This document shows, piece by piece, positions 1 to 41,718 of a stretch of 41,718 nt of DNA (the first letter of the stretch is position 1; each line of letters begins with the position of its first letter). Origin of the DNA: a virus; the IMG/VR virus record IMGVR_UViG_3300033052_000118, positions 1-41,718 of that record; one strand, 5' to 3'. Below the pieces are notes generated by a model. It saw nothing but the letters and a program-made list of their open reading frames with translations. It searched no databases and was not told where the DNA came from. The translations under genes and the position numbers were made by a program.

Positions 1-888
1 ACCCCACGCCGACCCGAATTGCTGCGGCGACCCCACCCCCTGTGCAGGGCGCGGCATAAAGCATCCCGATCTACCCCCAGAGGCGTAACTGACGCAGTTG
101 GTGTTGTTGGTGCCGAGAGCCGTGGTGTCAGAGACCATGCCGTTGACCATCACGCCATAGGCGTCGATGCCCGGCGACATGTCCAAATCCCCGAAGGAGT
201 GCAGGGTGCCAAGCGCCGTGGAATGCTGCGTCCAGCAGGGAGCATTCCAGTAATAGAACATCCGGTCGTCACCAAAGATGCACCAGTGGCGGACCCCTGC
301 GTTGGTGGCCGAGTTGTCCGACTTCGACCAGTTATACGTGGTCTGCTGCGCTGCGGTTGGGAATCGGCCCAGCCCGATGTTCGCGTCCGTCATCAACTCG
401 TAGCACTGGATGCCGGCGACCCGATTGCCCATGGCGTAGGCGATCGGGTTGTCATCCACGCGCAGGTAGGCGCCCACCGTGTTGACGGTTGCCGCCGTCC
501 GGTACACCGCCAAGTTGGAGCCGGAGAACGGCTTGGTCCAGCCCATCGGGGCGTACTTGAACTGGATCGTGCCGGTAGCGCTGGCCGGTGCGCTGGGGCT
601 GATGGCGAAGGTGACGGTGTTGAGGGTCGTGGACAGCACCTTGAACTCGCCGTTGTAGGCGGACTCGTTGGCCCCCGAGAACAGCAACACCTGACCCGGC
701 AGGATGTTGTGGACTGTGCCCACGTTGGCCGTAGCAACGCCACCCGTCTGAGCCAGGCTGGTGACGCCGCGCGAGCCATAGCCGTTGAGCAGGCAGGCAT
801 CCAGCACGTTGATCAGCGACCCCGCCGTCGCATTGAGGGTCGGGGCGCCGTAGTCTAGCGAGGTGAAAATCTTAGGGAAAGCGGGCAT
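1..888 (-). CDS. Distal tail / virion structural protein, cut by window edge
   Basis: The frame is open from an ATG at 888 to base 1 (296 codons) with no stop, so the C-terminus is missing. The start follows GAGGA about 6 bases upstream and lies 9 bases after the stop of the preceding tail gene. The protein begins MPAFPKIFTSLDYGAPTLNA and is rich in Gly, Thr, Ser and Asn, as expected for a beta-rich virion protein. Residues about 50-110 look like a small beta domain (NILPGQVLLFSGANESAYNG). I see no catalytic motif and no named family. Its place at the distal end of the tail operon suggests a tail tip, baseplate or adsorption component. That role is inferred from position only. Confidence 0.75.
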   Translation of the reverse strand, partial: MPAFPKIFTSLDYGAPTLNATAGSLINVLDACLLNGYGSRGVTSLAQTGGVATANVGTVHNILPGQVLLFSGANESAYNGEFKVLSTTLNTVTFAISPSAPASATGTIQFKYAPMGWTKPFSGSNLAVYRTAATVNTVGAYLRVDDNPIAYAMGNRVAGIQCYELMTDANIGLGRFPTAAQQTTYNWSKSDNSATNAGVRHWCIFGDDRMFYYWNAPCWTQHSTALGTLHSFGDLDMSPGIDAYGVMVNGMVSDTTALGTNNTNCVSYASGGRSGCFMPRPAQGVGSPQQFGSAWG

Positions 889-897
889 CTTGTCCTC

Positions 898-3800
898 TTA
901 TGCGTCGATGTCACCACGGATTTGCAGGCGGAAGCTGTCGCTCTGCCCACTCGCAACGGATTGCAGGACCGTGCGCGCCATCCACAGGGGGTAGTTCGCC
1001 GCGGCGGTATTGAACCGCAGCACGTTGCCGGCAGCCCAGCCACCGCCCCACCCCGCTGAATCCAGGGTGAAATAGGGTTGCCCGGTACTCGGGTTGACCG
1101 GCGCGATGGTCGCATTGACCGACCCCGTACCGATCTGGCCGACGGACTCGCCGATGATCCGGAACGCGGTCGAGCTATCGAACACAATGGCCCAGCGCTC
1201 TTGGATGCACGACTTGTCGGTCAGAACCACCGGGTAGATGGCGAAGTTGTAGGTGGCCGCAGGCGACCCGCCGCTCGGGGCATCGGCCCATACGCTCGCC
1301 CACGTAGTCTGCGTGAAGTTCAGCGAACGGCGTGCCTGCAGATCCCCCATGATCAGCGCGGACGACACCTTGGTTTCGTTGGCCGGGTAGGTGTGGGTCA
1401 GCTGGCGCATCAGCGTCAGTTGACCGGTGATCTGCACATCTGCCAGCAGGCTCATGTCCTCGACCCGGTTCTCGACGCAATACGGCGCGGTGAGCCCTGC
1501 GGTCGACACGGTGCCGTTGAATGTCAGCGTGCCTGCGTCCAGGTTGGCGCTGTACATCGACTCGGCCATGACCTTGACCGGCACCGACGAGTCGATCACG
1601 CGCATGGCGGCGCAACGCACGCGGCCCACATCGACCACCAGGCCGTTGCTGGGCGTCACCGCCTGCTTGGCCGTATGGTGGACCACCACCACGTCGCCCG
1701 AGCGGTAGATCGGCACCCGGCCATCGGTCGGCAGGCGCACCGGGTCCAGGCCCAGAATGCTGCTGTCCAGCGGCAGGTAGGTGTAAGCGACCGCATTGAA
1801 CAGAATTTGGTCGGCGTAGACCGGCAGCGGCTTGAAAATCTTGCCTTCGGCGGTCACCGCGCCTGCGTTGTACCAGATCGCGCTTTCGTTGCCCGAGGCA
1901 GTCACCATGGTCCCGAAGCGCACCTTGACTACGCCGGTGCTGTAGTTGATGGTGCCGAAGCACTTGCCGGCGCTCTCGATCTTACCGTTGGAGTCGGCGG
2001 TTACTGTGTACGGTGCGCCCAGCAGCGGCACCACGCGGATCTGCAGCGAGCCCGGCTGCACCGGCGCGGCTGGCACGCGGAACACCACGTAGTCCGTCGG
2101 GTTGCCGTTGATCTGCGTCAGCAGCGAGAACAGCACGATGGCGTTGGAGCCGCCTGCCGCCCATGCGGTCAGCACACAGTCGCCGGTCGCGTAACTGATG
2201 GTGCCGACCTGCGTCGCCGCGCCGGTGGCAGTGTCCAGGTCGGTATACAGGTAGCCTGCGCGGTCGAAGTAGGTCTTGCCGCCCCAGGTGAACTGCACCG
2301 ACCCGGGGACGATGGGCTCGTCGTACTGGCGGGTCAGGTCAAACTTCTGCTCGGTGGCGGTGTAGGTCTGCGAGTTCTGGACCGGCGTATCCGCGGCCAC
2401 GATGTACTCGACCGTCACCACGCCAGTTTCATCGTTGGGGAACAGCGCGGCGGCGTTGTAGTAGGTGATGCCGGTCAGTGTGTTGCGGTACACCGGGCTG
2501 GAACGATCCGGCCAGCCGCTGTCGGCGTTTTTCATGTACCCGATGACGGTCGACTGATAGTTCGGCTGCGGAACCGATACCGTGCGATCCGGATTGAAGC
2601 TGATCACCCCAGTCGAGTAGTTGACCGACGAGCCGGCGATGTCGGAGTTGCCGGTAGTCGATGGGATCGTCAGCACGCCGCTGCCGTTGTCCTTGGTCGA
2701 GACGGTCGGGTCGATGGCGATGTACTGCATCGCGGCGGGCACGTTGCTGATCACGCTGTAATCGTTGATCAGCACGTTCCAATGCACGCGCAGGCTGTCG
2801 GTGAGGATGTTGGTGTCATCCAGCGTCAGGTTCAGCTTGCCCGCGCCGTCGCGCAGCGGGTGCGTGAACGTCTTGGTTTTCTTCACGCCCCTGTTGTATG
2901 TCAGCGTGAACACCGTGCCCATGGCCGGCACCGCGTTGGGCACCAGCTCAACCTGGTAGTTGCCGTTGACCCAGCGGACGAAGCCGGTGCCGTCACCCGA
3001 GATGACCCCGCTGGAGTTGGACGTGGCGACCTTGGCCGTGCCGTTGGTCCACGCGATGGACACCGACGACTCGATCAGCTTCTGGGTCGGGTCGGCAGCC
3101 ACCGTGAACTGGATGCGTGGCGCCTGCACGGTCGTGGCCGAGCGGTCGAAATACTGCGACGGCGTGCTCCAGAAAAACATCACGGCCGAGTCGATGTCGG
3201 GCAGCGCGCCCAGCGTAAGGACCACCGTGCCGGTGACGTAGTTGATCGAGCCGGAGCCGATGGCCGGGTCGCTGCCACGGATCACGCCGACCGAGCCTGA
3301 GCCGCCCAAGTCCTTCATCTCGTACCAGTTGCCTTGCGCCATGAAGGCTACCTGCAACGAGCGCGGCTTCGGCGCCGGGTTCAGCGTCATTGTGTAGACG
3401 TTGCCCCGGTTGGTGGTGTCGATGTCGATGCTGGCGGTTTCCGATACCTTCTGCGGCGCTGCGGCCGGCTTGAAGTTGTAGGTGGCATTGCCACTCCAGC
3501 CGGGGGTGCTGACGAAGGTCAGGGCGCCGGTGGCGTAGTCGATGGTGCCGACCGTGTTGCCGCTGACGACCAGGTTGCCGGCGCCGTCGTCGGTCAGGGT
3601 GACGCCCCCCGACACGGTCAGGGTGCCGGGCAGCACGCCCAGCCCCAGATAGCGCGTGACCGGGTAGCTGCCCGGAAGGCCGATGGTCACCGAGATGGTC
3701 GAGGTGCCGGATTGTAGGATCGGCGCGAGCTTGCCGGCAGCATTCAGGTCGGCCAGTGGCGTCTGCGACTGGGCGCTGGGCACCAGTTGCGAGAAGATCG

Positions 3801-4551
3801 AGTTGACCTTGACCCGGATGTCGCCCGCCGACGCGGCGTCCACCATCTTGGCGATGCCGTAATAGACGGCGGCGTTCGCCACGCGCGTGTCGCGGCAGAT
3901 CGCCTTGGCTGTGCTGTCGTCGTAGGGGCTTGCCACCGGGCCGAGGAAGTCGTACAGCAGCGGATTGGCGATGGTGCAGGTCACCACCACCCCCTGCCAC
4001 TTGGTGCCGTTGCTGGCCGTGAATTCGCGTTGCAACGACTCCACCTTGGTCACGCGCACGTACTGGCTAAACTCGGTGACCTTGGCCTCGTCCTGGATCA
4101 GACACAGGGTCTGACCGACCTTGGGTAGCGCATCGCCGGGCTTCTGCAGAATCTGGATGGCACGCTGCCCCTGCAACTGGGTTTCCAGCAGTTGACCGGG
4201 CCACTTCACGCCGCGCGCCAGGTACGACTCGACGCGATTCTTCGCATCTGTGCGCACGTCCGTCCAGCTCTTGGTCGAGAAAAGCGTCACGCTGACGTTC
4301 GGGTCGGCTGGCTCTTGCAGCACGATGGAATGCGAGCCCAGATAACTGTCGGTGCCCGTGACCTGAATCGAAGGGAATGCCTTGCGCAGCGCGATCCGAC
4401 CGTAGACCCGGTCCAGCTCGGACACGTCAGGGAACAGGTTATTCGAGACGCCATCGACCACTTCGTTGGCGGTAATCCGGCCGCCGCCGTTGTCGGTGTC
4501 GAGCAGCACTTCGGACTTCATCAGTTTGATGTCGCCACTTTGGATGGTCAT
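898..4551 (-). CDS. Large tail protein (1217 aa) with repeated beta motifs
   Basis: This 1217-residue protein lies between a 132-aa tail gene (3-base gap) and the edge-cut tail gene. The first 280 residues differ from the rest and may be a tail-attachment domain (LLDTDNGGGRITANEVVDGV near residue 17). From about 335 on it is beta-rich. A short motif, [GS]-[ST]-[IV]-x-Y-x-T-G, recurs at about residues 335, 434, 641, 783 and 866, each followed by a hydrophobic strand. This suggests duplicated domains, as in elongated tail-tip or fibre proteins. No enzymatic residues are evident. Similar very large proteins follow the tape measure in other temperate phages. Receptor binding or hub function is inference. 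Confidence 0.8.
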   Translation of the reverse strand: MTIQSGDIKLMKSEVLLDTDNGGGRITANEVVDGVSNNLFPDVSELDRVYGRIALRKAFPSIQVTGTDSYLGSHSIVLQEPADPNVSVTLFSTKSWTDVRTDAKNRVESYLARGVKWPGQLLETQLQGQRAIQILQKPGDALPKVGQTLCLIQDEAKVTEFSQYVRVTKVESLQREFTASNGTKWQGVVVTCTIANPLLYDFLGPVASPYDDSTAKAICRDTRVANAAVYYGIAKMVDAASAGDIRVKVNSIFSQLVPSAQSQTPLADLNAAGKLAPILQSGTSTISVTIGLPGSYPVTRYLGLGVLPGTLTVSGGVTLTDDGAGNLVVSGNTVGTIDYATGALTFVSTPGWSGNATYNFKPAAAPQKVSETASIDIDTTNRGNVYTMTLNPAPKPRSLQVAFMAQGNWYEMKDLGGSGSVGVIRGSDPAIGSGSINYVTGTVVLTLGALPDIDSAVMFFWSTPSQYFDRSATTVQAPRIQFTVAADPTQKLIESSVSIAWTNGTAKVATSNSSGVISGDGTGFVRWVNGNYQVELVPNAVPAMGTVFTLTYNRGVKKTKTFTHPLRDGAGKLNLTLDDTNILTDSLRVHWNVLINDYSVISNVPAAMQYIAIDPTVSTKDNGSGVLTIPSTTGNSDIAGSSVNYSTGVISFNPDRTVSVPQPNYQSTVIGYMKNADSGWPDRSSPVYRNTLTGITYYNAAALFPNDETGVVTVEYIVAADTPVQNSQTYTATEQKFDLTRQYDEPIVPGSVQFTWGGKTYFDRAGYLYTDLDTATGAATQVGTISYATGDCVLTAWAAGGSNAIVLFSLLTQINGNPTDYVVFRVPAAPVQPGSLQIRVVPLLGAPYTVTADSNGKIESAGKCFGTINYSTGVVKVRFGTMVTASGNESAIWYNAGAVTAEGKIFKPLPVYADQILFNAVAYTYLPLDSSILGLDPVRLPTDGRVPIYRSGDVVVVHHTAKQAVTPSNGLVVDVGRVRCAAMRVIDSSVPVKVMAESMYSANLDAGTLTFNGTVSTAGLTAPYCVENRVEDMSLLADVQITGQLTLMRQLTHTYPANETKVSSALIMGDLQARRSLNFTQTTWASVWADAPSGGSPAATYNFAIYPVVLTDKSCIQERWAIVFDSSTAFRIIGESVGQIGTGSVNATIAPVNPSTGQPYFTLDSAGWGGGWAAGNVLRFNTAAANYPLWMARTVLQSVASGQSDSFRLQIRGDIDA

Positions 4552-4554
4552 TCT

Positions 4555-4953
4555 TTAAATCTCCATGAGCCGCAGGGTGGCACGATAAAAGTCCGCGTTG
4601 TCCACGTCGCTGTAGTGCACCACCGGCCTGGCGTCGAGCCCCGCCCCGTCGTGGTGTCGGAAGATCACCGTGCGAGCCTGCCCGCGCAGTGTAAGAATCA
4701 TCTGCTGACCTGCGACTGCGGCCCAATTTCGCAGTTGATCAATCGTCGCCCTGCTCATCCAGGCGCTCGAGTCGTCCTCCGGCTCAAGGGTGATTGGCCG
4801 CCCGGCGAGCCGCGTGGCGCTGCTGATGATCAGCGCGCCCGTGATGGTTCGCTGCGCGGTCTGTTCGACCGGTTGCCAGTTGTTTTCGTCGGACCAATAC
4901 AGGTCCGCATGAAGTTCGACTACGGTCGCGCCGACCGCGAGGGTGATGCTCAT
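4555..4953 (-). CDS. Small tail protein after the tape measure
   Basis: A 132-residue protein (MSITLAVGATVVELHADLYW) translated from an ATG that overlaps the tape measure stop by 4 bases (ATGA), so the two are probably translationally coupled. It has alternating polar and hydrophobic stretches typical of beta structure, with no membrane segment and no catalytic motif. In siphophages the position just after the tape measure usually holds distal tail or tail-completion proteins (lambda M/L region). I do not recognise a named family. The tail assignment is from context. Confidence 0.75.
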   Translation of the reverse strand: MSITLAVGATVVELHADLYWSDENNWQPVEQTAQRTITGALIISSATRLAGRPITLEPEDDSSAWMSRATIDQLRNWAAVAGQQMILTLRGQARTVIFRHHDGAGLDARPVVHYSDVDNADFYRATLRLMEI

Positions 4954-7900
4954 ACGTTGGACCTCCCTGCCATGCTCTCAAGCTGCCGCAGTGCGCCCAC
5001 CAGATTGTTGGCGTCCGCCTCGCTTGCGACATTGACTGGCGTACTCTTACCGTTGATGTTGAGGTTGACGGTGCGCGCTGCCGGCTGCGCCGCCTTCTGC
5101 GGGTTCGCCTCGGCACCCGTCTTCCCTTGCGCAAGCTGCACCTGTTCCAGGATCGTGCGAGCTTGGTTGTAGGCCGTCTCGACACTCTGGGCACCTTCAA
5201 GGGAGAACTGCGCCCGGTAGCGCTCCATCACCTGACGGTTGAACGACGCCGCTTGGAACGCTGCCTGCGCCACCTTCAGGTCATCCCCACCCAGTTCGCC
5301 GGCCTGCTGCTTCAGAACCAGGGATGCCAGGGCGTCGTTCTGGTCAACCGTCAGCCGGTTGCCACCACGCCCTCCCTGTGCGCCCCCCTGGCCCTCAGCC
5401 TGCGCGCGCTGATAGTCCGACGCCTCAGTGTTGCGGGCGCGCAGGGCGTCGATTTCCAGTTGAAGCTGGCGCACCTGCTGCTCGCCGGCCTGCGCCTCCA
5501 GTTGCTTCGCCTCCGCGTTACGGATGCGCAGATCGATCTCTTCCTGTTTCGCCGGGGTCAACTCGCCCTTTGCCGCGAGTTCCGCCCGCTCGGCTTCGGC
5601 CGCCGCGATGCTCGCTTTGGACTCGGTGTTGACCGCCTCAATGTGCGCACGGGTGATGTCGATCTCAATCCGCTTCTGCTTGATCTTGGCGTCGATAGCC
5701 TGGCCAGTGAGCCCATAGAGCTCGGCCTCCCGCTCCTGTGTCTTGGCCGCGGCCAGTCGAAGACGCAACCCAATCTCGGTCTCGGAGGCGTCCTGGCGCA
5801 ACGAAGCAACCTTGCGCGCGGCGGCGCGCGCAGTATCGTCCAAGGCGTCGTGGTACAGCGCCTCCGCGGCCGCCGCGCCGCGGGCTGAGGCGGCCACCTC
5901 TTCCTGTGTCGCGGTGCCCGCCGCCTGTTGGGACTGCAGGCGCTGCAGCTCATCCTTCGCGTCCAGGGCAGCCTTGCGCAACTGGTCCAGGGCGGCGGCA
6001 TTGTCCCTGTAGACCTCGACCGCCAAGCGGCGGGCGTTCGCCTCGCCGGCCGCCGCGTCCGCCGCCTGCTTCGCCTTCTCAGCCTCGGCTTCCTTCTTGG
6101 TGATCAGGTCGGTCAGCACCTTGACCTGTTCGGCTTGGTCATCCCGAAGGCCGCCCGACGCCGCAGCAGCAGCGTTCAGCGACTCCACCTGCGCTTTGAG
6201 GTAGATCACCTCCTGCTGGCGCGCCGCCGCAACACGTTGGGTGGCCGTTTCGTTATCGGCCGCGACCACCGCCGCCACGCGCCGCAACTCAATCTCATTG
6301 CCCGCCAGAGTGGCGAGCTGCACAGAGGTTTCGCCTTCCAGCTTCTTAGCGGCGGCGAGCTTCTCTGAAACGAGCGTGTTGGCCTCGGCCTGCTCGTTGA
6401 CCTTCTTGTAGGCCGCCTGGATGAGATACCAGCCGGGCGCCGCGCCGGTAGCTTGGGCGCCCGCCTGCGCGGCCGCAGCGCCTGCCGCCCCCTGTGCCTG
6501 AGCATTCGCCCCGGCCGACGCTGCGGCCTGCTGCTGGGCCTGCGCATTGGCCTCGTGTCCCGCAGTGGCCCCCGCCGCCTGAGCACCGGCCTGCTGGGCG
6601 GCGGCGCCCACCTGGCCCTGCGACTTCGCTGCCTCCGACGAACCTAAGGCGAGAGCCTGCAGTGTCCGCCCGAGCTTGGCCTGCCGGTTGATCATCTCAT
6701 CGCCCAGCCGTCCCGCCTCAGCGACGGCATTCTTGAAGTCGCCCTGCACCACTCCGGCGACCAGCGTGGCGCCTTGGCGGATTGCCGTGAACATGGTATC
6801 GAGCGAGACCGACACGCCCATCGCGACGCTGCCGGCTACGACGCCTACCGCGCGCAGCGCCCCCGTCAGCACCTGCAACGCGCCCGTGTCGCCGATCGTC
6901 TGCGACGCCTCGGTCATGGTGTTCTTCAGACGGTTCCAGGTCGCCTGAAAGCCAGAAACCTCCTCGGTCCCCTTCGCGAGGGTCTTGGTGAGCGCAGAGG
7001 CCAGCGCAGGCAGCATGTCCTTCGACATGACCTGCCCCTTCTCCACCATGTCGGTCAGTTCCTTGACCGTCAGGCCCAGCCCGTCCGCTGCCGTCTTCAG
7101 TGCGCCCGGCAGCGAGTCGCCCAACTGGCCGCGCAGTTCCTCCATCGAAACGACGCCCTTGCCGGCCATCTGCGACAAGGCCTCAAGCGCCAGCGATGCG
7201 CGCTCGCTGCTGAGTCCCATCTGGCCAGATGCGCGGGTCACCGCGGCGAATACCTCTTCGACAACCTTCGTCGAAATGCCTGCCTGGCTCGCCGACACCG
7301 AGAAACGCAGGAACGAGTCGGAGATCTCGCCGATTGCGACGCCCGACCGGTTGGCGGTATCGCGCAGAAAGTCGATCTGGCGGGCGGCCTCCTGCGTGCT
7401 ACCTGTGGTGATCGCCAGCGAGCGGCGCAACGTCTCGAGCTGGACGTTTGCATTGATGAACTTCTGGCCGAGTTCGATCGCGCCATATGCGGCAGTCAAC
7501 TGCCCGAATGCGCTTGACACTAGGCGGCTCGCCGCGGAGGTCTGGTTAAGCGCCTCCGGCACACCGTTGAGCGAACCCTTCAGCGTCTCGATACGCCGCT
7601 GCGCCGCGGCAAAGGCACGGTCGAAATCTGCGCCGCTGACGCTCGCGTCGTTCGCAAGTCGCACCAGGGCCGTGTTGATCTCGTTGATTTCCCGCTGTAC
7701 CGACTGCGCCGAGCGCACACCGGTCTTGGCGAAGGCGTCGTCCAAGGACTGCCGCGCCTGCGCGCTGGCTTTGGTAAAGTCAACCCAGCGCTGCTCAGCG
7801 GCGATGCGAGCGTCCGTGGCAGACTTCGCTAGCGCGGCCGACTCCGCATACTGACGCTTTTCGGCCTCGAGCTGCTCGCGCGCCGCGGCTTCCAACCGAT

Positions 7901-8753
7901 AGCGGTTGTTGAACTGGATTTTGGCAAGACGGTCTTCCTCCGCCGCTGCCGCGCGGGTCGCCTCCGCTGCGTCCGCCTCGGCCTGGCGCAACTTGACCAG
8001 CGCTTCCTGCTGTTGCGAAACTTCCTGCGTCGTCCGATCGAAGGCATGCAACAACTCCGTCTGCGCGGCGGCGAGGTCGGACGCGCCAACGCCGGCAGCC
8101 TGCAGAGCGTCCCGGGATTCCGCCAGGGCAGAGTTGCGCTGCTGCAACCCCTTCGCGGCCTTCTGCGCTTCGGCGTTGGCCGCGCGCGACTCACTGGCAA
8201 GCGTCTTCTCCGCCTGCCCTGCCGCCACCGCAGCTTCCGTGGCCTGGCGCAAGGCTTCCCGCTTGTCTCGCAACGCCGATTTGGCGTCCAGGATGCCAAG
8301 ACTGAGCGTCTCGACCTGGCGCTTGTAGTCTGCGGTCTTCTTGCCGGCGTCGTCGTATTCGAGCTTTAGGCGAGCCAGGGCGTCCCGCTTGTCGGCGATG
8401 TCGTTCTGCGCCGCGCGCACCTCTGCACGAGCCTGCGCCTCGGCATCCCGAAAGGTGAGAGTTGTGGTTTCAAGCGTGCGGAGCTGGTCGCTGAATTGCG
8501 ACGCAGTATCGGCCGCCTGCTTCTGGGCCGCAGCTAGTTCCTCGACTTCGCTGCTGAGCGACTTGACGGCCTGCAGCGCGTCCGTCTGCTCGGCCAGGCG
8601 ATCGAGTTCAGTCGCGAGCCGATTGAACTCTGGCGCAGCGTCGCCGCCTTCCTTGGCGAGCGCTTTGACGTCTTCTGATAGCTTGCGGATGCTCTCGGCA
8701 CCATCGGTCGATACTGCGACCTTGAGCGATACGTCGCGGGAATTATCGGCCAT
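4950..8753 (-). CDS. Tail tape measure protein
   Basis: 1267 residues, the longest protein here, located directly after the tail tube gene. The N-terminal 400 residues are almost continuous Ala/Glu/Lys/Arg-rich coiled coil. About residues 410-620 form a tape-measure core domain with the typical text GALKTAADGLGLTVKELTDM and MLPALASALTKTLAKGTEE. A hydrophobic, Gly/Ala-rich stretch follows near 630-660, then an Ala/Gln low-complexity stretch (about 700-770) and more coiled coil. Tape measures set tail length and are extruded during DNA entry. At the usual scale of about 0.15 nm per residue this predicts a tail near 190 nm (inference). Unlike lambda, no G/T chaperone genes lie between the tube gene and this one. 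Confidence 0.93.
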   Translation of the reverse strand: MADNSRDVSLKVAVSTDGAESIRKLSEDVKALAKEGGDAAPEFNRLATELDRLAEQTDALQAVKSLSSEVEELAAAQKQAADTASQFSDQLRTLETTTLTFRDAEAQARAEVRAAQNDIADKRDALARLKLEYDDAGKKTADYKRQVETLSLGILDAKSALRDKREALRQATEAAVAAGQAEKTLASESRAANAEAQKAAKGLQQRNSALAESRDALQAAGVGASDLAAAQTELLHAFDRTTQEVSQQQEALVKLRQAEADAAEATRAAAAEEDRLAKIQFNNRYRLEAAAREQLEAEKRQYAESAALAKSATDARIAAEQRWVDFTKASAQARQSLDDAFAKTGVRSAQSVQREINEINTALVRLANDASVSGADFDRAFAAAQRRIETLKGSLNGVPEALNQTSAASRLVSSAFGQLTAAYGAIELGQKFINANVQLETLRRSLAITTGSTQEAARQIDFLRDTANRSGVAIGEISDSFLRFSVSASQAGISTKVVEEVFAAVTRASGQMGLSSERASLALEALSQMAGKGVVSMEELRGQLGDSLPGALKTAADGLGLTVKELTDMVEKGQVMSKDMLPALASALTKTLAKGTEEVSGFQATWNRLKNTMTEASQTIGDTGALQVLTGALRAVGVVAGSVAMGVSVSLDTMFTAIRQGATLVAGVVQGDFKNAVAEAGRLGDEMINRQAKLGRTLQALALGSSEAAKSQGQVGAAAQQAGAQAAGATAGHEANAQAQQQAAASAGANAQAQGAAGAAAAQAGAQATGAAPGWYLIQAAYKKVNEQAEANTLVSEKLAAAKKLEGETSVQLATLAGNEIELRRVAAVVAADNETATQRVAAARQQEVIYLKAQVESLNAAAAASGGLRDDQAEQVKVLTDLITKKEAEAEKAKQAADAAAGEANARRLAVEVYRDNAAALDQLRKAALDAKDELQRLQSQQAAGTATQEEVAASARGAAAAEALYHDALDDTARAAARKVASLRQDASETEIGLRLRLAAAKTQEREAELYGLTGQAIDAKIKQKRIEIDITRAHIEAVNTESKASIAAAEAERAELAAKGELTPAKQEEIDLRIRNAEAKQLEAQAGEQQVRQLQLEIDALRARNTEASDYQRAQAEGQGGAQGGRGGNRLTVDQNDALASLVLKQQAGELGGDDLKVAQAAFQAASFNRQVMERYRAQFSLEGAQSVETAYNQARTILEQVQLAQGKTGAEANPQKAAQPAARTVNLNINGKSTPVNVASEADANNLVGALRQLESMAGRSNV

Positions 8754-8782
8754 GTTCTGTCAACGCTGAGAGTAGGAGACTG

Positions 8783-8838
8783 GCCGGCGCACATCGGCGC
8801 GCCGGCGCGTGCCCCGGAGCATTCGCCCCCCGGGCACG
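8783..8838 (-). promoter_or_regulatory. Two GC-rich hairpins between tail tube and tape measure genes
   Basis: The 95-base gap between the tail tube stop (8849) and tape measure start (8753) can form two stems. GCCGGCGC (8783-8790) pairs perfectly with 8799-8806, and CGTGCCC (8808-8814) pairs with 8832-8838. There is no T-run after either stem in the transcript direction. This fits an mRNA-stabilising or processing element, or a partial attenuator lowering expression of the tape measure relative to the abundant tube protein, better than a full terminator. Confidence 0.45.
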
Positions 8839-8848
8839 TATGCTCGGC

Positions 8849-9613
8849 TTAGGAGGCCGAGTCGAGCAGCTTCACGACAAACGGCTCGGTCTTGCCGACC
8901 GGAGTCTTCAGCCGGCCCGGCAGCGAGATCGATGCGAAGTCGTTCTGCAGGAAGTCGAAGGCGGAGTTTGCTGCGATCACCGCTTCAAACACGTCGACGA
9001 TGACCGGCAGTTGGTCGGCAAAATTGATGCCGTCGAGACGGAACTTGGCTCGAATCTGCGAGTTGGTAGCGCCGCGAATCTGCGTGCCGGTCACGGCGTT
9101 GTAAGAGCCGCTGACCTTGAGCTGCGCACCGTCGGCGATCGCACCGCCGCTCAGCACGCGCACCCAGCCCATGCGCCAGTTGACCTCGTAGTCGGTGCCG
9201 AGCACGTAGGTGGTGGTACCTGCCTGATTCTTGACGGCAAAACCTGCTTGCGCGAAGTTGCTCTTCGACAGTTCGATCCAGGCGCCGAGCTTCGCGACGG
9301 CCGCCTCGTCAGTGATCGTGCCCGCAGCGGTGTTGATCGCCGAGTCGGTACCGAGCAGCGCGATCGATAGCGATTCCCGATTCACTTCCGGCAGGTCAAC
9401 GGTGAATTCGGACGGCTGCGCCAGCGCCACCGACTCGATCACCTGACCGTAGGTGCTACGGCCGCGAGACGACAGCTCCTTGAGCTCGACATTCGGCTTG
9501 ATCTCGAACTTCGTTGCCTCGTATGGGCCCTTGAAGGCGTCAAACAGAGCAGTTGCAGGGTTGTAGCGGGCGATGTAGAGGTCGCCAGCGCCCAGGAATC
9601 CACGAGCAGACAT
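8849..9613 (-). CDS. Major tail tube protein
   Basis: I take the ATG at 9613 (MSARGFLGAGDLYIARYNPA, 254 aa), which has GGAG about 10 bases upstream. A GTG at 9640 is possible but would lie inside a 13-bp inverted repeat. The text FKGPYEATKFEIKPNVELKE and the repeated short beta strands are typical of lambda V/HK97-type tube proteins, which stack as hexamers to make the tail tube. It lies between the tail terminator and tape measure genes, as expected. Hairpins flank the gene on both sides, consistent with separate control of this high-copy product. Confidence 0.85.
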   Translation of the reverse strand: MSARGFLGAGDLYIARYNPATALFDAFKGPYEATKFEIKPNVELKELSSRGRSTYGQVIESVALAQPSEFTVDLPEVNRESLSIALLGTDSAINTAAGTITDEAAVAKLGAWIELSKSNFAQAGFAVKNQAGTTTYVLGTDYEVNWRMGWVRVLSGGAIADGAQLKVSGSYNAVTGTQIRGATNSQIRAKFRLDGINFADQLPVIVDVFEAVIAANSAFDFLQNDFASISLPGRLKTPVGKTEPFVVKLLDSAS

Positions 9614-9631
9614 AGTTTGGTATCTCCGAAA

Positions 9632-9666
9632 AATCGCCACACTGGCACGATGGCAGTGTGGCGATT
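9632..9666 (-). terminator. 13-bp perfect inverted repeat followed by T5, upstream of the tail tube gene
   Basis: AATCGCCACACTG (9632-9644) pairs perfectly with CAGTGTGGCGATT (9654-9666) across a 9-base loop. On the minus-strand transcript the stem runs into five U residues, the form of an intrinsic terminator. It sits between the tail terminator stop (9698) and the tube start (9613), inside the late operon. It must therefore be leaky, read through by antitermination, or act as a stabilising 5' hairpin for the tube mRNA. Which of these holds cannot be told from sequence. Confidence 0.6.
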
Positions 9667-9697
9667 CGGGGGATCCCGCGCCTGCGGGCCAATTTCG

Positions 9698-10153
9698 TCA
9701 GGGATTCGCCAGGTCTTCGGTGTAGAGCACGTCGATGTGGATGCCGGCGAACACAATGGCGGCCCCGTCCTCGCGCGCGCCGATGGTGCGTCCCTTGTAG
9801 GCGACCTGCTTGGCCTTGCCGTTGAGGCGCAGGCCGTGCTTCGGCTCGCCGGAGAAGATCGCGCGCTTCAGGTCTGCGATGATGAGGTGCGCTTTGTCGT
9901 TCGGGTGGTCGGGGTCACAGGCGTCGTGGGCCTCGAACAGGTAGCGCTGGTTGAGGCTCGCATTGGTGCCCGAGTCATCAGCGGGCGTGTCGTTGCCCTC
10001 GACCAGGACGACACAGGGCAGATGATGCTCTTCATCCAACCTGCGCTTCCCACGAAAGACATGCAGGCCGATGTCGGTGTTGTAGCCGTTCGCCTTGGTA
10101 ATCGTCGCCAGGCGCGCAGCGAGTTCCGCCGCGATGTCGCTTGCTTTGCTCAT
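9698..10153 (-). CDS. Tail terminator protein (lambda gpU-like)
   Basis: 151 residues, MSKASDIAAELAARLATITK..., overlapping the preceding minor tail gene by 4 bases. The N-terminal helix followed by a beta core, with HHLPCVVLVEGND and HLIIADLKRAIFSG, resembles minor tail protein U / tail-completion proteins of siphophages. These form a ring that caps the tail tube and joins it to the head. Size and position between the gpZ-like and tube genes agree with the lambda order Z-U-V. I see no catalytic residues. Confidence 0.72.
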   Translation of the reverse strand: MSKASDIAAELAARLATITKANGYNTDIGLHVFRGKRRLDEEHHLPCVVLVEGNDTPADDSGTNASLNQRYLFEAHDACDPDHPNDKAHLIIADLKRAIFSGEPKHGLRLNGKAKQVAYKGRTIGAREDGAAIVFAGIHIDVLYTEDLANP

Positions 10154-10845
10154 GCGAGCGCCTTCCTCAGTTCTTCTTCCGTCAGCGTCACGACGGTCTT
10201 GCCCAGCCGCTCAGTCACCTGAGCAAGGAAGTCGTCGGACAGCGCGGCACGAAAGAGTTGGTAGACGGATGGGCCGTACAGCGCCTCGACCTTGCGGCGG
10301 GTGCCCTTCACCCGCTCCACAAGCAGGTTCACGCCGTTCTTGTGGATCACGAAGGCGTAGCTGATCGCCTTGCGGCTGCCGCGCGTCACCTCAACGGAAA
10401 CGCCGGCTTGCTTTCGGTCCACCGGAATGCTGCGGCTGGGGTCGCCGGTCCGCAGCTTCCAGGGGAGCGGCGAGCCGGGCTTGCGCGGATTCACACCCAT
10501 CTTTCCGGGCGTGAATAAGTCGTTGGGGTACTTGACGACCTGCGTCAACTGCACTGCGCCGTATCGCCCGAGCGTCGTCGCTCGCCTGCGCGCCAGGATG
10601 ACCGCGACAGGCATCAACGGATCCGTGGCCGGCTCGAACGCCATCCTCTCCTGCAGGTAGGAATCCGGCAGGTTGATGCCGGCATTCATCTTCGCGCGGG
10701 CGTCCTTATAAGCGGGCTCTGCCACCGTGTTGACGGCCGTCAGTGACGCCTGGCCCAGCGTCGCCGCATCGAGCCGCCCGAGCGCCTGTGCCACGCCCTC
10801 AAGTTGAGTCGCGTCGATCTTGACGACGAACGAGCCGCGTGTCAT
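10150..10845 (-). CDS. Minor tail protein Z-like (neck/tail completion)
   Basis: Begins MTRGSFVVKIDATQLEGVAQ at an ATG (10845) that shares a base with the stop of the upstream gene; a GTG one codon earlier is an alternative. 231 residues. The middle holds basic stretches (RRRATTLGRYGAVQLTQVV, PLPWKLRTGDPSRSIPVDRK) and a conserved-looking YAFVIHKNGVNLLVERVKGT, typical of prophage minor tail protein Z. That family acts at the head-tail joint or in ejection. It overlaps the gpU-like gene by 4 bases. Confidence 0.72.
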   Translation of the reverse strand: MTRGSFVVKIDATQLEGVAQALGRLDAATLGQASLTAVNTVAEPAYKDARAKMNAGINLPDSYLQERMAFEPATDPLMPVAVILARRRATTLGRYGAVQLTQVVKYPNDLFTPGKMGVNPRKPGSPLPWKLRTGDPSRSIPVDRKQAGVSVEVTRGSRKAISYAFVIHKNGVNLLVERVKGTRRKVEALYGPSVYQLFRAALSDDFLAQVTERLGKTVVTLTEEELRKALA

Positions 10846-11150
10846 CACGCACTCCGCAGGACGTGCCGGACCGTGTAGCCGTTATCCTGGAATGCCGGCG
10901 AATCGATCACGTACGCCTGGCCAGAGATCGGCGCGCCCTCTGCGTCAACGAATACCAGGGAGTCCCCCGATTTCGCCGCGGTGGCCTTCGCCATGGTGGC
11001 GACGGTCCGGTTGTACACCATGTCGCCCTGCGTAACCTCGACACCGTGCTCGACATTGACCCGGCATGGGGTGTCACCACGCAGAACCGCATCCTCGCCC
11101 AATCGGGCGAGGATGCGGTCCGTCATGCGAGCGAACGCGCGCAGAGCCAT
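10845..11150 (-). CDS. Head-tail connector protein (gpFII-like position)
   Basis: 101 residues, MALRAFARMTDRILARLGED, starting at the base where the capsid gene ends. A helical N-terminus precedes a beta-rich body (DSLVFVDAEGAPISGQAYVI, NGYTVRHVLRS). Size, fold pattern and position between the capsid and gpZ-like genes match head-tail stoppers such as lambda FII or small head-tail attachment proteins, which plug the portal and receive the tail. Assignment rests mainly on gene order. Confidence 0.6.
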   Translation of the reverse strand: MALRAFARMTDRILARLGEDAVLRGDTPCRVNVEHGVEVTQGDMVYNRTVATMAKATAAKSGDSLVFVDAEGAPISGQAYVIDSPAFQDNGYTVRHVLRSA

Positions 11151-12148
11151 TACGCGACGGTAAGCTTCACCACCGCGCGCGGCCGGGTGCAGAGGGAGAT
11201 CGGGTTCGACTGGGCTTCCAGCTCGACACCCTTGTTGAACCCCATCGCTTCCTGCTTGGCGTAGTACGGCAGGCCGTTGGTGTTCACCGTCTCCATGTAA
11301 TCGGCCGGCGCGAAGTTCGTCACAAACAGGTCTGGCACGCCCTCCGGCACGAGGTGGGCATCGCCGGCCGCGATGAAGTCGGTGCCACCGACATTGCCGC
11401 GGTACTCTTCCCAGGTGATGCCCGCAAACTCGAAGCCGGCCCGCTTGTCAGTCCGCAGGAATTCGCCGTTCATCCAGCGATCGTACGCGCGCTCGACCGC
11501 CGGGTGACCCACAAGGGCGTCAAAGAACGCCGCCGAGCACAGAGCGCGCAGGCCGCTGTACATCAGGCCTCCGAGGGCATCTTCGACCAGGCGCTTCGCC
11601 GCGACGGCCTTCAGGCGCACCTTGGTCGCATCAGTACCGAGGGCCATCGCGAACGACTGCTGGCTGACGCCGAACGTCGACCACAGGTCGAGCAGCACCG
11701 TGGTGCCGTCGGCATCGAGCACCTGGCCCTTGATCGCCCCGATGCGCTGGTATTCCATCGTTACATCGATGTTGCGGCGCATCTTGGCGAGCTTCTTGTT
11801 CACCACCGTTTGCACCGCTTCCAGTTCGGTTTCGCTGCCGAACGCGCGCAGGTTCTGCACTTCGTCGGCAACCACCGCGCCACGCTGAGGCAGGTGCACG
11901 GTATTGATCGAGACCAGTTGGCGCTTGTCGTTGGTCACCGGTTTGCCGGGAGCACCGCGCTGCGCCGCGGGCACGAGCGACAGGGTAGTACCCTGCTTCT
12001 CGATCGACAGGGCGGTCGTGGTGATGCCCTCTTCCGTGAACAGGCCCAGCTCGCCGATGCGGGTCGGTTGATGGGGAACGTCGTTGATCGCCTTGGTGAG
12101 CGACGCGACGCTGAATGCGTCGTTGTGGAAAATATCGAGATGCGGCAT
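11150..12148 (-). CDS. Major capsid protein (lambda gpE-type)
   Basis: 332 residues with a strong AGGGAGGT ribosome site 8 bases before the ATG. N-terminal text (HNDAFSVASLTKAINDVPHQ and TRIGELGLFTEEGITTTALS) is characteristic of the phage major capsid protein E family (HK97 fold). The protein builds the icosahedral shell. It follows the decoration protein gene, as gpE follows gpD in lambda, and length is close to lambda gpE (341 aa). No scaffold region is attached; scaffold function is likely in the protease gene C-terminus. Confidence 0.93.
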   Translation of the reverse strand: MPHLDIFHNDAFSVASLTKAINDVPHQPTRIGELGLFTEEGITTTALSIEKQGTTLSLVPAAQRGAPGKPVTNDKRQLVSINTVHLPQRGAVVADEVQNLRAFGSETELEAVQTVVNKKLAKMRRNIDVTMEYQRIGAIKGQVLDADGTTVLLDLWSTFGVSQQSFAMALGTDATKVRLKAVAAKRLVEDALGGLMYSGLRALCSAAFFDALVGHPAVERAYDRWMNGEFLRTDKRAGFEFAGITWEEYRGNVGGTDFIAAGDAHLVPEGVPDLFVTNFAPADYMETVNTNGLPYYAKQEAMGFNKGVELEAQSNPISLCTRPRAVVKLTVA

Positions 12149-12196
12149 GTCTATGAACCTCCCTATGTATCGTGGCCGTACTGTCCGTGAGCCGGA

Positions 12197-12541
12197 TTAG
12201 CGAACGATGATGCCGACGGCAGCCAAGTCGGCTTTCGCCGGCGTATCGAGGCCGGTCAACTCGGCGCCGATGACCTCCGCCTGGCGAGCGATGACGACGG
12301 CGTCTTGATCCACAGCCAGATCCGGGGCGGCTGCGTACAGCACCGCAGCGGCAACTTCACTGCCATCGGCTGCCGCGTTGTTGTAAGCAACATACTTGCC
12401 GCTGGTTGTGATCTTGCCGAGAACCGTGCCAGGGACCAGAGCGCCCGCAGCCGCCGCGATGGTGACTTCTTCCCGGCTGATGGAGCCGTTGCCTTCCGAC
12501 AGCAGAAACTCGCCGGTGTGCTTGCCTTCGATGAGTGCCAT
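12197..12541 (-). CDS. Head decoration protein (lambda gpD-like)
   Basis: 114 residues, starting MALIEGKHTGEFLLSEGNGS and including an N-terminal arm ending SREEVTIAAAAGALVPGTVL. This arrangement is typical of the HDPD/gpD family, trimers that sit on the capsid threefold axes and stabilise the expanded head. The ATG lies 12 bases after the protease stop. The Ala-rich composition and lack of charged clusters suit a surface-bound stabiliser. Confidence 0.88.
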   Translation of the reverse strand: MALIEGKHTGEFLLSEGNGSISREEVTIAAAAGALVPGTVLGKITTSGKYVAYNNAAADGSEVAAAVLYAAAPDLAVDQDAVVIARQAEVIGAELTGLDTPAKADLAAVGIIVR

Positions 12542-12553
12542 TTCCTTAACTCC

Positions 12554-13576
12554 TTACCGAGAACGACGCGCAGCCCAAATATCCGCAGTCTTGACGGCTA
12601 CCGGCTGCGCGGGATTGGTTGCCGTGCTTTTACCCTTCGGCGCGGTGTCGATATGCAGCTGCTCGTCCGCTTCGGCGAGCATGGAGCACAGCTTTGCGCG
12701 AACGTCTGCCGTCGAAGTCCGCGCTTTGATGAACTGTGCAGCGGCATCGGGCTTCTTGGCGACGGTGCACAGCGCCTTGATTTCCCGGGCGTCGTTGATG
12801 GCCGCGGTGACGGCTTCGACGGTCCCGAGAGCTTGATCGAGTGCCCACACCGGAGCGAATTCCGCCAGGCCAGCCTGCTCAGCGAGGGCAGTCACCTGAT
12901 CGGCAAAGGTCGCGGCGGATTCCTGCGCCCCATACTTCGGCTCAGGCGCGGGATCTACCTTCGGTTCAGGCGTCTGCGCGGCCTTGAATACGGCCTTCAC
13001 GTGCTCCGGCAGGCGATCGAGTTCGAAGCTGGCCGACACCTTCAGCGCCGGCTCGACTTCGTCGGCAAACCCCAGGTCTTTTGCTTCGGCGGCGGTCAGG
13101 TAGCTTTCAGCGGCGAGCAGATCCTTGATCTCCTGCTCGGACTTTCCCGTGCGGGCCACGTAGGTGGCCACCAGGCTCGAACCGATCTTCTCGAGCGTGT
13201 CGGCAAGGTCGCGCAGCTCGTCGGCGTTGCCGTAAGCGAACGTCCACGGGTTATGCACCATCATGAACGTGTTCTCCGGCATGGTGATCTTGTCGCCGGC
13301 CATCGCAATGACGCTGGCGATGCTGGCCGCGATGCCGATCACGCGCACGTTGATGGTCTTGCCGGAGGCGCGCAGCGCGTTGTAGATGGCAAGGCCGTCG
13401 AACACGGAGCCGCCAGGCGAGTTGATCGACAGATTGATCGTCTTCGCCTCAACCTTGCGGAGGTCAGCGATGAAATCCTTCGCCGTCACGCCCCAGTAGC
13501 CGATCTCATCGAAGATCGACACCTCGGCGGCCTCGGCGCCATCGGCGGCATTCTGGAAGTTGTACCAATTACGCAT
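12554..13576 (-). CDS. ClpP-type head maturation protease with scaffold-like tail
   Basis: 340 residues. The first 190 form a ClpP/S49-like serine protease domain. SINSPGGSVFDGLAIYNAL (residues 50-68) is the oxyanion/strand region, S85 in GIAASIASVIAMAG is the likely nucleophile, and H108 in MMVHNPW is the catalytic His. The C-terminal 150 residues are Ala/Glu-rich and helical, like the internal scaffold regions of lambda C/Nu3-type proteins. It should process the portal, scaffold or itself during prohead maturation. It lies between the portal-side genes and gpD, as in lambda. Confidence 0.92.
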   Translation of the reverse strand: MRNWYNFQNAADGAEAAEVSIFDEIGYWGVTAKDFIADLRKVEAKTINLSINSPGGSVFDGLAIYNALRASGKTINVRVIGIAASIASVIAMAGDKITMPENTFMMVHNPWTFAYGNADELRDLADTLEKIGSSLVATYVARTGKSEQEIKDLLAAESYLTAAEAKDLGFADEVEPALKVSASFELDRLPEHVKAVFKAAQTPEPKVDPAPEPKYGAQESAATFADQVTALAEQAGLAEFAPVWALDQALGTVEAVTAAINDAREIKALCTVAKKPDAAAQFIKARTSTADVRAKLCSMLAEADEQLHIDTAPKGKSTATNPAQPVAVKTADIWAARRSR

Positions 13577-13645
13577 GGATCAGTCCTCTCAATGCTCAGG
13601 ATTGTGTGTGGCACGCTGGCTGCTCGCCTGCGTACAAATTTCGGG

Positions 13646-13942
13646 CTAGTTGAACGGGTTACCGATTCCCGACTTGAAACGCGCCCAGGCGTACATCACG
13701 AAGCTGCCAACGGTGCCAATCCACACGATTGGCCTGGCGATCTTGCCAAGCACCTCCAGCGTCTTGAATGCCCCCTTTGCCGCCGCGAGCACTTCGATCA
13801 GGTCGGAGGTGTTCTCTTCGATTCGCTTTGTGGTCGCCGTGTTCTCTGCCAGATTCGCCTCGACCCTCTCGACACGCTCCGCCAGGGCGGCGATTTCGCC
13901 GGTTCCGGGGTAGCGGACAGCATTTCCGTAGTCGTCTTGCAT
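13646..13942 (-). CDS. Coiled-coil membrane protein, XhlA-like
   Basis: 98 residues. A coiled coil (IAALAERVERVEANLAENTA, about residues 17-55) leads into a single hydrophobic segment (ARPIVWIGTVGSFVMYAWA, about 69-87) with a short basic tail. This layout resembles haemolysin XhlA / holin-accessory proteins, which help phage lysis or exclusion at the inner membrane. The position, between portal and protease, is odd for a lysis gene, so it may be a membrane-associated moron or infection-exclusion protein instead. It starts one base after the portal stop. Confidence 0.65.
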   Translation of the reverse strand: MQDDYGNAVRYPGTGEIAALAERVERVEANLAENTATTKRIEENTSDLIEVLAAAKGAFKTLEVLGKIARPIVWIGTVGSFVMYAWARFKSGIGNPFN

Positions 13943-13943
13943 C

Positions 13944-15470
13944 TCAGCCCCCTGGTTGCCGCGTCTTCTTTAGCGCGGGATCTTCGGTCGATGCAGTGCC
14001 ATCCGCCTCCTTGCCGGCCGGCGGAGTGAGGCCGAGGCTATCGGCCCGGGCCTTGTCGTCCGCGCGCTCCTGATCCACCTTCTCCGGATCGTCACCGCGC
14101 TCGGAAACGACGCTCGACCGACTCCGGAAGCCAGCGTTGACCTCGATCTGCTTGCCTTGAACGTCCTGCACGGGGTGGATGTACTGCCAGCCATGCGGTG
14201 CCCACTCGACGCGCTTCACTTCGTCGGCTTCCCCAACGGAGATGGCACCACTGAGAACACCGGCATCAACCCAGGCATCACGGATTGGCTGGCAGAGCAT
14301 CGGGATGACGATCTGCCACTGGCGCTGCTCGGCAAAGCGACGGAATTCATTGATGATCACGCGCAGCGTGCGGTCTGACACCTCCTTGATGTCGCCGCTG
14401 AACAGCTCGTATGGCAAACCCTGGCCAGCTGCTGTGCCCAAGTGCTGCGAGCGCATGAAGTCCGGGTAGGCCGTACCCGCATCCGGCGGGGCGGAGAACT
14501 TCACGTCCTGCCCGGGATCCAGTTCCTGCGACATGCCAGGCTCAAGCCCTGCCAGGGGCAGACCATCGTTACCCCAATCCACCGGCAGGTTGGTAAGGGG
14601 ATCGATGTCGCCGTCGACGCCCCCGGGCATGGTGCGCGTGATGAACACCGTGAAAAGGTTGGCCAGCTTCTGGCGCTCCAGCACGTTATCGTCGAAGTCC
14701 GCCACATTGCGCAGGCGCGCCAGGATCGGCGCAAGCGACGACACGCCCCGCAGCTGGCCCGGGCGTTTGGGTTCGAACATGTGCAGCACTTGCTCTGCCG
14801 GCACGCGAAGCAACCTGCTCGCGTCGATGGTGCCGGAGAACGGGCCGTCGCCCGGGTGATCGCGGTACATCCAGTAGGCGACGCGGCGCCCATATTTATT
14901 GCGCTCTATGCCTTGCCGGATGGTGTTGCCTGCAGGCATACCCGGCCAGTAGTCGGCGTCCAGCAGCGGCACGAAGTCCGCCTCTATAAGCTGGACCTGT
15001 AGGGGCACCGCCAGCGGTGCGTCGATCTGGCGGGGGCGCAAGCGCGCGAACACCTCCCCCGATTCAAGCCAGGAACGTACCCCAAGGGTCTGTAGACCAT
15101 AGAAATTGAGCACCCCATCCGCGTCGGCCTGCGACACCCAGGCATCCCACAGGTCATTCAGCTCCTGCTTCCGGGTCTTGGACTTGATACGGCGCAGGCG
15201 CGGCACAATGCCGATGCCAATGAGGTTTGTCGTCCAGTGCTGTGTGCTGGATTCGCCCGACCAGTCATTGCGACCGGCGTCGCGCGCGCGGTCCCGGATC
15301 TTCTGCAGGCCGGTGATCGCCCGGTTCGGCCCGGACGTGGGCGGATTCCAGCCGCGCATGCGTCGACCGGAGCCAGCGGCGTCATATCGCGCCTTGACTG
15401 CCAGCACGCCGCCACCGGCGCCTTGCGCGGCGGCCTGTGCCGCGGCCTTCCGCTTCCGAGCCGACGCCAT
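13944..15470 (-). CDS. Portal protein (lambda gpB family)
   Basis: 508 residues. The protein has the lambda portal family pattern: a basic N-terminus, RAITGLQKIRDRARDAGRND, WTTNLIGIGIVPRLR, and later RTMPGGVDGDIDPLTNLP and QGLPYELFSGDIKEVSDRT. Portal dodecamers form the DNA channel at one capsid vertex and dock the terminase. The Lys/Arg/Asp-rich C-terminus (EKVDQERADDKARADSLG) is likely flexible. Its ATG shares one base with the gpW-like stop. Confidence 0.92.
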   Translation of the reverse strand: MASARKRKAAAQAAAQGAGGGVLAVKARYDAAGSGRRMRGWNPPTSGPNRAITGLQKIRDRARDAGRNDWSGESSTQHWTTNLIGIGIVPRLRRIKSKTRKQELNDLWDAWVSQADADGVLNFYGLQTLGVRSWLESGEVFARLRPRQIDAPLAVPLQVQLIEADFVPLLDADYWPGMPAGNTIRQGIERNKYGRRVAYWMYRDHPGDGPFSGTIDASRLLRVPAEQVLHMFEPKRPGQLRGVSSLAPILARLRNVADFDDNVLERQKLANLFTVFITRTMPGGVDGDIDPLTNLPVDWGNDGLPLAGLEPGMSQELDPGQDVKFSAPPDAGTAYPDFMRSQHLGTAAGQGLPYELFSGDIKEVSDRTLRVIINEFRRFAEQRQWQIVIPMLCQPIRDAWVDAGVLSGAISVGEADEVKRVEWAPHGWQYIHPVQDVQGKQIEVNAGFRSRSSVVSERGDDPEKVDQERADDKARADSLGLTPPAGKEADGTASTEDPALKKTRQPGG

Positions 15471-15679
15471 CAGTAGCCCCGCCCGTTCTGGTACAGATAC
15501 ACGCGGCGCGGACGAGTCTTGCCCGACTGCTTCGCCAGCTGGGCTTCCAGGTCGGCGCGCGCCTTGATGAGGTCATCGACCGAGCGATACGTGATGCTCT
15601 GCCCGCCGAGCGTGACTTGCCGCTCGCCGGATGCGATAGCCTCGTTCAGCGCGTCGATGTCCGCTTGGGTGACTGCCAT
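15470..15679 (-). CDS. Head-tail joining protein (gpW-like)
   Basis: I use the internal ATG at 15679 (MAVTQADIDALNEAIASGER), giving 69 residues, the normal gpW length of about 68. A longer frame to 15844 would overlap the terminase gene. The text VTLGGQSITYRSVDDLIKAR and RADLEAQLAKQSG is typical of the gpW family, a two-helix/beta hairpin protein that binds the portal after packaging so that the tail can attach. It sits between large terminase and portal as in lambda. Confidence 0.87.
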   Translation of the reverse strand: MAVTQADIDALNEAIASGERQVTLGGQSITYRSVDDLIKARADLEAQLAKQSGKTRPRRVYLYQNGRGY

Positions 15680-15761
15680 GTGGATTTGCGTGGGCCGGTT
15701 TCGTTCACGCAGATCATCACGGTTCAAGTCCGACAGTGCCTGCGGGCGGATTTCGGGCGAG

Positions 15762-17924
15762 TCAGCCCAGGTATGACGACCGGGCGACGCGGCGCCTGCG
15801 AACTGCAGGCACGGCCGGCGCTGCTTCGGGCTGCGGACGCTCAACAGCCACGCTCGCCTTCATCTCCCGGCGATCCTCGACCGCGATCAGTTCAGAGTTC
15901 TCCACCAGAGGCTTTGCCCAAGTGGGGGCACGGTCCCAGTTCTTGATCTTGTCAGCCCCCAGGCGCAGGCGGGCGGCGATAGCGTAGACGCACAGGTCAA
16001 ACGCCTCATTGCGCTTTCGCACCTGCTTCCAAGTGCCACTCGGGTCACGGACTTCGGCGGTGAGTTCGTCGAAGAACGCCATGGGCAGCCAGCCGCTTGG
16101 ATTCAGGGGGCTTTTCGGCTTCGAGAAGTGGTAGTAACCTGGCCCGGGCGACGGTCGCCGCAGCCCCGCGGCGACCTCATCCTTCAGCAAATTTGGGTTG
16201 AAGACATAGAGCGGGATGTCGCCCTTCTCGCGCCCGTTGCGGTTACCGACCCACGATTCCTTGATCCGCGGCGCCGTCTTTGTCGAGGCGCCTTTCACCA
16301 GCATCACCCGGCTGTGCAAACCCTCGCGCCGCAGGCGCCGGTACCACGCATACGCCTTGTCGGTGACACCGTCCTCGCCGCCCGAATCTACGGCCACCAT
16401 CTTGACCCGCAGTTCCAGCCCATCCATGGGCGTGCGATAGGTGGCGCGTACCACGCGCTCGGTCAGCACGTCCCAGTCCTCGGCGTAACTGGCCGGATCG
16501 ATTGGCGCCATGCCGTCCATGCCTTCGCGCGCCGACTCGGTGATGTTGTAGCGGTCGACCAGCCATTGCTCGTTGTGGGGCCCGTGCGCGTGCACCTGCA
16601 CGACGAAGCGCGCGTTGGTTCCGCCCTGTACGTCAACCTGAGCCGTCAGGAACCGTGTTTGCTCCGGCGCGATGTAACGCACCAGGCCCTGCTCCGCGCG
16701 GTCAGCCGGGCCAACCGACGTTCGACCAGCTTCCGCTAGGTGCCGGCTCATGTAGGGCATGCCCTGATCGACGTTGGTCGTGTTTTTGAGCGGCTCTTCG
16801 TCGCCGCTGAGCTCGTACTGCCGCAGCGCGGTGAAATAGCGCAGCAGCAGGGACTTCCACGACTGGAAGGCGGCCGCCACACCGCCCAGCCAGTAACCCG
16901 CGACTGGCGCCGCGACCGCCTCGCCGGCCAACTCGTCGTCCACTGTGAGGTGCTGTCCCTCAGCCAGCCAGCGGCCGCCCCGGTTCAGCGCCGGCTTCGC
17001 CTTTGGCAGGTGGACGGCGCCGCAATGCGGGCAGATGATGCGGTTGTACTGGTCTGCGAGGGCGTTGATGTCACCCTCGCGCACGAGCTGGCCGAGTTCA
17101 TCATCCGGCGGCAAGTTGAACAGCGCCAGGCCCGGCGCGGCTTCGAACCACTCGCGGCAGTCGGGACACTTCCAGTACCAGCGGCGGCGGTCAGAGCCGT
17201 TGTAGAGGCCGAGGATGCCGTTCGTCGGCGGTGCCTCGTGTGGCGTGGCCGGGCGCCAGTTCGGGTCTTCAAGGTCGCGGCCAGGGGACGACTCCGCCAG
17301 GGCCATGCCGCGGCTCATGAACGTGGTGGTGCGTTTGAGGCCAAGCGGGAACGGCGCACCTTCGCCGCCAATGTCGTCCGGCATTCGATCGAGATCGGTG
17401 AATGCCACGTAGCGATAGGTGGATCCGGACAGGTTCGAAACGGTAGGCCACGCAATGCGCAGCCACATGCCGTGCCGGAACTGCTTGTCATGCACGGTGT
17501 CGTCCTGACTCGCCGCCGACTTCATTGCGGCGAGGTTTGGCGAGTGCCGCAGGGCGCGGTCGATGTCCGTCTTCGAGAACTCACGCGCCTTGTCCTGCGA
17601 CATTTGCACGAACAGCATGTCGCCCGGGTCATTGACAACGGTGTGCGACATCCATCCCAGAAGCAGCGATGCGGTCTTGCCGGTACGCGCCGGCCCGACC
17701 ACCACCACCGCCTCGTGGTGCCGGCTGGCCAGCATGTCCGTTGGCTCCACCATGTACGGCGTCTCGTCTGGTGACCAGGGTGTCGCCGGTCCACCGGTCT
17801 GCTTGATGATGAGGTTCTGCGCCGCGCCCTCGCTCACCGACATGCGCTTGGGCGGGCGAAACGCCTCGTATGGGCTCAGCACATCGCCGAGTGCGACCTC
17901 GTAGTGAGCGGCTTCCTCAGACAT
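15762..17924 (-). CDS. Terminase large subunit (GpA family)
   Basis: 720 residues from the ATG at 17924 (MSEEAAHYEVALGDVLSPYE); a longer frame to 18065 is overlap with the small subunit. The Walker A-like motif GPARTGKT lies at 77-84 and an acidic Walker B-like segment YRYVAFTDLD at 171-180. A four-Cys zinc-binding pair follows, CPDC (253-256) and CPHC (298-301), as seen in the GpA family. The nuclease half includes KMVAVDSGGEDGVTDKAYAW. The enzyme translocates DNA into proheads and cuts at cos. GpA-type terminases normally act at cohesive ends, so cos packaging is predicted. Confidence 0.95.
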   Translation of the reverse strand: MSEEAAHYEVALGDVLSPYEAFRPPKRMSVSEGAAQNLIIKQTGGPATPWSPDETPYMVEPTDMLASRHHEAVVVVGPARTGKTASLLLGWMSHTVVNDPGDMLFVQMSQDKAREFSKTDIDRALRHSPNLAAMKSAASQDDTVHDKQFRHGMWLRIAWPTVSNLSGSTYRYVAFTDLDRMPDDIGGEGAPFPLGLKRTTTFMSRGMALAESSPGRDLEDPNWRPATPHEAPPTNGILGLYNGSDRRRWYWKCPDCREWFEAAPGLALFNLPPDDELGQLVREGDINALADQYNRIICPHCGAVHLPKAKPALNRGGRWLAEGQHLTVDDELAGEAVAAPVAGYWLGGVAAAFQSWKSLLLRYFTALRQYELSGDEEPLKNTTNVDQGMPYMSRHLAEAGRTSVGPADRAEQGLVRYIAPEQTRFLTAQVDVQGGTNARFVVQVHAHGPHNEQWLVDRYNITESAREGMDGMAPIDPASYAEDWDVLTERVVRATYRTPMDGLELRVKMVAVDSGGEDGVTDKAYAWYRRLRREGLHSRVMLVKGASTKTAPRIKESWVGNRNGREKGDIPLYVFNPNLLKDEVAAGLRRPSPGPGYYHFSKPKSPLNPSGWLPMAFFDELTAEVRDPSGTWKQVRKRNEAFDLCVYAIAARLRLGADKIKNWDRAPTWAKPLVENSELIAVEDRREMKASVAVERPQPEAAPAVPAVRRRRVARSSYLG

Positions 17925-18306
17925 TCCCGCCCCCCATTTTCTCGAACACATCCGCCAGTTCGTCCAAGGATTCATCGACCTGCCGGCCGATTTCCTCGGC
18001 AATGTCAGGCGCCAGCGCCAGGCGCCGCTCGAGGTGGTCAGGCAGGGAGCGCAAGGTTTGGGCAATCGTGGAGTAGGCCGTGGCGGTCGCCTGGACTACT
18101 GCCGCCCGCGAAACGTATTCGCCGCTCTTGATCTTGAACTCGAGCTCGTTCAGGTCAGCCTTGGCCCGCTCATTGCGCGCCCGGGCCTCATCGAAGTCCT
18201 CGACCGCCACGGGCTTCACGTATTCCTTCGGCTTCCGGCCGGCGCCTGAGCGTGCACCGCCGTGGCCGTTGCCCTTCGAGGTGCGGGCCGGGGTCGTTTG
18301 GCTCAT
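17917..18306 (-). CDS. Terminase small subunit, oligomerisation/GpA-binding part
   Basis: 129 residues from the ATG at 18306, which has AGGGGG 9 bases upstream; a TTG at 18315 is an in-frame alternative. A basic Gly-rich N-terminus (GGARSGAGRKPKEYVK) precedes a long helical region (ARNERAKADLNELEFKIKSG, TLRSLPDHLERRLALAPDIA). This helical part resembles the C-terminal portion of Nu1-type small terminases. It overlaps the large subunit gene by 8 bases. The DNA-binding half seems to be encoded by the preceding 79-aa gene. Confidence 0.8.
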   Translation of the reverse strand: MSQTTPARTSKGNGHGGARSGAGRKPKEYVKPVAVEDFDEARARNERAKADLNELEFKIKSGEYVSRAAVVQATATAYSTIAQTLRSLPDHLERRLALAPDIAEEIGRQVDESLDELADVFEKMGGGNV

Positions 18307-18311
18307 CCCCG

Positions 18312-18551
18312 TCAACCCCCTGCCGTGCGCTCGTCGGACGCCGGGGCCACGGTCGGCTTCAACCAGGCATGAAGTTCCGAGGCGCGCACGAATAGCAGCC
18401 CGCGCTCGCCGAGCTTTACCAGCTCAAGCGGCGCGTCACCCCGCCTGATTGCGGATTCCAACAGATCGACGGAGATGCCCACGAGGGCAGCCGCAGCGGC
18501 GAGCCGGTAGAGGCCTGGCGACGCCGCGGGCGCAACTTGATTTCTTTCCAT
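18312..18551 (-). CDS. Winged-HTH protein, likely DNA-binding half of the small terminase
   Basis: 79 residues: SPGLYRLAAAAALVGISVDL forms an excisionase/MerR-like helix-turn-helix, followed by a wing (LVKLGERGLLFVRASELHAW). Lambda Nu1 has such a winged HTH at its N-terminus that reads cos. Here it is separate and ends just before the start of the helical small-terminase gene. I see no good Shine-Dalgarno before the ATG at 18551, so an alternative start or low expression is possible. A separate regulator role is the main alternative. Confidence 0.65.
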   Translation of the reverse strand: MERNQVAPAASPGLYRLAAAAALVGISVDLLESAIRRGDAPLELVKLGERGLLFVRASELHAWLKPTVAPASDERTAGG

Positions 18552-18977
18552 GCCGAAAATGGTGCGTTTTCGGTGCTGTCGCGTCCTGCGGATGGATTTC
18601 GGGGTTCTGGCTGTGGTGTCGGGGCTGGCGGGGATGTTTCAGGGATCAATGCCCCGTAATCAAGTTTTGAAATCCGAAAAACTCCCGAAGGCCGGGCCTC
18701 TTCGCGCCCGCACGTACTAGGATTCCCCCGGGGCCCCCGCCAAGCCAGCGATGCGCGTGATGCAAGGCTGTCGGCCGGATCGCCCATTGCGTGGCCATCC
18801 CGCCAATGCTCAGCCGCAAGCCAATGGCCACACCAGACCTGGTGCCGGCGCGCTGGCTTTGAGCCTGTGGCAGGCAGACTGTGGCAATGGGGGTGGATGC
18901 GGAAGCGTATGAGGTTGACAGTGCAGCCCCTCATGGCTGTACTGATATGGTGAAGCGCCCTGCTGTCCTACCGCGGG
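18552..18977. other. 426-base non-coding region, candidate cos and late promoter
   Basis: No reading frame here has a plausible start, ribosome site and protein-like composition; a 172-aa minus frame starting at 18934 overlaps the HTH gene and looks like chance. It lies between the Mor-like activator and the terminase genes, where lambdoid phages keep cos and, in Mor-regulated phages, an activated promoter. Visible structure: an AT-rich inverted repeat AGTTTT-N9-AAAACT at 18664-18684, and a self-complementary GC block CCCCCGGGGCCCCCG near 18725-18739, a possible cosN-like element. Neither is proven. Confidence 0.5.
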
Positions 18978-19427
18978 CTATGCCAGGCAGCCCAAGTCAA
19001 GAGGCATTTGGGCGGGGTTGCCTTCCCGCACCTTCTTCGGGGCACGGCGCATGATGAGCGGGATCAGGTCCATGCGCTCGATCTTGGTGCGGATCTGCTG
19101 CACCCGGCGCTCAGTCAAGCCAGTGATCTGAGCGATCTCCTTGGAGCCCTTGCCCTTGGCGATCAACTGGGCGATGAGGCGGTTCCGGCGGTCGATCTCT
19201 TCTAGATGGCCTTCGGGGATGGCCAGCGTCTCGGAGCCGTACGCGGCGACCAGGCGCCGGTAGGCCGACAGCCCGATCAGGCGGGACACTGGATGGTTTT
19301 CATCTGCCGTGGCGGGGACGTACAGATTGGCGCCACCGAACCAAGCCACCAGCAGCGAGGTCGCCGTGTAGCCGATCTCAGCGCTCACATCCTCCAGCAC
19401 TCCGTTTGCCTTGGTTCTGTCCATCAT
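18978..19427 (-). CDS. Mor-type transcriptional activator, probable late-gene activator
   Basis: 149 residues. The N-terminal half ([40 protein letters not shown]) matches the Mor/C activator dimerisation pattern. The C-terminal half has a helix-turn-helix, GKGSKEIAQITGLTERRVQQ (about residues 92-111). Mor and C of phage Mu activate middle and late promoters. This gene ends the early operon and precedes the non-coding region in front of the terminase genes, so a role as late switch replacing lambda Q is a reasonable inference. MMDRTK gives two adjacent ATG codons; I use the first. Confidence 0.83.
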   Translation of the reverse strand: MMDRTKANGVLEDVSAEIGYTATSLLVAWFGGANLYVPATADENHPVSRLIGLSAYRRLVAAYGSETLAIPEGHLEEIDRRNRLIAQLIAKGKGSKEIAQITGLTERRVQQIRTKIERMDLIPLIMRRAPKKVREGNPAQMPLDLGCLA

Positions 19428-19435
19428 ATCGTCGC

Positions 19436-19852
19436 TCAGTCAAAAACAACCCCGAAGGTGGAAGCGGCGTGCGCCTCGACCTGCCTCATGTATTCCGCCA
19501 TGGCGCCGACAGTGATCTCGCCGCGGGCGATCGACGGCTCGACCAGCGCTAACCGGCCGTCCGACAGGCGATGTTCCTTCGGTGGCAGGAACCGCTCCTT
19601 CATGTGCCTGTGCCAGGTGGCCTTGCTGAACCGGCAGCCGGCGACCACGGCCTGCTCGGCAATCAGCTCGATCACCGCAGCCCAGTAGAAGCGGACCTGC
19701 TCCTCTGTGCGGTCAGCACTGTCGTCTACCAGGATCACCCTGAGGGGTCGACCGTCGCGTGCCATGGGTGGGGCTGCCGCGCGGACGGTGGACACGACTT
19801 CGGCCCAGTCCGCACGGCCCCTCAACGTGAATTCCCGGTAGACAGAGGTCAC
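19436..19852 (-). CDS. ninB: NinB/Orf-like recombination mediator
   Basis: 138 residues. The C-terminal part, FYWAAVIELIAEQAVVAGCR then ATWHRHMKERFLPPK and EYMRQVEAHAASTFGVVF, matches the NinB family. Lambda NinB (Orf) binds single-stranded DNA and can replace host RecFOR in loading recombination proteins. It lies 8 bases before the Mor-like gene and 4 bases after the HTH gene, so it is part of a tight early operon equivalent to the lambda nin region. Confidence 0.85.
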   Translation of the reverse strand: MTSVYREFTLRGRADWAEVVSTVRAAAPPMARDGRPLRVILVDDSADRTEEQVRFYWAAVIELIAEQAVVAGCRFSKATWHRHMKERFLPPKEHRLSDGRLALVEPSIARGEITVGAMAEYMRQVEAHAASTFGVVFD

Positions 19853-19856
19853 GTCT

Positions 19857-20393
19857 TTAGGCTGCCGTCGGGCCGCCGCGGGTGACGTGGCTCGCGCCGG
19901 CGCTAATGCCGATGGCGGTCAGCGGCGCAGTCATCGGCTCGCCGCTCCAGGCGATATAGCCGTTCACGCCGAGCGAGATGTCCTTGGTGTCGTCGTCGCC
20001 GAGCAGGCTCAGTGCTGCGTCAGCGTTGGCCAGCACGGCGGCACGATCGCGCTCATGGTTCGGGAACTGGGGCAGCACCTTCGCGTCGAACTCGGCTTCG
20101 ATGGCGGCGCGAGCTTCGGCCTTGGTGGCGGCTTTGACTTGGAGCGAGTAGCTCATGGGACTTTCCTTTACACAGTGGTCGCGCTTCGGGATGGGCGCGT
20201 GACCTAGGCCCGGTTCAATTTGTTTCGTTGCTGCGTCGGCTCGTGCCTTGGTCAGCGTGCGCGTCTTTGCCACGGCGCACGCGATCTGCTGGCAGCGCAT
20301 CCGGCTGATTCCGTAAGCGGCGGCCGCGACCGCCAAGGATTTGCCTTGGATGACCAGCATGTGGTGGATGGCGCGGTTTCGATCTGCTTTCAT
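19857..20393 (-). CDS. HTH segment fused in frame to a small phage protein
   Basis: 178-residue frame. The ATG at 20393 overlaps the stop of a 40-aa gene (ATGA), supporting translation from there. Residues 8-42 look like a helix-turn-helix (GKSLAVAAAAYGISRMRCQQ). From residue 80 (MSYSLQVKAATKAEARAAIE) the protein changes to a compact domain with DDDTKDISLGVNGYIAW, which resembles a stand-alone small phage protein of about 95-100 aa. That part has its own strong ribosome site at 20156. Either the two parts are fused, or two products come from one frame. Confidence 0.65.
   Translation of the reverse strand: MKADRNRAIHHMLVIQGKSLAVAAAAYGISRMRCQQIACAVAKTRTLTKARADAATKQIEPGLGHAPIPKRDHCVKESPMSYSLQVKAATKAEARAAIEAEFDAKVLPQFPNHERDRAAVLANADAALSLLGDDDTKDISLGVNGYIAWSGEPMTAPLTAIGISAGASHVTRGGPTAA
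20154..20170 (-). promoter_or_regulatory. Internal ribosome-binding site and alternative start
   Basis: On the minus strand AAAGGAAAG lies about 5 bases before the ATG at 20156, much better than the site before the upstream in-frame ATG at 20393. Translation from here would yield a 99-aa protein beginning MSYSLQVKA. This decides between a fused 178-aa product and a separate small one; both may be made. Confidence 0.55.
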
Positions 20394-20512
20394 CTTTGCC
20401 GCAGGTAGACATCGATCGGACCGAGCTCGAGTACGGCGCGACCGCGAGGCGCGCGCCAGTATCCAAAACCCCAGCGAAGCGGGTTGAACCCGCGGAATTT
20501 GAAGCGCAGCAT
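20390..20512 (-). CDS. 40-residue basic, aromatic small protein
   Basis: A 40-codon frame starting MLRFKFRGFNPLRWGFGYWR. Its ATG shares a base with the stop of the upstream gene (TGATG), GGGAGG lies 7 bases upstream, and its stop overlaps the next start (ATGA). Such double coupling in an otherwise gap-free operon is good evidence that it is real. It is rich in Arg, Phe, Trp and Gly, with no long hydrophobic stretch, and may bind nucleic acid or act as a small inhibitor. No family is recognised. Confidence 0.65.
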   Translation of the reverse strand: MLRFKFRGFNPLRWGFGYWRAPRGRAVLELGPIDVYLRQR

Positions 20513-21042
20513 CAGGCGGCCTCCCGGTCTTCGTCGAGGCCAGCGGCCGGCATGCGACGCGTACCCTCCTTCCTCAGCCGGACGACGTTGCCGGACCGGA
20601 TGCGCCGGTCGGCCTCGAAGATCGCAGCCGCATGCTGGCGCTTCGTGACGGAGGCCAGCAGATCCTCGTACAGCGCCATGGCCTCGTTGAGGCGCGGCAG
20701 ATCGCCAACACCCAGCCGCAGTGCACCCATCGCCTTGCAGCGCTCACCAACGTTGATCATGGCGTTCTGCGCGGCGTAGATCACCGCCATTCCGACTTCG
20801 CGGTTGTTGGCCTTCTCGCACAGCACCTGCGATGCATTCAGGGCATTGACGATCGTGTGCCAGTCGTCGCGCGTGGCCTGGCCGCGCGCCAGCGCCTGCA
20901 CTGACCAGTGGGCCGCGCCGAGGATGGTTTCGCGGTCGCTCTGAGACAGCGGCTGGTCACTTTCGAACAGCAGCGCGGTGATGTTCGTGCGCACGTCGCG
21001 CGGGCGGTAGGCCTTGTTGCGCCTCTTCTTGCTCGTGGCCAT
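20512..21042 (-). CDS. Conserved-type early phage protein, unknown function
   Basis: 176 residues from the ATG at 21042 (MATSKKRRNKAYRPRDVRTN); a longer frame upstream only overlaps the DUF1064 gene. The N-terminus is strongly basic, and the rest is mostly helical (QATRDDWHTIVNALNASQVL, NEAMALYEDLLASVTKRQHA). No membrane segment or catalytic motif is seen. The basic N-terminus and its place among nuclease-like genes suggest DNA-related work, but I do not recognise the family. Confidence 0.75.
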   Translation of the reverse strand: MATSKKRRNKAYRPRDVRTNITALLFESDQPLSQSDRETILGAAHWSVQALARGQATRDDWHTIVNALNASQVLCEKANNREVGMAVIYAAQNAMINVGERCKAMGALRLGVGDLPRLNEAMALYEDLLASVTKRQHAAAIFEADRRIRSGNVVRLRKEGTRRMPAAGLDEDREAA

Positions 21043-21491
21043 CAGAACTCCTCCCTCACCCATCCGCCGCCCTTCTTCATGGGCAGCTTTGTCGCCTTCA
21101 CCACGCGGAAGTACGGCAGCACCTCCGCGCATAACTTGATCTTCATCTGGCCCTTGTCCGTGGTGTAGCCGCCCTTCGTCTCGTGGATGGCCAGCCGCAT
21201 GTCGTCGTGCAGCACCAGGAAGTCCACCTCGTAGAAGGTGTTGTCGGCCAGGCGCACACGCATCGGGTGAAACTTCCAGTCGATGACCAAACCCTGGCGC
21301 ATCTCTTCCTCGAGCAGGACCGAGTAGGCGCGCTCGGTCTTGTTCATCTGGTCCTTGGGCAGGCGGCCCAGCGCGTGGAAGCGCGCCATCGGATCGACAT
21401 TGCCGGCGGTCGCGGCCGGCACAGCCTTCTCTGGCTGGCGCGCCTGGTGGGCGGCAAGCTGCTCGGGCGTCCAACGAAGCATCTTGCTCAT
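21042..21491 (-). CDS. DUF1064-family nuclease-fold protein
   Basis: 149 residues. The C-terminal 100 match DUF1064: E53 in NKTERAYSVLLEEE, D90 in FYEVDFLVLHDD, and E104-x-K106 in AIHETKGGY form a PD-(D/E)xK-like active site pattern. MKIKLCAEVLPYFRVVKATK completes the domain. Phage members sit in replication/recombination clusters and are suspected endonucleases, perhaps for branched DNA. The start overlaps the MmcB-like stop by 4 bases. Confidence 0.8.
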   Translation of the reverse strand: MSKMLRWTPEQLAAHQARQPEKAVPAATAGNVDPMARFHALGRLPKDQMNKTERAYSVLLEEEMRQGLVIDWKFHPMRVRLADNTFYEVDFLVLHDDMRLAIHETKGGYTTDKGQMKIKLCAEVLPYFRVVKATKLPMKKGGGWVREEF

Positions 21492-22384
21492 GCCGCTTCC
21501 TTATCGCCTTGGGCCGCGGCGATGACCGCCTCCGCGTCGCGGAACTGCTTGAAGCCGTATTGCATGCTTCGGACGATTGAGCGCAGTTCCTTGACCGTCG
21601 TGTCAGCCTGCGCGAGCGTGATCATGTCCCGCAGGCGGCTGCCCATCTCGTAGACCTTCGCGGCATCCGGCTCCATGCCGACCACGTCGGCCAGCGCTAC
21701 CAGAAGCGCCAAGCACTCGCGGTCGACTTCCGCGCGGGCCTTCTTGCGCCGCTCATCAATCCGCTGCAGCTCGCTCTCGAGCATGGCTGATTGCGTGGCA
21801 ATGCGGTGTTTCAGGCCAGCCAAATGGTGGGTCGTCTGGTCCCGGTGGTCCCGGATCGCGGCGGCCACTACCTCGCCGAATTCGCCCCGTATTTTTTGCA
21901 GAGCCAAGTACTCATTGAGCGAACGGCATGACCGATCCTTCTGCAATTCCTGGCGCTCGATGTCCCGGCGGGAACCATCGATCAGCAACTTCATCCACGC
22001 ATCGCGCGGCAGGCTTTCGCACTTCGACAGCGCCGGCTTCTTCAGCGAGCGCCAGCCATCCGGGCCGCGGACCATCAACCCGGCGCCGGCCGGAATTTCT
22101 TCTTTCTTCAGCAGGCCGGCCGGGCACGCGAACACCACGCCGGCGGCGAACTTCAGATAGTCCGTGTATTTGCCCTTGGTCACGTCGGCGCGGAAGTCCG
22201 ACATCGACACCTTGCACTCATAGGCGATGGGCTGGAACCGGCTGTAGCTCTTCGGCAGCGCGTAGACATCCGGTCGGCTGCTGCCCGCCGGGCCCAACTG
22301 CATATCAGTCCAGACCATGCGGTCGGTATTGCCACGCAGATGCATCGCCAGGTCCTCGGCCAGGCCGTCGTGCGTCCACTTCAT
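21488..22384 (-). CDS. MmcB-like PD-(D/E)xK protein with helical C-terminal extension
   Basis: 298 residues from the ATG at 22384, with GGGGAGAAAG just upstream. The N-terminal 130 residues resemble MmcB-family DNA repair proteins: RPDVYALPKSYSRFQPIAYE then CKVSMSDFRAD, giving a D39...E56-x-K58 nuclease-like signature and TDYLKFAAGVVFACPAGLL. Residues 150-298 are a helical extension (LESELQRIDERRKKARAEVD) not typical of the short bacterial family. Role in phage DNA processing or host DNA degradation is inferred. Confidence 0.75.
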   Translation of the reverse strand: MKWTHDGLAEDLAMHLRGNTDRMVWTDMQLGPAGSSRPDVYALPKSYSRFQPIAYECKVSMSDFRADVTKGKYTDYLKFAAGVVFACPAGLLKKEEIPAGAGLMVRGPDGWRSLKKPALSKCESLPRDAWMKLLIDGSRRDIERQELQKDRSCRSLNEYLALQKIRGEFGEVVAAAIRDHRDQTTHHLAGLKHRIATQSAMLESELQRIDERRKKARAEVDRECLALLVALADVVGMEPDAAKVYEMGSRLRDMITLAQADTTVKELRSIVRSMQYGFKQFRDAEAVIAAAQGDKEAA

Positions 22385-22623
22385 GACTTTCTCCCCTTGA
22401 TCCACTCGCGGCGCTGGGCCGCCTGCTCGCTCGGTACCGGCGAATGCATGTCGCAATGCCGTTCTGTTTCTGCTGCCTGCCAGCGCTGTGTCAGAGATTC
22501 CTTGAGGCACCGGCCCATGCCGACCCGTGCATGTGCAATGTCGCTCGCGCGCAAGAGTTCCTGTTCCTCTCCGGTGCGCGGCTTCAGGGTGAAGTGCTCG
22601 CAGGTAATGCAATTGACTGTCAT
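22381..22623 (-). CDS. Small Cys-rich, possible zinc-binding protein
   Basis: 80 residues from the ATG at 22623 (MTVNCITCEHFTLKP). Four Cys and two His residues are arranged as CITC, then C in MGRCLKES and C/H in RHCDMH, compatible with one zinc site. Both ends overlap neighbours by 4 bases. Similar small Cys proteins are common in phage replication operons, but I cannot name the family. Confidence 0.7.
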   Translation of the reverse strand: MTVNCITCEHFTLKPRTGEEQELLRASDIAHARVGMGRCLKESLTQRWQAAETERHCDMHSPVPSEQAAQRREWIKGRKS

Positions 22624-23540
22624 GCGGCCTCCTGGTTGGGGGGATAAAAGGCGTCCATGATTCGAGCGTGCATTGCTTCGTCGCGCTCGTGCTCGCGCAG
22701 CAATTGCTGGCGCCAAGGGCCCTCCCCCGCAGCCGCGAACACGCGGACCTTGAACCAAAGCCAGATTTCCCCTCGGTCCTCGCGGTGCACGAGGCCAAGT
22801 TCGGCAGCCTTGGCCTTGATACCCTCCTTCGTCGCCGACCAGTCGGCCGCCCCGGCTTTTACGCCGTTGGCCGCGCCGGCCGGCATCGGACCCTCACGGC
22901 GCACCCAGTTCCGCCAGGTGGCTTCCCAGTCGGCTTTACGGGCGTCAGCGCCGCCCTTGGCGTGCCAGTGGTCGCGGAACACGTCGGCAACATGGCGGGT
23001 ATGCTCGACCGTCCAGCTGGGTTGCTCCTTCAGCGCCCAGTCGCCCCAGCCCTTCGGCAATACCCACTCTTTCGGGAGACGAGTCGCCTTTCCGGTGGCG
23101 GCGGGTGGCGAAGCCGACCCGCTCCGACCCTTGTGAACCTTTGAGGCTTCTGCTTCTGAGTCTGCTTCTGCATCTGCTTCTGTATCTGGTGCCGTTGCTG
23201 CAACGTTGCATCCCTGTTGCGCTTCCTTCTTCTTCGCTTCTCGATGCTTGCGGGACCGCTCTGTGCTTGAGTCCGAAACGAATTGACGCTTGTCCCAGTT
23301 GCAGATGTTCCACTCGGCGTCGACAAAGCCTTTCCGCATGAAAAGCGCCTTGGTTTCCGCCAAGTCTTCGTCGCTGAGACGGAGGGCGAACGCCAGTTCA
23401 TCTTCTTGCAACGTTGCAAGAGCGTTGCTGCAACGGAGGCAGAACAGCATCATCAGTCGGCGCTGCATTGCCTCCGACATGCTCTGCACCTTCGCATCGG
23501 TTGCGAACTCGGAATACATCCGGAACCACGGGTTCGACAT
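22620..23540 (-). CDS. Phage replication protein, O-like initiator / DnaD-type
   Basis: 306 residues from the ATG at 23540 (MSNPWFRMYSEFATDAKVQS). The N-terminal 110 residues form a winged-helix domain of the phage replisome-organiser type, ending WNICNWDKRQFVSDSSTERS plus RKHREAKKKE. A low-complexity acidic linker (TEADAEADSEAEA) follows, then a C-terminal domain with WGDWALKEQPSWTVEHTRHV and FRDHWHAKGGADARKADWEA, typical of phage O-like proteins. It should bind the origin and load helicase. No P/DnaC-like ATPase follows, so the host loader may be used directly. Confidence 0.8.
   Translation of the reverse strand: MSNPWFRMYSEFATDAKVQSMSEAMQRRLMMLFCLRCSNALATLQEDELAFALRLSDEDLAETKALFMRKGFVDAEWNICNWDKRQFVSDSSTERSRKHREAKKKEAQQGCNVAATAPDTEADAEADSEAEASKVHKGRSGSASPPAATGKATRLPKEWVLPKGWGDWALKEQPSWTVEHTRHVADVFRDHWHAKGGADARKADWEATWRNWVRREGPMPAGAANGVKAGAADWSATKEGIKAKAAELGLVHREDRGEIWLWFKVRVFAAAGEGPWRQQLLREHERDEAMHARIMDAFYPPNQEAA
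23145..23189 (-). repeat. Degenerate hexamer repeat in the replication gene linker
   Basis: The + strand reads as repeated TCTGCTTCTG-type hexamers between 23145 and 23189. On the coding strand this yields the acidic linker TEADAEADSEAEA between the two domains of the O-like protein. Such repeats can expand or contract by slippage and change linker length. Confidence 0.6.
23194..23434. other. Candidate replication origin with palindromic repeats
   Basis: Inside the O-like gene two clusters share the same elements. At 23194-23210 GTTGCTGCAAC joins TGCAACGTTGCA. At 23406-23434 the 14-bp palindrome TTGCAACGTTGCAA is followed, after four bases, by GTTGCTGCAAC. The lambda origin likewise lies within gene O as iterons bound by O. 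These repeats are therefore candidate binding sites for the encoded initiator. Coding needs could also produce one copy, but not easily both clusters. Confidence 0.45.
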
Positions 23541-24004
23541 CAGGCATCCTCCGCGGCCGCCACGGCGCAGCCACCCTGCCCGGCCAGCTTGAGCGCGCGC
23601 ACGGGCACCCATCGGCGGTATGCATCGTCCCAGTAGGTGCGGCGCTCTTCCTTCGTCAGCCAGTTGCCTTGGTCAATGGCGTGGTGGCACCAGCCGCAGC
23701 CCGGTACCGTCTTCTCGTCGTCCGCCTTGATACCCATGCCCTTGCCGTGGGCCTGTTGGTTCGAGTGGCAATCCACGACCGAATCCTTGTCATGCGACGG
23801 CGCGCCAGGGATCAGCAGGTAGCAGGGCTCACCACGGCAGGCCAGCGCGTACCGCCGCTCGGCCATCGGCCGGCGCTTGGGGACCTTCTTCTTGAAGGGG
23901 CTGGGCACCAAGCCAGCCGTCCGCTTCAGCCAGGCGCTGGACCGCAGCGGGGTGCGACGCTGTAGCAGAGCACCTCGCTTCATTGGTTTCGACCTGCTCA
24001 GCAC
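23540..24004 (-). CDS. YbcO-like (DUF1364) nuclease
   Basis: 154 residues from a GTG at 24004 preceded by a perfect GGAGG 7 bases upstream; an ATG at 23983 is the alternative. The core matches DUF1364/YbcO: ACRGEPCYLLIPGAPSHDKD, VVDCHSNQQAHGKGMGIKAD and PGCGWCHHAIDQGNW, a Cys/His metal-binding nuclease signature. DLP12 YbcO was reported as a DNase. Lambdoid phages carry it in the nin region. The basic N-terminal 50 residues are an extension. It overlaps the methyltransferase by 7 bases. Confidence 0.85.
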   Translation of the reverse strand: MLSRSKPMKRGALLQRRTPLRSSAWLKRTAGLVPSPFKKKVPKRRPMAERRYALACRGEPCYLLIPGAPSHDKDSVVDCHSNQQAHGKGMGIKADDEKTVPGCGWCHHAIDQGNWLTKEERRTYWDDAYRRWVPVRALKLAGQGGCAVAAAEDA

Positions 24005-25143
24005 GGCTCGACCTCCAGCATCAGGCCCGGCTGGCGAGTCCGTTCAGCCTGCAGGGCGATGTAGCCGGGGTTGAGTTCGGCGCCAAGCCACCGGCGGCCG
24101 AGGCGCTGGGCGACGCTGGCCACCGTGCCCGAACCCATGAACGGGTCGAACACAATGTCGCCTGCTCGAGATCCCGCCAGGATGCACGGTTCCACCAGGG
24201 TTTCCGGGAAGGTGGCGAAGTGCGCACCGGCGTATGGCTGCGTGGCGATCGTCCAGACGCTGCGCTTGTTTCGCATCTCGGTTATTGCGCGGAAGGCCTC
24301 CCGGCCGGCTAGGTCGTTCGTCTTTCCCGCGAAGTCGCCGCGCTTGACGCTCTCGCGCACCTTCTGCGCATAGGCTTGGAGGCCTGCCTTCGTGCGGTGA
24401 AGTTCATCGCCCGCTTCGTAGGCGGCCTGGCCCTTCGCCGGGTTCACGTTGCCCGGAACACGAATGCGCCCGCGGTCCCTAAACTCCGCGTCGAAGCCAT
24501 GGCCGAACCCAACGCCGGTCGGCGTAGGCCCAAACGTGGCCGGCTCCTTGATGGCGTCCGCGTCGAAGAAATACCGCTCACTGCGGGTCATCAGAAATAG
24601 ATACTCATGCGCCTTGGTGCAGCGGTCGCGCACGCTCTCCGGCATCGGATTCGGCTTGTGCCAGACGATGTCCTGACGCAACCACCAGCCGGCATCTTGC
24701 AGCGCAAATGCGAGGCGCCACGGCTGTCCAACCAGGTCTTTCGGCTTCAGCCCTTCGACGCGCACGTCGCTGCGCGGGATCGGTGTGTCGTCTCGCCGGC
24801 GGCTGGCCGTCATCCCGGCCGGAATCCCCTTGGACGCGGTGTTGCCTCTGTTGCTCGAGCTGCTGTCGCCTGCGGCTGCGCGGCTACCGGCATAGCTGTC
24901 GCCCATGTTCAGCCACAGCGTGCCGTCCTCGTTCAGCAACTGGCGGCAGAGGCCGAAGACCTCCACCATGTTGTCCAAGAACTGGCGCAGTGTCGGTTCC
25001 TGTCCGATCTGCCCAGCATGGCCATAGTCGCGCAAGCCCCAGTACGGCGGGCTGGTCACGATGCACTGCACGCGCACACCAGCGGCGATCAGGTCGCGCA
25101 TGACGTCGCGGCAGTCGCCTTGGTAGCAGTGGTTAGTCAGCAT
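23998..25143 (-). CDS. DNA amino-methyltransferase (N4-cytosine/N6-adenine, beta class)
   Basis: 381 residues. Catalytic motif IV, TSPPYWGLRDYG (30-41), is near the N-terminus and the SAM-binding motif FDPFMGSGTV (about 332-341) near the C-terminus, the beta-class order. SPPY is most often seen in N4-cytosine enzymes but also in N6-adenine enzymes. The middle (DLVGQPWRLAFALQDAGWWL, DIVWHKPNPMPESVRDR) is typical. No restriction partner is present, so this is an orphan enzyme that probably protects phage DNA or alters regulation. Confidence 0.93.
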   Translation of the reverse strand: MLTNHCYQGDCRDVMRDLIAAGVRVQCIVTSPPYWGLRDYGHAGQIGQEPTLRQFLDNMVEVFGLCRQLLNEDGTLWLNMGDSYAGSRAAAGDSSSSNRGNTASKGIPAGMTASRRRDDTPIPRSDVRVEGLKPKDLVGQPWRLAFALQDAGWWLRQDIVWHKPNPMPESVRDRCTKAHEYLFLMTRSERYFFDADAIKEPATFGPTPTGVGFGHGFDAEFRDRGRIRVPGNVNPAKGQAAYEAGDELHRTKAGLQAYAQKVRESVKRGDFAGKTNDLAGREAFRAITEMRNKRSVWTIATQPYAGAHFATFPETLVEPCILAGSRAGDIVFDPFMGSGTVASVAQRLGRRWLGAELNPGYIALQAERTRQPGLMLEVEPC

Positions 25144-25178
25144 GCTAGGATGCCTCCCACCACCAAAAGGAGACCGCC

Positions 25179-25439
25179 ATGGAATATCCCATCAACCTGC
25201 GTGTAGATGACGACCGTACGGGTGTTGCGTTCGCCCTGAACGTTTCTGGGTATCTGCAGGAGTTTCTGGTAAGCCGTGAGGCATTGGATGATCTTGTTGG
25301 CTTGCCAGCGCAGGCATCGAAAGACGACATGAAGGCCGCCTTTGGAAAAGCGGCGCAGCACATTTGCAACGTGGCAGTGAAGATGCGGGGAGTCCCAGGC
25401 AACAACACGGTGCTGATAGCTTCGAGCGATCTGAAATAG
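25179..25439 (+). CDS. Lone plus-strand small protein, DUF1488-like
   Basis: 86 residues (MEYPINLRVDDDRTGVAFAL) with AAGGAG about 6 bases before the ATG. It is encoded opposite to the early operon that surrounds it, 35 bases from the methyltransferase start and 5 bases from the C5-methyltransferase stop. The pattern SREALDDLVGLPAQ, then a helix (FGKAAQHICNVAVKMR) and ending VLIASSDLK recalls DUF1488 proteins. It must have its own promoter in or before the 35-base gap, and its mRNA is antisense to the early operon. Confidence 0.72.
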   Translation: MEYPINLRVDDDRTGVAFALNVSGYLQEFLVSREALDDLVGLPAQASKDDMKAAFGKAAQHICNVAVKMRGVPGNNTVLIASSDLK

Positions 25440-25444
25440 ACCCT

Positions 25445-26365
25445 TCACGCTACCTCCTTGATCGCATCGATGATGTCGCGCGCCACCGGCGGGCAGACTG
25501 CGTTGCCTAGCAGGTGCACGGCGGTTCGGTGCTGCGCTGGAAGCTGGTAGTCGGCCGGGAACCCCATCGCCGCACGGCACTCGTTGGCGCTCAGCATGCG
25601 CATCTGATCGCCATTCACCAACGCCCAGCGATCGCGCGTGGTGATGGTGCCGAGCGGGCGAGCCAAGCTGCGACCCGTGGTGCCCGATCCGCTGCCGTAG
25701 TACGGCATGACGAAGCGGTCACCGTATGTCCGGCGCCCTTGTGCGATGCGCGCCAGCGTGGCGGCAGCGCGGCCGGGCTTCTCGATAGGCGACCATTTGC
25801 CGGCCGAGAAGTCGATGATGTCGGCGGCCGGCACGTGCTCGCGCTGAGGCAGTTGAAGCAACAACGGCCGACTGCTGCGGCTCAGCACGAGGAAGAGCCG
25901 TTCGCGGTGTTGCGGCACCCCGTGGTCGGCTGCATCCACCAGGTGCGGTGCGACTTGGTAGCCCAGAGCCTGGACCGCGAGACGCCACGCTGGGTACAGC
26001 GCCCATTCCACGAATTCCCTGACGTTCTCGACCACGCCAAACGCCGGCCGGTGGTACTCCAGTGCGGACACCACAGCCCACGCCGTCGAGCGACTTGCAT
26101 CGTGCTGCGGGTTGTTCGCAGCTTTGCCGCGCGCAGGCGAATGACCTTGGCAACAAGGGGATGCCAACAGCAGGTCGTGAGCCGGCACCTCCGACCAGTC
26201 GGCCTGGTGGAGGTCTTGGCAAACATGGGTGGTGCGGGGATGGTTGGCGGCATGGGTCTGGACGGCTACCCAGGAATGATTGCCTGCCCACTTCACCCGG
26301 ACGCCAGCCATCTCGGCGCCTTCTGTGAAACCGCCGCCACCGGCGAACAGGTCGACTGCGATCAT
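25445..26365 (-). CDS. C5-cytosine DNA methyltransferase
   Basis: 306 residues. Motif I DLFAGGGGFTEG (5-16), motif IV with catalytic Cys in SPCCQGHS (69-76), motif VI ENV (113-115), motif VIII QHRER (152-156) and motif X GNAVCPPVA near the C-terminus are all present. Motif IV has PCC where most enzymes have PPCQ, with C71 after Pro as nucleophile. The target recognition region is short. AGGAGAGG precedes the ATG. No cognate restriction enzyme is seen, so an anti-restriction or regulatory role is likely. Confidence 0.94.
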   Translation of the reverse strand: MIAVDLFAGGGGFTEGAEMAGVRVKWAGNHSWVAVQTHAANHPRTTHVCQDLHQADWSEVPAHDLLLASPCCQGHSPARGKAANNPQHDASRSTAWAVVSALEYHRPAFGVVENVREFVEWALYPAWRLAVQALGYQVAPHLVDAADHGVPQHRERLFLVLSRSSRPLLLQLPQREHVPAADIIDFSAGKWSPIEKPGRAAATLARIAQGRRTYGDRFVMPYYGSGSGTTGRSLARPLGTITTRDRWALVNGDQMRMLSANECRAAMGFPADYQLPAQHRTAVHLLGNAVCPPVARDIIDAIKEVA

Positions 26366-26379
26366 GCTGCGGCCTCTCC

Positions 26380-26715
26380 TTACACCGCTGCGGCCGTGGC
26401 CGGCGCAGTACGCGAGGGTTCGTCAGCCAGCTTCAACAGTTCCTGCGGCTTGCCGGTGTGGAGATCCTTGATGCTGCCGCACACGACCAGGCGCTTGGCG
26501 TCGAGCAACTCGCGCACGCGGCCGCAGACGCTGGACAGCTTCATGTTCGTGCGACGCGAGATCTCTTCGCGCGTCAGCTTCACGCCCTCGCCTTCGAAGG
26601 CATTGACTACCATCTGCTGGCTCGCGCAGAGATCCTTGACCGTCAATGCGTGATACGAGTCGAACTGCGTGCCCGAGACACGGCGGCCCGAGCGGGTGCT
26701 GTAAATTTGTTCCAT
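26380..26715 (-). CDS. Winged-helix DNA-binding protein
   Basis: 111 residues. A winged HTH is visible in about 35-85: KLTREEISRRTNMKLSSVCG as the helix-turn-helix, then VRELLDAKRLVVCGSIKD as the wing. The Ala/Thr-rich tail (TAPATAAAV) is likely disordered. It lies third in the right early operon, 14 bases before the C5-methyltransferase. It may regulate the methyltransferase genes or replication; no named family is certain. Confidence 0.78.
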   Translation of the reverse strand: MEQIYSTRSGRRVSGTQFDSYHALTVKDLCASQQMVVNAFEGEGVKLTREEISRRTNMKLSSVCGRVRELLDAKRLVVCGSIKDLHTGKPQELLKLADEPSRTAPATAAAV

Positions 26716-26777
26716 GTTTCTCCCCGGCTTTCCGGTAAATGACGTAGGTACGCGGCGCCTGTATCGGCGCGCTGCGG

Positions 26778-27143
26778 TCAGGCAGCCTTCATTGCCTCGA
26801 TTTGCGATTCCAGCTCGCGGATGCGGCGCTGTTCGTTCGTTTCACGAGTGGTCACGAACCCGCAGACGCTGTCTTCGTACTGGCGAATGGCCCAGTTGCC
26901 GCACAGAGCCTGGAACTTGATGCGGAAGTCGAACGGCAAGTACTTCTTCCCGCTCAGGATGTTGGAGAGGTGCGACTTGGGCATGCCCAAGATCGCCGCA
27001 GCATCCGAGATCGAATAGCGGACGCGACGTTTCGCCCAGCAGAAGACCGTCGCATCTGCCTCGTGGCGCAGGCGAGCGATCAGATATGCAGCAACCATCT
27101 CCGGCTCCCCGACGACTTCGAAAAACGGCATTTCTCGTTGCAT
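26778..27143 (-). CDS. HTH regulator in the CII position
   Basis: 121 residues from the ATG at 27143, with GGGGAGCG upstream. An XRE-like helix-turn-helix is seen at about 43-66 (YSISDAAAILGMPKSHLSNI). It is followed by a region with LPFDFRIKFQALCGNWAIRQ and a C-terminal coiled segment (REQ/ESQIEAMKAA type) that could oligomerise. It follows the cro-like gene and its terminator, the position of lambda cII. Sequence similarity to CII itself is not evident, so activator function is inferred from position. Confidence 0.75.
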   Translation of the reverse strand: MQREMPFFEVVGEPEMVAAYLIARLRHEADATVFCWAKRRVRYSISDAAAILGMPKSHLSNILSGKKYLPFDFRIKFQALCGNWAIRQYEDSVCGFVTTRETNEQRRIRELESQIEAMKAA

Positions 27144-27162
27144 CGTTCGCTCCCCCACACAA

Positions 27163-27190
27163 GTTCCACTTGTTCTTGGTGTTGTTCCAC
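27163..27190. promoter_or_regulatory. Pair of 7-bp direct repeats before the CII-position gene
   Basis: GTTCCAC occurs at 27163-27169 and again at 27184-27190, 21 bases apart (two helical turns), between the terminator and the CII-position gene. CII-type activators bind direct repeats on one DNA face, and this is a candidate operator for that or a similar protein. No clear -10 and -35 pair accompanies it. Confidence 0.35.
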
Positions 27191-27205
27191 GTGCCAAATC
27201 GACAC

Positions 27206-27229
27206 AAAAAAACGATGCTTAATGCATCG
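27206..27229 (-). terminator. Intrinsic terminator after the Cro-like gene
   Basis: On the minus strand CGATGC-ATTAA-GCATCG is followed at once by seven T residues (27206-27212). The stem is perfect over 6 bp. It lies 37 bases past the cro-like stop and before the CII-position gene, as lambda tR1 does. The downstream early genes thus depend on read-through or antitermination. Confidence 0.85.
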
Positions 27230-27265
27230 CATTTGCTGAGACGCCACGAAGGCGCCCCAATGAAC

Positions 27266-27535
27266 TCAACCCTTCTTCTTCCGCTTCCCGCTCGATGCGC
27301 CGACTGGCGGCTGGGTGTCGTCGCTTGCGTCCTGGCTGTACCGGATGTCCTTCAGGAACAGGCCGGGATGGGCGATCTTTACGGACGGCGGGATTCCTCT
27401 AACCTTCCAGTTATGGATGCGCTGAACCCCACCTTTCCGGAGGTCATAGCCCAAGAGCCTTGCCACCTCGGCAGGGCCGCCGAGGCTTTCGATGAGTTGC
27501 CAGTCAGCGTGGGCGGTGGTCTGTTTCGCGTTCAT
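27266..27535 (-). CDS. Cro-like repressor
   Basis: 89 residues from the ATG at 27535 (MNAKQTTAHADWQLIESLGG). The helix-turn-helix is GGPAEVARLLGYDLRKGGVQ, with QRIHNWKVRGIPPSVKI as the recognition part, typical of YdaS/Cro-like phage repressors. A Lys-rich tail (SSGKRKKKG) follows. A sigma-70 promoter places the expected start point on the A of this ATG, so translation may be leaderless. A second ATG at 27541 falls inside the -10 spacer region and is unlikely. It is divergent from the CI-type gene. Confidence 0.83.
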   Translation of the reverse strand: MNAKQTTAHADWQLIESLGGPAEVARLLGYDLRKGGVQRIHNWKVRGIPPSVKIAHPGLFLKDIRYSQDASDDTQPPVGASSGKRKKKG

Positions 27536-27541
27536 GGCCAT

Positions 27542-27570
27542 ATTAAACACGACGTTTAATAAGAAGTCAA
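27542..27570 (-). promoter_or_regulatory. Right early promoter (PR-like), leaderless
   Basis: Minus strand: -35 TTGACT (27565-27570), 17-base spacer, -10 TTTAAT (27542-27547). Six bases beyond the -10 comes the A of the Cro-like ATG at 27535, the expected transcription start. Operators overlap both boxes, so bound repressor would block RNA polymerase. Confidence 0.75.
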
Positions 27571-27596
27571 ACACCGTGTTTATCAACGAAACGTTT
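27545..27596. promoter_or_regulatory. Right operator block (three repressor sites)
   Basis: Site 1 is AAACACGACGTTT (27545-27557) inside the 19-bp palindrome ATTAAACACGACGTTTAAT. Site 2 is AAACACCGTGTTT (27569-27581), a perfect odd palindrome. A weaker site CAACGAAACGTTT lies at 27584-27596. Centres of sites 1 and 2 are 24 bp apart. Site 2 is identical to one in the left block. They lie between divergent cro-like and CI-type genes. Confidence 0.8.
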
Positions 27597-27617
27597 ACTC
27601 GTGAGAACATCCGCGGC

Positions 27618-28415
27618 ATGCACGAAACCATGGTTCGCCTCTACGAGGCCGCGAAAAAACTTAGGGGGCTGGAGACGCCGACGGAGGTGGCTCGGGCGCT
27701 TAATCAATCACAACAGACGATCAACAACTGGGAACGGAGAGGCATCTCCCAGGGCGGGATGCTCAAGGCTCAGACTGAGATCGGGTGTAGTGCAACGTGG
27801 CTGCAGACGGGCGCGCCTCCCATGGAGGCTGTCAAGCCAAGATCCGGCGCAGATCAGATAGAAGCAAGACTTAACGAGAAGTCTGAAGCAGCCGCTTACA
27901 ATCCACCGCCAACGGCCGCCAAGACGCTCTCCGGCGTAACGGTGCGGCCGATTGTTACCTACGAGAGCCTGGAAGAACTCCCAAAGGAGTCGACGGTTCT
28001 CGTAACGAGGATTGATGTGGAATTGTCGGCGGGGAATGGGAAGGAGACTTGGCACATCGAAGAGAAGGAGCCGCTGCCGTTTCAGGCGGACTACATCCGA
28101 CGCCTCGATGCCAAGCCGAAGAATCTGGTGGCGGTCAAAGTTACTGGGGATAGCATGGAGCCGCGGCTATTCGACGACGACTCCGTGATAGTGGATCGCG
28201 CGGACACACGCGTGCCCGCCAATGGTGGCGTATTTGCCCTTGTCTATGCTGGCGAGATGTTAGTGAAGCGCCTTTTCCAGCTCCCAGGTGGCACCCTGAA
28301 AATTGTCAGCGACAACCACGAACGGTATGAGCCAATCCTCCTTCAGCCTGATCAGGTCGAGCACATTTCGGTGATTGGCCGCGTCAAGTACCGTTCCGGG
28401 ATGGGCGATTTCTGA
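27618..28415 (+). CDS. CI-type prophage repressor with LexA/S24 peptidase domain
   Basis: 265 residues from the ATG at 27618 (MHETMVRLYEAAKKLRG); longer frames run through the operator. Residues 20-58 are a phage CI-repressor helix-turn-helix (TPTEVARALNQSQQTINNWE). The C-terminal S24 domain has Ser179 in VTGDSMEP and Lys217 in EMLVKRLF, with a likely cleavage bond Ala138-Gly139 in VELSAGNG. It should bind both operator blocks, keep the prophage silent and self-cleave on RecA activation. Upstream ribosome site is weak, suiting low expression. Confidence 0.93.
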   Translation: MHETMVRLYEAAKKLRGLETPTEVARALNQSQQTINNWERRGISQGGMLKAQTEIGCSATWLQTGAPPMEAVKPRSGADQIEARLNEKSEAAAYNPPPTAAKTLSGVTVRPIVTYESLEELPKESTVLVTRIDVELSAGNGKETWHIEEKEPLPFQADYIRRLDAKPKNLVAVKVTGDSMEPRLFDDDSVIVDRADTRVPANGGVFALVYAGEMLVKRLFQLPGGTLKIVSDNHERYEPILLQPDQVEHISVIGRVKYRSGMGDF

Positions 28416-28536
28416 TCGTGTTGGTGGCCATGTCAGCGCCGGAGTCTGCCACTACGTGGCTGTGATTGTGAAGCCGTCGGCTAATCGGCTGGACTGAAGA
28501 CAAAAGAATTCCAACAACCCACTAAAGGGAAACAGC

Positions 28537-28956
28537 ATGGGGTCGTACGTCAATAAGAATCTGGGCGCAGGAGAATCAGTTGTCAGAGAGGCCAAGACCT
28601 CATGGGTCCCATACTTGCCCGCCGTCATACTAGGCGTTGTCACGCTACCCCTCTATGGCGTCGGCATCCTGATCATCGTCGGCGTTTGGCTCACTATCTG
28701 GTCGACGGAACTGGCCGTCACCAACCGCAAGGTCGTCGCGAAGGTCGGCTTCATCCGCCGCGACACGATCGAAATGCGCTTAGGAAAGGTTGAGAGTGTT
28801 CAGGTAAAACAGTCCCTCATCGGCCGCATGTTCAACTACGGGACCATCATCATCTCAGGTGCAGGCAACCCCCAGGCGCCCATCCGGAACATCGCGCGTC
28901 CACTTGAGTTTCGGCGTGCTGTGAATGAACTCGTGGAGACACAGCCGGCAGCCTGA
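28537..28956 (+). CDS. Membrane PH-domain (bPH2/YdbS-like) moron
   Basis: 139 residues with AAAGGGAAA before the ATG. An N-terminal soluble stretch is followed by two closely spaced hydrophobic segments (YLPAVILGVVTLPLYGVGIL, IIVGVWLTIW; about 26-58). Then comes a bacterial PH domain with LAVTNRKVVAKVGFIRRDTI and LGKVESVQVKQSLIGRMFNY. It lies directly behind the repressor and ends at a terminator, so it is probably expressed in the lysogen. Such morons may alter the host envelope or exclude other phages; that role is inference. Confidence 0.87.
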   Translation: MGSYVNKNLGAGESVVREAKTSWVPYLPAVILGVVTLPLYGVGILIIVGVWLTIWSTELAVTNRKVVAKVGFIRRDTIEMRLGKVESVQVKQSLIGRMFNYGTIIISGAGNPQAPIRNIARPLEFRRAVNELVETQPAA

Positions 28957-28984
28957 TTACCCATTCAGCTCGCCGCCTAGTCCG

Positions 28985-29007
28985 AGCCCGCCACCCGGCG
29001 GGCTTTT
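28985..29007 (+). terminator. Intrinsic terminator after the PH-domain gene
   Basis: AGCCCGCC-ACCC-GGCGGGCT, a perfect 8-bp stem with a 4-base loop, runs into TTT. It closes the repressor/moron transcription unit just before the convergent gene ending at 29016. Confidence 0.87.
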
Positions 29008-29015
29008 GGTTGCCC

Positions 29016-29228
29016 CTACCCTCTCATCCGCAGCTCCGCCCTCACCCTTTCATCCAGCCCCACCCGGTAGAGCGTAGCGCCCACCGTCAGCAACGCCACC
29101 CATATTTCCTCGGGCATTCTCTCGTCAGCCAGCATCTGCACCAGGCCGGCTACTGCGTCATCCACGGGCAATTCCTCATCCCCAAGCGCCATGCGCTCGA
29201 AGGCGGCGATCACGTCTTTCGGGTCCAT
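29016..29228 (-). CDS. Small acidic phage protein of unknown function
   Basis: 70 residues, MDPKDVIAAFERMALGDEEL, with AGGGAGG 6 bases before the ATG. It is helical and acidic with no membrane segment or recognised motif. It is transcribed away from the left operator block and against the moron gene, so it may be controlled by the same repressor. A weak minus-strand -10 (TTTAAT, 29285-29290) lies in that block. Confidence 0.65.
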   Translation of the reverse strand: MDPKDVIAAFERMALGDEELPVDDAVAGLVQMLADERMPEEIWVALLTVGATLYRVGLDERVRAELRMRG

Positions 29229-29287
29229 GGCGGCCTCCCTGTGTGTTTAGGCGACGGGGCGAGCCATCCTGGATGCACCCAAAAATT

Positions 29288-29324
29288 AAACGCTGCGTTT
29301 GACATTGTCATAAACACCGTGTTT
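29288..29324. promoter_or_regulatory. Left operator block (two repressor sites)
   Basis: AAACGCTGCGTTT (29288-29300) and AAACACCGTGTTT (29312-29324) are perfect 13-bp odd palindromes with centres 24 bp apart. The second is identical to site 2 of the right block, 1.7 kb away, and the spacing equals that of the right block. They overlap the -35 and -10 of the left promoter. Confidence 0.83.
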
Positions 29325-29327
29325 AAT
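29299..29327 (+). promoter_or_regulatory. Left early promoter (PL-like)
   Basis: Plus strand: a consensus -35 TTGACA (29299-29304), 17-base spacer and -10 TTTAAT (29322-29327). The predicted start is near 29334, giving a 40-base leader before the first gene at 29377. Both boxes overlap repressor palindromes. Confidence 0.85.
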
Positions 29328-29376
29328 ACTCTTCATCGACGCACCACCCGGCGCGTCCCACCAGATGGAGAGCGAC

Positions 29377-29583
29377 ATGGTTTCAGCGGTCAGAGAGCGC
29401 CACCGACCCAACGGCTCGGGCGGCATCTATACCCTGCGCGGCAAGGACCAGCAGGCCGTTGAAGAACGCGCCCGCTCGCGCTTCAACACGATCGACGCCA
29501 TGCGTAGCCCGTCCATGGGCCTGCCGCGCAAAGATGGTGCCACCGGAGATCACATCGTCGAAGTCCGTTACTACGGCCTTTGA
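29377..29583 (+). CDS. Small first protein of the left operon
   Basis: 68 residues from the ATG at 29377 (MVSAVRERHRPNGSGGIYTL), which has GGAG 6 bases upstream; a 72-aa start at 29365 lacks a site. It is basic in its first half, with no membrane segment or named domain. First genes of such operons often encode antiterminators or host-takeover peptides, but nothing in the sequence proves this. Confidence 0.68.
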   Translation: MVSAVRERHRPNGSGGIYTLRGKDQQAVEERARSRFNTIDAMRSPSMGLPRKDGATGDHIVEVRYYGL

Positions 29584-29593
29584 GGGGGGCGCC

Positions 29594-29875
29594 ATGGCTA
29601 CCACCATCACGATCACCCACAACGGCACCACCCTGCAGGTGTCTGGCACCTACCGCCGCGGCTATGACGCCACGCTCGAGCAACCGGGGGAGGACGAATG
29701 CTTCGAGATCGACGCGATCACCGACAGCGGCGTCGATGTCACCCACCTGCACGACCTGGACGAGATCGCCGGCCTGGCGCTTGAAGCGCACCTGGACCGC
29801 GAGGAATACGAGGCCTGCGAGGCGACCGACCGCCAGCGAGACGAGCGCCGTTTTGCCTATGGGGTGGCGGTATGA
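29594..29875 (+). CDS. Small acidic early protein
   Basis: 93 residues from the ATG at 29594 (MATTITITHNGTTLQVSGTY) with a G-rich ribosome site. The first 45 residues are beta-like and the rest is acidic and helical (DLDEIAGLALEAHLDREEYE). The stop overlaps the next start (ATGA). The acidic surface could suit a DNA-mimic or inhibitor role, which is speculation. No family recognised. Confidence 0.7.
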   Translation: MATTITITHNGTTLQVSGTYRRGYDATLEQPGEDECFEIDAITDSGVDVTHLHDLDEIAGLALEAHLDREEYEACEATDRQRDERRFAYGVAV

Positions 29876-30228
29876 AGCCAGAAATCACAAAGGGGCCGTG
29901 GCGCGTCGAACCATTCATCGTCGACGGCAAAACCGTCTCCATTCAAGTTCGCGGCCCAGCCAGGGACGATAACGCGCGCGGCCTCATCCTGGCCCAGACC
30001 TCGTATGCATCCGATGAGCCGCAGCGGATTTGCTATGTCGAAACCGAAGCTCAGGCGCTGATCAATGCGAAGGCGCTGGCTGCAGTTCATGACCTGCTGG
30101 CCGTCGCCGTCGAAGTGGACCGCCTCCTGACCAAACAGCGGTGGAACGTCGACGGGCCGCACCCCGAGAGCCAGCTGCTTGCTGCTGCACGCGCCGCAAT
30201 CACCAAAGCCATTGGAGAGCAGCAATGA
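29872..30228 (+). CDS. Early phage protein, unknown function
   Basis: 118 residues, MKPEITKGPWRVEPFIVDGK. An N-terminal beta-rich part (KTVSIQVRGPARDDNARGLI, RICYVETEAQALINAKALAA) leads to a helical C-terminus. Phage proteins beginning with a short 'TKGPWR' type strand and ending in ALINAKALAA-like helices are common in early regions and have no assigned function. It overlaps both neighbours by 4 bases. Confidence 0.73.
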   Translation: MKPEITKGPWRVEPFIVDGKTVSIQVRGPARDDNARGLILAQTSYASDEPQRICYVETEAQALINAKALAAVHDLLAVAVEVDRLLTKQRWNVDGPHPESQLLAAARAAITKAIGEQQ

Positions 30229-30461
30229 CTGCAGAACAAGCGGCAATGCGCCAGGCCGCGCGCGAGAACCTGCAGCGCGAACTGTTGCACGAGCTCCAAC
30301 TGGCGCACCGGATCATCCTCAACGCGCTGGCAGTCATGACCCCCGAGCAGAAATCGGAGTGGGCCGCCAGGAACATCCTGAGCGGCAATGATAGCGAAGG
30401 CACCACCCGCGCCCACGAGCGCGAGGCCGTCATCGCCAAGGCTCTCGGGAGCGCAACGTGA
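30225..30461 (+). CDS. Small helical early protein
   Basis: 78 residues, MTAEQAAMRQAARENLQREL, almost wholly helical with a central LQLAHRIILNALAVMTPEQK. It overlaps the upstream gene and the downstream membrane peptide by 4 bases each, so it is part of a tightly coupled series. Function unknown. Confidence 0.7.
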   Translation: MTAEQAAMRQAARENLQRELLHELQLAHRIILNALAVMTPEQKSEWAARNILSGNDSEGTTRAHEREAVIAKALGSAT

Positions 30462-30577
30462 GCCAAGACAATCTGCGCGAGATACAGACTCGCAGCCGCG
30501 CCATCGCCTATTACGTCCTCGGCCTGTTCGCGGTAATCGCGGCAGCGCACGAGATCGCCCTGCACTTCGGAGGTTGA
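30458..30577 (+). CDS. 39-residue single-pass membrane peptide
   Basis: A GTG-started frame (VSQDNLREIQTRSRAIAYYV) whose start overlaps the upstream stop (GTGA) and whose stop lies 2 bases before the next ATG. Residues about 15-32 form one hydrophobic helix (AIAYYVLGLFAVIAAAHEIA) after an Arg-containing N-terminus. The next gene's ribosome site GGAGG lies at its 3' end. Small membrane peptides in this position may affect host physiology or exclude phage. No family assigned. Confidence 0.6.
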   Translation: MSQDNLREIQTRSRAIAYYVLGLFAVIAAAHEIALHFGG

Positions 30578-30579
30578 CC

Positions 30580-30807
30580 ATGATTTCCAAGAACACGGAT
30601 CTGCGCCACATCGTCACCGGCGTGAAGCTCTCCCGCGCCGAGCGGATGGAGGCGCAACTGCGCCACCTGGTGGCGTCAAACCACGCCCAGCACCAGCAGC
30701 GCAAGGCTGAGAACGCCCGCCGCGGCATCTCCCTGCGCGTTGCCATCGGCTGCGCTCACGTGCCCGAGGCAGTAGCAAGGGCCTTCGCCTATATCAAGGT
30801 CGCCTAA
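30580..30807 (+). CDS. Small basic early protein
   Basis: 75 residues from the ATG at 30580 (MISKNTDLRHIVTGVKLSRA) with GGAGG about 7 bases upstream. Rich in Arg, His and Lys (HLVASNHAQHQQRKAENARR), it could bind nucleic acid. No domain recognised. Confidence 0.68.
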   Translation: MISKNTDLRHIVTGVKLSRAERMEAQLRHLVASNHAQHQQRKAENARRGISLRVAIGCAHVPEAVARAFAYIKVA

Positions 30808-30832
30808 CGGCCCGCCATTCAAAGAGGAATCC

Positions 30833-32083
30833 ATGGGAGCACCTGAAATCGAAGTTCTGGACCCGGTCCGGGCTGAGCCGATTACCGGCCTTGCGGTGTA
30901 CGACGCCATCGAGGCCGGCCTTGCTGAACTGCGTACGGCCGGCGCCGAGGCCTTTGATGTGAAATCGACGGCCGGCAACAAGGCTGCCCGCGAGTTCGTG
31001 CAGCGCTGCGTGGCAACCCGCACCGCCACTGATGAGGCCTACACGAACTGGAATCGCCCGATTCTGGACACGCAGAAACGGGTACGCGACAAGCGCGACG
31101 AGATCCTGATAGCGGTGAAGGCGATCGAGCAACCGGTCAAGGATCAGATCGACGCCGAGCAGAAGCGCAAGGATGAGGAGCGCATCGCCAAGGCCCGTGC
31201 CGAGAGCGCGCGGATCGGCGCCCACCAAGCCTGCCTGAACGCGATCGCCGCCCTGCCGAGGGATTACCTGAGCGCGTCCGTCGCCGACGTGGCCGCTGCG
31301 ATCCTCGACCTGGAGTCGCCGGAGTATCTAGGCCAGCGTGACTGGGAGGAATACTCCGACCAGGCCAAGGAGACGGCCGAGACCGCCCTGACCACCCTGC
31401 GCGCTCACCTTGAGAACGCCAAGGCACGCGAGGAACTGGCCGCCATGCGTGCCCAGCAGGAAGCCGAAGCCGCCGCCCGCCGTGCCGAGGAAGCCAAGGC
31501 CGAGGCCGAGCGCAAGCGCGTGGCCGGCATCAAGGAGCGCATCCACGCGATCGAGACTTCCCCCTCGACCTGCATCGGTCTAGGGGTGAAGCAGATCCAG
31601 CAGCGCATCGACGCGCTGGCCGCCGAAGCCGCCGACGACTTTGCCGAGTTCCAGGCCGAGGCCGGCGCCGCTATCGAAGCCGCGCTGGGCAACCTGAACA
31701 CCATGCTGGAAGCCGCGCGCGATGCCGAGGAACTGGCCCAGCTGCGCGCCGACCGGGCCCGCCGCGAGCAGGAAGAGAAGGACGCTGCCGCCCGCCGCGA
31801 GCGCGAAGAGCAGGAAGCCAAGGCAGCCGCCGAGCGTGCCGAGCGCGAGGCCGAAGAGCGCCGCCAGGCGGAAGCCCGCGCCGCCGAGGAAAAGCGCCAG
31901 CGCGAGGAAGCCGAGGCCCGCCGCCGCGAGCAGGTAGCGGCCGAGAATGCAGCGCAGCGCGTGCGCGAGCAGGCCGGCACGCTGCTGGCTCTGTTGGTCG
32001 AAGCCCGCGCCCATGTGTCAGCCGGCGACCTGGCCGACCGCATCGACGCCGCCATCATCGCAGCCACCGGGAGCGCCGCATGA
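30833..32083 (+). CDS. Long coiled-coil protein of the recombination module
   Basis: 416 residues with AGAGGA before the ATG. Residues 1-110 (AVYDAIEAGLAELRTAGAEA, NRPILDTQKRVRDKRDEILI) resemble DUF1351-type phage proteins encoded before single-strand annealing proteins. Residues 110-380 are nearly continuous coiled coil, very rich in Ala, Glu and Arg. A region around 245-300 (STCIGLGVKQIQQRIDALAA) breaks the coil. The stop overlaps the ERF start. It likely assists phage recombination; the exact role is unknown. Confidence 0.8.
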   Translation: MGAPEIEVLDPVRAEPITGLAVYDAIEAGLAELRTAGAEAFDVKSTAGNKAAREFVQRCVATRTATDEAYTNWNRPILDTQKRVRDKRDEILIAVKAIEQPVKDQIDAEQKRKDEERIAKARAESARIGAHQACLNAIAALPRDYLSASVADVAAAILDLESPEYLGQRDWEEYSDQAKETAETALTTLRAHLENAKAREELAAMRAQQEAEAAARRAEEAKAEAERKRVAGIKERIHAIETSPSTCIGLGVKQIQQRIDALAAEAADDFAEFQAEAGAAIEAALGNLNTMLEAARDAEELAQLRADRARREQEEKDAAARREREEQEAKAAAERAEREAEERRQAEARAAEEKRQREEAEARRREQVAAENAAQRVREQAGTLLALLVEARAHVSAGDLADRIDAAIIAATGSAA

Positions 32084-32730
32084 CCCAGCAGGACCTGCCC
32101 CAAGTGGAAACCACCCTGACGCCGGCGCCGGCCGGCGGCATGGGCCCGATGTACACCGCTCTGGCCAAGGCGCAAGGCGCCTTCCAGTCGATCGAGAAAA
32201 ACCGCACGGTCATCATAGACATCAAGGACAAGGACACCGGCCGCAAGATCGGCTCCTACGACTTCCGCTATGCGGACCTGCAGGAGATCCGCGAGAAGAC
32301 CACCCCGGCCCTGTCCGCCAATGGCCTGTGCCTGTTCCAGTTGGTGACCGAGGAAGGCAATGGCACGGTCATTCGCACGGTGCTGGGCCATACCAGCGGC
32401 GCCGAGATCACGGCCGTCATGCGCGTGCAGCGCGGCGACGGCGACATCAAGAAGTTCGGCGCCAACATCACCTACCTGCGTCGGTACGTCGTGACCGCCC
32501 TGCTTGGCGTGGCCGCGGACGATGACCTGGACGAGGACCGCGAGCCAGGTGCAGGCGAAGGCCTGTCTCCGGTACAGCCCGAGGTGCACACCGGCATGCG
32601 CGACGCCAAGACCATCGGCGAACTGAGCAAGGTCATGGGCGCCCTGGAGAAAGGAGAAAAGGCGAAGTACTCCGACTACTTCAACCAGCGCATGCAGGAG
32701 CTGCGCGTGGCTACGCAGGAGGCAGCATGA
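32080..32730 (+). CDS. erf: ERF-family single-strand annealing protein
   Basis: 216 residues. The ERF pattern is clear: MYTALAKAQGAFQSIEKN, YDFRYADLQEIREKTTPALS, then NGLCLFQLVT, and ITYLRRYVVTALLGVAADDD near 150. ERF proteins anneal complementary single strands and, with a 5'-3' exonuclease, circularise or recombine phage DNA independently of RecA. The YqaJ-type exonuclease lies two genes downstream, giving a Red-like pair. Both ends overlap neighbours by 4 bases. Confidence 0.93.
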   Translation: MTQQDLPQVETTLTPAPAGGMGPMYTALAKAQGAFQSIEKNRTVIIDIKDKDTGRKIGSYDFRYADLQEIREKTTPALSANGLCLFQLVTEEGNGTVIRTVLGHTSGAEITAVMRVQRGDGDIKKFGANITYLRRYVVTALLGVAADDDLDEDREPGAGEGLSPVQPEVHTGMRDAKTIGELSKVMGALEKGEKAKYSDYFNQRMQELRVATQEAA

Positions 32731-33017
32731 GCGCCAAGCATACGCCGGGGCGCGCGGTCATGCCCATCATGGGCGCCACGCTGTTGAGCGAAATCCCCTT
32801 CGCAATGATCGCCCCGCACGAGGCGCAGGCCCAGCGGAATCACGGCCAGTCTCTGGAGCGGATTGCGCAGCGTGGTGGGCTGGCTGCTTGCGAAGCCCTC
32901 GACATCATCGAGGGCCGCCGCTGGGGATCCGCAAAGCCCTGCATCGAAAACGAGCGATACCTTATCAACAAGGTGCGTGCGTGGCGAGCCGCCAAAGCCA
33001 CCGGAGAAGCAGTATGA
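32727..33017 (+). CDS. Small conserved-type protein between ERF and exonuclease
   Basis: 96 residues, MSAKHTPGRAVMPIMGATLL. Its C-terminus (CIENERYLINKVRAWRAAKA) is basic and helical; earlier QRNHGQSLERIAQRGGLAAC is likely a helical pair. Overlaps on both sides point to coupling with the recombination genes. Not recognised as a named family. Confidence 0.73.
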   Translation: MSAKHTPGRAVMPIMGATLLSEIPFAMIAPHEAQAQRNHGQSLERIAQRGGLAACEALDIIEGRRWGSAKPCIENERYLINKVRAWRAAKATGEAV

Positions 33018-33682
33018 CCTGCACCCAAGAGCGCTTCGAGCGCGACGTCGCCGAGCACCAGATGACTGTGCTCCACGAGGACGGCGTGTACCGCCACATC
33101 CGCTTCCGCAGGCCCGACTCATCGAGTATGCACTTCGACTTGATCACCTACCCGAGCTATCTAGTCTACTCAGGCGATATGGGGTGCTACGTGTTCTCGC
33201 GCCTGACGGATATGTTCGAGTTCTTCCGCACTGACCGGCTCCACAGGAAAGACCCGAGCAAGCTTTACATCAACCGCGGCTACTGGTCCGAGAAGCTGCA
33301 GGCCGTAGACGGCTCGCGTCGCGGTGGCAATGCTACCGAGTTCTGCGAGGAGAAATTTACCCGGGTCATCAACGAGTACCGGGTCAACTGGATCCGGGAG
33401 GGCCGCGAGAGCCTCACCAAGGTCCAACGCCGCGAGCTGTGGGAAGCCGTGGATGATGACGTGCTGCGCTACCTCGACGAAGGCGAGCATTCCGTCTACC
33501 CAAGAGCCAACGACTTCTCCTGGTCCGTCGGTCGCGACACCCACCACTATCACTTCGCGGATCTGTGGGAGCACGACTTTACCGACTACACCTTCCACTT
33601 CACCTGGTGCTGCTACGCCATCGCTTGGGCGATCGGCCAGTACGACGCAGCGAAGGCGCCTGCAGCAGCGGAGGCAGCGTGA
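33014..33682 (+). CDS. Early phage protein rich in aromatic residues, unknown function
   Basis: 222 residues from the ATG at 33014 (MTCTQERFERDVAEHQMTVL). It is unusually rich in Tyr, Phe, Trp and His, with motifs HFDLITYPSYLVYSGDMGCY and FTWCCYAIAWAIGQYDAAKA at the end. No membrane helix is convincing. It sits between ERF and exonuclease genes and overlaps both neighbours. Similar proteins occur in many temperate phages without a known role. Confidence 0.77.
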   Translation: MTCTQERFERDVAEHQMTVLHEDGVYRHIRFRRPDSSSMHFDLITYPSYLVYSGDMGCYVFSRLTDMFEFFRTDRLHRKDPSKLYINRGYWSEKLQAVDGSRRGGNATEFCEEKFTRVINEYRVNWIREGRESLTKVQRRELWEAVDDDVLRYLDEGEHSVYPRANDFSWSVGRDTHHYHFADLWEHDFTDYTFHFTWCCYAIAWAIGQYDAAKAPAAAEAA

Positions 33683-34311
33683 GGATCGTCACCTGCACCC
33701 AAGGCTCGCCTGCGTGGCACGCGGCTCGCAGTGGCGTGATTACCGCCAGCATGTTCCGTGTCGCTCGGTCGCGCAAGAAGAACGGCGAGCGCACTGACGA
33801 AGCCCTCAACTACGCCTTCCGCTTGGCTATCGAGCGCATCAGCGGCGCGCCGCTGGATGGCGGCTTCGAGACGTGGCAGATGCGTCGCGGCCAGGAACTG
33901 GAGGCGGACGCTCGCATCGCGCACCAGGCCGATATAGGCGAGTTCGTTGAACCGGTCGGCATGGTGCTGTCCGACGACGGCAACTTCGGCGCCAGCGCAG
34001 ACGGCTGGATCCGCAAGGACGGCGGCGCCGAATACAAGTGCCTCATCGCGCCGGACGAGCTGCGCACGGTGCTGATCGACCACGACCTGAAGAAGTTCGA
34101 TGACCAGGTGTACGGGAATCTGTGGCTGTCCGGGCGCTCCTGGTGGGATTTTGCCCTGTACTGCCCCGCCCTGAAGGCCATCGGCAAGGACTTCTTCCGC
34201 TGGCGCATCCAGCGGGACGAGGAGTACATCGACGCCATGGTGGAAGACCTGATGGACTTCGACCGCCTGGTGCAAAGCAACGTGGCCGAGCTGCGCAAGC
34301 TGGCCGCCTGA
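33679..34311 (+). CDS. YqaJ/lambda-type 5'-3' exonuclease
   Basis: 210 residues from a GTG that overlaps the previous stop (GTGA). The start [19 protein letters not shown] (8-26) is the classic lambda exonuclease/YqaJ motif. [11 protein letters not shown] (69-79), D108 in ASADGW and E118-x-K120 in AEYKC form the PD-(D/E)xK active site. The enzyme digests 5' strands to give single-stranded tails for the ERF annealing protein. Length fits the family. Confidence 0.94.
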
Positions 34312-34328
34312 CCCAACGGAGACCGAAT

Positions 34329-35477
34329 ATGTGGTTTCGCAACCTCACCCTCTACCGGCTACCCAACTTCGATCTGAGCGCCGAGGAACTGACCCATGCG
34401 CTGTTGGGGCACGCCTACATCCCGTGCACCGACCTGGAAATGTCCTCGCAAGGCTGGGTCGCACCGCGCGACGGCGGCGGCCTGGTGCATAGCGTCAACG
34501 GCCAAATGCTCATCACCCTCTGCGTCGAGAAGAAGCTGTTGCCGGCAGCCGTGGTCAACGAGGCAACCCGAGAGCGCGCAGCGGAGGCCGAGGAGAAGCA
34601 AGGCTTCAAGCCCGGCCGCAAGCAACTGCGCGAGATCAAGGAAGCTGTCACCGACGAGCTGCTGCCGAAGGCCTTCAGCATCCGGACCAAGATTGCCGCG
34701 TGGATCGACCCCGCCAACGGCTGGCTGGCGATCGATGCGCCCAGCAGCGCAAAGGCTGACGCCCTCACCGGCTACCTGTTCAAGTCCGTCGACAAGCTGG
34801 AACTGGCTACCGTGCGCGTCAAGCATGCGCCGGTGGCCGCAATGACAGAATGGCTCGCCACCGACTCCGCACCTGCCAGCTTCACGATCGACCAGGACGC
34901 CGAGCTGCGCGCCACCGGCGAAGGCCGCGCCACCGTGCGCTATGTGCAGCATGCTCTGGAGCAGGCGGACGTGAGCCGCCACATCGCCGCCGGCAAGCGC
35001 TGCACCCATCTGGCCATGACGTGGAATGACCGCGTCTCGTTCGTGCTGACCGACGGGCTGACGATCAAGCGCGTTGCGGCGCTGGATGTCATCAAGGAAA
35101 CCGCCGGCGCGACAGAGCAGACCGCAGACGAGGCCTTCGACGGCGACTTCCTGCTCATGGCCGGCGAGCTCGGCCGCATGCTGGCGGACCTGATCGACGC
35201 GCTGGGCGGCGAACAGGCGCCCGAGGCGCCTAACGACCTGGTATCCGCTGCGGAGGATGCGGCATCGCCGGCAAGCGGGGAACCCGACCCGCTTTACCCT
35301 CAAGCCGTGGATCTTGTCCAGAAGGCCAAGCGCGCCAGCATCTCGCTGGTCCAGCGCCATCTCTGCATTGGTTACAACCGCGCGGCGCGCCTGCTCGATC
35401 AGATGGAGGGCGGCCGCATCGTCTCCCCCATGAGCTCCGACGGCAGCCGCAAGGTTCTGGCCGGAGCGACATCATGA
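34329..35477 (+). CDS. rdgC: RdgC-like protein fused to an FtsK-gamma domain
   Basis: 382 residues from the ATG at 34329 with GGAGACC upstream. Residues 1-300 follow Rdg[58 protein letters not shown]. RdgC binds duplex DNA as a ring and restrains RecA. After an acidic linker, residues 320-382 ([40 protein letters not shown]) match the FtsK gamma winged helix that reads KOPS and activates XerD. Host RdgC lacks this domain. The fusion might guide RdgC to polar sites; that is inference. Confidence 0.9.
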
Positions 35478-36079
35478 CCAAGAGGACTTGGGTTACTTGG
35501 TCGCCGGCCGAGGATGCCATCCTGGGCGAGCTGTGGGCATCGGATCGCCCCCTCAAGGAAGGCCTGCATCGCCTGCCGAGGCGGACGCACCGCGCTGCGG
35601 TCGCTCATGGCTATGAGCTCGGGCTCGGCGAGCGCACGATCAAGCGTGACTACTCGCCGACCTGGGAAGCCATCAAGGCTGTCTTGGCCAACCAACGCCT
35701 GAGCGCGAAGGCGCTGGCAGTGCTTACCGGCGCCTCGTTGCGCGCCGTCTCGCAACAGCTCGCCGATCACCATGGCGAGGACGTCCACATTGCGAACTAC
35801 AGCAAGGCCAATGCCCGTGGGATACCCACCGCGCTCTGGGTTCTCGGGAAGGGTGAGGACGCAGCGCGCCCGCCACGGACCCCGCTGAGCGAGATCTACA
35901 AGCGCCAGTACCGGCGCCTGAAGGAAGACCGCCCCGACCTGCTGGGAACCAAGAACGCCGCCATGCGCCTGCGCTACGCAGAAAAGACCGGGAAGCTGAT
36001 TCGGCGCGACCCTGCAGCCGCCTGGATCCCAGCTGCCCAGCCAGCCACGCACGGCGTCTCGCAATACGGTGCGCAATGA
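35474..36079 (+). CDS. Myb/SANT-type DNA-binding protein
   Basis: 201 residues. The start [17 protein letters not shown] resembles a SANT/Myb-like three-helix domain, followed by [20 protein letters not shown] second helix-turn-helix lies near 80-110 ([20 protein letters not shown]). The basic C-terminus ([20 protein letters not shown]) may also touch DNA. It overlaps the RdgC-fusion stop by 4 bases. A transcriptional role in the left operon is likely. Confidence 0.75.
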
Positions 36080-36210
36080 CTGTGTGCCTCATATCCCTGA
36101 TCGTGAGCGTGCTGGGCCTTCGGATCGCTATGGCAGTCGGCCTGAGAGCCCAGCACAACTTCATGAAGAAGCTGGCCCAACCCATCCATGACCACAGAAA
36201 TGACCTCTAA
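36076..36210 (+). CDS. 44-residue membrane peptide
   Basis: The ATG overlaps the preceding stop (ATGA). [20 protein letters not shown] begins with a single hydrophobic helix, with LRAQHNFMKKLAQ as a basic cytoplasmic tail. It overlaps the next gene by 23 bases. Gene overlap and typical topology support it, though it is short and unassigned. Confidence 0.5.
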   Translation: MTVCLISLIVSVLGLRIAMAVGLRAQHNFMKKLAQPIHDHRNDL

Positions 36211-36472
36211 CAAATACGCAAAGCTCGACGCCCTGGTGCTGGACCGAATCGGCAAGGGCCATAACCAGTTCGCCACCATCTTCACCGGCGACGTCAAAAC
36301 GGAATGCGAACGCATTGCCAAGGAGGAGGAAGACACCCGCCGGTCGACCTACGGCATCGACCCGTTCCGGATCTGCGATCGGCGACTGCAGGCGATGCGT
36401 CGCGCCGGGAAGATCCGCTTCAACGGCAGCGGCCAGGACAAGGGCTGGGAGAAGATCGGAGGCCAGGCATGA
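36188..36472 (+). CDS. Small early protein, likely DNA-binding
   Basis: 94 residues, MTTEMTSNKYAKLDALVLDR; a second ATG at 36200 is equally likely as the start since neither has a strong ribosome site. GHNQFATIFTGDVKTECERI looks like a helical pair, and DRRLQAMRRAGKIRFNGSGQ resembles the wing part of a winged-helix fold found in small phage proteins. It overlaps the next gene by 4 bases. Confidence 0.7.
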   Translation: MTTEMTSNKYAKLDALVLDRIGKGHNQFATIFTGDVKTECERIAKEEEDTRRSTYGIDPFRICDRRLQAMRRAGKIRFNGSGQDKGWEKIGGQA

Positions 36473-37407
36473 ACGAGAAGAACGAAAAGCAGGCGCTGCT
36501 CGATGAACTGGACTGGTGCATCGAGAATGGTATGTCTGGGCCGCGAAGCAAAGAAGCGCTGGTAGCCGCTCGCGCGGCGCTGGCGCAGCAACCGCAAGGC
36601 GAGCCGCGATCTCACCTTCGGCAGTGGTCCGACGTGATTGCCCAGCTTCCTGTCTCGCGTGAAGCCGCTCCCGTAGCGCAGGGGCTGACGGACGAGCAGA
36701 TTCGAGCGGTTTCCGTGAAATATGCCGCGTTCGTCGAGGCCGGGAAATACGACATCACCAAGTATGACTGCGAGGAAGATTTCTTCAACTGTGTCCGCGC
36801 CATCCTCGCCCAATCCGCCGTTACGGCACCCTTACAGGGTACGCAGGAGCCGAGCGCCAGCGCGCACTTCACGATGGAGCAGATGCAGGAGTACGCCGAG
36901 GGGTACTACAACGGGCGCGTGCAGACCGAGCGGAGCGCCAGCGGGCAACAGGCAGTAAGCGATGCCGACATTTCAGCCGCGCTTGAATTCATGGTGGACG
37001 CAGACAGCGCGGAAAAGATGCGCAGCGTCTGCCGGCAGTTGCGGCCTGATCTGGTTGCGGAGCTTGTCCGGCGCCGCATTATTGACGAGAAGTACGCACC
37101 CGCCGCCCCTGCGCCGACTCAGGGTACGCAGGAGCCGAGCGCCAGCGCGCAACAGGCGGAGCCGGTGGTTACCGCCATCCCGCCAGAAGCTGGCTATATC
37201 GGCTGGGTATTCACGCAGTATCCGGATGGCCGAATCGAGGTGATGCGACCCGACCAACAGAGCCAGTGTCTGAACATCAAAGACCTGCCGGTCAGATGGG
37301 CCGCGCTGTTCCATGAGATGGCGCGAGCCCTAAGCCTGCCTCTCGCCGCACCTGCGCCGAGCGCATCGCCTGCCGAGCAGATAGAGGATGCGGAGCCGAC
37401 TGCATGA
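36469..37407 (+). CDS. Mosaic early protein with duplicated linker
   Basis: 312 residues from the ATG at 36469 (MNEKNEKQALLDELDWCIEN). It is made of short helical modules joined by Pro/Ala/Ser/Gln-rich linkers. The linker text QGTQEPSASA occurs twice and is encoded by an exact 32-base direct repeat; a third related copy is near 36937. One module, YIGWVFTQYPDGRIEVMRPD, is beta-rich. Such linker-module proteins are common at the end of early operons in betaproteobacterial phages. No function is recognised. Confidence 0.72.
   Translation: MNEKNEKQALLDELDWCIENGMSGPRSKEALVAARAALAQQPQGEPRSHLRQWSDVIAQLPVSREAAPVAQGLTDEQIRAVSVKYAAFVEAGKYDITKYDCEEDFFNCVRAILAQSAVTAPLQGTQEPSASAHFTMEQMQEYAEGYYNGRVQTERSASGQQAVSDADISAALEFMVDADSAEKMRSVCRQLRPDLVAELVRRRIIDEKYAPAAPAPTQGTQEPSASAQQAEPVVTAIPPEAGYIGWVFTQYPDGRIEVMRPDQQSQCLNIKDLPVRWAALFHEMARALSLPLAAPAPSASPAEQIEDAEPTA
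36835..37151 (+). repeat. Exact 32-bp direct repeat within one gene
   Basis: The 32 bases at 36835-36866 recur without change at 37120-37151, 285 bases later, both in frame and coding for QGTQEPSASA plus flanks. Identity at all codon wobble positions indicates recent duplication or recombination rather than protein selection. A partial copy (GAGCGCCAGCG) lies near 36935. Confidence 0.85.
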
Positions 37408-37412
37408 GCCGC

Positions 37413-37586
37413 CTACGAATCCAACTGTGCGAGCTCAATCGGGTCGTCATCGCCCTTCCCGCCAACATTCACCAGAACGTTGCGCTTGCCGCAACTCGGG
37501 CAGATGAAATAGCAGCCGTCGTCGTCAATCGAAGGATTGGCGAGCTCGAACGACATTTCGAAACCGCATTGCTTGCAGGTCCACAT
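37413..37586 (-). CDS. Zinc-ribbon small protein (minus strand)
   Basis: 57 residues beginning MWTCKQCGFEMSFELANPS, with C4-x2-C7 and C29-x2-C32 (CPSCGKRN) forming a zinc ribbon. AAGGAGG lies 6 bases before the ATG at 37586. An overlapping plus-strand frame of 72 aa has no recognisable feature. Being on the minus strand inside the plus-strand left operon, it needs its own promoter. It may be a small transcription or translation modulator; function unknown. Confidence 0.75.
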   Translation of the reverse strand: MWTCKQCGFEMSFELANPSIDDDGCYFICPSCGKRNVLVNVGGKGDDDPIELAQLDS

Positions 37587-37618
37587 GGCGGCCTCCTTGC
37601 AGATCGGAGAATCCCAGC

Positions 37619-37711
37619 ATGATAAAGGAACGCCCCATCTTCTTCAGTGGTCCCGTACTTTGCCACCCTCGATGTCCGGAAGACACAGCCGCGGGGAGTC
37701 AAGCGCTAGGC
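37619..37711 (+). pseudogene. Frameshifted, truncated N-terminus of an ASCH-like phage protein
   Basis: The ATG at 37619 has GGAGAA upstream and encodes MIKERPIFFSGP, the normal start of small phage ASCH-domain proteins, which continue with a segment like LDGRKTQTRR. Here the frame changes: in another frame the next bases read LDVRKTQPRGVK and then reach a stop at about 37706. One indel near 37655 would explain this. The rest of the gene is missing, replaced by the minus-strand gene ending at 37699. I read it as a remnant, not an active gene. Confidence 0.6.
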
Positions 37712-38004
37712 TTGAACAGGGCCGCGATGGCAACAAGCAACGCAACCACCGAAATGGCCACAGAAACAATCGAAATGCCCAGTGCCCAACGGGCAGATTT
37801 GGCCTGTGACTCGGTGGCAGTAACACCGCGCTCCGATCGCGCGGCCTCTGCCACAGCGTCCGTTGCGGCAGCGTGTCGCTCCCACGCATCGATCATGCGC
37901 AAATTGGCTTCACCGTACACGCCCGAGGCACGCCGACGCTCGAACTCATCCGGCCCCAGTTTGTCTCGCTCGGCCTGTACTTCAGCAATGGACTTGAACG
38001 CCAT
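37699..38004 (-). CDS. Tail-anchored coiled-coil membrane protein (minus strand)
   Basis: 101 residues from the ATG at 38004 (MAFKSIAEVQAERDKLGPDE), with GGAGG 5 bases upstream; a start at 38016 lacks a site. A soluble helical region (residues 1-70) ends with one strongly hydrophobic helix (ALGISIVSVAISVVALLVAI, about 74-93) and a short tail. It is divergent from the DUF1643 gene and probably has its own promoter, as expected for a lysogeny-expressed moron. Function unknown. Confidence 0.75.
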   Translation of the reverse strand: MAFKSIAEVQAERDKLGPDEFERRRASGVYGEANLRMIDAWERHAAATDAVAEAARSERGVTATESQAKSARWALGISIVSVAISVVALLVAIAALFKPSA

Positions 38005-38035
38005 GGAGGCCTCCATTTTTTTCGGGGATCGTAGC

Positions 38036-38557
38036 ATGAAGCACCTGACCACCCAGACCCTCGACGGCGAGGCCGGCTGCATCCTTTCCGACTGCGAGCA
38101 GTACCGGTACCGCCTCTGGCGCGAATGGGACGCCAGCCGGCCGGCGCTGGGGTTCATCATGCTCAACCCGTCTACCGCCGACCACCAGGTCAACGACCCG
38201 ACCATCACCAGGTGCATGCAGCGGGCGCTGGCCGGAAAGTACGGCCGGCTGGAGGTGGTCAACCTCTTCCCGCTGCGCTCGACGGATCCGGCCGGCCTGC
38301 AGACGCATTCGGCGCCACTCGGGCGCGAGGACATCGCCAACGGCGCGGTCATGGATGCGATCAACCGATGCTCGCTGGTGATCTGCGCCTGGGGCGCGCA
38401 CAAGGCGGCGCCGGCGCGCGCGGCCGAGGTGCTGCGGATCGTCAGGATGTGCGGACGCGGCAACCTGCTGCACCATCTGGGCATGAACAAGGATGGCAGC
38501 CCGAAGCATCCCCTGTACATCGCAGCCAAAGTGCAACCGCAGCCTTTCACAGCATGA
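38036..38557 (+). CDS. DUF1643 family protein
   Basis: 173 residues from the ATG at 38036. The family text is clear: RYRLWREWDASRPALGFIML then NPSTADHQVNDPTITRCMQR, and EVVNLFPLRSTDPAGLQTH, with LVICAWGAHKAA. DUF1643 proteins are widespread in phages and mobile elements and have no established biochemical role. A nucleotide- or nucleic acid-related function is suspected. The stop overlaps the next start. Confidence 0.9.
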   Translation: MKHLTTQTLDGEAGCILSDCEQYRYRLWREWDASRPALGFIMLNPSTADHQVNDPTITRCMQRALAGKYGRLEVVNLFPLRSTDPAGLQTHSAPLGREDIANGAVMDAINRCSLVICAWGAHKAAPARAAEVLRIVRMCGRGNLLHHLGMNKDGSPKHPLYIAAKVQPQPFTA

Positions 38558-38832
38558 CTGAAGCGGCGGCACATATCATGGAAACTACCCGGAGAGATTG
38601 GGGCAAACTGATGGAATCCCTGACCTTGACCAAGGAAGAAATCACCGAAGCCACTGGCTACCGCCGCCCGGCTGACCAGCTTGCCGCCCTTCTTAAGGCC
38701 GGCATCCCTGCTGATCGCCGCCCAGACGGAAGTGTGCGGGTATGGCGCCATCACCTGGTGGGCATCGGTGGCGGCAAGCCCAAAGCGCCGCGGCGCCGGC
38801 CCGAGCTCGCCTCTGACAGGAAGGCAGCATGA
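38554..38832 (+). CDS. DUF4224-like, excisionase-position protein
   Basis: 92 residues from the ATG at 38554, which overlaps the DUF1643 stop; an ATG at 38611 (MESLTLTKEEITEATGYRRP) with GGGG upstream is an alternative giving 73 aa. LTKEEITEATGYRRPADQLA plus ALLKAGIPADRRPDGSVRVW matches DUF4224, usually encoded just before phage integrases. A directionality factor role is likely from position and small basic character. It overlaps the integrase start by 4 bases. Confidence 0.82.
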   Translation: MTEAAAHIMETTRRDWGKLMESLTLTKEEITEATGYRRPADQLAALLKAGIPADRRPDGSVRVWRHHLVGIGGGKPKAPRRRPELASDRKAA

Positions 38833-39929
38833 TCGGCCGGCGCAAAAAAGCTTCCCCGCTCCCCTCGCGCGTCTATGAGAAGAACGGCGCCTGGTACTTC
38901 GTGGACATCCGACGGAAGTGGCACAAGCTCTGCCGCGTCAGCGATGGCTTGACCGCGCTCTATACCGCGCTGGCAAACATCAACCGCGACTTGGACGAGC
39001 GGCAGACGAACACCATGCCGGCCTTGGTTGATGCCTGGCTCCTGGCCAAGCTCGGCTCCTACGCCACCAAGACCCAGGAGGAATATCGGCGCATGGCTAC
39101 GTTCATCCGCTCAGAGTTCGATGCACAGTGGCTCGTCGAGGACGTGGAGCCCAAGGACATCGCCCGCTTCCTGGACAAGCATTTCGAGGCGAAGCCGAAC
39201 GCCAGCAACAAGTATCGGGCGCTGCTGTCGGTGATGTTCACGTTTGCCGTCCGGAAGGGTCTACGGAACGCCAACCCGGTGAGCGAGGTTGCCGGGGCGA
39301 CCGAGGGCAAGCGTGATCGATACATCACTGACGCCGAACTCGACGCCGTGCGCGCCGCGGCGTTGCTTGGAAACGACGACAAGCCCACGCCGTCCGGGCC
39401 GCCAATCGTCGCGCTGATCGACCTGGCCTATCAGACGGCGCAGCGCATTGGCGATCTGCTGGCGCTGAACTGGTCAGACGTGAGCGCAGATGGGATCATG
39501 TTCCACCCCGCTAAAACGGTGAACAGCTCGGGCGTGCGCATGCTGGTCGAGATGACGCCAGACCTGCAGGCGACGCTGGACAGCGCCAAGGCTGGCAAGG
39601 TGAAGGCAATCGGCCCAGTGATTTGCACGCAGGCGGGCGGCAGGTTCACCTACAGCGGCGCCCAGACGGCGTGGAAGAGGGCCTGCCAGCGCGCCAGGCA
39701 GCGGTACGAGAAGGCATGCGGGGAGAGTGGCGAGATGCCAGATCCGCGCCACTTGGTCGGGATGCATTTCCACGACCTGCGGGCGAAGGCACTGACGGAT
39801 CTGCGAAGGCAAGCCGGAGCGGCTGCAGCCCAAGCCCTCGCAGGCCATACGACCGCCGAAATGACCGCGCACTATACGAAATCGCGCGAGATCGAGCGCG
39901 TCACCCCCGTCAAGGTTGAGCATCGATAG
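38829..39929 (+). CDS. int: Tyrosine-family integrase
   Basis: 366 residues. The N-terminal arm-binding domain (RVYEKNGAWYFVDIRRKWHK) is followed by a SAM-like core-binding domain at about 62-150 and the catalytic domain. Catalytic residues visible: R206 in TAQRIGDL, K229 in HPAKT, H315 and R318 in HDLR, H340 in LAGHT, and Y349 in MTAHYTK. It integrates and, with the upstream small protein, excises the phage at attP. Being last in the left operon, attP should lie close to 39930. Confidence 0.95.
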   Translation: MIGRRKKASPLPSRVYEKNGAWYFVDIRRKWHKLCRVSDGLTALYTALANINRDLDERQTNTMPALVDAWLLAKLGSYATKTQEEYRRMATFIRSEFDAQWLVEDVEPKDIARFLDKHFEAKPNASNKYRALLSVMFTFAVRKGLRNANPVSEVAGATEGKRDRYITDAELDAVRAAALLGNDDKPTPSGPPIVALIDLAYQTAQRIGDLLALNWSDVSADGIMFHPAKTVNSSGVRMLVEMTPDLQATLDSAKAGKVKAIGPVICTQAGGRFTYSGAQTAWKRACQRARQRYEKACGESGEMPDPRHLVGMHFHDLRAKALTDLRRQAGAAAAQALAGHTTAEMTAHYTKSREIERVTPVKVEHR

Positions 39930-39948
39930 ACATGCGCTGTCACGGCTC

Positions 39949-40533
39949 CTATTTTGTGGGCAATGAAAAATTGCCCTTTCCCGTTGTCACAAAGTGCTGG
40001 AGCGGGGCAAAAGATGGGCACTTCTTCGCCACCTCTTCCAAATCGAGATGCTCAGCCACAACAGGATTGTGTGTGCGATGAGAGTACAATGGCCTTTGCT
40101 TATCGCGGCAGAGTTTTTCGAGCCGCTCCTTTGGACCCTCCACATTTTCCGGGCGGTCGAACGGCTTCAACGCTTTCGCAGCAGCATTGATTTTTCCAAC
40201 TGCGTTCAGATCAGCAAGAATCCAAGCCTCGATTTCCTCGCGCGGGACAAGAATGCAAAAATTACCCTTAATTCCAGATGGACGGATTATTCGATTAATA
40301 ACCGCTTCGCGCCGCTCTTGCTCACTGGAACTATCCGCATCGTAGCAAATTACGAACCGACTACAGCGGAGCGTCGCTAACAATTTTAGAGTTTTCCCAC
40401 CATCCTTGAGCATTTCGGTAGCACCATTAAACCCATAAGGGCGGATGGATAGGGAATTATCTTTAGCCAGGCGACGAATAATAACCTTTAAAGTCTGCGC
40501 ATCGGATTTATCTTCTCCCAACACTCCGTACAT
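39949..40533 (-). CDS. TOPRIM-like DUF4276 family protein, putative defence effector
   Basis: 194 residues. Acidic motifs in TOPRIM order are present: E7 in VLGEDKSD, D65-x-D67 in VICYDADSS, and EE-x-E in VPREEIEAW (99-102). This pattern fits DUF4276/OLD-TOPRIM-like nucleases. The gene starts 3 bases after the ATPase stop and clearly forms an operon with it. By analogy with PARIS (AriA/AriB), AbiL and Gabija, the ATPase would sense infection and this protein would cut nucleic acid; not proven here. Base composition is lower in GC than the phage genes. Confidence 0.8.
   Translation of the reverse strand: MYGVLGEDKSDAQTLKVIIRRLAKDNSLSIRPYGFNGATEMLKDGGKTLKLLATLRCSRFVICYDADSSSEQERREAVINRIIRPSGIKGNFCILVPREEIEAWILADLNAVGKINAAAKALKPFDRPENVEGPKERLEKLCRDKQRPLYSHRTHNPVVAEHLDLEEVAKKCPSFAPLQHFVTTGKGNFSLPTK
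39958..39979. terminator. Hairpin between integrase and ATPase-TOPRIM genes
   Basis: GGGCAAT-GAAAA-ATTGCCC (39958-39976) is a perfect 7-bp stem followed by TTT on the plus strand, 28 bases after the integrase stop. It lies within the last codons of the convergent gene. It may end the left operon transcript; the T-run is short, so efficiency is uncertain. Confidence 0.5.
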
Positions 40534-40536
40534 TCG

Positions 40537-41718
40537 TCAGCCTCCAATAAGCTCGACAAAGCTTGCCAGAGCGCCCTCGTCAGCCAAAAACTGCTTCGCC
40601 GCCTCGACCTCTTCCGACGACAGTGGCCGAACCGTGGTTGTCCCGTCCACTGATTCGACCAGCCGAACTTCTTCCGGTGCGATGCTGTTCAGAAGTACAG
40701 AGGAGTGGGTCGCAACAATAAACTGCCCCTTTTCAGCATAATTTCGGACAAGATCCGCAATTTTATAAAGCAGACCGGAATGCACACCATCTTCTGGTTG
40801 CTCAATGAGCGCCACCGAATACTTATCAAGCACCAAATGAGCAAGCAAATGCAAGACTCGCCGCGTACCAAATGACAAGTCACTATATGGGAAATACCGC
40901 TTCTGACCGATTGGTTTATAAGAAACGAATTGAAACCTCCCACCGTCCTTTGAGTCATGGTCCATTCCAGGATGATGGAAGTCCATAAACTTGATTTCTG
41001 ACAGTAGGCCGACTCCGTTCTCGCCGAGGAGCGCCTGCAACTCTTCCAGAGCCGCATTATCTTCCGCCTTCGCTCGAAATAGCTTGAACGCCAATTCACG
41101 ACCCGACGACACCCGACCAGCTTTGCCCGCAAGCCACTTCTTATACTCAGACTCCCTAAACAGCAGCGATTCTAAGGAGGGCTTGAGATCGAACAGGGCA
41201 TAGTAGCGTACGCCCATAAAAAAATCGCGTATGTCAGAGGCCAATGCTCGCACCGCATCTTCTTGGGGACGAATCGAGATAAGCGCTGGCACGCTGCCAA
41301 TTTCTTCGCCAATCTGGAAGTCCTCGCCGCCCAGCCTCAGCTTTGAATTATGGCGGTCAAAAATCTCGATCGGACTCGAACCGGACAGATCGACCAGATG
41401 CTCGCGAAAAGTCTCTATGGCCTCCTCGTCCTGCGTCGTCGTATCCCGAATCTGCCGGTACAGCAACCGGCGCCCGCTAATCGTGAACTCGACTTCAGCC
41501 TGCCCATGCTTGGTCTCCATGAGCTCATCTTCCCTGACTTCCTCGCCATCTTCGCTGCGAAGCTGACCGGAAATCGACTTGGCAAGCCACTCAATTGCCT
41601 TGAGAACATTTGTCTTCCCGGCCCCATTGCGACCCACGAGCAACGTGAGATCGCTCATGTTGTCGATTTGCACATCGCTACAAGAGCGGAAGCTACGGAT
41701 AAATAGGCGGTGAATCAT
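40537..41718 (-). CDS. RecF/OLD-like AAA ATPase, putative defence sensor
   Basis: 393 residues, starting at the last window base; the N-terminus MIHRLFIRSFRSCSDVQIDN is the usual start of this family, so the gene is probably complete. Walker A GRNGAGKT (29-36), signature-like SFGTRRVLHLLAHLV (282-296), Walker B VALIEQPEDG (302-311) and H-loop ATHSS (336-340) are intact. The middle helical region is an SMC-type insertion. Walker B has an IEQPE form, seen in AAA_21-type proteins. It is the first gene of the two-gene cassette, with AT-rich codons unlike the phage genes, suggesting separate transfer. Confidence 0.9.
   Translation of the reverse strand: MIHRLFIRSFRSCSDVQIDNMSDLTLLVGRNGAGKTNVLKAIEWLAKSISGQLRSEDGEEVREDELMETKHGQAEVEFTISGRRLLYRQIRDTTTQDEEAIETFREHLVDLSGSSPIEIFDRHNSKLRLGGEDFQIGEEIGSVPALISIRPQEDAVRALASDIRDFFMGVRYYALFDLKPSLESLLFRESEYKKWLAGKAGRVSSGRELAFKLFRAKAEDNAALEELQALLGENGVGLLSEIKFMDFHHPGMDHDSKDGGRFQFVSYKPIGQKRYFPYSDLSFGTRRVLHLLAHLVLDKYSVALIEQPEDGVHSGLLYKIADLVRNYAEKGQFIVATHSSVLLNSIAPEEVRLVESVDGTTTVRPLSSEEVEAAKQFLADEGALASFVELIGG

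Follow-up and report, generated by a model that had tools for sequence, protein, structure and literature searches.

A Mor/C-family activator in the position of lambda Q is a probable late-gene switch in a temperate siphophage of the lambda type

The last early gene of a lambda-type temperate siphophage encodes a protein of the Mor/C family and lies immediately before the late operon. Family and position suggest, with a probability of about 0.7, that this Mor-type activator turns on the late genes in the place of Q. In lambda, Q-type antitermination is the textbook mechanism of late control. Here, a Mor/C-type activator would do the job of Q by another mechanism. The DNA examined (the window) is a virus record of 41,718 bases and, judged from its sequence, an integrated prophage.

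The gene (18978..19427, minus strand; mor below) starts with ATG, codes for 149 amino acids and has a coding-like codon usage (score 51). An earlier note had claimed a Mor/C-like activator at this place and proposed a profile search, and the search bore it out. Pfam Mor (PF08765) matched the protein with E 2.1e-5 and 24.9 bits, which is exactly the curated cut-off of 24.9, and PHROG_836, 'late transcriptional activator', matched residues 8-118 with 8.1e-19. When the record was searched in six frames with PF08765, no match at E <= 0.001 was returned, i.e. the mor frame was missed; therefore, the Pfam evidence from the single sequence is borderline. When 16 Mor-like sequences were aligned, PF08765 matched 15 of them (best 9.6e-10) and PHROG_836 all 16. 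An AlphaFold model based on 14 aligned sequences (mean pLDDT 73.1) predicted an alpha/beta N-terminal part with the succession H-H-E-H-H-E ahead of a C-terminal helix-turn-helix (HTH). Residues 69-131 of the model resembled HTH domains (best Z 7.7, rmsd 2.7, 55 aligned residues, a range which the tool calls common). The listed fold matches were general HTH domains only, Mu Mor not being among them, and a sequence search of solved structures likewise returned HTH parts only. GerE, HTH_23 and KorA matched partially at residues 75-116, each below its own cut-off. The HTH is kept in the Mor proteins of the closest relatives, which are 63-95% identical. By profile matches we assign the protein to the Mor/C family, and profiles and model agree on a predicted C-terminal HTH.

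The gene order places mor at the junction of early and late genes. The early operon (19857..27541, minus strand) begins with a Cro-like gene (27266-27541, minus strand) and continues with methyltransferase, replication and recombination genes in the direction of mor. Upstream of mor and on the same strand is a Holliday-junction-resolvase-like gene near a gene for a NinB/Orf-like recombination mediator (19436..19852, minus strand; PHROG_72, E 3.7e-13); the latter directly precedes mor, and its start is uncertain, 19738 being preferred by the codon model. A CI-like repressor (27516..28415; PHROG_4, E 1.8e-37) and a tyrosine integrase (38829..39929; PHROG_1, E 5.4e-44) are encoded on the plus strand, and Erf/exonuclease recombination genes are located on this CI/integrase side of the genome. 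An ATPase-like gene (40537-41718) follows beyond the integrase; at this edge of the prophage it is probably part of the host DNA or has a role in defence. After mor, the same strand carries a 79-aa HTH ORF, the small (terS) and large (terL) terminase genes and the portal, protease, head and tail genes. The rest of the late operon (1..15844, minus strand) comprises head-tail adaptor, portal, ClpP-type protease, decoration, major head, tail terminator, major tail, tape measure and further tail genes and is cut by the window edge. Thus, mor is the last gene of the leftward early operon in the succession NinB - Mor - cos - terminase; it had been rightly described as the final early gene, just ahead of the late operon, with the NinB-like and replication genes upstream, and terminase, head and tail genes downstream, on one strand.

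The assignment to the lambda-type temperate siphophages is based on a GpA-type terminase, a portal, a ClpP-type protease, an integrase, a CI/Cro-like region and a cos site, the last by comparison only. A lambda type is seen in the temperate layout and in the genes for terminase, portal, protease and head, the head genes being of the lambda/HK97 type. To this extent the earlier assertion of lambda-type morphogenesis genes stood. It did not extend to a large tail-region protein (898-4551), which matched PHROGs of unknown function only; therefore, the lambda-type character is demonstrated for a part, not every one, of the morphogenesis genes. The lambda Q gene is situated after the nin genes and before cos and the late genes, a position which matches that of mor; with Mor in the place of Q the gene order of the window is that of lambda. 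In lambda, lysis genes are located between Q and cos, whereas the window has none there. Lambda Q modifies RNA polymerase as an antiterminator, and its target is a promoter plus a terminator; the Mor-like protein is proposed to be a DNA-binding activator. We looked for a Q-like gene; none of the early-operon proteins scanned, where a very diverged Q might still be hidden, matched a Q-like PHROG. Mu transposition genes (transposase, GemA) were absent among the proteins scanned and a tyrosine integrase was present instead. A C-like second activator was not detected in the window.

Between mor and the terminase genes we observed a strongly conserved block around GTGCGGGCGCGAAGAG (18696-18713), when the DNA preceding terS was aligned. 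The alignment comprised the window, three Cupriavidus prophages, R1 (genome G003), R2 (G001, C. yeoncheonensis) and R3 (G002, C. necator A5-1), and a further relative, the viral contig L003; a sixth sequence, the same prophage as R1 (in G028), was left out. Alignments of the five kin and seven phages and the likeness to phages phiE125 and phi644-2 lead us to read the block 18655..18740 (minus strand, ends approximate) as cos, the packaging site. The cos-like block is also present in the viral contigs L025 and L084 and in Curvibacter phage PCA1. For phi644-2 and phiE125, a ten-base 3' extension, GCGGGCGAAG, is given in the available text of the published work (PMC2920897). It resembles the window core GCGGGCGCGAAG, which has two extra bases and is taken as cos by comparison. 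A distant BLAST search of the window cos region against phages yielded no homologs, and the reading as cos rests on the kin, PCA1, L025, L084 and the published phiE125/phi644-2 sequence. Three CCCCGAAA-like repeats (18568..18624, minus strand), recognized in the alignment of the kin, would be cosB-like. The first gene after cos (18312..18551, minus strand) encodes the 79-aa, HTH_17-like protein. It is followed by terS (17917..18306, minus strand; 129 aa), the match of which to DUF1441 and PHROG_57 is confined to their C-terminal half, and by terL of the GpA family (15762..17924, minus strand). Apparently, the small terminase is split (17917-18551) into a 129-aa C-terminal-half ORF and the preceding HTH ORF, and the latter is possibly the separate N-terminal half. 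The 79-aa ORF is kept in R1, R2, R3 and L003; in PCA1 and L025 a terminase gene directly follows the cos-like block.

The order mor - cos - terS - terL was identical in the window, R1, R2, R3 and L003 despite differing DNA between mor and cos. In R1, the same-strand late operon has a holin and a lysozyme at its far end, both named by eye and not by family search. In the genus, a Mor relative was detected in 4 of 60 genomes at E <= 1e-8, three of which harbor R1, R2 and R3; in the family, 11 of 398 genomes had one, and in the order 15 of 399 (E <= 1e-12 with a wider profile). Searching 44 sequences, several of them too short to tell, we found 11 distinct loci (16 sequences before repeats were removed) with a GpA-type terL downstream of mor on its strand. 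The terS type of the window occurred in eight viral contigs; mor was upstream in all five which reach about 4 kb upstream (two of these near-identical), and the other three end too soon to show it. An Alcaligenaceae prophage, L015, carries mor between the large terminase and portal genes, i.e. with terL upstream of mor; hence the position of mor before terL is not universal.

The predicted late promoter would likely be located in the 264 bp between mor and the cos-like block (18714..18977, minus strand). The corresponding DNA is 727 bp long in R1, 942 bp in L003, 2,657 bp in R3 and 5,218 bp in R2. It is non-homologous among the kin and carries various genes on either strand; a late promoter, if present in this interval, therefore differs from phage to phage. 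This interval is an insertion hot spot in R2, R3 and L003: R2 has acquired methyltransferase-like, FemAB-like and Crp-like proteins (named by eye), R3 a 399-aa ORF and L003 a 111-aa ORF. The earlier note had placed the late promoter in 18552-18977. Nearly half of this segment is occupied by the cos-like packaging site, and sequence scans disclosed neither a conserved operator nor a single sigma-70-like site. The one terminator-like site of the junction from mor to terS is weak and is situated inside cos.

How does a Mor protein recognize its target? According to the available text of two reports, Mu Mor binds to a pair of inverted repeats of 5 bp, with 6 bp between them and their centre at -43.5, at the promoter Pm, where it substitutes for the -35 contact (PMC4390567; PMC4287176). 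The window interval contains one perfect 5-6-5 dyad with a geometry like that of the Mu Mor site (18919..18944, unstranded). With its outer arms it is an imperfect dyad (9/10 pairs) and a hypothetical operator. Its score was reached in 6 of 300 dinucleotide shuffles at spacer 6; when all spacers of 0 to 12 were allowed, 40 of the 300 reached it. The dyad has no counterpart in the kin, including R1, the Mor of which is 95% identical, and no -10-like hexamer was present at the Mu spacing from it.

Other candidates were examined and discarded. All perfect 5-6-5 dyads from mor to terS were listed in the five kin and none was common to them. A 14-bp word ahead of cos (18952..18965, minus strand) is common to the window and R2 (13/14) and exceeds the best of 20 shuffles by one base; R2 and L003 have in common an 18-bp word upstream of cos (17/18) which exceeds any of 20 shuffles. 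Neither word extends to all five kin, and both were rejected as operators. A half-site CCCTGC/GCAGGG, promising by eye, was restricted to some loci, was not clearly enriched and was dropped. A-tract arrays, very clear in a sister clade, were rejected as Mor sites since they are absent from the window clade. In summary, sequence comparison established no Mor operator in the window or its kin. A bolder proposition is that a single conserved activator starts late transcription across cos at promoters that are unrelated in sequence. The target promoter would then reside in a freely exchanged mor-cos cassette, each relative would have imported its own operator-promoter, and the dyad at 18919-18944 would be the operator of the window. 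We consider this speculative and rather unlikely.

From family and position we infer binding, promoter, activation and timing as follows. Mor would be the product that the early, PR-like operon supplies last. Bound to a site between mor and terS, it would bring the sigma-70 RNA polymerase of the host to a weak promoter that lacks a -35 element. Transcription would then cross cos, joined after circularisation or in concatemers, and proceed to terS, terL and the one-strand late operon, the end of which in the close relative R1 is formed by holin and lysozyme. A junction with only a weak terminator-like and no promoter-like site would suit an activator-dependent promoter better than a target of lambda Q. 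The proposal of the earlier note that activation replaces antitermination thus gains from the Mor family membership, the Q position, the lack of a Q among the proteins scanned and an order kept in four kin; a Mor-dependent promoter in 18552-18977 found no support in the scans. Against a late switch operated by Mor also count the dyad, which is within reach of chance, the lack of a promoter or operator traceable by conservation, and R2, in which 5.2 kb with genes on both strands separate mor from cos. In L084 merely about 50 bp lie between mor and the cos-like block, which leaves little room for a promoter.

Mor might act mainly on a middle-type operon, i.e. on genes inserted between mor and cos or on a further regulator, and the late genes might be expressed by other means or by read-through from the early operon. 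This is how Mu is organized, in which Mor drives the middle and C the late genes, as far as the available text describes it (PMC4287176). R2, R3 and L003 do have other genes between mor and cos, and no strong terminator is present from mor to terS in the window. However, each relative has its own inserted genes, some of which run in the opposite direction, and a C-like second activator was not detected; Mu has two successive activators, in the window one was seen. In the window, the stretch from mor to cos contains no gene that scores well as coding, so that nothing but the late operon follows mor. Taken together, we consider a middle-operon function improbable.

Q proteins are very diverse; therefore, a missing match to Q is weak evidence, and several early genes lack an assigned function. 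Antitermination at a promoter plus terminator between mor and terS could be due to a diverged Q-like protein or an RNA element, with Mor as an accessory regulator. Yet the early proteins scanned gave no Q-like PHROG, and the junction possesses neither a strong intrinsic terminator nor a sigma-70-like promoter, which makes such a mechanism very unlikely. The borderline Pfam score and the rarity of Mor in the host group could also indicate a decayed or repurposed gene, e.g. an autoregulatory one, without effect on the late genes. Yet the frame is intact with coding-like codon usage, the HTH is conserved in the kin, and the linkage to terS was retained while the adjoining DNA turned over. We consider decay or repurposing very unlikely as well. 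A late switch operated by Mor in the place of Q is the reading we prefer.

The window protein shares with Mu Mor/C (PF08765) the profile family and the C-terminal HTH. Like these it would be a small, early-made activator ahead of its presumed target genes. Unlike Mu, the window genome has a tyrosine integrase, a cos-like site and a GpA terminase, and no transposition gene was seen. A tblastn search resulted in 13 phage records with a Mor-like match, ten of which were opened. B23 and TJ1 contained transposition genes; ACF1 and EBPR siphovirus 4 had an ambiguous layout. In the non-transposing phages QH16, HXX_Dennis, Suso, StM171, Mano and PPpW-3 a Mor-like gene ends the early genes as in the window (Suso is known from the tblastn match table only). 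In most of them it is annotated as Mor-like or late activator; the Mano annotation explicitly notes a similarity to the Mu Mor structure, and the QH16 paper, in its available text, names a Mor-like activator (PMC12286969). In five of the ten opened records, QH16, HXX_Dennis, PPpW-3, Mano and StM171, lysis genes directly follow mor, whereas in the window clade cos and the terminase do. The annotated late transcriptional activator of phage PCA1 is 37.5% identical to the window protein over residues 8-127. Like the window, PCA1 has a cos-like block and terS-terL further on after mor; unlike the window, it has a large primase gene ahead of mor, a run of leftward genes of about 4 kb that separates mor from cos, and an A-tract array at the 3' end of mor.

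Mor-like phages of a sister clade carry a directional G/C-AAAA array at the mor 3' end and in the adjoining downstream DNA, with the motif every 11-16 bp, typically 12-14. On the mor strand the arrays are located at L020:7452-7541, L021:7410-7498, L025:526-581, L005:6387-6443 and L024:7373-7418; weaker ones were seen in L004, L011, L022 and L023. A strict scan detected arrays in 6 of 44 sequences (two near-identical), on the mor strand only and around mor only, and none in shuffles. Up to 120 bp from the mor stop the density on the mor strand was 12.5-29.2 per kb in all 8 loci measured; elsewhere in the locus it was 0.9-4.5. Because the array continues through coding and non-coding DNA alike, it looks like a DNA or RNA element. 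In L004, L005, L011 and L020-L024, non-coding gaps of 132-630 bp separate the large primase gene from mor and contain, by eye, repeated short words on both strands; such a gap is possibly a replication origin.

The arrangement as such is already known since QH16, HXX_Dennis, Suso and Mano are annotated with Mor-like activators. Among the papers listed by the literature searches, none reported experiments on late control by a Mor-type protein in a lambda-like phage; at present, therefore, the mechanism seems to be supported by annotation only. The window would provide a compact example of late-gene control by activation in an otherwise lambda-built phage, and the cos block together with the variable mor-cos interval may mark where such regulatory swaps can occur.
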